A stretch of 64,000 nucleotides of DNA, taken from Muricea muricata (lineage: Eukaryota; Cnidaria; Anthozoa; Malacalcyonacea; Plexauridae). The translations under genes were made by a program, and so were the position numbers. Below are positions 1 through 64,000 of the stretch, piece after piece. Position 1 is the stretch's first letter; the number at the start of each line of letters is the position of its first letter. Location of the stretch: positions 4,821,418 through 4,885,417 of the forward strand of contig OY979725.1 in the NCBI GenBank assembly GCA_963855995.1, read 5' to 3'. The notes under the pieces are model-generated. The model was not told where the DNA came from. It was given only the letters and a program-made list of their open reading frames with translations, and searched no databases.

Positions 1-32
1 TCTCCCCTGTCTTTCTCACTGTATATCGGTAA

Positions 33-389
33 GAAGGTGGCATACTAAACAGACAAACACAACCTGGCTCAAGGGGATCTTCGTCAGGTTTCCACGGGGA
101 TGGGATAATTAGTCTATGTAGTAAAACGTATTATTGTTTTGGGGATGGGAAAGACAAATTTAGTTGCAAAGGGGTTAACAAAAAGAATAATGTTATTAAT
201 AAAGATAAATATTTAGATGTAATTTTAAGTAAACGTAGTGGGTCGGGTGTAAATAGGGGATTCAGAGTTATGAACAATACAATGTGCACATATGTTCAAG
301 TTAAAAACGCTTTTAGTTATTTTTATCCAAAACGTAAAGTTTTGGAAGACGGTGTTGCAACCATTCCATTAGATATATATGATCTGTAA
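33..389 (+). CDS. C-terminal fragment of an unrecognised mobile-element or viral protein, unit 1
   Basis: One frame is open for about 118 codons from the stop at 30-32 to the TAA at 387-389. It has no obvious ATG, so it reads as the last exon or C-terminal end of a longer protein. The C-terminal half is rich in Lys, Asn and Tyr and ends on a short acidic/hydrophobic tail. A GTAAG at 29-33 followed by a TACTAA-like box and CAG at about 88 could be a 60-bp intron. It resembles C-termini of replication proteins of Polinton-like elements. That is an impression from the pattern and from the neighbouring viral genes, not a proven match. The same frame is repeated in unit 2. Confidence 0.4.
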   Translation, partial: EGGILNRQTQPGSRGSSSGFHGDGIISLCSKTYYCFGDGKDKFSCKGVNKKNNVINKDKYLDVILSKRSGSGVNRGFRVMNNTMCTYVQVKNAFSYFYPKRKVLEDGVATIPLDIYDL

Positions 390-600
390 ATAGCTATTTT
401 GTGAATATATCTTTTCAACAACTAACATGTGTGCGTGTTATTACCATCTGTGTCTTATTCACTTTGCCCCAGGCGAATAAAACCTTGACAACACGGGGGA
501 TCATATAACACGATATATGTGATTTTGGACAATAATAGAATCGAGTTCGTGAGCGGGCATTGGTTTGTTTTGCTGAAACGGGACTCGCGGGACTTAATTT

Positions 601-697
601 GTCCCTCCACGGGACTTTGTGTCCCTCCACGGGACTTTTGCAAAACCTAATATCACTTTGCGGGACTTGCGGGACACAATTTGTCCCTCCACGGGAC
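601..697 (+). repeat. Cluster of GTCCC-loop-GGGAC hairpins, repeated in unit 2
   Basis: The 15-mer GTCCCTCCACGGGAC occurs at 601-615, 621-635 and 683-697. Each copy folds into a 5-bp stem with a 5-base loop. Related GGGACTCGCGGGAC and GGGACTTGCGGGAC copies lie between them. The cluster recurs about 900 bp later because of the tandem duplication. Confidence 0.85.
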
Positions 698-932
698 TTT
701 TACAAAAACTATTTTATTTGGTTTTGTGCATGTTTAACAATATTTAGTTATATGTTTAAGTTCATTTAATTATATGTACAGTTACACTTTTGTTATAGTT
801 ATTGGTAGATCTGTAAGTCCTGAATCAGTTCACCGATTTCCTTTTGCCGAAGGAATTCGTCATACGCTTTCTTACGAATCCGTTTCCTTACAAGTAAATG
901 TCTCCTCTGTCTTTCTCACTGTATATCGGTAA

Positions 933-1289
933 GATGGTGACATATTAAACAGACAAACACAACCTGGCTCAAGGGGATCTTCGTCAGGTTTCCACGGGGA
1001 TGGGATAATTAGTCTATGTAGTAAAACGTATTATTGTTTTGGGGATGGGAAAGACAAATTTAGTTGCAAAGGGGTTAACAAAAAGAATAATGTTATTAAT
1101 AAAGATAAATATTTAGATGTAATTTTAAGTAAACGTAGTGGGTCGGGTGTAAATAGGGGATTCAGAGTTATGAACAATACAATGTGCACATATGTTCAAG
1201 TTAAAAACGCTTTTAGTTATTTTTATCCAAAACGTAAAGTTTTGGAAGACGGTGTTGCAACCATTCCATTAGATATATATGATCTGTAA
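933..1289 (+). CDS. C-terminal fragment of an unrecognised mobile-element or viral protein, unit 2
   Basis: This is the second copy of the 118-codon open frame, with the same stop context and almost the same translation. That two tandem copies have both stayed open is expected from their recent duplication and does not by itself show selection. Neither copy has a start codon that would make a stand-alone gene, and no promoter is evident between units. The full protein, if it exists, would need exons to the left of the window. Confidence 0.35.
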   Translation, partial: DGDILNRQTQPGSRGSSSGFHGDGIISLCSKTYYCFGDGKDKFSCKGVNKKNNVINKDKYLDVILSKRSGSGVNRGFRVMNNTMCTYVQVKNAFSYFYPKRKVLEDGVATIPLDIYDL

Positions 1290-1864
1290 ATAGCTATTTT
1301 GTGAATATATCTTTTCAACAACTAACATGTGTGCGTGTTATTACCATCTGTGTCTTATTTACTTTGCCCGAGGCGAATAAAACCTTGACAACACGGGGGA
1401 TCATATAACACGATATATGTGGTTTTGGACAATAATAGAATCGAGTTCGTGAGCGGGCATTGGTTTGTTTTGCTGAAACGGGACTCGCGGGACTTAATTT
1501 GTCCCTCCACGGGACTTTGTGTCCCTCCACGGGACTTTTGCAAAACCTAATATCACTTTGCGGGACTTGCGGGACACAATTTGTCCCTCCACGGGACTTT
1601 TACAAAAACTATTTTATTTGGTTTTGTGTTTAACAATATTTAGTTATATGTTTAAGTTCATTTAATTATATGTACAGTCACACTTTTGTTATAGTTATTA
1701 GTAGATCTGTAAGTCCTGAATCAGTTCACCGATTTCCTTTTGCCGAAGGAATTCGTCATACGCTTTCTTACGAATCCGTTTCCTTACTAGTAAATGTCTC
1801 CCCTATCTTTCTCACTGTATATCGGTAAGATGGTGGCATACTAAGCAGACAAACACAACCTAGC

Positions 1865-1998
1865 TCAAGGGGGGTCTTCGTCAGGTTTCCACTCAAAGAA
1901 GTCACAAGCACTTTCTCTTGGATGAGGACAACAATAGAATAAACGATCCTGATTAGGACCCTCTTTCTTCACTTTCTTGGTGCGACATATCAGATCAT
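1865..1998 (-). CDS. GRF-type zinc-finger exon
   Basis: On the minus strand an open frame ends with a stop at 1865. It encodes a GRF zinc finger: Cys/His residues near the start, then 'KKVKKEGPNQDRLFYCC', a later single Cys and the 'DFFEW' ending. The Val-Lys-x-Gly-Pro-Asn, Phe-Tyr-x-Cys and Phe-Phe-x-Trp positions are the family hallmarks. GRF fingers bind single-stranded DNA in APE2, NEIL3, TOP3A and TTF2 and also occur in element proteins. The frame runs on into the 54-bp repeat array upstream, which is probably not coding. The conserved tail 'KPDEDP' is shared with the start of the 900-bp units. Confidence 0.6.
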
Positions 1999-1999
1999 G

Positions 2000-2410
2000 T
2001 CGGCAAAAGAGCGCGCCTATGGCGTACGTCACGGGGTATACGTACACTGTTTTAACCAACCAGAGCGCGACTATAGCGTACGTCACGGGGTATACGTACG
2101 CTGTTTTAACCAATCAGAGCGCGACTATAGCGTACGTCACGGGGCATACGTACGCTGTTTTAACCAACCAGAGCGCGGCTATAGCATACGTCACGGGGCA
2201 TACGTACGCTGTTTTAACCAATCAGAGCATAGCTATGGCGTACGTCACGGGGTATACGTACGCTGTTTTAACCAATCAGAGCGCGACTATAGCGTACGTC
2301 ACGGGGTATACGTACGCTGTTTAACCAATCAGAGCGTGGCTATAGCGTACGTCACGATGTGTACGTCACGGGGTGTACGTATGCTTTTCGACCAATCATA
2401 ATCTCGCATA
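2000..2410 (+). promoter_or_regulatory. 54-bp tandem array of CRE-like and CCAAT-box sites
   Basis: About seven units with a 54-bp period each contain TACGTCAC (a CRE half or full-site variant), the near-palindrome GTATACGTAC and AACCAATCAGAG, an excellent CCAAT box. The long open frames across it are by-products of the multiple-of-three period. Such an array is typical of a viral or element enhancer/promoter. Its position next to a block of viral-type genes fits that, but activity is inferred. Confidence 0.7.
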
Positions 2411-2989
2411 CTAATTAGTGCGGCGCCCTGCGGTACCCATGGGATTCGGAATACAGCTGAAACCAAATGAAACAAGACATATGAAACATTGTTTCAAAGT
2501 AGTCTCCGTGCATGGCCGATGACTCTGGATACTTCAAAATCTTACATGCTTTAACCATCCCTTGCCACATAACTACATGATGCAATAGTGATAGAGTCTG
2601 TTATGCTGCATATACTAAAATGACGATATAAATCCTTCTTACTCGCAAAATATCACCTGTACTTCTTTCTTTAAATTTTTTACTACAGCACTAAACATAT
2701 TCTGACTAGTATCCGAAGATATCGATATCTTTGCCCGTTTCATAAACAATACTGTGCGACAAAATAACCAAACAAAATACACGGTCATATAACGCGACAC
2801 ATAATAGCTAGACTATATTATACAACACAAACACGACATATAAAATATGAACCCTTTTTATTGTTGAAAGAATGCAGATAATGTAAACAAAGCGTGGCTA
2901 TAGCGTACGTAACACTGTTCGTAGTAAAGCACTGAAATAAAATTACTAAAACAAAATCACTACCACCACAATGTCTCAGACAGTAAAAG
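2411..2989. other. Spacer without a recognised gene
   Basis: The first 40 bases repeat the 'ctcgcatactaattagtgcggcgccct' boundary that also lies at 3870-3900, marking a segmental duplication of array plus boundary. One isolated CRE-like repeat piece sits near 2890-2910. Otherwise nothing coding is visible. Confidence 0.6.
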
Positions 2990-3484
2990 TTATTTATTAC
3001 TTCCTCTCCAATAAGCAAGATATCCTAAAATACAATTCATTTCACGGTCTTCCTTATTGCTGTGCAGTTGCCACAAAGTATACAAAGCGATTTCAGACTC
3101 TCTCTCTAAGTGTCTTAAATGTTCGAGAGCGTCTTTATGACACCTCAGTTTTAATACCCTTGTTGCTTCGGTAAATTCGTCCCAAACCGATCGATTTTCG
3201 TTCAGTAATGCGACAGCCTTTCTGTAATATAATTCCCATTTTTCTTCTTCAGTCAGCATCAGACAGTCATGCTGTATTGGGTGATCAATCTTGCAACCAC
3301 AACAATTCTCTTCACAGAGTCGCTCGATTTCAGTAAAAACAGCGTGCGTATATATCACTTCGATCAGGGAAAACAACTTCTGATATTCAACAGCGGATAT
3401 TTTATCCACATCGTCCTGACAAAATCCACAACCACGAACTCGTCTTCTTCTTGCAGAGCGTCGGTTATTCATTCTTGTCTTCAA
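2990..3484 (-). CDS. Small cysteine-containing protein of the viral/element module, unknown function
   Basis: This is a 164-codon frame. It begins with a very basic stretch (Arg-rich 'RRSARRRRVRGCGFCQDD', residues 7-24), then a helical region, then a central 'CCGCKIDHPIQHDC' motif at about residues 60-73, and ends in amphipathic helical sequence. The Cys-x-Gly-Cys...His...His-x-Cys spacing could bind a metal. I recognise this motif as recurring in small uncharacterised proteins beside Polinton-like elements in cnidarian genomes, but no function is known to me. It lies between two CRE/CCAAT arrays, the likely divergent control regions. The frame is unbroken. Confidence 0.65.
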   Translation of the reverse strand: MKTRMNNRRSARRRRVRGCGFCQDDVDKISAVEYQKLFSLIEVIYTHAVFTEIERLCEENCCGCKIDHPIQHDCLMLTEEEKWELYYRKAVALLNENRSVWDEFTEATRVLKLRCHKDALEHLRHLERESEIALYTLWQLHSNKEDREMNCILGYLAYWRGSNK

Positions 3485-3589
3485 GTTTCTATTAAACAGC
3501 TTAGTGATCGTAGTGAGTACAACGCGACGGTAAACTTATATAGTACAAACGCATCGGTGAATTTATATAGTTTTATGCCACCACCCATT

Positions 3590-3890
3590 AACCAACCAGA
3601 GTGCGGCTATAGCGTACGCCACGGGGCATACGTACGCTGTTTTAACCAATCAGCGCGCGGCTATGGCGTACGTCACGGTGGGGTGTACGTCACGGTGTGT
3701 ACGTCACGGTGTGTACGTACGCTTTTCGACCAATCAGCGCGCGACTATAGCATACGCCACGGGGCATACGTACGCTGTTTTAACCAATCAGAGCATAGCT
3801 ATGGCGTACGTCACGGGGTGTACGCCACGGGGTATACGTACGCTGTTTTAACCAACCAGCGCGCGACATTCTCGCATACTAATTAGTGCG
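3590..3890 (+). promoter_or_regulatory. Second CRE/CCAAT array
   Basis: Four to five units have the same core as the 2000-2410 array (TACGTCAC, GTACGCTG, AACCAATCAG). They are partly rearranged, with extra GTGTACGTCACGG insertions near 3680-3715. The array lies directly upstream of the 164-residue minus-strand gene and points the other way towards the membrane-protein genes. Confidence 0.7.
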
Positions 3891-4084
3891 GCGCCCTATG
3901 GAGGCTTGCGGCGCCCTGCGGTACCCTTGCGGCGCCCTGCGGTACCCTTGCGGCGCCCTATGGAGGCTTGCGGCGCCCTGCGGTACCCTTGCGGCGCCCT
4001 ATGGAGGCTTGCGGCGCCCTGCGGTACCCTTGCGGCGCCCTATGGAGGCTTGCGGCGCCCTGCGGTACCCTTGCGGCGCCCTAA
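3889..4084 (+). repeat. GC-rich 20/21-bp minisatellite
   Basis: Alternating units 'cttgcggcgccctatggagg' and a 21-bp partner ending in 'gcggtacc' form a tandem array in otherwise AT-rich DNA. A single unit is also at 2420-2440. Frames through it are low-complexity and not coding. Confidence 0.95.
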
Positions 4085-4140
4085 AAAAAAGGGTTGATCG
4101 GCCTTTATAATACTACTAACGATTGGCGTGGGACAAGAAA

Positions 4141-4341
4141 ATGGATAGGCTGCGGAACGAATTATCAGAAGCACAACGCGAAAAAAACGAAGCACAACAA
4201 AGCGAAATGCAGGCACGAATTAGGCTTGCACAAAAACTCACATTAACCTATCAACTGAGTAAATCGTTTAACGATCTACGGTCTGCTGTTATGGTTGCAA
4301 TAGGTGTTGGTGGAGCATTACTTTTAAAAAAGATTTCCTAA
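4141..4341 (+). CDS. Small coiled-coil plus membrane-anchor protein of viral module
   Basis: The first ATG is at 4141 and gives 66 residues; an in-frame TTG upstream is less likely. Residues 1-45 are a charged Glu/Gln/Lys/Arg helix with heptad character. A single hydrophobic segment near the C-terminus ('AVMVAIGVGGALLL') is followed by two lysines. It converges on the next gene with an 11-bp gap. Small tail-anchored proteins in a cluster beside a capsid gene resemble the minor membrane proteins of PRD1-like viruses. The individual role is unknown. Confidence 0.5.
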   Translation: MDRLRNELSEAQREKNEAQQSEMQARIRLAQKLTLTYQLSKSFNDLRSAVMVAIGVGGALLLKKIS

Positions 4342-4352
4342 TTTAAAATGAA

Positions 4353-4616
4353 TTAGGAAAATTTATAGGCTGCATATCCTATATCTGCAACAATACCGAT
4401 CGTATATAAATTTTCCAATAAGAAATTCGATGTTTTAAGACCGGTTGTAAGAAGAGAACCCGTTTCTTTTACAATATTGGTAACTCCTGCAACGGACTCT
4501 GGGACGGCTTCGAGCACGTCTTGACCGCCTGTTAACACCATAGTACCGGCTACTGCACCAGCTGTTAGAACAGGTGGTGCTACTTTCCCGGTACGTTTAC
4601 GCCATTTCTTTTTCAT
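4353..4616 (-). CDS. Small hydrophobic protein of viral module
   Basis: Eighty-seven residues begin with a basic head ('KKKWRKRTGK'), then a Gly/Ala/Thr-rich hydrophobic stretch (residues 14-30) and a second weakly hydrophobic C-terminal region. Its start overlaps the end of the next upstream gene by about 20 bp, the packing expected of virus genes. Probably a membrane or inner-capsid protein; no homolog is recognised. Confidence 0.5.
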   Translation of the reverse strand: MKKKWRKRTGKVAPPVLTAGAVAGTMVLTGGQDVLEAVPESVAGVTNIVKETGSLLTTGLKTSNFLLENLYTIGIVADIGYAAYKFS

Positions 4617-4983
4617 CTTTATCTTCGGTCAAATAATCGTAAGCTAGAAGCCCCGTACATCCTAAAATGATCACTGTTAATATTGTTCGTTTTGAAAGGT
4701 CAACTGTTGTGGCTACGTCGTTACTGTTTGCTGTAATCCTTATTAAAGTTGGAGGGTTATTTGAAATATCCATTGCTAATTGTGCAGATCCGCGCACACC
4801 AAACGTTTCGGTTACCGTTCCTACTGTTGTTAAAATAGCCGCAGTTTGTTCGTTATGTTTTACCTGTTTTCCGTATTCCTTTAATGATTTTTCGACAGCT
4901 TCGTTTAAAAGACTGTCGACCAATTCGGGGTCAATATCAATGAGCCCTTCTTTTGATAATTTCTTTAAATCCTGTCGTTTCAC
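4597..4983 (-). CDS. Tail-anchored protein of viral module, 128 residues
   Basis: The N-terminal 60 residues are charged and helical. A middle soluble part follows, then one transmembrane segment ('ILTVIILGCTGLLAYDYL', about residues 100-117) and a short acidic/basic tail. It overlaps the start of the 87-residue gene, so the two were probably expressed together. Function unknown; a minor virion membrane protein is the best guess from context. Confidence 0.5.
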   Translation of the reverse strand: MKRQDLKKLSKEGLIDIDPELVDSLLNEAVEKSLKEYGKQVKHNEQTAAILTTVGTVTETFGVRGSAQLAMDISNNPPTLIRITANSNDVATTVDLSKRTILTVIILGCTGLLAYDYLTEDKDEKEMA

Positions 4984-5035
4984 TTCTATCGTTTATTTTA
5001 AATTTTTTCTAAACGGGATAATATTTTTGGCCTAT

Positions 5036-5260
5036 TCAACCTAGGTTGTTGTTTTTTGAAGTATATAAAAAGCCGCCAACACCCACTGCCGTTATTGCAA
5101 GCACGGCAGGTAAAATCATTTTTGATCGGTCTTCTTCTTGTACCTTGTTTTGTTCATCTTGCCGTAATCGTTTAAATTCTTCGCGTTTCTGCTTGTTATA
5201 CTCGGCTAATCGTTTTCCTTGTTCGACGCATTTGGGATCCTTTAAAGTAATCGTTTCCAT
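5036..5260 (-). CDS. Coiled-coil tail-anchored small protein of viral module
   Basis: Seventy-four residues. Residues 10-48 are strongly charged (Lys/Arg/Glu/Gln) and predicted coiled coil. Residues 50-66 are one membrane span ('ILPAVLAITAVGVGGFLY') followed by a short polar end. The layout matches the 4141 protein, which suggests a small family of membrane-tethered helices in this module. Confidence 0.5.
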   Translation of the reverse strand: METITLKDPKCVEQGKRLAEYNKQKREEFKRLRQDEQNKVQEEDRSKMILPAVLAITAVGVGGFLYTSKNNNLG

Positions 5261-5676
5261 AATTTATATTACAGCAGTGCTACAACAGTGCTGTAACACT
5301 GCTGCAACTACCTTGCAAACAAATACGCAGCAAAATACAACCAGCTATACAACAACCTTAAAATTACTTGCATTTTACTTAAAAGTTGTTTAAAGTTACC
5401 TTCTAAGCAATTTTAAAACAAAACTAAGCAAGTACACAGCAAAATACAGTTAGCTATACAGCTACTTTAAAATTACTTACATTTTTGCTTGTTACCTTAA
5501 AGTTACCTTACTACAACCTGCATAAAAAATGTTATAACCAAGAACAGGTTATAACATTACTCTTCTTTTTGGTACAATAATATATCTTCGTCACTGTCGG
5601 ATAATAGCGAATATGTTTTTTTCTGTTTTTTGTTGAACCGTTTAAAAATTTTTTAAAAGGAAAACACATTTTTTAT
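5261..5676. other. Non-coding gap with a hairpin and a direct repeat
   Basis: CAGCAGTG and CACTGCTG near 5273-5305 can form an imperfect hairpin with inner repeats of the same motif. Two related blocks of about 58 bp at roughly 5321-5378 and 5427-5485 share 'agcaaaatac' and 'aaaattactt', 106 bp apart. No frame looks real. It could be a control region or origin-like spacer of the element. Confidence 0.5.
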
Positions 5677-5946
5677 TTAAACCTCCAAAACGTTACCGCT
5701 GTTAACCGATCTTTCTTTAGCATGTAAGTTAACATTTACAAAACTGTCTTTGATCGTTTTTTCTGTAATCTCTTTAACTTCTTGTTTAAACTTATCGTCT
5801 TTTCGTTTTTGGCGGCGACGTGTCATTAAACATTCTAACAGCATTGATCCCACAGTGCTCATGACAAAGGCACCAACACCTGCAACAGCGTAGAAAACAG
5901 ATTCTTCATGTAGTTTTATGAAATCAGGTATAGGTGTGGTAATCAT
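5677..5946 (-). CDS. Single-span membrane protein of viral module, 89 residues
   Basis: A short N-terminus, a long hydrophobic span at residues 16-40 ('FYAVAGVGAFVMSTVGSMLL'), an immediate basic stop-transfer ('RRRQKRK') and a helical charged C-terminus. It sits 37 bp from the next gene in the same direction. It has no recognised family. Confidence 0.5.
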   Translation of the reverse strand: MITTPIPDFIKLHEESVFYAVAGVGAFVMSTVGSMLLECLMTRRRQKRKDDKFKQEVKEITEKTIKDSFVNVNLHAKERSVNSGNVLEV

Positions 5947-5983
5947 TTATTCAGATGATTTTTTGGACCGGTTTAAGTTAATA

Positions 5984-6169
5984 TCACCTATAACAGGCAT
6001 CTTTTTTGGGACCGTTGTTTCTACGTAAATATTCGACGGCAACAGCAGACCCAAAAACAGTTGTTAAAGAATTCACCATTTTGTTCTTGTTATATTTGGA
6101 CAGCACTTTTTCGACTCCCATAGATAATGCTGCAACTAAAGCAGCAGACACATATTTGTTAGACTTCAT
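5984..6169 (-). CDS. Small membrane protein just downstream of capsid gene
   Basis: Sixty-one residues: basic start, Ala/Val-rich hydrophobic segment (residues 7-18), then a second mildly hydrophobic segment around residues 35-47. It follows the capsid remnant in the same direction within about 10 bp of the apparent capsid C-terminal frame. Likely part of the same transcription unit. Confidence 0.45.
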   Translation of the reverse strand: MKSNKYVSAALVAALSMGVEKVLSKYNKNKMVNSLTTVFGSAVAVEYLRRNNGPKKDACYR

Positions 6170-6171
6170 CT

Positions 6172-6913
6172 CTTTTATTTTATAATACCTTCGAGATTAG
6201 CACCTTCGAATTGTGCAAAACCGTCCGATACAAGGTAAACGTAACACGTTACGTCGTTTGTTGTAGCCTTCTTTTTTATTTCGTATTTCGTATTCTAACC
6301 GTAAGTTTGTAAGTTCATACGACCCCACAACACCTTTCTCACCGCGTGGAACAAAAATATTTTCGTTTGACGCCAACCGCATTTCAAATTCAAATTCCTC
6401 GCGAAGAGCGCACGGTGCAAACAACCCGCAGTTATCTAATATCTGTCCCAATTGGATTCGAATCGTACTACAAAAAATTTTATACAACCCTTCCACTGCA
6501 GCATTATTGACGTACGTATTATCCTCACTAAATTTTTTCCGTATTAACTCGGTCATAATACCGCTCGACCGTTTACGTTGTCGCTCCTCGTTCGTCTGCC
6601 ACAAATCACGGAACAACGAGTACGTGTTTTCGTTTGTGTTTTCGTAAATTTCTTTGTTACCGTATTTTACAGAAAATTTCTTAACTAATGCTTTGGAAAG
6701 ATTATTTACACATGTTGCTTTTGTACCATCTACTTTAAAGTTAAAAGCAACGTTTACGCTGCTTGGAACTGCGCAAAAATCGTTCCGAAGATGTGGGAGT
6801 CGGACTGTTAATAGTTCACCTGCTTTTACGGTCGAGGGATATAATGTTATTTCATAGTTTTTTCGTTCGCCGGTGATTTCTGCTTCAGTATACGTTTGTT
6901 TACAACAAGTCAT
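6172..6913 (-). pseudogene. Double-jelly-roll major capsid protein, internally deleted
   Basis: The ATG at 6911-6913 opens 238 codons. The N-terminal jelly-roll pattern typical of Polinton, adintovirus and Polinton-like-virus capsids is clear: a polar start, 'RLPHLRNDF', 'ALVKKFSVKYGNKEIYE', 'LDNCGLFAPCAL' and 'YELTNLRLEYE' at about residues 205-215. After that the frame runs into unrelated residues and stops at 6197. The last roughly 30 codons in a second frame, down to about 6172, look like a capsid C-terminal strand, so the second jelly roll seems to have been deleted. Full family members are about 450-600 residues, so this copy is about half length. It is divergent from the ATPase with 14 bp between starts. 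Confidence 0.75.
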
Positions 6914-6927
6914 TTATTATATAAACT
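6914..6927. promoter_or_regulatory. 14-bp divergent intergenic between capsid and ATPase
   Basis: Only 'atttattatataaact' and its neighbours separate the two ATGs. It is very AT-rich with a TATATAA core that could act in both directions. Promoter function is inferred from position alone. Confidence 0.35.
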
Positions 6928-7503
6928 ATGTCGCACACGCTAATTGTTGGCCGATCTGGCTATGGAAAAACACATTATCTTTTAAACTATTTAAAGGAAA
7001 ACTGTGGACAGAAATATAATGTGATATACTGTATATTATTTGTCCAACGTATAGTATTAATTCTATGTGGCAGACCTGGTCGTGTAAAAACGATTCTGGC
7101 GTAAAAGCGTTTAAAACGAATGTGAACCGTGCTATTAAAAATATTTTATTATCACACCCGCAAGGAAAAAAAGGACTTGTTATTTTAGACGATATTGCGT
7201 TTACGAAAGACGTTAAAAAACAGTCGAGCGAACTTGTTAACGTCGGTTTTCTGGTCGTCGCCGTGGAATCGATACGATCGTTCTTACACAACAACTCACG
7301 AGTATTGCAAAAGCGTACCGTGAAAATATAACGTTTTTAGTCTCGTTTTATATGCCTGGAAAACGAGACATGAAGGTTATTGTAGACGACTTTTTAGATT
7401 CTGAAGTCAACGTAAAAGAGATTAGTAAACAATTACGGAAAACACCTTATGCACAGCTTGAAATCTCTTTACAAAGCCCATACGGACATCAAATAAAATG
7501 TTA
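6928..7503 (+). pseudogene. A32/FtsK-HerA-type DNA-packaging ATPase, frameshifted
   Basis: The first frame starts MSHTLIV and has the P-loop 'GRSGYGKTH' at residues 8-16, then is lost by about 7060. A second frame (about 7065-7260) carries the Walker B strand 'GLVILDD' and the following helix. A third frame (about 7258-7503) carries the 'TQQLTS' sensor region and the conserved C-terminal end. Together these are the order and spacing of viral genome-packaging ATPases, in three frames, so the copy is inactive. Its stop overlaps the ATG of the next gene by 6 bp (ATGTTAA). It pairs functionally with the capsid remnant. Confidence 0.8.
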
Positions 7504-8463
7504 ACTCCAAGACGGTATACTGCAATTCGTGGCCAAAAAAATAACCCAAAAGAACCAAAATATTACCCGCGGTACATGGGTGATATTGAACAGTTTAAAG
7601 TATACTTGAATTCCCACGACTACTTTACTGTGAAATTCCCAAAACTCGTCCGATACCGGTGGAGTACAACGGTGGATAAAACGAATAATGATGGGATTGT
7701 AGACGATCCTACGTTTGAACATTCTATCATGTTCCAAACAATGGCAGCTACGTGGGTCGCTACATGGGAATGTGTAATTTCCCAAGAAGATATGCTGAAA
7801 CCTGGTATTATTGGATCTTTATATAGATTTCATGTATATTTCACGGTCCAACGTATTTTACGATCCCGTGGTAGATTATCTTTTTACGCAAAAGACGTTT
7901 CGGTCGTAAACAGCGTCTGGAGATATTTACCTACAAAATACGAATTATGCGACTATAGAAAAGGCCGTGTGTGTAAACTGATTGAAATTTCCGACATGGA
8001 TTACCTACATATGGTGGCACCAAAAACGGAAGGTCTTACAAGGCTAGGTACACAATTATTTCAACAAGCGGTTTTAACGTTCGTATATGCAATATTAGCA
8101 GCACAGGCTATAAACCCTGGAAAAAATATTGTCGGTACAAACGGTATCGCCTTAATCTTGCAAAAGTTCTTTGTAGACAAAGTAGAGGATCGTATAAAAG
8201 CCGATAATGGAGTTGATAATATACTAGACTTGAATAACCGGACGATTGTCCATAACACAGCAAGTGGGACAATTACATTGCATAAAGATATTACACCCGT
8301 CCCGTCAAATCTAAAAATTAACCCTATAAAACCTAAAAACCCATTACCCGAACAGCGGAAAAAAGAAGAAGAAGTTGTTGTTATTAAATCTTTAAAAAGT
8401 TCTATTCCAATCGTTATAGGTGTGGGACTAGGAACCTTAATTTTAACTAAAATATTTTTATAA
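7498..8463 (+). CDS. 321-residue tail-anchored protein of viral module, unknown function
   Basis: This intact frame starts inside the ATPase stop region. Residues 1-220 are a mixed soluble domain with many aromatic and basic residues ('RFHVYFTVQRILRSRGR'). It then has a proline/lysine-rich linker (about 270-295), and the last 20 residues are hydrophobic ('SIPIVIGVGLGTLILTKIFL'). The position next to the ATPase would suit a minor capsid, vertex or membrane-associated virion protein. I do not recognise the family. It is the longest unbroken viral-type gene here. Confidence 0.6.
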   Translation: MLTPRRYTAIRGQKNNPKEPKYYPRYMGDIEQFKVYLNSHDYFTVKFPKLVRYRWSTTVDKTNNDGIVDDPTFEHSIMFQTMAATWVATWECVISQEDMLKPGIIGSLYRFHVYFTVQRILRSRGRLSFYAKDVSVVNSVWRYLPTKYELCDYRKGRVCKLIEISDMDYLHMVAPKTEGLTRLGTQLFQQAVLTFVYAILAAQAINPGKNIVGTNGIALILQKFFVDKVEDRIKADNGVDNILDLNNRTIVHNTASGTITLHKDITPVPSNLKINPIKPKNPLPEQRKKEEEVVVIKSLKSSIPIVIGVGLGTLILTKIFL

Positions 8464-8494
8464 TTTTTTGTAGTCTTTAAAATTACAAAAAAAT

Positions 8495-8858
8495 TTAACC
8501 GTGTGTTATCCATGAATTCCCACAGTTCGTGCACGTTGCAAATACGGTCGCGCCTTCGTCACCTCCCCTCGTTTGCCGCGAGTCGGAAACGATTTTATTA
8601 GATTTACATTTTTTACATTGCAGTACAGAATCTTCGACGGTTTCTTCGACGTCGATGGCATTCGTTTGCTTTTTTTTGAAGTTCAATACTACAGATCCGT
8701 TTTTTCACATCCATCGTTTTATTTATCAATGTATTTTTTAGGGTTATGATTGTGACTCTGTGGTCCTTTTTGTAATGGTGGTAGTCCGTGATTAATTCGA
8801 CACTGTTTTGCGTTAGGAATATCGATTGGACAGCTTTATAAAATAGGTTTTGTTCCAA
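8495..8858 (-). pseudogene. TFIIS-type zinc-ribbon transcription factor, frameshifted
   Basis: The C-terminal frame (8495-8686) encodes a TFIIS zinc ribbon: 'CKKCKSNKI', then the catalytic-loop pattern 'RQTRGGDEGATVF' with the Asp-Glu pair, then 'CTNCGNSW'. The N-terminal part is in a different frame (start at 8858), and the two meet at an A6 run near 8705, so one base has probably been gained or lost. TFIIS-like factors rescue stalled RNA polymerase and are carried by several large DNA viruses. Finding one beside a capsid and ATPase argues for a virus with some control of transcription. The C-terminal frame alone lacks an ATG. Confidence 0.7.
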
Positions 8859-9031
8859 GATATTGATTCATTTTTACTATTCCTAAAATCACTTTTTTAA
8901 TTTCTTGATTTTTTAAAAGATTTTTACCTTTTGAAAAAATGTTTAGATAACAAATTTTCCTATTTTTCAATTAAAATATGGCTTACTATAGTCACGCCCA
9001 GAGATACTACACCCAACACAAGTATACCCAT
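8859..9031. other. AT-rich spacer between TFIIS-like and SSB-like genes
   Basis: Runs of A and T dominate, including 'attttttaaaagatttttacc'. A possible minus-strand frame tail from 9239 ends here at 8967. It has several Cys residues but no recognisable fold. Confidence 0.4.
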
Positions 9032-9583
9032 TCATCCCACAAAAATCACTAGCACAATTATCTGAATCGTTGTCAGCCGGCTGCCTTGTAATATTACCAC
9101 CCCAAGACAAGTCACCAGTCGGACGTGCTCGCGGACGTGTTCCTTGACGAGCGCTTCGTATAATTTTAATTGGAGACTCGCCTGGTCGCCGTTCAACAAA
9201 ATTCCGCTGATTTCCAAAACGCCTTTGACGTCGCAACACCTATCATCGTATTTGGAAGCGTCCACTTCGTTGGCACCCTCGTACAATTTGGTAGTTGCTT
9301 TAAATTTCGGATATATCGTGTTGTCTTTGTAAAATACCCTTTTCGTTAACGGTTTGCCCAAATGAGCTTCGCATTGGCCGATAATGTTTTGGAGACTTGC
9401 CGTTGTCGCGTCGTCTAATTTCAAAGACATCGACGTCGTCTTAAATCTCTTGTCTTTTTTTACGCCAAACGAAAAACATTTGTCAGTTTTCACGAATACT
9501 TGTTTACCCTCGTCCGTCTTGATAGGAATCATTTTCATTCCGCCGACGTTCAATGATTTAACAGCTTCGAATTTAAGAGACAT
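9032..9583 (-). CDS. Candidate single-stranded-DNA-binding protein of viral module
   Basis: The first good ATG is at 9583 (MSLKFEAV). The order of short motifs, 'GGMKMIPIK', 'VKTDKCFSFGVKKDKRF', 'SMSLKLDD', an internal aromatic 'RVFYKDNTIYPKFK' and 'DVKGVLEISGI', resembles ssDNA-binding proteins of large eukaryotic DNA viruses. This is recognised by pattern, without alignment. After about residue 155 the frame becomes hydrophobic and unlike the rest. An overlapping frame (9239-8967) may carry the true tail, so a 3' frameshift is possible. A role in coating replicating DNA is inferred. Confidence 0.45.
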   Translation of the reverse strand: MSLKFEAVKSLNVGGMKMIPIKTDEGKQVFVKTDKCFSFGVKKDKRFKTTSMSLKLDDATTASLQNIIGQCEAHLGKPLTKRVFYKDNTIYPKFKATTKLYEGANEVDASKYDDRCCDVKGVLEISGILLNGDQASLQLKLYEALVKEHVREHVRLVTCLGVVILQGSRLTTIQIIVLVIFVG

Positions 9584-9640
9584 TATTGTTTTATTACCCA
9601 CCTAAATTTTACTTTTTTAATTTCTCGATTTTTTGCCGGG

Positions 9641-9979
9641 CTACCAATCTTCCAGAAGCGGTTCTGGACCGGATTCTGACATATCTTCGGAGACAACTTT
9701 TTCGGGATACAACCCGGGAATCATTTTAAAATGTTTTTCCACACCAGCAAGGATAGAATAGATGCTACCCGATTCTGCGGAAAAATTCATTTCCAAATGC
9801 ACAGGATCGCAGGAGGGATCCTCGAGCGCGGGCATCGTTATTTTTATACACACGATTTTACCAAGTTGATAGTCCGACACGCATTTGAAATCTTCCATCA
9901 TCACAGAAATTCCGTGGTGCTTCACCGAATACAAGCCAAAATACATGTCCGAATATAACAGTTCAACAATTAAAACCAT
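9641..9979 (-). CDS. 112-residue acidic protein at the edge of viral module, unknown
   Basis: The chosen start is the ATG at 9977-9979, because upstream codons of the longer frame fall in the repeated CCATCTTG sequence. The protein alternates beta-type hydrophobic strands ('MVLIVELLYSDMYFGLY', 'GKIVCIKITMP') with acidic loops and ends in a Glu/Asp/Pro-rich tail. No family is recognised. The unbroken frame, orientation and spacing (57 bp from the SSB-like start) fit a member of the viral gene set. Confidence 0.5.
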   Translation of the reverse strand: MVLIVELLYSDMYFGLYSVKHHGISVMMEDFKCVSDYQLGKIVCIKITMPALEDPSCDPVHLEMNFSAESGSIYSILAGVEKHFKMIPGLYPEKVVSEDMSESGPEPLLEDW

Positions 9980-10029
9980 CTTTAACGTTTTCGAAAAAAC
10001 ACTTTTTTGAAAACGCGATTTTTCTTCGC

Positions 10030-10125
10030 AACGGGCGCCATCTTGGATATTGAGGAATTTTTGAAATGGCGGCCATCTTGCACTTTTTCCAAGGAATTTT
10101 GAAATGGTGGCCATCTTGGAAAAAA
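10030..10125 (-). promoter_or_regulatory. Triple YY1-like promoter
   Basis: GCCATCTTG cores occur three times in about 90 bp (near 10035, 10071 and 10110) immediately upstream of the 112-residue gene. Read on the minus strand these are CAAGATGGC, the YY1 element found at initiation sites of many metazoan genes. The intervals are short and similar, so the block may be a promoter duplication. Confidence 0.5.
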
Positions 10126-10209
10126 AGTGGTTCAAAATGATAGTGACCCATAGTGGCGATCGTATACTACTGCCATACATTTGCGTCAGCAACAACGTAG
10201 ATATCATTA

Positions 10210-10748
10210 AAAATTTAACATCATCTACTGAATGTATTATCAGGGAATTAAATGAACAATGTTTTTTGGCTAGATGAATTTACGGCAACTACCATGAATT
10301 TTGATAAAATATAAAGCAGCGAGCACTCCGAAAATGGACAATTATATGCATCAATCTTCATTACCTCAAACCTTGCTTTAATGAATTCATACTAGTCAAG
10401 TTACGACTTTTGGTTCTGAAGACATCTGGACCAACTTCTTGCGCTGAACTATTTGTCGTATTTGATTGAAACAAAGGTACATACGCGCTTCCTGCTCTGT
10501 GGCAGAACAATAAAACATCAATAAACATCAATTTTCATAACCATGTGGTAATAAACATCACGATCACAATCAATCCAGGTTCAAGGGCAAACTGCTGGGT
10601 TGCCACTTTCCTAGCATATTTTCCCTGATGCATCAATGTAATGCAGAGCACAAGTAAACGAATTACGAATATTTTATATAGTCCCAGAGTCTGGTATATA
10701 TGTTAGGAATTAATGGCGTCAAGAGACAACTAACAACATATAGTCATT
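10210..10748. other. No recognised gene
   Basis: AT-rich DNA with scattered stops in all frames. 'aaacatcaataaacatcaattttcataacc' near 10515-10550 is a short direct repeat. I see no coding or repeat signature that marks the right edge of the viral module. Confidence 0.5.
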
Positions 10749-11017
10749 TAAATATTACAAAAACATGCGGCATTATTCGACTTTTGAGCCAAATTTAGCC
10801 AGAATGATCGATGTCGCTGGAATAGCTTATGTAGCATCAAACTGGCATTTTGTAATTTTTGCATTTCAAAACGTGCGTGCATAGAAGGCCTTATCGGGTG
10901 CGATAAGGAGGACAGAGGAGAGATATTTTCAACGGTTGAGAAGAGTTCGTAAGGAGTCAACATGCTAAAAGAGTTGACATTTGCATATTTTAACGTCCGG
11001 CTTGTCTCATTAATATA

Positions 11018-11328
11018 ACAATAGAGTTGATGTTCGCGGGCATAAATATGTTTTTGGCCCGACTCAGAATCATTTTAGCCCGAGCGTAGCGAGGGTTAAA
11101 ATGAGCTCTGAGGAGGGCCAAAAATATATTTATGCCAAAGAACATCAACTCTATTACTATTGTAATAACTTTAAAGCCCTTTCCACGTTTAACTTTAACT
11201 TTGTTTTTCAAAAAAACAACTACACTTAAATGGCTTCCGACTATTTATACATTGGCTATTACGTTTTAGCCCGCTGGTTTGTTTATTTTAGCCCGCAAAA
11301 TACGTCACAATGCTCGCTAAAGTTATTA
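11018..11328. mobile_element. About 310-bp fold-back MITE with an empty-site allele in window
   Basis: Inner arms 'aacaatagagttgatgttc' and 'gaacatcaactctatta' flank the Arg/Ala-type palindrome 'cccgagcgtagcgaggg'. Copy 2 of the surrounding duplication (22,262-22,285) reads straight through 'cttattaataaagtt' with no insert, giving a natural empty site. Outer ends are AT-rich (ATAAC...GTTAT). Confidence 0.75.
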
Positions 11329-11649
11329 TAATAAAGTAGTTATGTCGCGTTATTACTGAAGATATTTTTACCCTTACTAATTTGTACGAGGTATACGTAT
11401 TTCCCTGTTGGGGCCTGTTGAATCCTGCTGTTCAATTACACCATATTCTCTGTACTATTTATTCAACAACATTGCTTAAATGGTTTTTGTGCTGTTTCAA
11501 TTGCGTGATCTCAAAAATCATAATAACGGCGGGGGGGGGGAGATGGTAAATGACTGATTTCCAAAATGGTTTTTCTATAACAGCAACCTAAGGAAATAGC
11601 ATTGTAATCAAATCTGTAAAACACAATTTTTGCCATAGTCACCTACATT

Positions 11650-12185
11650 AATAAACAATTATTGAATGAAGTTGAGCAGGATATGAAAAATTATTAAGAC
11701 AGAGGTTTGTGTTGTACCGAAGCCGAAGGCTGAGGCAGATAACACAAACCGAGGCTTCAATAATTCCTCATATCCTGCGAGAACCGAATTCAATAATTGT
11801 TTTATTATTATTGGAAAATATTTTAAACTCATTTTGAACGCTTGCTTTGTAAGTAAAAAGACACAAGCTGCTAATAATGGAACAGCATGAAATTATTCTC
11901 AAACTTTAGTAAGCCAATCAGACTACGGAAAAAATATTCTTAAAACAATTGTCAGATTACGGCGAAAGGTCAATTAACACAAGTCAGTCAATATACGACG
12001 AAATGACTCATAATGTCGTATACTTGTTTTCAATATATGACGAAATGATTCATAATGTCGTATATTTATTTTCATCCCCAAATTTGGGCAACTACCAAGC
12101 GAATAGGACGATTTCACCTTTAGCTCTTAACCAATCAAAACTCCTAAAATATTTTCAATGAATGATAATAGCATTTATGTAATAT
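11650..12185. mobile_element. Palindromic MITE pair, also absent from copy 2
   Basis: A first fold-back (about 11,650-11,815) pairs 'aataaacaattattgaat' and 'tgaggcttcaataatt' arms around 'ccgaagccgaaggctgaggc'. A second (about 11,810-12,180) pairs 'ttattattggaaaatatttt' with 'aaaatattttcaatgaatgataataa'. Neither is present at the matching site near 22,810. Confidence 0.65.
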
Positions 12186-12614
12186 TATTATCATTATCAG
12201 TAAAGATCTGTCTTTGTCAAAAGTTATTTTGACAAGATGTCATAAAGGGTGTACAGTAAAATAATTGAATACAATAGTCAAGTGGATTCATTACGTCTCA
12301 ATGAGCTGAAGGAAGAAGCTGTAAATTGCTTGGGGATAAAAATTACAAAATGATGTGTGTAAAAGTTCTCTTAAAAATCCTGATATTTCCAGTCTGGCTA
12401 AGTTTCGCTTTTTGTTCATCGTGAAAAGACAAGGTAATTTTGAATAAAACTTTTGTATATTTTTAAAATGAATACCAATTTCCAGTCTGGCTAAGTTTCG
12501 CTTTTTGTTCATCGTGAAAAGACAAGGTAATTTTGAATAAAACTTTTGTATATTTTTAAAATGAATACCAATTTCTATAATAAACCAACTTGCAGAACTA
12601 CAGTATATCCCTTA

Positions 12615-13030
12615 CGAAAAAATCCTATAGGAATTCCTATAAGAAATTGCTATAGGATATTGTATCGGATTTTCGGACATTATTTTATAGGAATTTTAAA
12701 AGGAATTCCAAAAAGAATTCCGAAAGGAATTCTGATAGAATCCTACAAGAATTCCTGTAGAATAATATAAGAATTCCTATAGGAATTTCAGTTGCAATTC
12801 CTATAGGAATTCCTATACCATGCTAAAGAAATTCCTAAAGGAATTCCTATACAATTCTAAAGAAATTACTATGGGAACTTCAGATTTAAATTAGATTTCC
12901 TAAAGGAATTCCTATAGAAACTTCAAATTTCAATTAGGTTCTCTAAACGAATTCCTGTACAGTACTAAAGAAATTCCTAAAGGAATTCCAGTACAATACC
13001 AAAGAATTTCCTAAAGGATTTTCTATAGAA
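12615..13030. repeat. Left subterminal repeat array of EnSpm element
   Basis: Roughly fifteen variants of CCTATAGGAATTCC / CCTAAAGGAATTCC, many themselves palindromic (GGAATTCC), in both orientations. They are the presumed transposase-binding sites, by analogy with EnSpm. Confidence 0.85.
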
Positions 13031-13289
13031 ATTATAGAGTATGCTAAAAATATTATAAATAGAGAATTATCGAGGAATTGTGATACAAACATTAACAATG
13101 ATAACAATAAGAAACGTCTTTTTTAATAACTTCAGCAATAATTTAATTTTGTTCATAATTTTTAAGAAATGCATAAGCTACAAACTAATTAACATAGATA
13201 TGAAATAACAAAGAAATAACTAGGAACATGAATACCGATCTTAAATATTTTCACTTTTTGCACCTACTGTAGTGTCAATATTGATATTG

Positions 13290-16200
13290 CTAATTTTCAT
13301 TCTTTTGCTTACAACACTTGATTATGTTGTTAATTTTTATTGTCATCAGGTTCCTTATTTCTTTTGGAGTGACCCCATATTTCTCTGCTGCATAATCTGA
13401 AAAACGATCGGACATGATAATTAGCTACATTTTATTTTAACCACTGGTTTGACAGCATGATTGATATAGCTTGTATATTTTCAAAATATGAAGCTTCATT
13501 ATAGATGGAAATTTTAATTCCAGTGACTACTAAGACTGCAAGATGCAAATCTGACAGTGTATAGTAATACATAGAGGCTAAAAAAGCAAGAATGTAAATA
13601 GTTTAAATTTTTATGACTATGCCTTTGTACCAACCTAATCGCTGTCAATGGATTAATTATAAAACCATATCCAGTTTACTATCAGGTCAGCAATTTTAAC
13701 CCTGTTTGTTAGTCATGCAGCTAGAGGGAAAACCCACCCCATCAAGGAACAATTCGATTTTTATATTGTCCCTACAGACTTAGTAAGCGCATTTCTGTGT
13801 GTTGCCAATCTTCAAAATACTTAGAGATCTAACAGCACATTTTTTTCATTCTTTCTATAAGACTCTTATATACCTAAAATTAGTGAAATTAATAAGTTCC
13901 TTATATGTTTGTATGGTGAATATAATACTAGTTTAGCTTTGTGGAAACACCACCTAAATTCATTATTGCAAAGCTTTCAATCTGTAAGCTCAGATCTTCA
14001 TCAGTGCTAATAATTGATAATTATTGCACGAGGTTTGAGCACTGCCAACACACAAAAATACATTTATCAGGTCTAAAGGCACAATATAAAGCCAAAATGC
14101 AATTGTTCCCTGATGGGGCAAGTTTTCAGTCAGTTTGGTTCTCCAGCTGCTAGACTATGTATTATTTTAGCAATTTTAACTGTATTTCTTCATTGTAAAT
14201 TAAAAACTCTAGGAAATAGAACTAGCTTTTTATGATGCCACAAAATGTTTTAGTGGAAATTTACCCACTACAGCCCATTTCATTTAAGGAAAATCTTTGA
14301 GGAGATCAAGGAAAAACACACTGTAGTACCAGTTGTGGGTTTGTAAATCAGCAGCCGTCAAGTGGGTAAAATTTCTAAGACAATTTTGGTTATAAGATGG
14401 TACACTGTAGACATACTGTCACAAAATTGCGAGAATATATGAATGATTTACATTTTTTGTACTTACTGCATAGACTATCAACTTTGTCAACATCAAGTTG
14501 GGGCTTTGCTTCTCTTTCTTTGTGCGCATTCGACTTCTTGCCTGTCATTGAATGAGTGCACAACACTTCCCTTGTCCAAATCATAGGTAGTACAGAATAC
14601 ACAAAATCTTTGGCTGAAAGTTTACCACCTAAAACTTTCTTTTGCCCTTTGCTCAATTGAATACCTGGACATAGCATGATCTAAATAAAAGAAAGAAAGA
14701 AAGTATTAATAAACGCTATGTTGTTTTGGCAAGTGTGCTAACTCGTGAACTTCAAGAGAACTGGAAAGCCAACTCAATACAACAATCCCTATAATAGGAT
14801 GAAGGCAAGTTAGTTTTTGTGAGTTTTGAGTTGAACCACTTAACGCCAAAGATTGAGCTGTATATCAAATTGAAGTTAATAAAAAGTTGTATTTAGTGTA
14901 AAAATTTCTAGATTTCAGGCAAAAAGGAAATACCTTAAAAATACAAAAACAACGGCAGTTTTGTAAAATACGGCAAAATTCCCCGAGAGTTTTAAGCATT
15001 TTCCTTTTAATTAAACTCTTCAAATTCTTACACCAATAGAACTTTTTATTAGCTTCAATTTGATATATGACCCAATCTTTGGCATTAAGTAGTCAACTCA
15101 AAACTAGAAAAACTGAATCAAGCTGGCTTCACTTCTCCCCCCCCCCCCCGGGAGTTATCATTTCAGTTTATTTGTGGTTCAATGGTGCTAACAGATGCTA
15201 TCATCAGATAATTTAATAGTCTGGCATAAAATTAGCCTTAGGTACGTTATACTGTATTGGGTAGCTACTTACATGGTCAGGTTCACTTTCGGAACTAGAG
15301 GCTTGTTTTACAGTGGCCAAAATTGATGTAGAGGGGTATTTTGGAGCAATCTCTTCTATTGTGTCAGAGGCATCAATCATTGTCTTTTTGGGATTCAACC
15401 CAACTGAAGCTGACTGATTCAATGTTTCCACCAAATCCTTCAATTGGGTCACAATATCTTGTAAATTTTGCAGATCTTTAAATAAAATAGAAAAAAATTA
15501 TGTATGTCTAGCATGCACATAAATGCTCAGAAATACGGTAAAAAGAAAACTATGGCAACTGTCTAAAAAATGGGTTTTTACATTATGTACAAGGTATTTG
15601 CTGTATAAAAATGTGCCTAAAACAAGTCACCAAATAGACCTTTCCTGCTTGTGGCTATTTATTGGTATGTATTTGAACCATACTGTATATTTAAGCCTCT
15701 GATATGTTTACGGACTCAGGCTTCATAATAGGAACATTTAAGTACAGTCTGACTTAGGCAATTTCCTTCTAATATCAGTTTTACCTTTTATGTTACTAAT
15801 TTGTTTTTTTAATCCCTCAATCTCTTTATCTTTTGAAAAAATTTCTTTTCTCATATTATTCATCTCCAATCTAGATTCTTCATCAGACGATTGTGAGGAA
15901 CTGTCCTATATGGAAACAATTAAATATTATTTCATCAGCACAAATCACGCTCAGAGCCTACTGGGTTATCAAGAAACAACATGATCCAAAAAGTTTCCTA
16001 ACCAGATATCTTCTACTGGTTAAAACTCTGTCAGAATAGGAATTAAAATATCCCCTTTTGATACATGTCATATACAATTTACACTTAACTATGGTACCTC
16101 AAATTGATTCCTTGACTGCTTTCCTCTTATTTTTTCCTTCAACATATTAATATGTTCACTTGACATTGTTGAATTTGATTTCTTCTTTTTAGTGATCTTC

Positions 16201-16845
16201 TGTTTCTTTTTAGGCTATATTAATTATAACATTGGAAAAGGGGCATTTGACAAATGAGCTATTGAGCAAAAATTTGCTTGTGCAAAAATACATATTTTAT
16301 ACCTTGCTTTACCTACATCTCCCTAGCTATGAGCTAACTTACCGACTCTAATGGTTCTTCATCATCTGTATCAATCAAGCGGCTGCTTTTCTTGCTTTTT
16401 CTTTGCCCCTTTCCTCTTGCTGGTGTCTGTGTTGTGCCAGTGCTTATGTAATTTTCCATCAGCTTACAAATACCTTCATATTCATCTGTTGGTTAATAGA
16501 TAATTTAAACATTAGTACTATAGGATGCCCAGTAAAATGGCCAAATAGGGCTTATTTAATTTCAGCTACCTCGTTGACAATATATTAAATGAATTAACTA
16601 AAGCTAGAAACAAATACTCGTTTTAGATTGTCACAGTTTACTATACACAGCAAACTTATATTATGCAAGTCTCTGAAACGCAACTTTTATAGATTATGTC
16701 AACAGGCATTGTGCGCGCCAAATTTAAATATATTAGCAATCAGAAGATATTTGTTGGCTAAAAATAACACCATTTGTAGGCTGTATAGCAGCAGTAGTTG
16801 AATCAGTTTCTGTTTGTACTGGCTGTATACGTATCTGCGCATCTG
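13290..16845 (-). CDS. BEN-domain protein carried by EnSpm element (at least six exons)
   Basis: Reading down the minus strand, exons at about 16,771-16,845, 16,343-16,485, 16,098-16,214, 15,785-15,905, 15,273-15,475, 14,467-14,680 and 13,290-13,396 join at GT/AG sites with consistent phases (1,0,0,1,0,1) and end in a TAG at 13,290. The last six exons total 302 codons. Early exons encode acidic and Lys-rich linkers ('LIDTDDEEPLES') and a coiled coil; exons 14,467 and 13,290 form a BEN domain ('LSAKDFVYSVLPMIW', 'HSMTGKK', 'PQLDVDKVDSL', then 'AAEKYGVTPKEIRNLM'). BEN domains bind DNA or chromatin. The first coding exon is not found. An accessory protein of the transposon or a captured host gene are both possible. 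Confidence 0.7.
15137..15150 (+). repeat. C homopolymer run
   Basis: A run of about ten C residues, flanked by 'cttct' and 'gggagtt', within an intron of the BEN gene. A comparable G run is at 11,530. Confidence 0.9.
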
Positions 16846-16859
16846 ATTCATGAATGAAA

Positions 16860-18045
16860 TAAATCAAGTCTATCAGCAAAATATTGTTTAGCAAGCTTCA
16901 ATGGCGATACCCTTAGCATGGCGACATGGCATAATACAAAACAACTGATTAAAAACTATTCTTTCATGTGTATAGAAACAGAGATTGTATTATGCCTTTA
17001 CTGACAAATCATTTTAAAGTAAAAATTTTTTTGCTTTATTTTTACTAAATAACTTGATAATGCTAAATGTCCACTGGCAAAAAAAATCTTTCAAAATCTG
17101 GCCTCACTGTTAGTGTCACTGAAATGTTGAGATGTAGCATAACTATAACCAGATGTCATGAGTAGGTTGTGTAGACCTCTTGCAGTGACATGATAAAGTT
17201 CCCAGTCACCCACAGATGCTAATCAGAGCAACAACAGCTATTCAGGCATTAAAGGCATATTTAGCTTAAAAACAACAAAGTAATGGTTCTCTGATAGTTA
17301 ATATTTCAATGTTTATTAAAATTTAAATTAATTAAAAATTTATAAGAGTCTATTGCAATGAAATCATGTGTAATGATTGCATGTCATGGAATTATATCAA
17401 AAAAATCATGTTCATTTTTAATACAGCAATAGAAAGTAACAGTATCAGTAGGCAAAATATGATTTACATAATTTGAAACACTGAGCAATGAAACAAATAA
17501 CCATTTATAATAAAACAAATAAAAGCAAAAATCATGGAGAATTTTTCCACAGGTATATTTTATTTTTTAAGATTGGTACTTGATAGAGAATTTGTTCAAT
17601 GCCGACAGAATTAAGAAATTATTTTTTCTAAATTACCTCTGGACAAACTGACAGAGTCAATGACCGGTGACCAGATGCTTATTTTCAGGCTTGGTCAGGT
17701 TATATTATTATAGATATCTTAATACCAATTGGAAACTGATATTAAAAAACTAGTTGTGGAATATTCTGTACCCCAGCTGGCAAACTGATTTGTCAACTGT
17801 ATTACAGTTGGTCTGCCATGTTGTGTCACCACAATTCATCAACATATGTCATTGTGATGTTGGTAACAAAAATATTTGCCAATCACAAGTTAGTATTATG
17901 AAAATTTTAAAATAGGTATAAATTGAAGTAACGGGATAGTTTTGATGAGAATCAAGAAATTTATTGCATTGCTTTCTATTATTGTCTTACAGTGTCAAAT
18001 TTTGAATTTATTTGTATTATGTCTTTTTTTTTTAATTTATTATAG
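16860..18045. other. Divergent 5' interval between BEN gene and transposase
   Basis: Roughly 1.2 kb with stops in all frames and no exon I can support. It should hold the promoters and first non-coding or small exons of both transposon genes. The T-rich stretch at 18,020-18,045 is the polypyrimidine tract of the next exon. Confidence 0.5.
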
Positions 18046-21000
18046 CAAGCAAGTCTGGTGAACAAAAACCCTCTTTATCCAGGATCTAGTGTTACTACAG
18101 CCCAATGTCTTCTTCTCGTCATGGCTTATGTAATCCGACATCATCTTACACATGAGGCACTTCAGGATCTGTTGGTTCTCTTAAATGTCCTGCTACCAGA
18201 TTCAATACCAGCTACAAAGTATAAATTTTTCAAAGCATTTGACTGTGGTTTATTCCAGGTATAATTATATTCTTGTGTAATTTTATGGTACTGTAACAAT
18301 AAAATCTATGCCCTAAATCTGTACTTGTTGATCATTTGAACAACTTATAATTTTCCACTGATTACCAAATATATAGTATGCAGGTATATATTGATATAAT
18401 CTTCTATTGATTGCAAATAATGCTCATAAACAAAGAGTAAAATATGCTCATTGCTTTCACATTTTGTAATCCAAACTAATGAAACTCTAAAATGTTCAAT
18501 GTAATAATAAATGTTGCAGCTATCCTAACTTTAATATACAATTACATGTTATTTCAATGAGCACAATTTTTACTTCCTTACCGTAACTACCACAATAGAA
18601 ATAATCATTTGTGTACTGTGTAAAATCTATATATACCAATTATTATTATTATTATTAGTCTTTATTCTATATATAAAATCTCTGAACTACACGAAGTTTC
18701 ATAAATACGTAATCAATCTTCATAAATGTACTAATCAAATTTCTTTTTATTTTTCAGATTCACTTCTATTGCCCATCTTGTTTCTTTTATCTTGGAGAAA
18801 GCAGGGTGGACAGAAATTGTGAATCTTGTGATGAAAAATTTAATGTTGACAAGTCTACAAAGGATGGCAACTATTTCCTATATCTTCCTATGAAACATCA
18901 AATTAAGGATTTACTTGGTCAGGACAAATTAAAGCAATATTTAATAGACCGTGCTATTGCTACTAATCAAACTACCGGCGTCATTTCCGACATAACGTCT
19001 GCAGACCTGTACAATGATTTAGTGGAGAACCATAATTTTTCTGGTAATGATTTGTCCTTAACCTGGAACACAGATGGTATTCCGGTGTTTGAATCATCCA
19101 ATTATTCAATTTGGCCTGTACAAAGTGCGATAAACGAATTGCCCCCTCATCTACGAGAGAAACATATCCTTCTCCATGGACTTTGGTTTGGGACAGAAAA
19201 GCCAGCCATGAACACATTTCTGACGCCATTCATTGAAGAATGTAAACTACTTGAGACGGATGGTCTTGCGTTTGAGGGAAATGAAAAGCCAGTAAAAGTA
19301 TATGTTCATGTTCTGAGCGCCGATTCACCTGCAAGAGCCATTGTAAAAAACTGCAAACAGTATAACGGTAAACATGGATGTGACTGGTGCGAATTTGCTG
19401 GTGAAACCATTGACAATGGTGGGCCTCCAACCAGATATTATCCATACAGAGACGCTCCGAAGATGCGGACAGCTGAAAAACAAGTGGAGTATGGTCTTAA
19501 AGCAATCCAAAACGGCGAAGATGTTAAGGGAGTAAAAGGACCGTCCGTAGTTGGAATTCTTCCCTCTTTCGACCAAGTGAGAGGTAAGATCTTAAGCACG
19601 TTTACATGATTTGTCGGGGACGATTCTAACTTCTTGGTATCAAGCAATTGAATATGTTCGTATCAAATAATTATCTATTTCAAATTTTCGCATAAACTAA
19701 TTAGGCATGAATGAGAGCTCTCACTTTTATACAATAGTTATCGTCCGTCCTCAAAAAATCTCTACATTGTTGTTGCAAAAGGGCGACGGTGACGTCTAAA
19801 CTTTCATGGGATTATATATATATATATATATATAATTTACTGCATACATTTCAGGGGTTGCTGTTGACTTCATGCATTGTGTTTGTTTGGGTGTGACCCG
19901 TCAATTTGTTAGCATGTGGATGGACAGTCGGCAGCATGAAAAAAGTTTCTACATTGGCAGAAGTGAAAACGAGATTAATGCTCGTCTGCATTCCATTGAA
20001 GTTCCTGGGGAAATCAGCCGTGCACCAAGGTCTATTGGTGATCGCAATCACTGGAAAGCATCCGAATGGAGAGCCTTCATTTTTTATAGCCTGGTCAATC
20101 TCCGTGGCATCCTCCCTTCAACACACCTGAAGCATTTCTTCCTATTTGTGTATGGGGTGTACACTCTCCTAGGCGATTCCATCGCGCAAGATTCGATCGA
20201 TTCCGCTGAAGCCTGCTTAACGAAATTTGTTATTGAAGTCGAGGAACTGTATGGCTTAAAGTGTTGTACATTCAACGTCCATCAGCTGATCCATCTTGCT
20301 CAATCAGTTCGTGATTGTGGTCCTCTTTGGTCTTCTGCAGCGTTCATGTTTGAATCTAACAACCACACCTTGCAGAAGATGTTTCACGGGACACAACACA
20401 TTCCAAAACAGATCGTGGAGACATACGTAATCACCAAAAGCATGCATGCACTTGCTAAACAATGCATTAACGAAGAAAGTTGCCCTGCTGTTCACCATTT
20501 GTTGAGGTTAAGAAATGTTAAATCTTTTGACAGTGATGTGTTCCTTTCAGAAGACGTTCGTGGGATTGGCAAAGAAACAGCCATCCAGCTTACTCCATCA
20601 CAAGTCCTTGCTGTGCAAGATTTAATTGGAGTGGAAGTGAAAAAGCGTCATGGTGTGATGTACTCCAGGTTTGTTGCGCATAAGAAGATGTACTCAAGTA
20701 TAGAGTATGTTCGAGCAAAGAAACATGTGAATAGAAACATAACATTCGAACATGTCCAGTATATGTACGGTGTTATCTCAGGACTTCTAGCAATTAAACC
20801 GGAATGTTTATGCTCTATAGAAGAGCTTCAATACTGTGAGTGTAGCAGTTTTAATGTTGTATTAGTTCGGCCAATGATGGCGCGTGGTAGACCACTTTAC
20901 AGAGACCGTGACTTTAATCTTGAGAGCTTCTTCCTAGCGGAGGTAGAGCATCTTGCCAAGCAAATAGCAATTTATCCCGCTCAAATTAAAAAGAAATGTA

Positions 21001-21065
21001 TTGTGCTGAAGTTGGAAGGGAAAGAATACTTCTGTCCACTTCCTTATAACATAAACGACAATTAA
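18046..21065 (+). CDS. EnSpm/CACTA-family transposase, three exons visible
   Basis: Exons 18,046-18,258, 18,758-19,583 and 19,855-21,065 have polypyrimidine-AG acceptors and GTATAA/GTAAGA donors and join in phase to give about 750 residues without a stop. Exon 2 starts with a Cys-x2-Cys...Cys-x2-Cys zinc element ('CPSC', 'CESC') and then 'WNTDGIPVFESSNYSIWP', typical of the Transposase_21-like family. 'VLSADSPAR' and 'DFMHCVCLGVTR' supply the likely catalytic aspartates, and 'SSAAFMFESNNHTLQ' the glutamate. The first exon is missing or unrecognised. With terminal arrays on both sides the element could be autonomous. Confidence 0.8.
19815..19836 (+). repeat. Short TA repeat in transposase intron
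   Basis: About eleven TA units in the 271-bp intron between exons 2 and 3. Confidence 0.9.
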
Positions 21066-21814
21066 TTTTAGTATAGGGTTTGCATGAATATAGCATGATA
21101 ACACACTTAAATTAAATTGCTGAAAATGATGGCTTGGATTAGTTGACAAAATGTGCTGTATAAAATAAGGCGGCTTTGAATATAAGCTGAAGCAAACTAA
21201 AAACATGCTACAAGATTCTATTGAGAACCCGTTCCTAGCCTCACGTTTCAGTTGTTATTATCAGCATTATATGTCCAATTTTACATATAAATATTAAATG
21301 TTATATTATTAATACTAAATTATTGTTATCAGCATTGTTTGTCCATTATTGTATAATACCTGTAAAGAATATATACTTTTCAAACTTGCACTCGAACTTC
21401 TTTCTGTGGTTGATTTCCTTACCTTAACTCCGATAAGTAAGAACGTTAAGGTCGATGTTAGGCTAGAAAAATGTGTTTTGCCTACTTTATTCGCTTGTTT
21501 AGAAACATGAAACTGACATTTTAGCTTAAATTGTTTTAGGGCGACTAATAATCAGTGTTAACTATTTTTATGCCAGAAAAAAACGAACCAAACCCACAAA
21601 TGCATATTAAAAATGCAGTCAAATTTTATGCATGGTTATATAACAAGACTAATTTGTATTGTTTCCATCTTTGCTAACCCTGATTTGCTTTTAAAATTCG
21701 AGAATTATTTTCACTAAGTTCTCCTAAGCAAAAAACGTACTTTATAAAGATATTTTGATTTTTTTCAGACTGCTAGGGCATTCAAATTTTAACAATAGGT
21801 GATTTCAATGGTTT
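21066..21814. other. 3' region of transposase, no further gene
   Basis: AT-rich DNA. 'cagttgttattatcagcattatatgtccaatttt' at about 21,250 and 'attgttatcagcattgtttgtccatt' at about 21,322 form a direct repeat. Several AATATT/AATAAA-like words could serve polyadenylation. Confidence 0.5.
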
Positions 21815-22080
21815 TGGGGATTCCTATAGGAATCTTATAGAAAAATTTATATCCTATAGGAGTTGCAATAGTAGCATGCAGGTCCTACAAGAATTCTTAC
21901 AGGACTATTTTTGTCCTAAAGGATTTCCAAAAGGAATATTTTTGTCCTAAAGGAATTCCAAAAGGAATATTTTTGTCCTAAAGGAATTCCAAAAGGAATA
22001 TGTTAGTCCAATAGGAATTCCTATAGGATTTGAATTTCCTTTAGGAATTCTTAGTAGATCCTATAGGATTTTTTCGTATG
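21815..22080. repeat. Right subterminal repeat array of EnSpm element
   Basis: Includes three near-identical tandem units of about 35 bp with the core 'ttttgtcctaaaggaattcc' at about 21,908-22,000, then CCTATAGGATTTTTTCGTA at the edge. Mirror image of the left array. Confidence 0.85.
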
Positions 22081-22179
22081 GGATACAAAGTGACTGATAG
22101 GATTAGAAAAATAACGTTCACGTTACTGCAGCAATTTATAATAAATTTTCTACAGGGGAGATGATTTAGATGTTCATAA

Positions 22180-22981
22180 TATTATTTAAGCTAAGAATGA
22201 GCAGCTGAAAAAAGGTCGTAAGGGAGTTAACATGGTATAAGACTTGACATTTGCATATTTTAACGTCCGGCTTGTCTTATTAATAAAGTTGCTATGTCAC
22301 ATTATTATTTTGAAGATGTTTTTAACCCTTTGAAGTTTTACTTTACGAGGTATACGTATTTCTCTATTGAATATTGTTGCTTATTATTTACAATACTCTC
22401 TATTCTTGGGTTTCACTGGAACGTTTCGCAGTAAATCTGAGTGGGGATCAACTCAAAATGTGTTGATTATTATACTGTACTGGGGTAAACAAATCTCACG
22501 AAATTGCACATATTTGCTGTCGAACACAAGGTCAATACACACAGTGAAAAATTATTTCACTCCGATGACTGTGTATCAATTTGGAGTTGACCCCTTGTGA
22601 AATTTATGACGTCACGTGAAACCCAAGAATACTATTCAGGTAAAAACATTGTTTAATTTGTTTTTGTGCTGTTTCAGTGGAGTGATCTCCAAAATCTTAG
22701 CAAGGCGGGGAGGATGGATTGAATTTTTTATTGGTGGCTGTAAAGCAATAACCTAAATAAACCGGTGTAAATAGATTTAAGGTCTTAAAAAATATATGGT
22801 TACCTACATGAATATTATTTGTGTGACATGATTATCAATTAAAATTAATCTTTGTCAAAACATCATTTTGACAGGATATCAAAAAGCTTGGGTGAATTAA
22901 ATACAGTAGTCATACGTATTCATTACGTCTCAACGAGCTGAAGGAAGAAGTCAGAACTTGCTTGGAGAGAAAATTTACAAA
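22180..22981 (+). promoter_or_regulatory. 5' flank of secreted fibrinogen-type gene (copy 2)
   Basis: This flank is shared with copy 1 at 10,900-12,340, apart from the MITEs in copy 1. The longest conserved blocks are 'gacatttgcatattttaacgtccggcttgtc' (22,245) and the 50 bp before the ATG. The conservation over unequal divergence suggests promoter and 5'-UTR sequence, but that is an inference. Confidence 0.45.
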
Positions 22982-25900
22982 ATGATATTTGTAAAAATAT
23001 TGTTGACAATCCTCATATTTTCAGTCTGGCTAAGTTTGGCTATTGGCTCATTGCAAAGCGACAAGGTACTTTGGTGATAAGATGATAAATGATGGTTTTC
23101 ATATTTTGTTGATGCTAGGGCACCTAATTTCTATAGTGAATTACTAAATTAACTCACTCTATTCTAGTTCACTACACTTAATAAAAGAGTTTACAGTAGA
23201 CTGGGTAGTGCTGTTTGCTAAGTAGACATCTCTACGAGAAAATAACGTCAGAAATTCCATTCAACTATTGCCTCACAATAGTTTCGTGCAAAGCTCTAAA
23301 ATGCGTATGCCGTTTATAACGAGCCCTATGAAAGGAGGTGCAGGAGCATACCCAGGAAAATTTATGAAATCGAGATCTCAGAAAAGTGAATTTAATAACA
23401 TATGGTTTTGCAATGTCGACCTGACTCCTACAGTTTTACACATCTACAAAGATGATTTCATACACAACTGCAATAATTATATACTTGTAAAATAGTCAGC
23501 TAGCTTTAGCAGTTAGTCTATGAGTCTGAACAGTTCATTGAATTGCTGAAGTAATTTATACATCTTTATATAATGTATACAGTATATAGTAATACCATAA
23601 TAAGGGCTTTCATTAATTCGCTTTTGCTGTTGTCAGTGTTGTGGTGTCCCCGCCATTTGTCTTGTACATGTCTTTGTGTAAACTGTTATACATAATGTCT
23701 GTATGTGCTGCGGTGCTGTTTCTAGATATAATTGTGTTTTTGTATAATGGGGATCTCAATAAAAATATTTAATAAATACATATTTCCAAGGTAACGAATT
23801 TTTGAAGATAAAAAATTCTACGATAAAAAGTTAGGAATCTTCACTAGATAATGTTTTGCATAATATTCAGGATACATAGCAGCGCACAGAGTTAAATCGA
23901 TTTTTAAACTGCATTACCTGCATATATACAAGACTTATGATACAAAATGAAGAAATACCAGCCTTTGCAAACGCACACCAGAGCTCATATTGACAATATA
24001 TATAAGCGAGAGAAAAAAGACACCAATTAAAATCCTATATGCTGCAGGGACAAATGTGTTGACTTTTCCCAAAATGCTCAAAATTTGCATGCACTTCAAC
24101 AGTAAGTACAGGCGGAACGGCTGCTAAGTTATAGGTTTGTCCAAATTAAGCTATAAACTAGGTACTATCAAAGACCTATATCAATCACTTTAAATAGAAG
24201 CTACTCGTGAACAGATGATAAAAATTGTTTTGAAATGTGGCTGCAAGCTATAGATATATAAGATACTTTGGACTTATTCGTGTTTGAATAATGTACAATG
24301 AAATTTGACAAGTGTGTTTACCGAGATTATAGTGTTCCTTCAGCAACAAGGTAAATATCATTAACAATTCAACTTTGTAATGAATGCAGTGACGCCGGCT
24401 AAATTTGTTGGAAGAGATGGGGAGGGGGGGTTACATGAATTTCACTAGTGATGTGGGGGAGGAGTTGTTATAGACCTTATGCACAAATTGTGAACTAGAC
24501 CGTGTATCCTACGCCGAAACACTGTTCTCTTTTATATGTTTACTCAACCATATTAGGCATATCCCTACAAGCCATAACGTTATCATGCTGACGTTAGCCG
24601 CCATCTGATCGGTAACGTTACCGGTTAGGAAACAAGAATTACGCGCTGTTTTTGGTCACTCTCTGCGAAAGTGATCAATAACAATGCGTAAGGATAACAA
24701 TAACAAATGCCTAGGATACCCTGTCTGGACCATGATTTTTGCACCAGCTAGGCCTCTACATAGACTAGTATTCTGTTGAAGAAACATCATACAATCATGC
24801 ATGATACCCCCATTTATTTATTAACATTTTATCACCACAGAAACATTTTGATTACTATTTTTTTATATTTGGCTGTTAAATAAAATTAATGGTAGTAAAT
24901 TTTAAATCTATACATGAGGGAGCATATTCACACGAATTCTTAACGGAAAGTGCTTACATTAGACTTTTCACATCTTCTTGGATACAAAGTTCCTACAAGT
25001 GAACTTTTCCGGATCCGAAAGGTTCGGATTTATCCTCTATGTGCGATAATTTTGTATTGGATTCCTGTATCTTAGTGTAAACGGCAAAACGAATCCGACT
25101 AGCGACGAATCCCGAATCAGACCCCGTTTACACTGGGGCAAAAAATTCAGGTGAGGGGGCTGTTGCCCGAATGCATCATCACGGAATCAAGTGGAAAACA
25201 TTTTTGGCCTTATCTGGTACGAACCGTTCCTACCCATGACTTAATTTATATTACACTAGTAGTACTTGCCCGCCACTATGGGGTCGGAAGTAATTAGTAT
25301 GCAAGAGGTTGGCGCCGGAAGTAACGAGTATGTCATGCGCTGACGTCATGATCACGCTACCAGTAACGTTACCAGTAATGTTACCGGTAACGTTACCGAT
25401 CAGATGGCGGCTAACGTCAGCATGATAACGTTATGGCTTGTAGGGATATGCCTAATATGGTTGAGTAAACATATAAAAGAGAACAGTGTTTCGGCGTATT
25501 TATTAAGATATAGCCTCATTACAAGCATTTACTTAGGGCAATAGTTTATCTGTAGTGTTTGGATTCATTGTTCTGGAAAACGTCCTTGACCTTCTAAAAG
25601 CCGTTTCAACAAAAACTTTCTCTTGTCTACGGCCGCTGCTACAGCTTCATCTTGATCAAACATATCGTTGTTCACATAATCATCTCGGGTCGCCATGATC
25701 TTTTTGTGGATGGGATATTTTTTCAATGCTTTCATCCATGCCAGATTATCCATGTAGACATCGCCCAGTTCCTTTTGGAATACAGGTGGAATTTTTTCAA
25801 AGGCTTCCTCTTTCGCTTCACTTTCGTCGTGACCCTCCATGAGAAGCGCTTGCAAGATGTCATCGTACTGATCCCGGACCTTGGACGCCACGTCGTTGAT

Positions 25901-28900
25901 CAATGTACTCCAGGGATCGATTTCCTCTTCAGAACTGTCTTCAGTTATGATGCTGCTTTGTTCTTCTTCAGAACTGTTTTCATCACGGTCTTCTGTCGTG
26001 ATGCTACTATCGTCTTCGGTATGAGTTTCCATGGAACTTTCGTTGTAGTCATCGCCTACGAGGCTTTCGCTGTATTGACTGTCCATTGTCTTACGAATGT
26101 CAGTGCAAAATAAGCGAATTCTCGGTTATGTACGACTAATTATATGCTATTATCTTTCACCCAAATTGTTTCGTTCTCGAGACATCTCACCCTAAATATT
26201 TAGTTCGTCCGCCATCTTGGATCAATTTTTAAAAAAATTATCTTTTGGGTCACATGACCCGTGTGACGTCAGGTGCAGGGGAGAGCGAATTAAACAAATA
26301 TACTTTATTAGGCGCATTTCGGGATTTCGTACTTCTAGTGAAGAATTTTCTGCTTTTCGATTATTCCAATGGAAAATACCACAAGAATCCAATAGTTCAG
26401 GTATTACCCTATCAATTTGAACCTGAACCGGGCTTACAAACAAGCAATAGCGGTGACGAGAGCGACTCGGAAGAAGAGAGTGCCGAATCGTCTGACGAGG
26501 AAATCGACCATGTGTTTGAGGCAAAAAATGCTTGGCGCCTTGAAAGCCTGAGCTGGTGTAAATGCGGGCATTGCACATTGAAACCAAAGGCTATAGAATC
26601 GTTTTGTTGCTACGAGAAAGCGTTAGAATATGATGAGCACGACGCATTGTTGAAGGAAGCCGTGCGAAGGATTAACTTCGAACTAGTGCGAAGGGTTTAA
26701 ATGAATATTTCGTTAAAAGTGCACCAATAGGAGTTTATAAATGCTTTTTAAAGGCTGACGTGTACGCCAACCTCTGGCATCCCGCATCGGGACAAGCAAT
26801 TTTTTGTCAATACATGAAAAATATGTTCAAATTTTGCATCCATTCGGAAACATTGAAGACGAATTTCATTGAGGGTGTGTAGTAAAATTATCGGAGATTA
26901 ATGTGTTATAATTTTTTACCTGTTTTTAATTCCACGAGCAATGTATTTTGTGTTTAACAAAAGTCATATGTTCGTCAGGTTAAATTTAGTTGCCAACCTT
27001 ATAGATATTATATATGTAAAACAATATGCTACCGCTCGCTACTGATCTCTATATGAAACTACACAGTGAATTGGGCCGCCTATGGTTTCTTAAATATAAT
27101 TCCCTAAGGTTGGCAACTAAATCAATTATGAACATACACCCCCTATGAAATAAAGCATAAATACATAAAGAAAACGTAATGAATTACAAAATAAACAAGA
27201 CCAGTGTGTGGCTGGATAAATTTACTACCCTTGTGGTGAGTTTCTGTTTCGAAAACCGCTTAAAAACGTTGTATACGTGTCAAAGTTTTTCATGTTTTGT
27301 TAAATTTTACATCTGTAACTATGCGGGATGCTCTCATCCTGCTACTGGCCATGGAAAACGTTTTAAATGACGAATACGTGCAGCGATTGGCTCAACTATG
27401 AATTTTTAAAGTTAAAACTTTGACAAGTCAATCGCTGCACGTATTCGTCATTTAGAACGTTTTCCAGTAGCAGGATGAGAGCATCCCGCATATTTACAGA
27501 CGTAAAATTTAACAAAACATGAAAAACTTTGACACGTATACAACGTTTTTAAGCGGTTTTCGAAACAGAAACTCACCACGAGGGTGGTAAATTTATCCAG
27601 CCACACACTGGTTTTGTTTATTTTGTAATTCGTTACGTTTTCTTTATGTATTTATGCTTTATTTCATGGGAAGAGTATGTTCATAATTGATTTAGTTGCC
27701 AACCTTAGGGAATTATATTTAAGAAACTGTGAATGTGTTTATGTGCGCACTGATCTCTATATGAAACTACACACTGAATTGGGCCGCCTATGCTCTAAGT
27801 TAATAACAGTGGTCATTGTAATGCACTATAGAACTGCTATAGAATCATAACAGCAAGAGAACAGTACTTCAATCGGCCAAAATCTCCTGACAACAAACTT
27901 GAAACTTCCTTGTGCTAGCAATAGTAAAGAATTTCATGTTTACAACATGTGCTTATCGAATGTTGATAAGTTCGAGATATCAATTTTTAGGAAGATAATT
28001 TGCAGAGTGTTTATAAGACGATTGAGACATGTTGCACGATGACCATTCAATGAAAAATATTTATATAAAAAAACGTAACAAAATATATAGTATACTTTAC
28101 TTGTTTCATCTATAAAGTAGTTCTTGGCTTGACCTCGAACAACTCTTTGTTGATTTTTAGTCAAGCCATCCAAATGTTTTCCATGCCGTAAATAATGGAT
28201 GATTCGTTCGCACTTTTCCAGCTGCTGACTGAAGCGTTTCTCCCTGCTTTTCGTTTCATTTTCACATGTAATACCAGTTCCAAACTCATTGCCTCTTGAG
28301 GTGCCATTTTACAAGATTGTTTGAAAAGATTTATACGTAAAGTCGATATCGTCGCATGTGTTTAGACGCGAAGAAGAAAAGGGGACAACGGTTATCTGGA
28401 AAAAAACAAGGACACCGGACAACGCGGACACGGACAACACGGACACGGACAACGCGGACACGGACAACGCGGACACGGACAACACGGACACGGACAACGC
28501 GGACACGGTCAACGCGAACACGGACAACGCCGACACGGACAACGCGGACACATAAAAAATACGAAAAAAAGCAATCAAAGCGGAAAATGAGAAAAAAATG
28601 ATATCACCCATTTTATAAAGTAACAATTCTATGTGAAATAATAGTTTGTATGTTGCCACTTATTTCAATTGATCTTTTTATCAATGCGACGTCTGTGATG
28701 AATTTTAGCCTATTCAGAGTAGAAAATACCATTTATAGCAAAAGTGGCTGCTGTCGGAGAAAAATATTGTGATAAACGTTTTCTTTGTTACAATAGGGTT
28801 ATTGCAATAAGCACTTTATTGAAACAACGAATTTTTAATTATCAATTTCATTTGGATTTAATCATTTTTCTGGGCATTTCTTTGTTCGTATTGGAGTGCA

Positions 28901-31900
28901 TGCAAACAATGGCCCAAGGGGAAATATGCGAACGGGACAGTAACTACGTCCCATGCAAGGCATCTCCCTCACAGTAATATAGAAAGTATGTACACATTGT
29001 ACAGTATCACAATAGAACAAACAATACACAACACAACAAAACACAACACAGCACAACAAGAGCAGAACAATCTAATAGAAGCAAATGATAAAGAGTAGAA
29101 TGATATAACTCAGTTTGTAAGCAAGTAGGAACAATATCATCACTCGCCTCTGTTGAGACTTCACATTTAACGACTACTTGATTGCCTGTGGCAAGAACAG
29201 TCAGGCACGAAAGTCCATGTGCAAGGCATTGACAAGTCAAAAGATCTGTTCAGCTCCAATTTAATTAAGTCCTTAATTGACCTTTTAAAGAGCACTAAAC
29301 TAGAGAAGTTTCTCTGAGGAGTAACAAGAATGGTCTTGTTCCAAAGTTTCACTATACGGGTAAAATAAGATGATTGAAAGATGCTGGTTCGACAATATGG
29401 TGTTTTCAGTGTTCTCAAATTACTTGACCTGGCCAGTCCATTATTGACAAAGGAGACAAAGTTGGAAATGCCTATGCCAATGTGTCCATGCAATGCCTTA
29501 TGAAAGAATGTTAAAGAATGTCTTTTAACTCTCTATCATAGCAAAGTGGTAGAAGATCTAATGCAACTAGTCGATCCTTGTACTCCTGCTTGTATTCCCG
29601 CGTTGCTGTAATATCCATCTTGTTGCTACATAATTCCGTCTGCTTCACACAACAGATTGAGAGCCTGATATTTGGCGTTTGCATGTTTCGGAATATTTCT
29701 ACACAAGGCGTTCCAATACGCGAGTGGCCGTAATTGGGATTTGCTACGTCGGGAAGTTTTAAGCCTGACTCATCAAAAAATTTCAGCTTGCGCGGGTCCA
29801 CAGTTGAAATGTAGTCGAGAAATGCCTAACAGTATTCAATATTTTGTTGCGTGAATTTCTCGGCAGCAGGTCTAATCATTCGCTTCCACGATCATTTTCC
29901 GTCATTCATGTAATTTCTAACAGCCCTGTTCAAAGTTTGTTTGTTTTGATCCCGCCCGGAATAAAACAATGCTCGGTTACTTCAAAAGTTCGCCGGATGT
30001 CATTGATAGCCTATCCATATTCAGAAGTTTTATGAGTTGCAAATCTTCTGGTTTTAGAAGTCTAACGCCACTCGCACAAGATTCATGACGCTTTACCTCG
30101 CCAGACTCACAAAACCTCTTCCAGACTTTTTGAATCGTTTCCTGCGAAAGTTTTAATTTAGAGGATACGGCACTGTAGCTTCCTTGAAAAAATCCTGCCG
30201 CCGGGTCGCCTCCCATTTCAACTATTTGGTCAATAACAAGGGATCTTAAATCATTAACTGCCTTTCCGCGGACATAAGTTCGTCTGAGCTTACTAACTTC
30301 ACTCATTTTCACAAGCCGTGCCGACTATGATAAAAGTATGAAAGACGTCTATTTTGCGGGCACGATTTTGAGCGGGCCGTCGATATTTTTGGGCGTGGCG
30401 ATGATGCGTTATTTTTTAGCGTTTCGACATTTCGGTAAGATGCGTAATATTAACCCAATGTATGTGTCATGTGTATCGAAACAACTGGTCAATTTAAGAA
30501 GGCGTCTAAATAAAAGCCTATGCAAGATTTCTAGTAGCCCTGTGGCCCAATGAACATTAATATTGTGGTAGAAAAAAATAAAAATATACAAGTTACAACA
30601 AGCGGATAATAGCCTTCTATTGTCTCCTTCACTTGTTCTTAAATTCTCACACTACTCAAACGTATTGTTTATCAGCACGTTCACGTGGGTTCAGTGTTTG
30701 TGTAAAATGTAAAAATCATTTGTTGACAGAATGTCGTGAGAACAAAGTCCACGTATTTGTATTGCCAGACTGCAATCCAGGCCATAAAAAAAAGAGAAAA
30801 CGCTAACCTTTAACAAATAGGCTCCATCTCTCATTCATTTTCGTGCAAGTTTAACATGATTGCGCATGCGCTCATTTTTAGCACAGATTGGTAGGACGTA
30901 CTTCATTTTCTTGTAATATAGAGGACGTTGTAATTGACTCATGGTTTATCATACTTGAGCACGTCAGGCATTTTGGGGGGTTTATGTATCCAGTTTACAG
31001 AATAATCACAGGACGAAAAATTAAAGCATCGGTATACAGGTCATACCAAATGGTACACACACATGGTTACACAGCGATGAGCCTACCATCCAATCAATTA
31101 TCAAAGAAACCAAAGAAAACACTACAGAGCCAAAGATACTATTGCCCTAAGTAAATTCTTGTAATGAGAAGGCTATATCTTAATAAATACGTGGAAACAC
31201 TGTTCTCTTTTATATGTTTACTTAACCATATTAGGCATATCCCTACTAGCCATAACGTTATCATGCTGACGTTATCAGCCGTCTGATCGGTAACGTTACC
31301 GGTAACGATACTGGTAATGTAACCGGTAACGTTACCGGTAACATTACTGGTAACATTACTGGTAACATTACTGGTAACGTTACTGGTAACGTGATCATGA
31401 CGTCAGCGCATGACGTACTCGTTACTTACGGCGCCAACCTCTTGCATACTAATTACTTCCGACCCCTTAGTGGCGGGTAAGTACTACTTCCACTAGAAAA
31501 AATAGCTTTGTTTTATTTTACTGTATGCAAACATTAACCAAAAGTATTTGTAAATAGACTGTAAATCCCACGTATACACTGACTCTACGTGGATTGACAT
31601 GTGTAAAAAAATTTGTAAATTACATGTAAAATTGTGAAACAGGATCAGACGCTATTGCTGGAGTCAGTAATTTTTCGGAAAGATTAATGTTTTTATTCTT
31701 TGTTGGCGTTAATAGGACTCTTTCACTGCAAATGGTGAGATGATTTGCATAATTATGTTTCAGAAATTCTCCAAGTGCAAAATTGGCCAACATCTCAAAT
31801 ACATTGACAAAACTGGACGAGAGAAATTAATGGTTTGCACGGAGAAAACTAAAGGCGTTCCTCAATGGAAATTTGTTGACGGTAAACATACAAACACTTA

Positions 31901-33712
31901 ATACGAGCACGAGTTTTTATGCAAATTACAAAGAACAGTAAATCAGTCTATCGATATCAATCAGTTATCCGTTTCATCTAGTTGTGAAGAAGTTATGTGA
32001 TCACAAAAATTTAAGATTTTTATACGTGTATATTATGTGCATTTTCAGCCGTACAAAAAATGATATTTTGACTAGATTTTGATTATCTTTGAAATAGATA
32101 GTTCGACATTAGGAGAGATATTCAACCCAGCGCGAGATTGTTCTGATATTGTTGATCAAATTCCAGAAGCTCAAGATGGATTTTACTGGATTGTTCTTCC
32201 CAAGGGAAAGAAGCACAAGGTCTGTGATCAACATGTTAGATGTTTATGTTGCACTATGTTTTGTTTGGAAATATTTGTATTATTTGAAAGGACGTTAAAG
32301 GTAAGACATGAAGTCCTTTACATTTTTTATCTTTACATTTTTCTATAATTTGAGCGACAACAAACTTAGTCCGCCATCTTATTTACATTAATGCTTATAT
32401 TGACTGCACTTTTGTGACGTTACAACAGTAGTGAGCCTGCTTTGTCAATCAAAATAGGTATGGTGTGATGTTCATACAGACGCCGGGGGGTTTACATTGG
32501 TTGGAATGAAGGATAGTCCTGTATCTTGGACAGTACCGTCGAATGCAGCGCCTGTTGATCCTCAAGGACCCCCTCACTGGTCGAGTGATCTCGGTGATAT
32601 CAAAGTTCTGGACTTTAGAGTTCAAATTTCAACCAACAAAGATTTCGAAGGAACAAAGGCAGACTGGTAGGAAAGCGTGAGCGTGCCATGAAATATTTGC
32701 ATATATAACACTTAATTAATACAAAAACTAACAGAATGCGAGCCATCGATCACTGAAAGAAAATTAAAAAGTATAGCAAACATTTAAGGAAATATGTTTT
32801 CATGAGGGGCAATTATTTTCATTGTAGGTTTTACCGATTAAATCAACAACGGGAGTTTGGAGATCTTTTTTCTGTGAAAGGATGCTCGTCTCTTCAAGCA
32901 GGAATTGGAAACATTGAGTTTGTTAAAGATCTTGTGACCCAGCACGCCCTTGTTAATAACTTCAAGTGCTCAAAGTTTGGACCACATACGCATCATAAGT
33001 TAGGATGGGTACAGAAAAATCTTTATAGTATAGATATGAAATTTAGTACAGAAATCTAAAATATAGTTTGCATTCTACAAACCAATGTTTGGTTTTATAA
33101 TGACATTACTACTGTTACGGTATCTCTTTCTTTGCCACAGTTTCTGCTTTTTTCGGATAATATGCATGTTATTATTTTATCGTCTTTTTAGGGTAAAATG
33201 AATTTTTGCCTTCGACATCAATGCAATAACGGTTTCGCATGGTCAGACGAATTAAAATTTAAATATGATAATTTTGGAGGATACAGGTATGAGGCAGGAC
33301 GATGATTTGAGATTAATTTTACCCACATTCAACAAGAAAATAACATTCTATAACCTTTTGTTTTCTATACACGTTACTGCAGTTGTAGACTATATATAAT
33401 TAACATTCAAATTACATTATTTAACAAATTACAACATAAAACAACTATGACCTTATAGAAGTCAATAACTAGCAAACTAATTGTTCGTGCATTATAGAGA
33501 TCAAACAAAGTATGCCATGCGTAAAAAGATCTTAGCCATGTAAAAAAACCAAAGGAATAAATAACAGTCAAATTACAATATTTGTATTAGTGTATACGGG
33601 TTTGATTCTACTAATTTCACTTTTGTTTCTTCGCTATAGTTATAGCTCTGTTTCTTCATTATCTGGAATGGATCATAACTCCACAGCTTTCGTTGGATGT
33701 GATCGAGGCAAG
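22982..33712 (+). CDS. Secreted fibrinogen-related host gene, seven exons
   Basis: Exons 22,982-23,065, 31,764-31,881, 32,098-32,219, 32,458-32,666, 32,828-33,008, 33,192-33,286 and 33,640-33,712 total 882 bp = 294 codons. All splice phases are compatible (0,1,0,2,0,2) and all introns GT-AG. Exon 1 is a signal peptide ([20 protein letters not shown]). The middle exons have the fibrinogen-like opening: '[19 protein letters not shown]', then '[16 protein letters not shown]' (usual form YCDM...GGGWTLV). Later exons keep paired cysteines and Gly/Trp-rich loops as in the C-terminal half. Such proteins are extracellular lectin-like or matrix proteins. The donor at 33,713 means a last exon is expected; reading through adds only 11 codons before a stop. 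Linking exon 1 across 8.7 kb rests on phase and homology. Confidence 0.75.
23090..24509. other. Intron 1, left part, no gene recognised
   Basis: AT-rich sequence. The segment 23,640-23,790 ends in 'ggggatctcaataaaaatatttaataaata', which looks like a polyadenylation-rich 3' tail of an old LINE. The 23,268 frame lacks any family feature. Confidence 0.45.
24510..24632 (+). repeat. Solo inner-TIR fragment
   Basis: 'gaaacactgttctcttttatatgttt' through 'gatcggtaacgttaccgg' matches 31,190-31,300 directly and is the inverted complement of 25,385-25,500. It makes a 1-kb fold-back with the left TIR of the next element. Confidence 0.9.
25565..26086 (-). CDS. Acidic 173-residue element protein, unknown
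   Basis: The first 60 residues are almost all Ser/Thr/Glu/Asp. A conserved-looking C-terminal domain follows, with '[20 protein letters not shown]', '[20 protein letters not shown]' and a helical tail ('[11 protein letters not shown]'). I have the impression that this pattern is widespread as uncharacterised genes in cnidarian genomes; no function is known to me. It is divergent from the P2X7-tail gene with a short shared promoter. The frame is unbroken and starts 570 bp inside the left TIR, so it is probably an element-encoded accessory protein. Confidence 0.65.
   Translation of the reverse strand: MDSQYSESLVGDDYNESSMETHTEDDSSITTEDRDENSSEEEQSSIITEDSSEEEIDPWSTLINDVASKVRDQYDDILQALLMEGHDESEAKEEAFEKIPPVFQKELGDVYMDNLAWMKALKKYPIHKKIMATRDDYVNNDMFDQDEAVAAAVDKRKFLLKRLLEGQGRFPEQ
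26087..26244. promoter_or_regulatory. Divergent promoter with YY1-like site
   Basis: 'tccgccatcttggatc' at 26,208-26,223 is a strong YY1 core. A CRE (TGACGTCA) and 'tcacatga' E-box lie just downstream. The interval is 158 bp between the two frame starts. Confidence 0.5.
26245..26700 (+). CDS. P2X7-tail zinc-domain protein, 3' truncated by a MITE
   Basis: The reliable part begins near 26,399 ('[11 protein letters not shown]'), because the preceding 'ttcag' could be an acceptor and the first 50 residues look random. It continues with an acidic Ser/Glu/Asp stretch and a zinc domain '[13 protein letters not shown]...ESFCCYE', the Cys pattern of the P2X7 cytoplasmic tail. The stop is created at the MITE boundary (26,702), so the true C-terminus is missing. 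In vertebrate P2X7 this domain is cytoplasmic. Stand-alone versions in invertebrates are common near transposons. Role unknown. Confidence 0.65.
   Translation: MGHMTRVTSGAGESELNKYTLLGAFRDFVLLVKNFLLFDYSNGKYHKNPIVQVLPYQFEPEPGLQTSNSGDESDSEEESAESSDEEIDHVFEAKNAWRLESLSWCKCGHCTLKPKAIESFCCYEKALEYDEHDALLKEAVRRINFELVRRV
26702..27087. mobile_element. Single arm of the GGCGGCCCAATT palindromic MITE family
   Basis: Equals the reverse complement of the left arm of the 55,885 element: 'aaaagtgcaccaataggag', 'catcccgcat', 'cggaaacattgaagacgaatttc', ending 'tgaattgggccgcctatgg'. The other arm is absent. Confidence 0.9.
27088..27797. mobile_element. Palindromic MITE, left terminus lost
   Basis: The arms pair over about 350 bp around 'gtgcagcgattggct'. 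The right end has the full family terminus (...gatctctatatgaaactacac...gggccgcctatg). The left arm begins about 75 bp inward and is joined directly to the preceding single arm, so the pair looks like a recombination product. Confidence 0.9.
27798..28100. other. No recognised gene
   Basis: AT-rich intron-like DNA on the 3' side of the candidate exon below. 'tttatataaaaaaacgtaacaaaatatatag' near 28,060 is low complexity. Confidence 0.4.
28101..28310 (-). CDS. Exon resembling N-terminal part of integrase/KRBA2-like proteins
   Basis: A minus-strand frame runs from about 28,310 to a GTAAAG donor at 28,100. Its centre, '[20 protein letters not shown]', followed by '[10 protein letters not shown]', is like the segment preceding the zinc-binding and integrase core of Ginger/KRBA2-type proteins. 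No integrase core exon follows in the window, so this is a fragment or the first exon of a gene that has lost the rest. Confidence 0.4.
28405..28550 (+). repeat. Minisatellite of GGACACGGACAAC units
   Basis: About eleven copies of a 12-bp unit (CGGACACGGACAA with A/C changes). All frames are open but repetitive ('[11 protein letters not shown]'). It is bordered by 'ggttatctgg', like the borders of other GGACGG-type arrays in the window. Confidence 0.9.
28600..29160. other. No gene recognised; CA-rich tract
   Basis: 29,015-29,065 is a run of ACACAACA repeats. The rest is AT-rich and closed in all frames beyond short lengths. Confidence 0.5.
29240..29495 (-). pseudogene. LINE (non-LTR) reverse-transcriptase C-terminal remnant
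   Basis: The frame holds the late non-LTR ORF2 pattern: '[18 protein letters not shown]', then Arg-Thr, '[14 protein letters not shown]' and '[13 protein letters not shown]'. Only the last 80-90 residues of the protein remain. It is part of the old insertions inside the 6.2-kb TIR element. Confidence 0.55.
29511..30312 (-). pseudogene. IS630/Tc1-type transposase remnant
   Basis: The N-terminal frame (30,312-29,977) has the helix-turn-helix with '[20 protein letters not shown]' and '[12 protein letters not shown]', as in the IS630/Tc1-like transposases widespread in invertebrates. The second frame (29,801-29,511) has '[20 protein letters not shown]', which contains the catalytic-core 'FFDESG' (the first Asp and its Glu), followed by '[10 protein letters not shown]'. 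Between them 170 bp are out of frame, and the final Asp-Glu part is missing. Dead copy. Confidence 0.65.
30313..31140. other. No gene recognised
   Basis: AT-rich, with a small open stretch at 30,338-30,553 that has no family feature. It is the right interior of the 6.2-kb TIR element. Confidence 0.4.
31285..31392 (+). repeat. GGTAACGTTACC palindrome tract
   Basis: Nine or so 12-bp units GGTAAC(G/A)TTAC(C/T) in tandem inside the right TIR, each self-complementary. The left TIR has about four units (25,355-25,400), so the tract length has changed between the ends. Confidence 0.9.
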
Positions 33713-33751
33713 GTACGTGCCATGCATTGTATTGAAGCTATATAATATACA

Positions 33752-34233
33752 TATACATATACATATATCTATATATATCTATATATCTATATATCTATAT
33801 ATCTATATATCTACATATCTATATATCTATATATCTATATATCTATATATCTATATATCTATATATCTATATATCTATATATCTATATATCTATATATCT
33901 ATATATCTATATATCTATATATCTATATATCTATATATCTATATATCTATATATCTATATATCTATATATCTATATATCTATATATCTATATATCTATAT
34001 ATCTATATATCTATATATCTATATATCTATATATCTATATATCTATATATCTATATATCTATATATCTATATATCTATATATCTATATATCTATATATCT
34101 ATATATCTATATATCTATATATCTATATATCTATATATCTATATATCTATATATCTATATATCTATATATCTATATATCTATATATCTATATATCTATAT
34201 ATCTATATATCTATATATCTATATATCTATATA
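33752..34233 (+). repeat. Octanucleotide microsatellite (CTATATAT)n, about 480 bp
   Basis: Around 58 nearly perfect 8-bp units. It lies just after exon 7 of the fibrinogen-type gene, inside its last intron or 3' region. The 186-codon open frame through it is the repeat 'SIYLYIYI' and is not a gene. Confidence 0.98.
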
Positions 34234-34835
34234 ATACACAAGTCAGTCTCTAACCAATACGCATGACATCTGCAGTCGTAGTTTTTTATCAGCGATTGGC
34301 CCATAATGAATTAGACATGTGAGTGCCCGAACTCACTACCAGCAACTGTACACAGCTGTTTCGCTCTTATTGTGATGGGCTCGTCAGCACAGTGTAGCTG
34401 ATACTGAGTCCTTGCATCAGAAAGTATATATACTACAAATGACAACAAGATAGATGTGGGACACTCAGAAATTACAAAATACACAAATCAGTCTTTAACC
34501 AGTACGCATGACACCTGCATGTCGCAGTTTTTTATCAGTGATTGGCCCATGAAGAATGAGACATATTGAAGAATGAGCATGAGACATTGCTGGTGGTTAG
34601 TTCGGGCACTCATATGTCTCATTGTTCATGGGCCAATCGCTGATAAAAAAACTGCGACATGTAGTTTGTCTACTGTTTATCTTCGGCTGTCCACAGTTGC
34701 TGGTAGTGAGTTCGGGCACTCATATGTCTCATTCTTCATGGGCCAATCGCTGATAAAAACTGCGACATGCAGATGTCATGCATATTGGTTAGAGACTGAC
34801 TTGTGTATTATGTAATTTCTAAGTGTCCCACATCT
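34234..34835. repeat. Nested fold-back repeats with 'gttcgggcactcatatgtctcat' modules
   Basis: 'acacaagtcagtctctaacc' (34,238) and 'ggttagagactgacttgtgt' (34,788) are exact inverted partners, and the modules 'ttttttatcagcgattggcccat' and 'cgggcactcatatgtctcatt' recur three to four times in both orientations. It is a MITE with internal duplication. Confidence 0.85.
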
Positions 34836-34837
34836 CT

Positions 34838-35074
34838 CAAGTGAATGCGTCTATTTAAGTGCTGAATGTCGTAAACATAACTCGTTTATATAAAGGAGTT
34901 AACGAGTAACGACATTCAGCACTTAAATATCATAATTCACATGCGATACTCGTACTAAAACCGCGTAGCTCAGGTGGTAGAGCGTTACGCTAGCAACGTC
35001 AAGGTCGTGAGTTCCATTCTCACCGCGGTTAAAGTATTTTTCACTTTCCCGGTTGTGACGCATTCACTTGAGAG
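34838..35074. mobile_element. Small inverted-repeat unit enclosing a tRNA-like gene
   Basis: CTCTCAAGTGAATGCGTC at 34,838-34,855 pairs with GACGCATTCACTTGAGAG at 35,057-35,074. Inside are a second hairpin ('agtgctgaatgtcgt' / 'acgacattcagcact', 34,858-34,924) and the tRNA-like sequence. The whole unit is about 235 bp. Confidence 0.8.
34959..35030 (+). tRNA. tRNA-Ala(AGC)-like gene
   Basis: A full cloverleaf fits: acceptor AACCGCG/CGCGGTT, D stem GCTC/GAGC, anticodon stem TTACG/CGTCA with one mismatch, loop CTAGCAA with anticodon AGC (34,992-34,994), variable AGGTC, T stem GTGAG/CTCAC. The A box TAGCTCAGGTGG is perfect. The T loop TTCCATT departs from the usual TTCGAAT, so the B box is weakened, and the G3-U70 identity pair of alanine tRNA is absent. 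No T-run terminator follows at once. It may be a decayed tRNA or a tRNA-derived short element. Confidence 0.65.
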
Positions 35075-35760
35075 CACTTTTTCAAGTGTACAACACCACC
35101 ATACCATTGATCATATAAATTGACTATTTTTTTATTTTATGGCTTGTTCATTTGCCTTTCGAACAAGGCATTTCTTGTCTACTTGAAGCGAGTAATAAGA
35201 TCACAGGAACAATTTTAGCACAAGTGGTCAATTTGAGATGCTCCAAAAAAGCACATAATTTCGTACCACATGGTTAGTTTGATACTGACTAATGTACACT
35301 TAATGTTGCACAGCAAAAGCAATTTTCCTTGTTGAAAATCATTTTATACTAATTAACAGAATTACTGTTTACACAAAATATCGATAAAGAATATGAATGT
35401 TTTTTTTTCTGATTGAGATTCCCTTGATTGAAATTAAATGGATCTGATTGCAATTAAATGCATTCACCACATTTTATGACTTAATGCATGAGACAGAGAT
35501 TAGTACTTTCTTTTGAGCTGTCTTAAAAACATTACAACCATTTTATTACAAACGATCAACAAACCACGAAAAATAATAAAAAAATGAGATGAATTTTCAG
35601 CTTAATGTACCATAACTGTGACTCACTCCCTCATATTAGATAGACAACCTATCCAAATAAAGCTGAATGAATACACTTTTAAACGAGAATAAACACTAGT
35701 TTCATTTTTTAATATTCTTTTCAAGATTTAAACTTGAATCCAGAACTCTGCTTTTTTTGG
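35075..35760. other. No gene recognised
   Basis: AT-rich with T and A runs, for example 'tgaatgttttttttt' near 35,396. 'gattgagattcccttgattgaaattaaatggatctgattgcaattaaatg' (35,414-35,460) is a short degenerate direct repeat. Confidence 0.5.
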
Positions 35761-35761
35761 G

Positions 35762-35897
<136 letters not shown>

Positions 35898-37430
35898 ATT
35901 TATTACTTTATTGACCTTAAAATAAATACATCACTACTTTAAGTTTCATGCCAAATTTATTGGCAATCACCAGGCGATTAAGTTCGTTACTGGTGTCATG
36001 CTAAATTACGCTGTTCAGTGTTTTGTTAAACGACCTTTTTATTCTATACACGGGATCGTTCTGGGGGAATAGCATCGTCGCACCGTTCTGGGGGAATAGC
36101 TTGTTCTTTTTCATCTCACTCATTGATCTCAAACGCAAGACTAACCACACTTCAACATGAACATTAGTGCTTTTATTTTATGTTCTCTTTTCAGTTACGG
36201 TTTTAGTGCAACTCTCTCTATTCTGAGCATTAAGTGCATTTTAAGTAATACGATCGTTACAATGATTCTTTGTTAATTGTTCCGTGAAAAACAGTTGTGC
36301 ATAATGCTATGTGTGCGCATATCGGGATTATTGTTAATTAATTAGTTTCAGCTGTCATAATGCCAACTCAGCTAATCCCGTATAACATATCTCCCTCTTT
36401 TAGTTGAAAACCTCCCGGAATAGAATTTGTTGTTTTGTTTCTTTTTGTTTGGCTTGGTCTTCGCCTTTGAATTCTTCTTTCTTAACACGACTTTCTTGTC
36501 GAGAGTACAAAAGTTACAGTTTTAAAGTACACATTTTTTTTGGGTAGTTACAACGATCGTTGATGGCCAAAGCACAAAGTCCAATTGTACAGTACTGTAC
36601 TGGTATATTCATTGACAATAGGTATAGACAAATACTTACCCAAATGTTAAGGCATGTGAAATGCTGACTTGAACCAAAAGAAGGAAAAAAACACATGGAT
36701 GTGTCAGAGGAAGACAACGACAAAATGTAACAAAACATGACGAAACAAATATAGCCTATATTACATTCAGAAATATAGCATAGTAGCCCAGAAACGCATG
36801 TTTTTATTATCGTGGCGCTCGCGCGTGTAAACATGAGTCATTGGTATTTTGTTAGGACGTCACTGATGTATTATTCGTTTCGTACGAGTTCAACTTTTTT
36901 TTTAATTATATTATAATTACACTGAATTTAAAAAACTATTCTATTAACGATTATCAAACACTTAATAAATAAATTGTGCAACCCCATACGACATGGTTGT
37001 TGTTTCAAATGCGCAAAGACCATTTTACAACAGGATGACAGGACAGTTACAAGAGCGACCGGATAATGTTTACTATCATGTAAACACAGGATGTCTGAAA
37101 AGACGTCAGGCATATTTTATGGCATCGCGAGTTTAAATACCACATTCAATTCGAAGTATGTTGACACCAGTTCATCATCTCTATTTGCGGCAGTTTGGAT
37201 TAGTTCTTTAAAAATCTGTCAATGCAGTCCAAGCAGAACATTGTTCAAGTTGTGTTTAAGTATGTAAACCATGTATGCATTAGCAGTGGTCGGTTCACAA
37301 AAGCTGGTGAGCGTTATATCTTGATTATATGACATGGTGTAAGAAGTATACAAATGTGAACATTTCTATTAAATATATTAAATTAAGCATGTAAAAAGGT
37401 AAATTTAACTACCACTACCTTCGATGTATT
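35898..37430. other. No gene recognised
   Basis: 36,055-36,100 has a direct repeat of 'cgttctgggggaatagc'. Short frames at 36,514-36,834 and 36,928-37,113 on minus show no domain. Around 36,790-36,830 is a small CpG-containing patch ('tcgtggcgctcgcgcg') that might mark a promoter. Confidence 0.45.
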
Positions 37431-37434
37431 GTTA

Positions 37435-37496
37435 ACACTTATAAGATAAGATATACTTATAAGATAAGATAAGATATAAGATTATAAGATAGATCA
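37435..37496 (+). repeat. ATAAGAT microsatellite
   Basis: Irregular repeats of 'ataagat' and 'aagatata'. Confidence 0.85.
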
Positions 37497-37789
37497 AGAA
37501 TATCCTTTTTTTGGTATGAAAATCTATCAGTTGAACAATATTTCCAAAAAACATATTTGGTTCAATTAGAATTTTTTTATTTCATTGCATAAGGAAAAAA
37601 AACTATATTGGGGGTTAAATTTTAATATAGGTGAAACATTAAACAGTTACACTAATATTTACGGATTCTCATACGAAGATCTTTGACTACAAGGTATGTT
37701 CAACAATCTGATGTTTTAGGAAAGGAAACGAAGTTGGTGCATCATCTTTTGAATTTTTTTTATTTTTTTTAAAATATTTTTCTATTTTT

Positions 37790-37896
37790 TTTGTCGGTCC
37801 GCGAGTCCGCGTCCGTTAGTCCGCATCCGCGTCCGTGAGTCTGCGTCCGTTAGTCCGAGTCCGCGTCAGCCAGTCCGAGTCCGGTTCCGCGTTTTA
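37790..37896 (-). repeat. GTCCGCGTCCG minisatellite, possible Foldback terminus
   Basis: Degenerate 6/12-bp units 'gtccgcgtccgttagtccg' end with 'ttccgcgttttatc', the same closing word that ends the satellite of the 39,345-43,410 palindrome. It abuts the start of the recognisable Penelope sequence, so an element end probably lies here. Confidence 0.6.
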
Positions 37897-37901
37897 TCTA
37901 C

Positions 37902-38257
37902 ACCCAAAGCTAACACCCTACTGAGTGACACAGAAACATACCAACCACTTGACACTGGCCCCAGTAAGACGACGGTTAATCGTATCAACCAGAAACTAAA
38001 CCACCTGAAAGACAAAGACAAACTAGAAGAAACTAGCTACAACAGAATTCGACCTAACGATGCATCCACTTCTAAATTTTACGGACTACCGAAAATTCAT
38101 AAAGAAAACATTCCTCTACGACCTATTGTCTCCCTCCCAGGATCACCGACATACGAGTTATCAAAATATCTTGCTATGATCCTTCAACCTCTTGTCAAAC
38201 AAAACATCACCTCACACTATTAACAACACTAATGCCCTCCTTACTAATATTAAAGAA
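37902..38257 (+). pseudogene. Penelope-like element, N-terminal RT portion
   Basis: The frame contains 'LLSDTETYQPLDTGPSKT', 'TSKFYGLPKIHKENIPLRPI' and 'SPTYELSKYLA', the upstream RT motifs specific to Penelope elements. A one-base shift near 38,215 puts the following 'NALLTNIKE' in another frame. The element then breaks at 38,258 and resumes at about 48,649. Confidence 0.8.
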
Positions 38258-38375
38258 AGTGCTACTGAAACGAAATTTTGGGTATCCGTTTTTTCCCTTC
38301 ATCAAATAGTTTAATCTTTCCTGATCAATTTGGTATATATTTTATAAAAATTGAAGAATGAGAACACGGATACTC

Positions 38376-38668
38376 AGGAAATATAAAATAAAACAAATTC
38401 CGAAAATAGACATCTTGTATTCCTGATATTCAAGAAAGAACAAGAAAACGACGGAGTCGGTGATATTTCGTCTTTATTCCAAAGACATTGTTAGATATTT
38501 CGTCTTTATTCCAAAGACATTGTATTCCAAAGACATTGTCATTGGTTTGACAATGTCTTTGGAATAAAGACGAAATATCACCGACTCCGTCGTTTTCTTG
38601 TTCTTTCTTGAATATCAGGAATACAAGATGTCTATTTTCGGAATTTGTTTTATTTTATATTTCCTTAA
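38376..38668. mobile_element. 290-bp perfect fold-back MITE
   Basis: Arms of about 130 bp ('aatataaaataaaacaaatt', 'gacatcttgtattcctgata', 'cgacggagtcggtgatattt') are inverted around 'gtcattggtttgacaatg'. The left arm carries an extra duplicated 'tagatatttcgtctttattccaaagac'. Confidence 0.9.
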
Positions 38669-38847
38669 GTTGTCTGCTTGTCGTGGTTTCGGATACTCAG
38701 TTTTTGCTTCAAAGTTGGGTTATGCGTGCGAATTTTTACTCCTGAAATATGATGCCAATGTGACGTAAATGAAAGGACGGAAGTTGATGTGTGAGCATAG
38801 CTTTGCTAGTATTTTGTTAGTGTTGTTGTGTATATTCATGAATAAAC

Positions 38848-39344
38848 ATGAGTTCATCGAGCAGTGAAAGCGAACAGAGTTTTGACAACGAGCACTCTGA
38901 TTCGGAAAGTGAAAATTTAGATATGGATTCAGGTGATGAGGATGTATTAGTTGTAAATTCAGTTGTGACTCCGTGTGAAAACGAGCCCCTTGCAAACGCA
39001 GCCGGCGAACAGAATTTTGTGTCTGTCGAAGAAGACGCTGACAGCTTTGACCCAAAAACATTAGAAGCGAGGTTCGAAGGAACAGTTACCTTGGATAAAT
39101 GGTAAGTTATTAAAGATAATGCTAGAAAGATGTTTTATGTTTAAAATGTTATTTTGCCAGTGTTCGTTGTTAATAAACACAATATCATGCGTATAAAATA
39201 CATAATTTCAGTACTGTTTGACTTGTAGGTGCGCATGTAGCTTGTGTCGAACAGAAACGTTGTCGGATGCTATCGAATACAGATGTTGTAGAGAGGTTGC
39301 GACAGGATCGGCATCGCTTTCAATGCGAGACGCTTCCCGGAATG
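38848..39344 (+). pseudogene. P2X7-tail zinc-domain gene, broken by Foldback element
   Basis: Exon 1 (38,848-39,101) encodes a Ser/Glu/Asp-rich start ('MSSSSSESEQSFDNEHSDS') and ends 'EGTVTLDK' plus TG. Exon 2 begins at 39,239 with G to complete Trp and reads 'CACSLCRTETLSDAIEYRCC', the P2X7 cytoplasmic-tail Cys pattern. At 39,345 the palindromic element interrupts it. A second gene of the same kind, 12 kb away in another transposon, shows this is a recurrent passenger. Confidence 0.65.
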
Positions 39345-39359
39345 GGGTAAGGGTAAAAC

Positions 39360-39515
39360 GCGGATACGGACGGAGGGACGGACGGACGGATATCCGGACG
39401 GACGGACGGATTTAACCGAACGGATGGACGGACGGATATCCGGACGGACGGACGGACGGACGGGTATCCGGACGGACGGGCGGACGGATATCCGGACGGA
39501 CAGACGGACGGATGA
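39360..39515 (+). repeat. GGACGGACGGATATCC satellite, left arm
   Basis: Tandem GGACGG and GGATATCC words with an internal 'tttaaccgaac' interruption. Its inverted partner is at 43,240-43,395, with different copy number. Confidence 0.95.
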
Positions 39516-40436
39516 GAGAATAAAACACGGATATGAGAGTAAAACGCGGATGAAAGGATAACATTGGTAATCATAACATTGGTAATCATCATTATAACAT
39601 TTTAGGAAACCGATTACATGGGCGAGTTGTCCTGCAAACTGAGTTGAATTCGGGCACGGGAGTGATTTTAATCTTGAATATGTAAACAAATATAAGTCAT
39701 GAAACTCAAAATAGCAAATGAATATGCTTTATGTTTCAATACACGCTTTAATGACATTTTGGACTGCAAAATTGAAACATTTTACGAAAACCGAAATCGT
39801 AAAATTGAAAAGCGAAAAACTGATCGGGGACAATAGCTACTAAACAAAATTATCGCAGCTAAAACTTCCCTCTATACGTAAGGAAGTCATAACATGCAAT
39901 ATACAAACCACTATATATTAATAAAAATTTTGCAACGATTTTTCGAGTGTTGTGCATTTTTAATCTATGCGTTTTTGAGCCATCCCGGCACATGTAATCG
40001 CAATTTACAAGTCAACTCTGCAAGGGGAGTCAGCTCACTTAGCCCCTTAAAGACCTCAACCGTAATTAAGACGGTATGACATGTAGAACACAAATCTAGG
40101 GGGGGATGATTGGTTTTCTTGTCACAATGGAAAATATCTACAGGAATGAGCACATTACACCCGTTTTCAAAATTATAATATCTAATCCCAATTATTGGAA
40201 TTTAGCGGCTGGCTATGCAAGCACATGGACTTGTCGGCTATTGATCGCAAGGGAAATTCCCGAAATGTAGCAAAATCTCTCTGTAAAATTAGTTGGATGG
40301 AATGCACAGCCAAATACTTCTGTAGTTCTGTAATAAATGTCACGTGCAAGTGAAATTCCCGAGATGTAGCAAAATCTCCCTGCAAAATTAAGTTGGAATA
40401 AAAAGCTAAATAATTCTGCGTGTTCATTAAAGTAAA

Positions 40437-41103
40437 ATGTCACTCTTCGGAAACTTGGTGGGGACAGACGGGACCACTAAATCCGATATAGATTTTAGAG
40501 AACTGCCCATTTTTTCATACAAAAATTTGGTCGATAAAGAGGAAATTGGAGTCGGCGCATTTGCGGATGTTTTCACGGCGAAGCTTCCTGACAAAAGCAA
40601 AGTCGTTGTTAAAAAGTTGATAAGTGCTGACGAAGAAACTAAGAAATCTCTAATTAAAGAAGCGCGATTGTTCCAAAACCTTCGCCATGCTAATGTCGTA
40701 GAGTTTAAGGGGATATGCACGGACCAGCTTTCTTTACTGCTGGAATATGCATATTTTGATTTCAGTCCATTTGGATGCGATATTCAGACTCACAGCCTTG
40801 CTGAATTTCTAGCGGTTTGCGGACAGTCTAGTTGCGATGGGATGAATGTTGCAGTATTTACTCACGCAGCATTTGACGTAGCGTCTGGTTTAAAGTACCT
40901 GCATCAAAACAACATTGCGCATCGTGACTTGAAACCAGCTAACATCCTGGTATCTAACCGGCACTACCACCACTAAGCGACCGGGAGAAAATAAAGCATA
41001 TCATTTCCATCAAGCCGCTTGTGTGCAAGCTTTGCAGACTTCGGTGACAGCCTTTCAACGGACATTCAGACGCAGAATATCTTAAAGTCGAGAACTAATC
41101 GTG
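40437..41103 (+). pseudogene. TKL-like protein kinase in Foldback left arm
   Basis: From the ATG at 40,437: glycine loop 'IGVGAFADVF', ATP-lysine strand 'KVVVKKLISA', C-helix, hinge 'LLLEYAYFDFSPFG', catalytic loop 'HRDLKPANILVSN', then a stop at 40,974. The DFG segment 'FADFGDS' and activation-loop start are present in another frame up to a GTAAGT donor at 41,104. So the gene is broken between the catalytic loop and DFG, but the residues for ATP binding and catalysis (Lys, HRD, DFG) are all recognisable. The family recurs in invertebrate genomes as intron-poor dispersed copies. The rest of the C-lobe is not in the element. Confidence 0.7.
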
Positions 41104-41299
41104 TGGATAGAGGTAAGTAGAAACAGCGAGGTGTAAACTTTGGGCATATTTTATGTATTTCGTCAATTTCTTTCATGCAGATAACCAGTGGCGACAAGTG
41201 AGGGGGCATGTTCATATATTCGTGTTCTGCACAATTAATTTCTTTTGAAATCGAATCGATCTCGCTGTTTCTACTTACCTCTATCCACACGATTAGTTC

Positions 41300-41954
41300 T
41301 CGACTTTAAGATATTCTGCGTCTGAATGTCCGTTGAACAGCTTTCACCGAAGTCTGCAAGCTTACACACAAGCGGCTTGATGGAAATAATCTGCTTTATT
41401 TTTCCTGGTCGCTTAGATGGTGGTAGTGCCGGTTAGATACCAGGATGTTAGGTGGTTTCAAGTCACGATGCGCAATGTTGTTTTGATGCAGGTACTTTAA
41501 ACCAGACACTACGTTAAATACTGCGTGAGTAAATACTGCAACATTCATCCCATCGCAACTAGACTGTTCGCAAACCGCTAGAAATTCAGCAAGGCTGTGA
41601 GTCTGAATATCGCATCCAAATGGACTGAAATCAAAATATGCATATTCCAGCAGTAAAGAAAGCTGGTCCGTGCATACTCCCCTTAAACTCTACGACATTA
41701 GCATGGCGAAGGTTTTGGAACAATCGCGCTTCTTTAATTAGAGATTTCTTAATTTCTTCGTCAGCACTTATCAACTTTTGAACAACGACCTGTCTTTTGT
41801 CAGGAAGCTTCGCCGTGAAAACATCCGCAAATGCGCCGACTCCAATTTCCTCTTTATCGACCAAATTTTTGTATGAAAAAATAGGCAGTTCTCTTAAACC
41901 TAAATCGGATTTAGTGGTCCCGTCTGTCCCCACCAAGTTTCCGAAGAGTGACAT
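41300..41954 (-). pseudogene. TKL-like protein kinase in Foldback right arm
   Basis: Same gene in the opposite arm. The start and glycine loop are the same, but the ATP strand reads 'QVVVQKL', replacing a lysine, and a one-base insertion near 41,680 ends the first frame at about residue 107. Downstream, 'NRHYHHLSDQEK' continues further than in the left arm, before a shift in an A run near 41,400. 'LADFG' follows in the new frame. The lesions differ from those in the left arm, so the arms have decayed separately since the palindrome formed. Confidence 0.7.
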
Positions 41955-42471
41955 TTTACTTTAATGAACACGCAGAATTATTTAGCTTTTTATTCCAACT
42001 TAATTTTGCAGGGAGATTTTGCTACATCTCGGGAATTTCACTTGCACGTGACATTTATTACAGAACTACAGAAGTATTTGGCTGTGTATTCTATCCAACT
42101 AATTTTACAGGGAGATTTTGCTACATTTCGGGAATTTCCCTTGCGATCGATAGCCGACAAGTCCATGTGCTTGCATAGCCAGCCGCTAAATTCCAATAAT
42201 TGGGATTAGATATTGTAATTTTGAAAACGGGTGTAATGTGCTCATTTCTGTAGATATTTTCCATTGTGACAAGAAAACCAATCATCCCCCCCCTAGATTT
42301 GTGTTCTACATGTCATACCGTCTTAATTACGGTTGAGGTCTTTGAGGGGCTAAGTGAGTTGACTCGCCTTGCAGAGTTGACTTGTAAATTGCGATTACAT
42401 GTACCGGGATTGCTCAAAAACGCATACATTAAAAATGCACAACACTCGAAAGATCGTTGCAAAATTTTTAC

Positions 42472-42840
42472 TGCGATTTGCATTCAAGCGTGCGGCGTGC
42501 GGTTTCGAAACGTACGTTTTACGTTTCAAAACGTACGTTTGCCGTTTCAAAACGCACGTTTGCCGTTTCAGAACGTATTGTTTTTTCACGTGACATGTCA
42601 TGTTTGAGCGATGAAATTGACATGTTTTTGTGGTTGAAAAGGAATGTTTAGCTTTTATATAGTATATTTGCTGTATAAAAGCCAAAGATTCCGTTCGAAG
42701 CGCGAAAGAGTGTCAATTTTAGTGTTCAAACTTAGCACGAGGCCCGTCAAAACTGTTTGTTTTGAAACGGCAAACGTACGTTTTGAAACGTCAAACGTAC
42801 GTTTTGAAACCGCACGCTGCAAGCTTGAACGCAAATCGCA
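42472..42840. mobile_element. Fold-back MITE with GTTTCAAAACGTACG repeats, in right arm only
   Basis: The ends TGCGATTTGCATTCAAGC and GCTTGAACGCAAATCGCA are inverted. Inside each end are two to three tandem 'cgtttcaaaacgtacgtttgc' units. The left palindrome arm reads 'tattaataaaaattttgc' straight across at the matching place (about 39,915-39,935). Confidence 0.9.
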
Positions 42841-43496
42841 ATAATAATATACAATGGTTTGTATTTTGCATGTTATGACTTCCTTACGTATAGAGGGAAG
42901 TTTTAGCCGCGATAATTTTGTTTAGTAGCTATTGGCCCCGATCGGTGTTTCGCCTTTCAATTTTACAATTTCGGTTTTCGTAAAATGTTTTAATTTTGCA
43001 GTCCAGAATGTTATTAAAGCGTGTATTGAAACATAAAACATAATTCATTTGCTATTTTGAGTTTCATGAATTATATTTGTTTACATTTTCAAGATTAAAA
43101 TCACTCCCGTGCCCGAGTTCAACTCAGTTTGCAGGACAACTCGCCCATGTAATCGGTCCTTTAAAATGTTATATTGATGATTACCAATGTTATGATTACC
43201 AATGTTATCCTCTCATCCGCGTTTGCTCTCATATCCGTGTTTTACCCTCTCGTCCGTCCGTCCGGACATCTGTCCGTCCGGATATCCGTCCGTCCGTCCA
43301 TCCAGATATCCGTCCGTCCGTCCGGATATCCGTCCGTCCGTCCGTCCGGATATCCGTCCGTCCGTCTGTCCGGATATCCGTCCGTCCGTATCCGCGTTTT
43401 ATCCTTACCCTCACGGGGGAATGCCTGTTGAAGATGACAAGTGAAATTATTTTTTGAACTGATGTCAACTTTTATAAATTGCTATTTCAAACATGA

Positions 43497-44269
43497 ACCA
43501 TAGGCGGCCCAATTCCGTGCGTAGTTTCATATAGAGATCAGTGCGCACGTAAACACTACACTTCGTAGTTTATGATATAGTTAATTTCCTAAGGTTGGCA
43601 ACTCTTTGAACTTTTTGAAATACACGGCACGAAATAAATCCGTAGTTTATCAAAACCAGAAAGGAAACAGCTTTAAAAACAACACAAATATAAACTAAGA
43701 TAATTTTACTAACCTGTTAGCAACTTTTCTTGTCAAAACACGGCTTTAAACGGTCCGTATTTGAACGAAATATAAAGGTATTTTGCCGATTTCTCGTCTG
43801 TAACTATGCGGGATGCCCTCATCCTGCTACTTTAAATGACGAATTCGTGCAGCGATTGGCTTGTCAAAGTTTTAACGTTAAAAATTCATAGTTAAGCCAA
43901 TCGCTGCACGGATTCGTCATTTAAAACTCTTTCCAGTAGCATGATGAGGGCATCCCGCATAGTTACAGACGAGAAATCGGCAAAATACCTTTATATTTCG
44001 TTCAAATACGGACCGTTTAAAGCCGTGTTTTGACAAGAAAAGTTGCTAACAGGTTAGTAAAATTATCCTAGTTTATATTTGTGTTGTCTTTAAAGCTGTT
44101 TCCTTTCTGGTTTTGATAAACTACGGATTTATTTCGTGCCGTGTATTTCAAAAAGTTCAAAGAGTTGCCAACCTTAGGAAATTAACTATATCATAAACTA
44201 CGAAGTGTAGTGTTTACGTGCGCACTGATCTCTACATGAAACTACGCACTGAATTGGGCCGCCTATGCA
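43497..44269. mobile_element. Palindromic GGCGGCCCAATT-family MITE, full length
   Basis: The ends CATAGGCGGCCCAATT and AATTGGGCCGCCTATG close arms of about 350 bp that share 'catatagagatcagtgcgcac', 'cctaaggttggcaact' and 'gcgggatgccctcatcctgct', around a 30-bp loop at 43,865-43,900. It is the most complete member of the family here. Confidence 0.95.
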
Positions 44270-44750
44270 TGAACTAGCAGTGATTAAATCAGACCAAAAC
44301 AGTTTTACAGATGAAATTTATGCTCACATGAATAAAGTTGATAAGGAAATGGGCAAGTTGCGAGGTCGAGTAGGTTCTTTAATTGAAGAAAAAGGCAGCC
44401 TTTTGAAGAAAATTAAAGCTCTTGAAGTCAGTAACCAGAAAATGCAAGATGAAATTGTGAATCTCCACAAGGATAACCACCAATCTATCCAAACAGAGCC
44501 GCATACCATTACCAGACCTTTACCGACAAGTCTACAAAGTACAAAAGAAGATGAATGCCAAGATACAGTAGAAAGTTCACCTGCAAGCCAACATGATAAC
44601 CCTGATGAATCCATTGAACCAGGCACTTCAGGGCTCTCACAGGGAATCATGGACCATACTAAGGAAAGCATATCTACATATGCATCGCCAGAATTTGCGA
44701 CATTTGAGCCCGCAAAGCAAGCAGCGGTAACCAGCTTAAATTCAAAATAA
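44265..44750 (+). CDS. Coiled-coil protein fragment, unknown
   Basis: One hundred and sixty-one codons, the first two inside the MITE end, so the true start is lost. Residues 20-68 form a clear coiled coil ('RVGSLIEEKGSLLKKIKALE'); the rest is Ser/Thr/Glu-rich and disordered. It may be the ORF1-type protein of the LINE that follows 1 kb later in the same direction, or an exon of the surrounding element. No family is recognised. Confidence 0.4.
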   Translation: MHELAVIKSDQNSFTDEIYAHMNKVDKEMGKLRGRVGSLIEEKGSLLKKIKALEVSNQKMQDEIVNLHKDNHQSIQTEPHTITRPLPTSLQSTKEDECQDTVESSPASQHDNPDESIEPGTSGLSQGIMDHTKESISTYASPEFATFEPAKQAAVTSLNSK

Positions 44751-44809
44751 AAATGGCTGCGAAGCGATGTGCTCCAGTTGATTAACGCGAATTTCAATTC
44801 TATCACTGC

Positions 44810-45030
44810 GTTCTTTCACAAGTACAGCATGGCTTCTTTCGAGAAAACCATTTATGATTTGCACATACGATATATCCGGCGACCTTTTTAAGGTCATACC
44901 AGCTTTTTAAGCACTTATGTTGAACACCAAGTCGGAAAGGTTTGCCCCCCTCAATACGCTTAATAGAAAAACAGTCACGTAATTTGGCAAAATCGCACAG
45001 CTTATTAATATTTATAGCAACCATCTCGGC
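44810..45030 (-). CDS. Cysteine-containing exon-like frame, unknown
   Basis: A minus-strand frame, 'KLCDFAKLRDCFSIKRI', then 'WYDLKKVAGYIVCANHKWF', then 'CCTCERTQ'. Regular Cys/His spacing suggests a zinc-binding fold, but no family is identified. No clear splice sites were confirmed. Confidence 0.3.
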
Positions 45031-45129
45031 AACGACGCATTTGAATTTCGAAAATGGATTTGCGATTCTAATTTTCGCGCGTTCTCAAAGCAGGAGAGGA
45101 CATGGTGGCTTACATAAAGTGCTTATTGC

Positions 45130-45744
45130 TGGAGCGTAAATAATCCGCTGACTCCAACTACACCAGATTCACAAAGTTCATATTTTCTCGATTATTTTGA
45201 TACCAAATGTCAAATATTTATCGTTGTCTAAGCTTGAAAAATGTTTTCTACAAATTCCAAAGCGCGCTTCGGTATTCGTATTTTGAAGTGAATTTTGGAA
45301 CAACTTTCCTCTAAAACTCAGACAAGAAACAATGGGTGAAGATACGTTTTATTGTCAAGACTCCGTAGAAACAAAGTCAAAATTAATTGTATGCTTTTTG
45401 TAATCGGTCATCTTTTATCGCATTTTGAGTATATTGAATAATCTTATACAAGGGACAAACGTGTCGTAGCAAGCATTTCGAGAGGAACAAGTTAGTGATC
45501 ACTTTTACAAGCTATTTTTACAACATTATAAGCAGAAACTGGACTAGAATGAAAAACTATCGAGACAAAATTGATAAATTACGTTATTCAAAAAATATTT
45601 GATATTATTTCAACTCGCCCTATCTAAAGTATAGTATTTTTATTTGCTTAAATATTTCGTATTTTGTATCACCGCTGACATACCGCGGGCTCAATGTCGC
45701 AAATTCCTGGCGATGGATTCTGAAAACCTAGAAAGCTCAGCAGC
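45130..45744. other. No gene recognised
   Basis: AT-rich DNA between the frame above and the LINE. It may be its decayed 5' region. Confidence 0.4.
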
Positions 45745-47491
45745 TGTTTAGGGAAATTCTTTACGTTAATAATGAATGAGAGACTTAACCACTATTTGGA
45801 ACAGCATAAAATTTTAAGCCGATGTCAGATAGGATTTAGAAAGGACTGCACACCACCTTTTGGTTTTAAAAACGTTAATGGAAACTTACAAAGTTAAACG
45901 AAAGCCAATTTTTGCTTGTTTTGTTAATTTTAGAAAAGCGTACGGTAGCGTATGGAGAGAGGGCTTATTTTTCAAGCTTATAAGAAATGGTTGTAGCAAA
46001 AATTTCATGCGAATTTTGTTAGGTATGTACTCTTCCGTTGTTACTTCTGTCAAATTACACAACGGAATTACTCCTTTCTTTAAATCTCATATAGGAGTTA
46101 AATAGGGATTCAACCTAAGTCCTACCCTTTTCAATATTTTTGTTAATGATATACCCAGTTTATTTACTAATTCATGCGCCCCTGTCAAACTTGGTGAAAC
46201 AAACCTGAACTGTTTACTTTACGCGGATGATCTGGTCCTTCTATCTGACTCTGAATCTGGCTTACAAAAATCCCCGACTAAACTAAAATTGTACACTAAG
46301 AGATGGAAACTCGAGATTAATTACAAGAAATCAAAAATCATGGTCCTAGGAACGGCAACTCAAAGGCAAACATTTTTAACATCGAAATGGTTCTTCGATA
46401 ACAATGTCTTAGAACAAGTAGAAGATTATACATATTTAGGTATCAATATCCACTGTTCTGGTAGCTATAAACAAATTCTAAGAGTTTTACATAGTAAAGC
46501 ACTGAGAGCTTATCATGGTTTATTTAAAAGTTTCTCAAATATCGAGAAAACTCCAGTGAAAACACATACAAAATTATTTTCATCTATGGTGTTGCCTATC
46601 TTGCTATACAATTGTGAAATTTGGGGACCGTATTTAATCGGTAAAACAGACTCGATTGACGCTTTCAAAAACAAAATCTTTAAAATATATAATGATGCCG
46701 AAAAGTTACACTTAAAGTTTTGCAAACGTATTTTGGGAGTCCACTTAAAATTCACAAATTTGGCCGTGTACGCCGAATTGGGAAGAATGCCTCTGAGTAC
46801 CCAAATGTGTACTAGGATAGCGAAATTCTGGTTGAGGATTAAAAGCCCAAAGTTTGTCAATACTTTAGTTGGTAAGGCGAGGGATGTCTGTTTAGACCTG
46901 TGTACAAAGCCAGTGTCTTTTGTCACGCATTTTCTAAAGTTATGCGGTGTAAAAACGAAAGACTTTAAAAGTTTTAATATACCTGAAAAAGAGTTTTGCC
47001 ATGGTTTAAAAGGTAATCTAGAAAAACAATATGTTCGTTTTTGGAAAGACCAGATTCAACAGCAAGAAAATCAAGGAAAACTTAGGACATTTAAAAAGTT
47101 TAAAACGAATTTGAATTTTGAGGAATATTTGGGTGATATTAGTAATATTAAACATCGTCAAGCTGTTACAAAACTTAGAATCTCTTCTCATAGACTGCCG
47201 GTTGAGTCTGGCCGCTATAATAATATTCCTTTTGATAAAAGAACTTGTAAACTTTGCAACTTAAATGAAGTTGGGAATGAGCAACATTATTTAATGCAAT
47301 GCAGTAACACATTGCTTAAAGAGATTAGATATAGTTTTATCCAGAAGCTACACCAAATTAATAGCTCATTTTCATTATTCAATGATCAAGACCTGTTTTT
47401 ATATATCATATCAATGAAAGACAGGTCAATAACGAAATTAGTTGCTAAATTCTGTTATGATATATTAGCAGGTTTTGACCATTTACAGTAA
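45745..47491 (+). pseudogene. LINE reverse transcriptase, 5'-truncated, two frames plus a stop
   Basis: The first part (45,745-46,105) has RT motifs 'LFREILYVNNERLNHYL', 'CQIGFRKDC' and 'FACFVNFRKAYGSVWR', with a frameshift near 45,860 and a TAG at 46,102. The catalytic 'LLYADDLVLLSDS' is at about 46,213-46,255. A 400-codon frame from 46,289 contains the thumb ('YLGINIHCSG') and a C-terminal 'RTCKLCNLNEVGNEQHYLMQ' zinc motif, common in CR1/Jockey-like LINEs. An A/T-rich 3' tail runs to about 47,640. Recently inserted but disabled. Confidence 0.75.
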
Positions 47492-47649
47492 TATATACTT
47501 ATCTTGTATTTTTCTATGTTTTGTATCAAGTTGGGCTAGCTTAATAACTTAGATATTTTGTAATTTGTTATTATGTGTATAGTATCGAATGTATCTCTTC
47601 TGATATCTTGTTGATTAAATATATTATTAATTTTTATACATTTTCGCAC

Positions 47650-48120
47650 TTCTGTTTACCAACATACGAGGTTTTCGCACTTCAGTTTACCGACATACGA
47701 GAATATTGTATTGAAAATATGTTTATAGTTTGTACATACCATCCTACGATCCCGGTTACTCAAATCACCTTGCATGGAAAAATTTTGTACAGAATCTACT
47801 GTTGGAACAGCATCAGGGCATAGCTGTCGTCTCATATTTATCGACTTAGCGACCTCTGCGTTTACTGTAAATGCGGAATCTGCAAAGTGCATTGAACGCA
47901 GCACAGAGTACTGCTGAGGAATAAACTTTGGACGATGTCTTCGTACAAATGCTGTCCATTCATTTAACCTTTCTTTGTCTTTCAAAGGGAATCGATGCAT
48001 TGATACTCCCTCTGTAAGTTGGCTGTTGGTGCAACTTTTCCCGTTTGGCCATTCAGCAACACAGTATTGCCCTCCTCGAGGTTTTTTTGCGGCACTCGCA
48101 ATTATATTTACTTTGCAGCG
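47650..48120 (-). pseudogene. THAP zinc-finger domain remnant
   Basis: The frame from about 48,115 reads 'GGQYCVAEWPNGKSCTNSQ', 'SMHRFPLKDKERLNEWTAFV', 'SVLRSMHFADSAF' and 'CPDAVPTVDS'. This is the THAP order C2CH, but the third ligand, normally Cys in 'LCS-x-HF', is Arg here. THAP domains are the DNA-binding heads of P-element and Kolobok transposases. It lies 0.5 kb inside the right TIR of the 10.4-kb element, pointing inward, where a transposase N-terminus would be expected. The catalytic part is not found. Confidence 0.6.
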
Positions 48121-48626
48121 TAGCGCTCTGTGAGAGACTATCCTAACAGACTGACTTTTTTAAAATATATTCTTTTTTATCATTCTCAAGCAAGCGAGTT
48201 ACAGTTTGTCTGATATAGTCTGCGTGGGGATTAAGACTAGAAAATACGTAAAGGATGTTGCAGCTATCGTTCGAGAATTTTATCTGTATTCTTAAACTTA
48301 TAAGGCAATTTTAAGAACTAAAAGTGACTGCTAGTGTGGTCCACCTACATGCATGGAATTTGTTTTGCTAATTTACACATTTTGCGTAAAGAAAAATTAG
48401 ATGTTGGCTAAAACTCATGTTGGAACTCATCGCAAATAGCTATCAAGTTTAACTTTCGTCCTTTAAATGACGTTAAGCGCGCAAAGTCAATTTCGCATCA
48501 AAGCAAGCAAAAATGCCAACTTTGAGTGCGATTTTAGATACGTTCTCGTTGACAGAATTTAGTGTGCGATAGCTCAAAATGATCAGTAGAACGTAGAGAA
48601 ACGGATTATGGTAAAAATAAAATATG
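48121..48626. other. Right subterminal region of 10.4-kb element
   Basis: AT-rich, no frame of note. Confidence 0.4.
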
Positions 48627-48648
48627 AAAATTTCGTTTCAGTAGCACT

Positions 48649-49249
48649 AAAAAACTTGCACCTGACGAAATCTTGACATCTTTTGGCGTCGTTTCTCTAT
48701 TCACATCAATACCACTGGACACAGCCAAACGCATCACAAACGATCTACTCACTAACGACGAGTCATGGCAAACCAGAACCAAACTAGACAAACACGACAT
48801 TCTTGAGCTACTCGATCTATGTCTCTCAACTGAATTTTCTTTCTAAAACTGTTACTACAAACAAACATGGGTACACCTATGGGATCTCCTCTTTCAGTCT
48901 AGTTTCCTTGCTGGAGCAATCATGCAAGATCTAGAAAAGAGATCCGTTACTAACAACAACGACATCAAAACATGGAACAGATACGTAGACGACATCCCCC
49001 TTGCTGCAGTTAAGAAAGACAAGATTGATGACATTTTACATACTATAAACATCACTATAGAAAACAAAAAATTCACGAAGGAAGAGGAAGAAAACAGCCA
49101 ACTTGCTTTCCTTGACGTTTTGTTGACAAGAACTGATGACGGCACGATCAACACACAGGTTTACCGTAAGAAAACGCACACTGACCAAATACTGCATTTT
49201 AACAGCAACCATCCTACTCAACACAAAATAAGTTGCATACGCAGCTTAT
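48649..49249 (+). pseudogene. Penelope-like element, central RT part (after the 10.4-kb insertion)
   Basis: 'LAPDEILTSFGVVSLFTSIP' contains the RT palm aspartate region with its Asp replaced by Gly (usual form SFDVVSLFTSIP). 'LDLCLSTEFSF' precedes a stop and 'GTPMGSPLS' lies in another frame. The frame at 48,922-49,249 has 'WNRYVDDIPLAAV' (catalytic Y-x-DD) and 'LAFLDVLLTRTDDG'. Frame breaks near 48,840-48,900. Confidence 0.8.
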
Positions 49250-49253
49250 TTAA

Positions 49254-50484
49254 GGTGGCTCCCTATGGTTTTGTTCAGTGATAACCGGATTTATAGAGAT
49301 CAGACGCTGTCCGCACGAATCACGCGTGGAATGTTCGTGGCCAGCTATAATAAAATGTTTCACATTCAAAGTTGAAAACATTGTTTTTGCCGATATTTTT
49401 GTGTTTCTACACACAAAAAAGACGACAGTTCTTCCTTACAATCGTTTGTGTTTCCAAGTTCAAGTATTAGGTGCTTTAAATCAGTTTTAAAACAATTTTT
49501 AGGCGCTTTTTATGTCCGGTAATGCAATTTTTGTTGCTCAAAACTTTACGAAAGTGTATGGACTCCGACTGAACCATTTTGTATTGTCTTTATCGACCTC
49601 ATGGCTCTTCTGAAATGTTACCGAAGCTTATGTAAGTTTTCTTGTTTAATTAAGGTCGGATGTCTGTCGTGTTTTAATAACATAGTCTTATAACTATCGT
49701 GCATACGGTCATGAGATTTGAAAATATTTTCGTACATCAGTTTTTAATGACAAGAATAAATTTAAGAAGCAGTGGTTTTATTTGATGCCTTATTATGTCT
49801 CGTTTTTACTTTTTGGCAATATGAATGTCTTTTAATCTCTTCTTAAATAAGGTTTAACCAAAAATTTCAAACGATTGAAAAATACTACGGCTATTATAAA
49901 AAACACGCATTTCTCGCTGTTCTGGTTGTTGTCCACGAAATGTGCCGGACTCCACGCGTAAAAAACTGGTTTCAAAAATTTTATGACGTCAAAGCAAAAT
50001 AATATAATGAAATTAAACTGTAAATTTTGCCGGTTTCCTTCGGTGAATTTTTTTAAAATTTTGCTCATCAATTACCACCGCTCAAGTGCTTGAAATGTCA
50101 TTTTTTCGAAAAATTTTATCAAAGGGATTTCTTTCTATATTGATTTTTGACATTTTGTAAGATAATAGAAATTTTGATAGAATTTTTTTAAAGTGTATAA
50201 GTGAAACCCTTACGTCAGTACCATACAACATGTTCAATTAAAAAATAATTCACCGAAGGAAATCTCGAAAATTCCGGAAAGAAGACGAAACGCAAGCCAT
50301 GTTCTTATCCATTTGTTGCCATGGCAACAACCTTCTAGCGCAAAATCACCACTTTGAAATCTTCAGCAAGACTTCAATAACACTTGTACTGAATTTCATA
50401 GTTTAATTTATAATGAAAGATGTGGAAATGAGACGGTCTTAACGGCTACAATGCACTTTTTAACTAAAACCCTAGGGAGCCACC
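49254..50484. mobile_element. TTAA-flanked 1.23-kb element (piggyBac- or Kolobok-type, non-autonomous)
   Basis: TTAA at 49,250-49,253 and 50,485-50,488 bracket GGTGGCTCCCTA...TAGGGAGCCACC inverted ends. Removing it rejoins 'SCIRSLF' and 'DTHCNTEQA' of the Penelope protein. Internal 'ttccttcggtgaattt' / 'ttcaccgaaggaaat' is a second inverted repeat. No transposase is encoded. Confidence 0.9.
50315..50328. promoter_or_regulatory. Perfect RFX/X-box palindrome
   Basis: GTTGCCATGGCAAC is the ideal two-half-site X-box recognised by RFX factors. It lies inside the TTAA element. Confidence 0.55.
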
Positions 50485-50488
50485 TTAA

Positions 50489-51150
50489 CTGAATAGATAC
50501 ACACTGCAACACAGAACAAGCTAAACAAATAGAACGAAAATACCTGTATTCAACTTTCATGAAAAATAACTACCCTAGAAACTTCATCAACAAAAACACA
50601 AACCAAGATACGGAACAAACCACAGAATAACATACCAAACGAACAACCTAAGCAATCAAGAACGAGAATAACTCTACCTTACATAAACAATACATCCGAA
50701 ATGATCGCCAGACTATTACGACCTTTCAACATTGACATAGCTCACAAACGGACACCCAAACTCAGGTCATATTTTACAAAACACAAAGACAAAACAACGA
50801 CAAAAGAAGCAAAAAATGGGATATACATGATACCTTGCCGAGACTGTCCACAATGATGCATAGGTCAAACCTCGAAGAAAATTGAAACACGAATAACGGA
50901 ACACAAAAACGGCATAAAACGACACGACCATTTATCACTACCTGCAGCACGCACATATGACAACTGTCATACCTTCAACTGGACAGAAACCCAACTACTT
51001 TGACGAGCACAAACAAAACACACACGTGAATTTAAAGAGGCATGGTAAAGTATAGACACCTATACAATTAACCGACATATTGAAATTCCCACTATATACC
51101 TTCAACTTAAGACAATACGTAACAATCCAACCAATAAAAACAGTACTATG
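50489..51150 (+). pseudogene. Penelope-like element, GIY-YIG endonuclease end
   Basis: In broken frames: 'DTHCNTEQAKQIERKYLYST', 'PRNFINKNT', then the GIY-YIG nuclease region 'GIYMIPCRDCPQ', a stop, 'CIGQTSKKIETRITEHKNGI'. The usual Tyr-Ile-Gly is changed by the stop. Completes the split Penelope element that began at 37,902. Confidence 0.75.
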
Positions 51151-51425
51151 ACAAATGATATTAACTTCCCAGTAACACTTCTTTCAACAGGCCCATTTAC
51201 ACGACATGAATTTTCGGCACGGGTTGCTAAAATTTGGGCCCGAGAGCCAATTTTTCCGGCCCGTTAATTTCTGTTTGCACGACAGTTATTGCGTTTCGAC
51301 CTCCGTGCCATAAGATTAAGGTGGGCACTTCTAACTATTTTATGGCACTGTAGGGTTCGCAGTAGAGGTGCCAGCGGTCTACCGTATATTAATTTCTTTT
51401 TCGCGTTTTTGCGCGAAATTTAAAT

Positions 51426-52682
51426 ATGGCGGACAGCAACAATAGCTCAAAGCTCCTAAAGCAAATTATTGTTAGGTGGTATATTCAGAAAAGTAAAAGT
51501 TTAAAGAAAAATATTTCATCAGTAAGTCGTAAGACTACTGTTAAATTGCCAGACTGGATTAGAAAAAGGCGCAGAATAGCTTTTATTGAAGCTGTTCTGG
51601 CGACTTTGTGTCGCCCACGAAATCGGCTGCTATGGAGCCATCCGAGATCGTTCGTATGGATAGAAATGGTCGAACAAACGTACGATGATAACTTATGGTA
51701 CGCCAATTTTAGAGTGAGCAAAAATACGTTTGAATATCTCCTACATATGGTACAAAATGATATTCATCGTTCTGACACAACTATGCGCTCAGCAGTTCCA
51801 CCGAAACGACGCTTGGCGCTTACCTTGTATTTCTTGGCCTCTACTGCGGAGTATAGAACAATCGGTAACCTTTTTGGTGTATCCGCATCATTTGTCTGCC
51901 TATGTGTAAGAGTCGTGTGTCGTGCTATTATCAAACGACTGGCTAAATTTATCGAATTTCCAAAAGGAAACCAACTGCAAGAAGTGATCGAGGGCTACGA
52001 GAAAACATGGGGTTTCCCAATGTGTGCAGGAGCTATTGATGGGACACACATCCCAATCCTTGCGCCGTCGGAAAGTCATGCAGAATATGTTAATCGAAAA
52101 GGTTATCAAAGCATCCAAATGCAGGCTGTCGTCGATTGCAATTACCTGTACAGAGACGTCGTGATTGGATGGCCAGGAAGTGTTCACGATGCCCGCGTTT
52201 TTTCCAATTCTGCAATTTTCAAGAAAGGAAATGATGGAAAACTTTTTCCAATCGAGCTAGCAAAGGAGATAAATGGCGAGGAAATCCCGCCATTTATTGT
52301 AGCAGATCCTGCCTATCCTCTCCTGCCATGGGTCCTGAAAGGCTATCCTAACGACAAGAATGCACTTAGGCGTGAACGAATATTTAACTATCGCCTGGGT
52401 CGTGCCAGGGTGACAGTAGAAAATACTTTTGGGAGGTGGAAAGGAAGATTTATTCGATTTTCCAAGAGAGTTGACATGGAGGTGTCAAGTTTGGTGAATG
52501 TCACATATGCATCTTGTATTTTGCACAACGTATGCGAGCTTCAGAAGAATGAGTACTTACCATTTTGGAATAAAAATGAAGTCGTTCCAGAGGTTGTCGC
52601 GGATGAAATCGATGAAGACAACAACCTACCGCATGACGCCAGTGATATTCGTGAAACATTAGCAAACTACTTCACAGCATAA
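51426..52682 (+). CDS. PIF/Harbinger transposase (HARBI1-like), intact
   Basis: An unbroken 418-codon frame starts at ATGGCGGAC. It has an N-terminal basic helical region, a helix-turn-helix ('TAEYRTIGNLFGVSASFVC'), then the DDE_4 core: 'GAIDGTHIPILAP' (first Asp), 'DVVIGWPGSVHDARVF' (the second-motif DAR), 'ADPAYPLLPW' and 'RARVTVENTFGRWKGRF' (final Glu). Length and order match HARBI1-type proteins. In the superfamily it acts with a Myb-like partner that brings it to the nucleus and the TIRs; that partner is the convergent gene at 53,250-55,241. All catalytic residues look present, so the element may have been active recently. Confidence 0.92.
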   Translation: MADSNNSSKLLKQIIVRWYIQKSKSLKKNISSVSRKTTVKLPDWIRKRRRIAFIEAVLATLCRPRNRLLWSHPRSFVWIEMVEQTYDDNLWYANFRVSKNTFEYLLHMVQNDIHRSDTTMRSAVPPKRRLALTLYFLASTAEYRTIGNLFGVSASFVCLCVRVVCRAIIKRLAKFIEFPKGNQLQEVIEGYEKTWGFPMCAGAIDGTHIPILAPSESHAEYVNRKGYQSIQMQAVVDCNYLYRDVVIGWPGSVHDARVFSNSAIFKKGNDGKLFPIELAKEINGEEIPPFIVADPAYPLLPWVLKGYPNDKNALRRERIFNYRLGRARVTVENTFGRWKGRFIRFSKRVDMEVSSLVNVTYASCILHNVCELQKNEYLPFWNKNEVVPEVVADEIDEDNNLPHDASDIRETLANYFTA

Positions 52683-52689
52683 ATACTGT

Positions 52690-53249
52690 ACATAGATACA
52701 TTTTGCTATAGTTTCAATTGAACGTTTATCAATAAATATACAGTTTATATTAGGAACACTGTTAAAATACATGGCCATGAGTATGACCATTTTAATACAT
52801 TGCAAAACTATGATGCAAGTGTTCATCACTGATCCTCAAGTCTTAACAAAGCAAATTACGACGCTTTTAAAAACAGCGATAACAAATACTTTAATTAGCA
52901 TATTGTATACTTTTTATTAATATATACATATAAACGTATAGAAAATATGTTATTTTTATTAACAAAATATAAACAGTAAAACCTCAATTCAAACGTAGCC
53001 CTGTTTAAATGTGATCGAACAATAAACAAAAAGAGGTTGCTAGACTATGAAGCTTATCCTACAATGGATTTATACTTCTCTTTATAAAAAATATGAATCT
53101 CCTCACATTGCTACTCGTCATTGTGAAACAAGTTGCAAGTGAGACAAGTAGCAAGTGAGACAAGCAGCGAGTAGCAAGTTGGACAAGTTGCACAGTATAG
53201 CAGAGCCTCAAAATACTAAAATAACTAACAACTTCTGTTAATAACAGTA
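52690..53249. other. 3'-3' interval of Harbinger genes
   Basis: AT-rich UTR-like DNA with an AATAAA-like 'caataaatatac' soon after the transposase stop. 'gacaagtagcaagtgagacaagcagcgagtagcaagttggacaag' (53,140-53,190) is a degenerate tandem repeat. Confidence 0.5.
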
Positions 53250-55241
53250 TTAGAACTGAAAGAAAGTCTTATCTTGTTCTTTTACTATGTTATGTTGGTG
53301 GATAGGGGGGTAAGGGTTTGCATGATAAACAGCATGCAAATTAGGGCCAAGATGATTAACTTGGCTAACATTTCCCATCATCATACTCAGCATTTTAAGT
53401 TCATGTTCTCTTTCTTGTTTTCTACCTTCAGATTCCAAAATTGCTTGCTCTCTTAGGAAGTTGTGTTCCTTCTCTAGCCGCATTTCCTCCAACTTTCTAT
53501 ATCTAAAACAAATTATTTCAACTAGAAATGTAATTATCAATAATAATTGCACTTGAAACATGTTAAGTTTAACTATTTGATGACAGAGTATCAACAATCT
53601 TAGTTCAACCTCCATTGTTACAACTTTTAAAGCACATAAATATTACCGTTTTACCTTTCAAAATCCTCACTGTTTGCCTGTTGAAACTTTGCAAACACTA
53701 ACTCCAAATTCTTCTCCACACCACTTTTTCTCTTTTTAGAACCAAAACCTAATTTAGGCATGCTCTTTCCCTCTTTTTGGAATCTTAGACATGTTCTTTG
53801 CCACTTTCTCTTCAACAGTAACATTGTCGTCATCTTTATCTGGTTTTGGATCTAAAATAAAAATAATTAAATGACCAAACATCCCGTTGAGTCGCACAAA
53901 TATTATTTTGTAATGTGGCTGTTTCTGGGGATTGGTTTATGTATATCACATGTACATGACTTACTGCCAACTCCCAGACTAGCTTCAAAGTCACAGTTTG
54001 GACAAAAAAACTCATCCTCCTCACTGTAAACCATAAGAGATCCACCCACTCAAGTATGAACACCACTTGTACGAATTACTTGTTCATAATCACAAGTTTG
54101 GCATTTTTTGACAAAATTTTCACCTTTCCCATATTTGTCTACTAAATTTTCAACTGAAAAAATCACGAGAACCATATTTAGTCATTAGAAATTAGCAAAT
54201 GATGTGCATGCATAATAATTAATGCACATATGGAAGTGCTTGTTGACCATTGGCCCAAATGTTGACCATTCCAATTTTGGTCTTTTTTAACCCTGCAGTA
54301 TCAATAAATAAAATCTCACTCTCCAAGCTTTTAAAATAGCCTTCCTTGAAGTGTTCTTTGTGTCATTCAACACTACACTTGTTAAACAATATATAAAATT
54401 CATGTAGAATATACCTATGGCAGATTCATTCTCTTTATCACATTGATCCATTGTATCTATCATGGCAACTGGTGTGACATTATGTTTCTGAGACATAAAT
54501 TTCAATTTGATCAAAATATTTCCACTTCTTTTTTTTTCTATTTCCAGTCTTTCTTGTTTTGTCTTTCTCGGTTTTGTATTTCTGTCCCAGTTTCTTCATT
54601 TTATTAACAATTTGTTCCAGTGTCAGATCCTTGCACCCCTTCTCTTGCATTTGCATCTATATTAAAATTTTAAAAAATATAATGTAAAATGAATGCTAAT
54701 AACCTGTCAGACTGGCTGGGGTTTTTGCCATTTTGGTTATTTATTGGAGTTGAGTATACTGTGTCTTGCTAATAAATAACAGATATATTGGATCATATTT
54801 GCCTTATCCATTTTCTGTTTATCTCAGCATCGAGAAACAAGCGATCATTTACATATGAATATAAAACTTGACATATTTACACACTTGACATGATTACACA
54901 TGAAAATGGATAACAAAAAATCCTTCAAAAACTGATAATGGATAATCGAAATGGACCGCGTGTAATTCAAAAAAAATTCCGGAAAACTATTAAAAGTCTA
55001 ATTTGAAATGACCTAATATTATAAATATGAAATCTGATAACCTATAAATGATATACTATAAAACCTTGCATATTCTATTAATAAAACAGCTTACCAGTAA
55101 ATTTCGATACACACGATTGGTATCCTTGGTACATTTAGAGTTATCTAACGCAATTTGAATTGTTTCTTCGGACCAGAGAGTCAAAAGAAGTTTTGTTTCT
55201 TTCTCCGACCAGTCTTTCCCTCTTGTTGCCTTCGACGTCAT
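53250..55241 (-). pseudogene. Harbinger Myb/SANT-like partner gene, with a frameshift
   Basis: Exon 1 (55,095-55,241, 49 codons) encodes 'RGKDWSEKETKLLLTLW', the first helix of a Myb/SANT-like trihelix. Exon 2 begins at 54,656 ('KDLTLEQIVNKMKKLGQKY') and ends in 'KKKWKYFDQIE', then a stop, while 'NVTPVAMIDTMDQ' is one base out of frame. Later exons give a small 'FFCPNCDFEAS' piece (about 53,968-54,035), 'SGVEKNLELVFAKFQQANSE' (about 53,658-53,833) and a coiled-coil end 'KLEEMRLEKEHNFLREQAIL' to a TAA at 53,250. This is the usual helper of PIF/Harbinger transposases. One frameshift makes this copy doubtful, unless an alternative splice removes it. Confidence 0.65.
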
Positions 55242-55331
55242 AGAGATTATAAAAGAATAGAGGCGGCATCGGCTGAAGAATCGCGGGACAAATTGAACAA
55301 ATCTAATGGGGGCCCCGGAATTTAAGTCCCG
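55228..55331. repeat. Left arm of a 105-bp inverted repeat (partner 56,708-56,830)
   Basis: Includes the Myb-like gene's start region: 'tagagattataaaagaatagaggcgg' and 'gggggccccggaatttaagtcccgg' are inverted at the partner ('ccgggtcttaaatttggcccccattag', 'ctctattcttttataatctctatg'). Confidence 0.85.
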
Positions 55332-55335
55332 GAGG

Positions 55336-55884
55336 TATACTGAAAACACACAGTTTTTGTCAATTTTTGCTCGTTTTTATGACCATGATGCACACAGATA
55401 TTGACTATAATGAGAAAATATGTTGTAGCTTTCCAGTTTTTGTAATTTTAGGTGCAGGCAGCCAATTTTTTGTGTAAATATTGAAGTTTTTCAACCTTAG
55501 GTTCTCCTTAGCAACGCATAGAAACCAGTTTTTGACCGGCTTTTTGCAGCGAGGTTTTGTAAATTATCTGCCAAATTATCCCACATCTGGATACAAATTG
55601 AACTTATTTGCCTTCAAACAGTTATCAAAATTGTTTTAGAGGTGCAACAAGGTGTACAACCACCATACTGCGATGTATTTAAACTTTAACGATTTTTTTA
55701 GGGTGTTCATCTGATATTTCGAATCCAAAAATTGCATTTTCGCTCACAAATACTCCATATCAAACATACCCAACTTTATCCTGTATTCAGAACACAAAAT
55801 TCAAAACGTTCAAGGCAATCGCGCACTAATCTTTTACATTTTCGCCTTTGTTTTACATAAAAAACTTTGAGTGCGAAAAAACAT
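55336..55884. other. No gene recognised
   Basis: AT-rich, closed in all frames. Confidence 0.5.
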
Positions 55885-56619
55885 AGGCGGCCCAATTAGT
55901 GTGTAGTTTCATATAGAGATCAGTAGCGTATTGTTTACATATATAAAATACATAAGGTTGGCAACTAAATTTCACTTGACGAACATATGACTTTTGTTAA
56001 ACGCAAAATACATCGCTCATGGAATTAAAAACAGGTAAAAAATTATAACACGTTAATCTTCGATAATTTACTACACATACTCAATGAAATTTGTCTTCTA
56101 TGTTCCCGAATGGCTGCAAAATTTGAACATATTTTTCATGTATTGACAAAAAATTTCTTGTCCCAATGCGGGATGCCAGAGGTTATGCCACACGTCAGCA
56201 TTTAAAAAGCATTTATACGCTCCTATTGGTGCACTTTTAACGAAGTATTCATTTAAACCAATAGGAGCGTATAAATGCTTTTTAAATGCTGACGTGTGGC
56301 ATAACCTCTGGCATCCCGCATTGGGACAAGAAATTTTTTGTCAATACATGAAAAATATGTTCAAATTTTGCAGCCATTCGGAAACATTGAAGACAAATTT
56401 CATTGAGTATGTGTAGTAAAATTATCGAAGATTAACGTGTTATAATTTTTTACCTGTTTTTAATTCCATGAGCGATGTATTTTGCGTTTAACAAAAGTCA
56501 TATGTTCGTCAAGTGAAATTTAGTTGCCAACCTTATGTATATTATATATGTAAAACAATACGCTACCGCTCGCTACTGATCTCTATATGAAACTACACAT
56601 TGAATTGGGCCGCCAATGG
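55885..56619. mobile_element. Palindromic GGCGGCCCAATT-family MITE, full length
   Basis: The ends ATAGGCGGCCCAATT and AATTGGGCCGCC enclose arms of about 360 bp. The arms share 'ggttggcaactaaatttcacttgacgaac' and 'caatgcgggatgccagaggtt', around 'gcacttttaacgaagtattc'. It has the same termini as the 43,497 element but different inner arms. Confidence 0.95.
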
Positions 56620-56831
56620 AAAAAATCGAAAAAAAGTTTTTCTCGAGCTTTCTCGATCTCTTGTTGTGAAATGTCGATACCGGCCAATAGGCGCCCAAGC
56701 ATACATCCGGGAATCACATCCGGGTCTTAAATTTGGCCCCCATTAGCAAACTTCAATTTGTCCCTTTCGTTTGACTGAATTTATCCTACGATGCCCCCTC
56801 TATTCTTTTATAATCTCTATGTTCGACGCAC

Positions 56832-57299
56832 TGAGCTCTACTAATATATCTGGAGATCGGACTCTAATACCTCGCCAGTCAAAAAAGTGTCCCCGAAAAC
56901 ATGGCGGCTTTTGGCCAAAAATACGTCATTTTACGTCACAGATTTGTGGTATAGACCACTGACCAGCTATGAATGTAAAAAAAAGGGTTTGAAATAAAAT
57001 ATTTTCACCCCCTGGAGTTTTTTAGACAATATTTTGTATAATTTGAGAAAAAACAACGTGCCCAATTCTTGCTCCGTCTTTTGGTGTTGGAAGACTAGAA
57101 AAGGAAAATATTTATCTCTTCATCGGTAAGTATAAATACTGAATAGTTTTGACAGCTATTTGTATATATTTTTTAAAAGGTAATCACGCATGCACGACTT
57201 TTTTTAATCGCTTGACAGCTGACGACTTGACATCAAAGTTTCTATGCATGCAATATCCATTTGTACTTTCCAGATTCTGTGAAAAATCCAGAGTTGTAC
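56832..57299. other. No firm gene; possible exon at about 57,060-57,125
   Basis: 'acatggcggcttttggcc' near 56,898 resembles a YY1/start context, and a GTAAGT donor occurs at 57,125 after a short open stretch. Not enough to call a gene. Confidence 0.35.
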
Positions 57300-57455
57300 A
57301 CTGTACAGCATATGGGTAAAAAATGCAAGCAAAGGTGGACCAGCCAAATTTGTTCCGGTGAAAGATAGCCGTATGTGTTCAGAGCATTGACATGTTTGAA
57401 GAAGATGGCCCTGGTGGAAAAGCAGTATTGAAGACATATGCTGTACCCACAATCT
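57300..57455 (+). pseudogene. THAP domain remnant, interrupted by a TTAA MITE
   Basis: 'GGPAKFVPVKDSRMCSEH' then a stop, then in the next frame 'MFEEDGPGGKAVLKTYAVPT' and 'IF'. This is the C-terminal half of a THAP domain (Cys-Ser-x-His, then the Ala-Val-Pro-Thr-Ile-Phe end). The N-terminal Cys ligands are lost. Confidence 0.55.
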
Positions 57456-57459
57456 TTAA

Positions 57460-57713
57460 AGAGGGGTTACAGTCCGTTCTGCGCATCGGTTCTGCTCATA
57501 ACAAAGGTGGGCCACCAAATATAAACATTGTCCCAATTTCACATTTTTCGAACTCTTTTTTAATTGAAACTCTGGTTTACATTCATGTATACGCATAGCA
57601 AACCAGAAAAGTGTCAGATATTCATTTAGTAAGTCATATTTTACGAATATAGAATTTCAAAATGTAAATAAAACGTTTGTTTACATTACGGTCTTACGGA
57701 CTGTAACCCCTCT
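57460..57713. mobile_element. 254-bp TTAA MITE
   Basis: TTAA at 57,456-57,459 and 57,714-57,717 flank AGAGGGGTTACAGTCCGT...ACGGACTGTAACCCCTCT. Inserted right after the THAP AVPTIF codons. Confidence 0.9.
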
Positions 57714-57717
57714 TTAA

Positions 57718-58608
57718 GTGGCTTGCTGAGGTCGGTGCTGTACCTTGTTCTGGTGTCCTATTACACTTACTATATCCAATAAGATGCCAATGAATGGCAT
57801 ATAAACATTGAGAATTCCATAGGTCACATATGGCCCACTAGATTAGATAATGTACAAACAGGACATCAACGTTACAAGTGAAAGTTGTTTGTCAGGAAGG
57901 TCACTTTGTTTGACATATTATTAAAAATATCAGTTTACAACCCCAAATCCCATTCATGGCCCATTATCGATTGGGGTCAAATATAACCCAAAATTTGTAG
58001 TTTTTCAACCATGTTTTCAAAATTGTCTGTTCTGAAACTAACCACCTAGGGTTAATACAGCACATAAAGGAACAAATTAAAACAATTCTGACGTCTAATT
58101 GACTTACAGGATAATTCCATTTTGCCTTTTATTTGTACCTTTTCAGGTCTGATAAGTGCATTTCCGATTTTATTAAATATACCTAAAAATTGTTATGCTG
58201 TGAAGAATGTGATATTTCAGGTTACAGTAATTAGTACAGAAACAAAACATGCATTGTCAGGAATTTCATTAATAACTATTTCATATGAGACAATTAAACT
58301 GCAATCTTGATTTTTGAAGTTCTTGTTGAATTAAGAGCCTTTGAAAGTTATGTATATCCAGGTTAGTCCACAGAAGTTTTGCAAGATTTTATTCTTTTTG
58401 TATGTTTCGGATTTGCGTATATAGTTGGTAGAACTGTTATATATACCAATGTTTTAAAATTGCCTGAAAGATTAATTTAGCACTGTTGAATACTGAGTAA
58501 GTTGGTCAATTTTGAAATAGTCTACAATAATTATAATAAACAATTATTGTCACTGTCCAGCTGAAACAAATAAATATCTATTGTTTAGGTAGAAAAACAA
58601 AAGGTGCC
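57718..58608. other. No gene recognised
   Basis: AT-rich, short frames only. Confidence 0.5.
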
Positions 58609-58855
58609 TAGTGCATAGCTGCAGGCATTCTTTGGGCCCATTGCCGTTCAATGTATCTGTAAATAGTGTTCATTTGCAAAAACCGAATTATTATGCTCTA
58701 GGCCCGTACCATAAAAAAATCCATCAACAGAATGTATTGTCGAGGCAGTGAAGATATGCCTAGAGCATAATAATTCGGTTTTTGCAAATGAACACTATTT
58801 ACAGATACATGGAACGGCAATGGGCCCAAAGAATGCCTGCAGCTATGCTGATTTA
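58609..58855. repeat. Inverted duplication at 5' edge of Penelope copy
   Basis: 'gcctagagcataataattcg' through 'atgcctgcagctatgc' (58,757-58,850) is present inverted at 58,615-58,705, with about 50 bp of spacer. The RT frame continues only from the right arm. Confidence 0.9.
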
Positions 58856-60060
58856 GCAATGGGTATCATTGATGAGCAAGTTAAAACAGGTGAAATCAAA
58901 CCCAATTTGTGGTGGCGATATCGAGATGATATTTTTGATTTATGGACGTTGGGAATGGATAAGTTAGTGGAATTCACAGAATTCATCAATTCTTTACACT
59001 CCACGATAAAATTTACGCTGGTTTTTTCGGAAGCATCGTTAAACATGCTGGATCTCACTCTCAACTTGGTGGACGGATTTATCCAAGCAGACGTGTATTC
59101 GAAGCCTACCGACAATCACCTCTATTTACAGAGAGATAGTGCACATCGACAACACTGTATTAAGGCTATCCCATTTGGGATAGCTACCCGTTTGAGAAGA
59201 TATTGCTCCACTGATGAATACTTTATGAAACGTAGTGAAGAATATCAAAAATATCTGACAAGCAGAGGTTATAAATCGACCAACGTAAAGCGTCAGTTTG
59301 ATAAAGTTATGTCCGTCCCTAGAGAAGATCTTCTTTCAGCCAAAACCAAGGAGAAGAAAACAGTTTTCCATTTGGTCGTTGACTTCAACCCACGCCATCC
59401 GGATATCGGAAAAATAATTAAAAAACACCTCCATCTGCTTCAGGAATCTCCAGAGTTGTTGGCATTATTCCCACCCGGTGCAATTATACCATCATTCAGA
59501 AGACCCAAATCCATTAAAGACTTGTTATCGTCAAAACGTCATCGTGTCTCCAAATCTGGTCAAGGACAAAGCCCTGGTGGCTGCTTCAAGTGCGTAAGAA
59601 AGTGTGACCTATGTAATAATTATTTAAAAGAAACGAACAATTTTGAAAGCTGTCAAACTGGAAAAAGATATTCAATCAAACAGAATATTAAATGTACATC
59701 TCACAATGTCATTTACTTGATCACTTGCAATAAATGTTCAGTGCAATACATCGGTTCCACAAGCACTGAACTTAAGGTTCGTTTCCAAAATCATAAATCA
59801 GCTATGCTCACCAACAAGAAGACGTGTGAAGTCGCTGTCCATTATAACAGCATGGAGCATTGTCTTTCAGACTTTAGCTTTATAGGTATAGAACAAATAA
59901 ATTAAAACAATGTAGTTAATACCACAGACAAACGCTTGCTTACGAAAGAAGCATATTGGAGTGCACAATTGTGCACGTTGAAACCGTATGGACTCAATAA
60001 GAGGTGCGAATTTAGATCTAAAAACAGAATAAATTATTCTTAATTCGTTTTTAATATTCT
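58748..60060 (+). CDS. Penelope-like element RT with GIY-YIG domain, 5'-truncated
   Basis: Three hundred and eighty-five codons to a TAA at 59,903; the same frame then continues for about 45 more codons ('EAYWSAQLCTLKPYGLN') to the real end, so a single stop splits the C-terminus. Motifs: 'GTAMGPKNACSYADLAMG', the catalytic 'WWRYRDDIFDLW', 'LNMLDLTLNLVDG', a Cys-rich linker ('CFKCVRKCDLCNNY') and the GIY-YIG nuclease ('NVIYLITCNKCSVQYIGSTS', 'VRFQNHKSAM'). RT fingers are missing at the 5' inverted duplication. Penelope RTs prime from DNA ends, and the nuclease is unique to this class among animal retroelements. Confidence 0.88.
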
Positions 60061-60162
60061 AGATTGAGTTAAAAGTACATGCTCTAGTGACTTTTATTAG
60101 TTTTTAATTAGTTTCATGCTATATAAAGTACGAGTTTATCCTAATTGGTTTGAAATTTGTAT

Positions 60163-60203
60163 ATAACACTGAAGAAGCCCGAACACGCGAAACGTCTGTT
60201 TAT
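60163..60203 (+). ncRNA. Hammerhead-like motif in Penelope 3' end (degenerate)
   Basis: 'ctgaagaagcccgaacacgc' followed by 'gaaacgtctg' resembles hammerhead core boxes CUGAUGA and GAAAC, with A in place of U in the first box. Hammerheads are known in Penelope terminal repeats. The minus-strand copy has a matching 'cctgaagattccctctggatgaaaca' (about 60,711-60,736). Probably a relic. Confidence 0.35.
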
Positions 60204-60337
60204 AAATAATTATATTTTATCTTTGTGGAGTTCGCGTTCATCTTTTATACTTATATTCTATTCATACAAGCGCCGTGTATCCTGTGGATCCTCCAGACAA
60301 GTGGCTTATTCGTTGGCAGGCCAGTCATCATTCGAAT

Positions 60338-60670
<333 letters not shown>

Positions 60671-60891
60671 ATTGTGCAAAATACCTCAAAAACTTGCCAC
60701 TACAGTTTGTTTCATCCAGAGGGAATCTTCAGGGGGTAGACAAATTTCGAAAATGTGCGAGCTTCTTTTATGCTCAAGGAGGAAACGTGGGCGCGTGGGT
60801 GATTGAATAGCATGCATTCCTATCTTTGTTTAGATTGTTTACCTGAAATCTGCTTTTGTGTTGGCAGGCCGAAACTATTTCCGATCTTTTA

Positions 60892-61899
60892 TTATACAAG
60901 CAATTGTTTTTTTTCTTTCAAAATAGTAATTTTTTCGTCCAAACATAAATTACATCTTTTGGATCCTCCCGTGTAAGAAATAGACTTTTTTATCAAGGAC
61001 CATTTTATGGTGAAATCTGTTTTGTTTTGCTTTAAGTGCCAAATGTGTTTCGAAAGATCCGTTTCGTTCGAATATTTTTTATGCGTGAAAGATTTAATAT
61101 GATTCCTGTATCGCTCTTTGAATGTGTTGGAGGTCATGCCAATGTAGTGCTTTGTGTCCTGTGTGTTGCCTGTGCTAATTGTTGCTTTGTATACAATGTC
61201 CTTACTCATGCACTTGTTCTGCAGTGGGCATGCGTGTTTGTTCCTACAGTTACAGATCTCTGCGCTAATGTCGTGTGGTTGGCTTTTCCTAATAATGCGT
61301 GTGTTGTGGCTTGTGATATTTGACTTAACGTTACTCATGCAGCTGTATCTGACTTTAAATGTGTTCCTATTAAAAATTTTGTGTAACTTGTTGCCTATTG
61401 GAAAGTGCGTGTCTACAAGCTTGAGGAAACTGCGTGCGATGTTTGTCTTGACATTTTTGCTAAATGGAGGGTTAAACCAAATAATGTTGCGTTGCCTGTT
61501 CCTGCGTGGCTGCTGTGTTACATGTGGCATGTATTCCAGCTTGTGGCTGAAGTTGCTATGTCCTAGTGCGTTTTGATATGTTTGCACTGCATCGTCGAAT
61601 ACTTGTTTGTCAGATGACAGCGTTGAAATGCGCTTGTTGATAGATGCTGGAAGTTGCCTTAAAATGCTAGGTGGGTGGTTAGAGTGCTTGTGTATGTATA
61701 ACGGATCGTCATTGGGCTTCCTATAAGGTTTATATTTTCCGGTAGAAAGGTCGAAAGTTACATCTAGAAAGTTTACCACGTGTAAATTTGATTCTGCTGT
61801 TATTTTTAGGCCAAACTGTTCGAAAATTTTATGTAGCTCTTTCCTGGTTTTGTCTGCCAAACGTGCTGATCTGTTTTGTTCATCCGGAAAAATTAGCAA
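60892..61899 (-). CDS. Penelope-like element, post-RT and GIY-YIG part (5'-truncated)
   Basis: Three hundred and thirty-five codons. After the head-to-head junction near 61,890, the frame holds the RT thumb ('LHVVNFLDVTFDLSTGKYKP'), a linker ('NIIWFNPPFSKNVKTNI', '[16 protein letters not shown]'), a Cys/His cluster ('[15 protein letters not shown]') and GIY-YIG ('DIVYKATIS', 'HYIGMTSNTFKERYRNH'). RT catalytic motifs lie outside this copy. It is of a different subfamily from the 58,748 copy. Unbroken. Confidence 0.85.
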   Translation of the reverse strand: MLIFPDEQNRSARLADKTRKELHKIFEQFGLKITAESNLHVVNFLDVTFDLSTGKYKPYRKPNDDPLYIHKHSNHPPSILRQLPASINKRISTLSSDKQVFDDAVQTYQNALGHSNFSHKLEYMPHVTQQPRRNRQRNIIWFNPPFSKNVKTNIARSFLKLVDTHFPIGNKLHKIFNRNTFKVRYSCMSNVKSNITSHNTRIIRKSQPHDISAEICNCRNKHACPLQNKCMSKDIVYKATISTGNTQDTKHYIGMTSNTFKERYRNHIKSFTHKKYSNETDLSKHIWHLKQNKTDFTIKWSLIKKSISYTGGSKRCNLCLDEKITILKEKKQLLV

Positions 61900-62708
61900 A
61901 TCAATTTTTTACAAATTAAACACAAAACTTCGGTCAATTTTGAACGTAAACCAATGGAGAAACACGCAAAACGTTATAGAATGGCTTGGCAGCATCGAGG
62001 AAAAAACTAGGCATTCTTTCACTTCGTTTGACATAGTCGACTTTTACCCGTCAATTTCAGAAAATTTACTGGACCAAGCATTATCTTGGGCCTCCAATTT
62101 GGCTGACACTTCGGACGAAGACATTTCTATAATAAAACACGCTAGAAAATCACTCCTTTTCAATCACGGAAGACCGTGGATCAAAAACAACAATAGCAAC
62201 TTGTTTAATGTTACCATGGGTAGCTATGACGGGGCAGAAATTTGCGAACTAGTAGGCCTTTTCATCTTAAACCATTTAGGAAAAAAGTTTGGCAAGAAAA
62301 ACATCGGCTTGTACAGGGATGACGGTTTGTGGCTTCTATTAAAAACAGATCAGCACGTTTGGCAGACAAAACCAGAAAAGAGCTACACAAAATTTTTAAT
62401 AGGAACACAGTTAAGGTCAGTTACAGCTGCATGAGTAACGTTAAGTCAATTATCACAAGCCACAACACACGCATTATTAGGAAAAGCCAACCACAAGACA
62501 TTAGCGCAGAGATCTGTAACTGTAGGAACAAACACGCATGCCCCACTGCAGAACAAGTGCATGAGTAAGGACATTGTATACAAAGCAACAATTAGCACAG
62601 GCAACACACAGGACACAAAGCACTACATTGGCATGACCTCCAACACATTCAAAGAGCGATACAGGAATCATATTAAATCTTTCACGCATAAAAAAATATT
62701 CGAACGAA
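61890..62708 (+). pseudogene. Penelope-like element, head-to-head copy with internal deletion
   Basis: RT motifs 'FTSFDIVDFYPSISENLLDQ', 'NVTMGSYDGAEICELVGLF' and '[10 protein letters not shown]' (catalytic) are in the first frame. A shift at about 62,335 is followed by '[17 protein letters not shown]' joined directly to '[11 protein letters not shown]'. The minus copy has about 445 bp between these, and both edges there carry ACA(T/C)AAAATTTT. The GIY-YIG part ends at 62,708, where a third Penelope fragment begins on minus. Confidence 0.85.
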
Positions 62709-62940
62709 ACGTACGGAACTTTCGAAGTCGGTTGGTTTGACCATAGTAACTGAAGTCACAAGCGGAACAGTTCATTCTATAAACGATGTCCCTTATATTG
62801 TTAGAGTCTAATTTATCTTTCCGGCTTTGGGAATTCTTGCTGTAACGTGCGAACTGGTTAGAATGAGACTCGAATACTCTCACGTTGTAATGTTGTTGAG
62901 ATTTTTTCTGAAAATCCCTTGATATAGGGTATAACAATAT
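62709..62940 (-). pseudogene. Third Penelope fragment (GIY-YIG region)
   Basis: 'NIRDIVYRMNCSACDFSYYG', then 'QTNR', the start of a GIY-YIG domain, is truncated at 62,709 where it meets the plus-strand copy. Confidence 0.7.
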
Positions 62941-63078
62941 GGTTAGATGGGCCTGCTATGTTCTGCGTTACATTCTCATTGTTCTGTAAACTTAACTTCT
63001 TGTTCTGACGTCGCCTTTGTTCTCACAGCTCCTAATGAATTCTAAGGGTATCCATTATCTTTCAAACATTTATGACAT

Positions 63079-63097
63079 GCTTAACCCTAACCCTAAC
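63079..63097 (-). repeat. Short interstitial telomere-type repeat
   Basis: TTAACCCTAACCCTAAC (about 2.7 units of TTAGGG on the minus strand), 140 bp from the Penelope fragment. Confidence 0.85.
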
Positions 63098-63152
63098 TTT
63101 TTTACTAAACGAAAGCTAAAAGTTAAAACGAAATTTAACTTTTTGAATAAAT

Positions 63153-63302
<150 letters not shown>

Positions 63303-63900
63303 ATGAAACTTACGTAGGACATACAGAGTGGCCAATTTAAGACGAGATATAAGGGCCACACCAGTTCTTTCTGAAACGCGAAATACAAGCACGCCACAGA
63401 ACTGAGTAAACATGCCTGGAATCTCAACGGTAAGAATGTAAAATACTCAATTAAGTGGAGGGTATTTGCAAAATGCAATAGCTATTCGAGACAAAACAAA
63501 CGATGCCATCCGTGTTTGCATGAGAAAGATTTATAATATACCACCCTAACCTTGCCCCTCTAAACTTTAGAAACGAACTTGTATCTAAATGTAGACAACC
63601 GAAATAAATTCCTCTCGAGCTATAAGCGATTTCGTAATAGATGACAATGTAACATAACCTTTTATATAATCTCAACGTAGTGACGTCAAACATGTATATA
63701 GTATATCCTAGGCAATGAAACACGCTAATATTCAAATTCACCTGATGAGTGTAACTGGGTTCTGCCTGTTATACGAAACAAATTTGTAGTGAATTAAAAT
63801 CTAAATGCAATATTTCAAGTTTGTTTTAATCTTATCTTATATGCTCTACTATTGTATTGAGCACTGTGTCTATATATGATTCACAAATTGATAATATTCT
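63303..63900. other. No gene recognised
   Basis: AT-rich. 63,310-63,480 has a short open stretch in one frame on + that could be another GIY-YIG tail ('TVRKNVKYSIKWRVFAK'-like wording), too degraded to call. Confidence 0.35.
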
Positions 63901-63957
63901 ATATATATAATATATATATAGTACAATCTGCAGACATGCATGTTTCGGCGTTCCGCG

Positions 63958-64000
<43 letters not shown>
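63901..64000 (+). repeat. TA microsatellite running off the window
   Basis: Two TA runs separated by 'gtacaatctgcagacatgcatgtttcggcg'. The second is cut at the window end. Confidence 0.95.

What the first reader, a model, noticed from the sequence alone, without database searches (positions are those of the whole stretch)
2990..9979. Endogenous dsDNA virus (Polinton-like or adintovirus-like) with its own TFIIS and SSB-like genes
A capsid remnant, an A32-type ATPase, a zinc-ribbon transcription factor, a candidate ssDNA-binding protein and six or more tiny membrane proteins lie in one 7-kb block. The capsid/ATPase pair is standard for Polinton-like elements. TFIIS plus SSB plus a dense set of tail-anchored micro-proteins is not standard for Polintons and looks like a step towards larger viruses or PRD1-like internal-membrane virions. 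It could be an undescribed animal virus lineage.
Basis: partly seen in the sequence, partly recalled or inferred. Interest (0 to 1): 0.9.

Follow-up and report, generated by a model that had tools for sequence, protein, structure and literature searches.

The report
Decayed Polinton-like provirus with TFIIS
This is a broken copy of a virus-like DNA element living in an animal genome; better-preserved relatives in the same genome carry a large RNA polymerase subunit, a gene usually found in much larger viruses, which bears on how giant viruses arose.

Summary
The core observation holds. Window ~4,141-9,958 carries a capsid gene of probable double-jelly-roll fold (internal deletion), an A32-type packaging ATPase (broken into three frames), a TFIIS zinc ribbon (PF01096, E=6e-15), a DUF2738 protein, an intact 321-aa protein with a C-terminal hydrophobic stretch, and six small genes. 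It belongs to an amplified family: 150 capsid matches in the host genome, five of them close. Two close relatives are bounded by 747/771-bp terminal inverted repeats (16.1 and 14.9 kb); one shows a 6-bp target duplication. All four close relatives share the cassette and add a DNA_pol_B_2 polymerase and an RNA polymerase largest subunit (RPB1). A further locus has RPB1, TFIIS, polymerase and a DUF2738-like gene. dN/dS is 0.03-0.23 in 37 comparisons. No integrase was found in these copies, and no RPB2. Every RPB1 copy examined is interrupted. Corrections: 2,990-3,472 belongs to an adjacent palindrome; ssDNA binding is unsupported so far; only some small proteins are clearly hydrophobic. Reading: a Polinton-like provirus lineage with NCLDV-style transcription genes. 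Searches made here found no published Polinton with RPB1; the origin of RPB1 is unresolved.

The parts
4141..4341 (+). p66, relative of p97 of other copies
   Evidence: 62% id, 1.8e-20 to C1:40.8M p97
4353..4616 (-). p87 small gene
   Evidence: 75% id to C1:40.8M copy
4597..4992 (-). p131 small gene with C-terminal hydrophobic stretch
   Evidence: 70% id; dN/dS 0.14-0.18
5036..5260 (-). p74 small gene with hydrophobic stretch
   Evidence: two HSPs, 69% and 56% id; hydropathy 2.02
5677..5946 (-). p89 small gene
   Evidence: 84% id, found in C1:49.99M copy only; dN/dS 0.11
5984..6169 (-). p61 small gene next to capsid
   Evidence: 73-77% id in three copies
6178..6282 (-). C-terminal remnant of the capsid gene, other frame
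   Evidence: 74% id to residues 359-393 of C1:40.8M capsid
6197..6913 (-). major capsid protein frame (first ~216 residues match the family; middle deleted)
6928..7501 (+). A32-type packaging ATPase, in three frames
7498..8463 (+). p321, intact, C-terminal hydrophobic stretch
   Evidence: 25 relatives; dN/dS of window pairs 0.07-0.23
8495..8704 (-). TFIIS C-terminal zinc ribbon; the upstream part seen in intact relatives (127-130 aa) was not identified here
   Evidence: PF01096 6e-15; relatives
9032..9583 (-). DUF2738 protein; C-terminus diverges from relatives (presumed frameshift)
   Evidence: PF10927; 139 relatives; alignment
9644..9958 (-). further open frame at the element edge, unidentified; membership inferred from position
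   Evidence: no Pfam hit passing its cut-off for the frame containing it; not found in other fetched copies

Best explanation
The block is a decayed, end-truncated copy of a family of Polinton-like proviruses. Two relatives in the same genome are 15-16 kb units bounded by ~0.75-kb terminal inverted repeats. Shown: the four close relatives carry a DNA_pol_B_2 polymerase, the capsid protein, an A32 ATPase, p321, small proteins, a DUF2738-like ORF (inside the inverted repeats where these were mapped) and RPB1; one further RPB1 locus also has TFIIS. Inferred: the polymerase copies linear DNA from protein-primed ends; A32 packs it into jelly-roll capsids; hydrophobic proteins act in a membrane step of assembly or entry; DUF2738 coats single-stranded DNA; insertion uses a Polinton-type integrase supplied in trans by rve-bearing relatives in the same genome (6-bp target duplication at one copy, no own integrase found). 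For transcription my first choice (about 0.35) is that viral RPB1 replaces host RPB1 in an otherwise host-derived polymerase, with viral TFIIS as its cleavage factor. An RPB2 encoded elsewhere is the main alternative.
For: Same gene order in four other copies. TIR alignments of 747 bp (97.2%) and 771 bp (97.5%); AGTAG ends and ATCTTA on both flanks at C1:40.8M. Pfam above cut-off at C1:40.8M: RPB1 domains 1-5 (e.g. 4.1e-34, 5.3e-27, 4.7e-30), Pox_A32 4.3e-13, DNA_pol_B_2 1.1e-17. RPB1 has NADFDGDEMN and aligns with Pol II and archaeal chains over two blocks. TFIIS beside RPB1, polymerase, zf230 and SSB161 at C1:4.457-4.468M. DUF2738 profile scores the TIR-borne ORF 27.2 bits, best of 2000 shuffles 9.9. 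dN/dS 0.031-0.231 in 37 of 37 comparisons. Jelly-roll capsid matches.
Against: The window copy has no RPB1, polymerase or TIR match (a 20-base TIR match is chance-level). TFIIS is absent from all four capsid-bearing RPB1 copies and the close form of DUF2738 too. RPB1 is interrupted in each of the five copies examined. No RPB2 motif in fetched loci. The C13 copy shows no matching target duplication. Capsid and p321 models are poor. 18 of 37 dS values exceed 1, and TFIIS, DUF2738 and some small genes were not tested.
Confidence: 0.84

Rival explanations
1. Ordinary Polintons that recently captured host RPB1 and TFIIS; the genes are passengers.
For: RPB1 is most like Pol II and archaeal chains in the PDB; TFIIS is a common cellular domain.
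Against: RPB1 is only 40-47% identical to Pol II, archaeal and IMG/VR viral sequences alike over the compared domain and sits on a long branch; it is syntenic in four capsid-bearing copies with dN/dS 0.12 and 0.16 in the two segment comparisons made.
Confidence: 0.09
2. Fragments of an endogenized giant virus (NCLDV) rather than small elements.
For: NCLDV capsid proteins rank first in the PDB comparison; A32, RPB1 and TFIIS are NCLDV genes (recalled); Hydra vulgaris is listed with NCLDV core homologs (PMC5294986, passages).
Against: Two copies are 15-16 kb units closed by inverted repeats with a DNA_pol_B_2 polymerase; many separate copies exist.
Confidence: 0.04
3. The window's TFIIS and DUF2738 came by recombination from another element group rather than from the RPB1 group.
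For: 5 of 9 other TFIIS places lie within 6 kb of a capsid match at 27-31% identity; the two such loci examined carry rve, collagen-like and penton-like genes. The four capsid-bearing RPB1 copies lack TFIIS and close DUF2738.
Against: One RPB1 locus has TFIIS between RPB1 and the zf230/SSB161 side, on the side where the window has it. No DUF2738 match was found in the two examined rve-type TFIIS loci either.
Confidence: 0.35

Closest known systems
Polintons/Mavericks
   Same: TIRs, 6-bp TSD at one copy, DNA_pol_B_2 polymerase, probable jelly-roll capsid, A32-type ATPase, 15-16 kb (size and hallmarks of Polintons recalled)
   Different: No rve found in the RPB1 copies; RPB1, TFIIS and DUF2738 genes; capsid not recognised by Pfam. 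Bellas 2023 (PMC10120064, one passage read) notes that cnidarian MCPs fall outside the main Maverick-Polinton cluster.
Meldviruses, e.g. Meld23486 (Buck 2024 preprint, PMC11071296; parts 1-2 of the text, sections 16 and 25, and passages read; supplements not seen)
   Same: Polinton-type replication genes with capsid genes resembling those of poxviruses or megaviruses; the rve-bearing relatives here look alike
   Different: 'TFIIS' occurs 0 times in the text; no RPB1 in the parts read, though RNA polymerase was not searched for there
Yeast cytoplasmic linear plasmids/VLEs (PMC6211774, part of abstract and passages)
   Same: Virus-like elements with their own RNA polymerase genes (protein-primed PolB recalled)
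   Different: No capsid gene (recalled); non-canonical two-subunit polymerase whose model lacks the TFIIS-binding rim helices
Mriyaviruses (PMC11253617, start of abstract and passages)
   Same: Small DNA viruses with NCLDV-type MCP and ATPase; gamadviruses have a T7-SSB-like protein
   Different: Have VLTF2/VLTF3 and HUH endonuclease; 35-45 kb; 'TFIIS' 0 times in the text
NCLDVs (Nucleocytoviricota)
   Same: A32, DJR capsid, RPB1, TFIIS (recalled as NCLDV genes)
   Different: Much smaller; different polymerase family (recalled); RPB2 motif, D5 and VLTF3 not found in what was scanned

Membership tests
Polinton/Maverick | Terminal inverted repeats | tested here: met
   747 bp and 771 bp in two relatives; absent from the window copy
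Polinton/Maverick | 6-bp target site duplication | tested here: inconclusive
   ATCTTA at C1:40.8M, none seen at C13; two copies examined
Polinton/Maverick | Protein-primed-type PolB | tested here: met
   PF03175 1.1e-17, similar frames in three more copies; protein priming itself not tested
Polinton/Maverick | rve integrase | tested here: not met
   tblastn with the rve frame of L020 (PF00665 4.1e-8) finds none in the 12 loci covering the four RPB1 copies, nor in L055-L056 or the window. One rve query only; a distant integrase could be missed
Polinton/Maverick | Double-jelly-roll capsid and A32-type ATPase | tested here: met
   the capsid fold rests on a weak model
Polinton/Maverick | Penton (minor capsid) and adenain-like protease | tested here: inconclusive
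   The penton-like frame of L020 finds no match in the RPB1 copies; p321 is unidentified; the protease was not tested
Adintovirus (definition in PMC11071296) | Hexon recognisable by BLASTp; integrase with chromodomain | tested here: not met
   No integrase in the RPB1 copies; capsid matched an adintovirus protein at fold level only, not compared by BLASTp with a reference hexon
Nucleocytoviricota | RPB1 and TFIIS | tested here: met
   together at one locus
Nucleocytoviricota | RPB2, D5 primase-helicase, VLTF3 | tested here: inconclusive
   RPB2 motif absent in fetched loci; the genome-wide RPB2 search did not complete; D5 and VLTF3 only through Pfam scans of chosen frames

The most novel reading that the evidence does not exclude
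These proviruses are a living intermediate between Polintons and nucleocytoplasmic large DNA viruses: capsid-encoding, TIR-bounded 15-16 kb elements that have kept an ancient virus-own transcription module (RPB1, TFIIS) and descend from, or are sister to, the stock from which giant viruses acquired their RNA polymerase.
Probability: 0.17. Interest if true: 0.96.

Novelty: new variant of a known kind. Interest (0 to 1): 0.86.

Why it matters
Whether giant viruses arose from Maverick-like elements is disputed: the 'nuclear-escape' hypothesis against alternatives (PMC10328495, abstract and passages). No row listed by my searches describes a small Polinton-type element with an RNA polymerase subunit. 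Multi-copy elements that pair Polinton-type replication with RPB1, and at one locus TFIIS, give sequences on which that dispute can be tested. They also raise a mechanistic question: how an RPB1 without a visible RPB2 would work, perhaps as a virus-specific version of host RNA polymerase II.

Tried and rejected
Close relatives in IMG/VR: none for the capsid, p321, DUF2738 (46) or the 160-aa frame. The four hits to an ATPase piece (71) were set aside: in the two loci checked, L001 and L004, no ORF of 80 aa or more lies over the match; L002 and L003 were not checked. Prokaryote genome contigs: no capsid relative. Phage records: none for p321 or a DUF2738 protein.

T7 gp2.5-type SSB as relative of DUF2738: hhalign probability 0.2, unsupported (85). 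PDB profile searches gave nothing for the capsid, one hit at E=0.35 for p321 (33) and best E=0.016 to an unrelated-looking Dot/Icm substrate for DUF2738 (64). The p321 model failed (pLDDT 32). In PHROGs one ATPase piece gave a terminase family at 0.003 (8); not pursued.

RPB1 origin: a 13-sequence tree of one domain did not resolve (122); no host RPB1, Pol I or Pol III sequence was in it.

The 160-aa Cys/His frame at 2990-3472 was dropped from the element: window 1-4061 is an inverted copy (99.6% over 4067 bp) of C10:4812801-4816867 (113).

It showed that TFIIS and close DUF2738 are absent from the four capsid-bearing RPB1 copies, so I lowered the main confidence from 0.85 to 0.84 and the bold reading from 0.18 to 0.17, and raised the recombination rival from 0.30 to 0.35 and the host-capture rival from 0.08 to 0.09.
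Full report
1. Observation. The capsid frame (6197-6913, minus) belongs to a family of about 400 aa: 45 proteins at E<=1e-3 of 209 candidates, the window's own included. The 321-aa frame has 25 relatives of 1062 candidates. By identical length of the longest contig, 12 contigs appear to hold both families (44 and 25 distinct lengths compared), so the pair seems to travel together; only 4 lengths are shared between the capsid and DUF2738 lists (110 distinct lengths). The DUF2738 protein has 139 relatives of 244 candidates, 120 listed. Pfam gives the TFIIS zinc ribbon at 6e-15 for window:8495-8704 and DUF2738 at 2.2e-6. The Walker-A piece of the ATPase has Pox_A32 on top (1.9e-4, 21.5 bits, below the cut-off of 22.8); intact relatives in L019 and L021 pass it (4.3e-13, 2.6e-13).

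2. Decay. The capsid gene has lost its middle and its end lies in another frame; the ATPase runs through three frames; of TFIIS only the zinc ribbon is recognisable; the DUF2738 tail diverges from its relatives. Proteins from a contig of 660,018 bases elsewhere are 98-99% identical and share the DUF2738 tail, but that capsid is full-length (P0002, P0071), as expected for another haplotype or individual. Full-length relatives therefore exist.

4. The host genome. The window lies in a 453-Mb assembly, C10:4821418-4885417. The capsid frame has 150 matches (150 scored of 217 candidates): five at 68% identity or more, counting the window, and the rest at 27-36%, many with open frames above 400 aa.

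5. Close relatives. One search gives the gene order. At C1:40.83M, C13:6.08M, C1:20.61M and C1:49.99M it is: DUF2738-like ORF (SSB161), zf230 (seen at C1:40.83M and C1:20.61M), RPB1 (only the middle piece at C1:49.99M), TM133 (not detected at C1:49.99M), p321, ATPase, capsid, small genes, polymerase. The window keeps p66 to p321 of this order. Terminal inverted repeats bound the C1 copy (40,825,536-40,841,632; 747 bp, 97.2%) and the C13 copy (6,071,469-6,086,326; 771 bp, 97.5%). The C1 copy begins AGTAG and is flanked by ATCTTA on both sides; the C13 copy shows no such duplication. Polinton ends and 6-bp duplications as hallmarks are recalled. No rve, penton-like or collagen-like match was found in the 12 loci covering these four copies, using the L020 frames as queries.

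6. Gene identities. Pfam on C1:40.8M frames: RPB1 domains 1-5 above cut-off, DNA_pol_B_2 1.1e-17, an endonuclease VII domain in the frame upstream of the polymerase, NUMOD1 just below cut-off, Pox_A32. The RPB1 frame is open from L023:9078 to L019:1465 when each piece is checked, then breaks before its last third. In the other four RPB1 copies it is interrupted too. PDB comparison of the middle piece: Pol II 185 bits, archaeal 184, Pol III 173, Pol I 133; for the last piece ASFV and vaccinia score 36 and 33 against 118-120 for Pol II and archaea. IMG/VR: 13 loci, 11 with long matches at 27-34% identity and 2 short ones. The tree of one domain is unresolved.

7. TFIIS. Ten places in the genome (15 of 15 candidates scored). 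5 of the 9 others lie 3.8-5.8 kb from a capsid match (distances). At C3:20.3M and C1:2.97M the TFIIS frame is open (130 and 127 aa; PF01096 5.2e-14 and 5.9e-14), in loci with rve, collagen-like, penton-like, A32 and capsid genes, some interrupted. At C1:4.457-4.468M it sits between RPB1 and zf230/SSB161; no capsid match was found in the 20 kb fetched there. TFIIS is not in the four capsid-bearing RPB1 copies. So TFIIS is seen with RPB1 at 1 of 5 RPB1 loci.

8. DUF2738 and SSB. The TIR-borne 161-aa ORF is no Pfam hit but scores 27.2 bits with the DUF2738 profile (best of 2000 shuffles 9.9). The close form of DUF2738 was not found in the fetched RPB1 or rve-type loci. The Hydra viridissima genome paper lists DUF2738 among enriched domains (21 and 12 copies in two Hydra species; PMC7642931, passages) without a viral explanation in the passages seen. 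ssDNA binding is an inference; profile comparison with T7 gp2.5 gave nothing.

9. Selection. In 37 pairwise comparisons over ten segments of nine genes (capsid, ATPase, p321, RPB1, p128, p91, p89, polymerase, SSB161) dN/dS was 0.031-0.231. 18 of 37 dS values exceed 1, so ratios are rough. Three small genes were tested; p61, p66/97, p74/94, TM133, zf230, TFIIS and DUF2738 were not. No tested gene looks neutral, which indicates that copies descend from replicating, functional elements and decayed after insertion.

10. Mechanism. Shown: gene content, repeats, constraint. Inferred: protein-primed replication, A32-driven packaging, integration in trans, membrane role of small proteins, and use of RPB1/TFIIS in transcription. 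With no RPB2 visible, a hybrid with host subunits is my first choice at about 0.35.

11. Against known kinds. The rve-bearing relatives (L020: rve 4.1e-8, collagen 2.2e-24, A32 5.6e-12) resemble the meldvirus idea of Buck 2024. The RPB1 group departs from Polintons by the lack of a detected rve and by RPB1. Searches listed no paper that I recognised as describing RPB1 in a Polinton-like element; these were listings of 1 to 30 rows, open-licence papers only. Bellas 2023 has no 'RNA polymerase' in its text; in Krupovic 2024 the phrase occurs once, in a reference.

12. Limits. The window copy alone lacks RPB1 and polymerase; the case for them rests on relatives. Host species is unknown; a cnidarian is a guess. 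RPB1 and RPB2 counts genome-wide could not be obtained (genome search busy).

Noticed in passing
window 1-4061 and G000:C10:4812801-4821400 (L033): Large near-perfect palindrome (arms several kb, about 99% identical) with distant PolB-like pieces near its centre and a 160-aa Cys/His frame in each arm; it abuts the capsid element.
   Followed up: partly
G000, e.g. L020, L022 (C1:116.4M, C1:78.1M): Highly amplified group(s) (145 capsid matches at 27-36% identity); the two examined have an rve-chromodomain integrase, collagen-like gene, penton-like gene and a 361-aa relative of p321.
   Followed up: partly
L024:1520-3751 (-): Frame upstream of the polymerase carries an endonuclease VII domain (PF02945, 5e-6).
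   Followed up: no
window 18713-21065: Transposase_21 (tnp2) match above cut-off and a weak DUF4218 match: transposon remnants.
   Followed up: no
window 51393-52679: Open 429-aa frame that looks like a Harbinger-type transposase (by eye).
   Followed up: no
window 58715-59902 and 60895-61908: Reverse-transcriptase plus GIY-YIG-like frames resembling Penelope elements (by eye).
   Followed up: no
Hydra viridissima genome paper PMC7642931 (passages): DUF2738 listed among domains enriched in Hydra; this finding suggests a proviral origin.
   Followed up: partly
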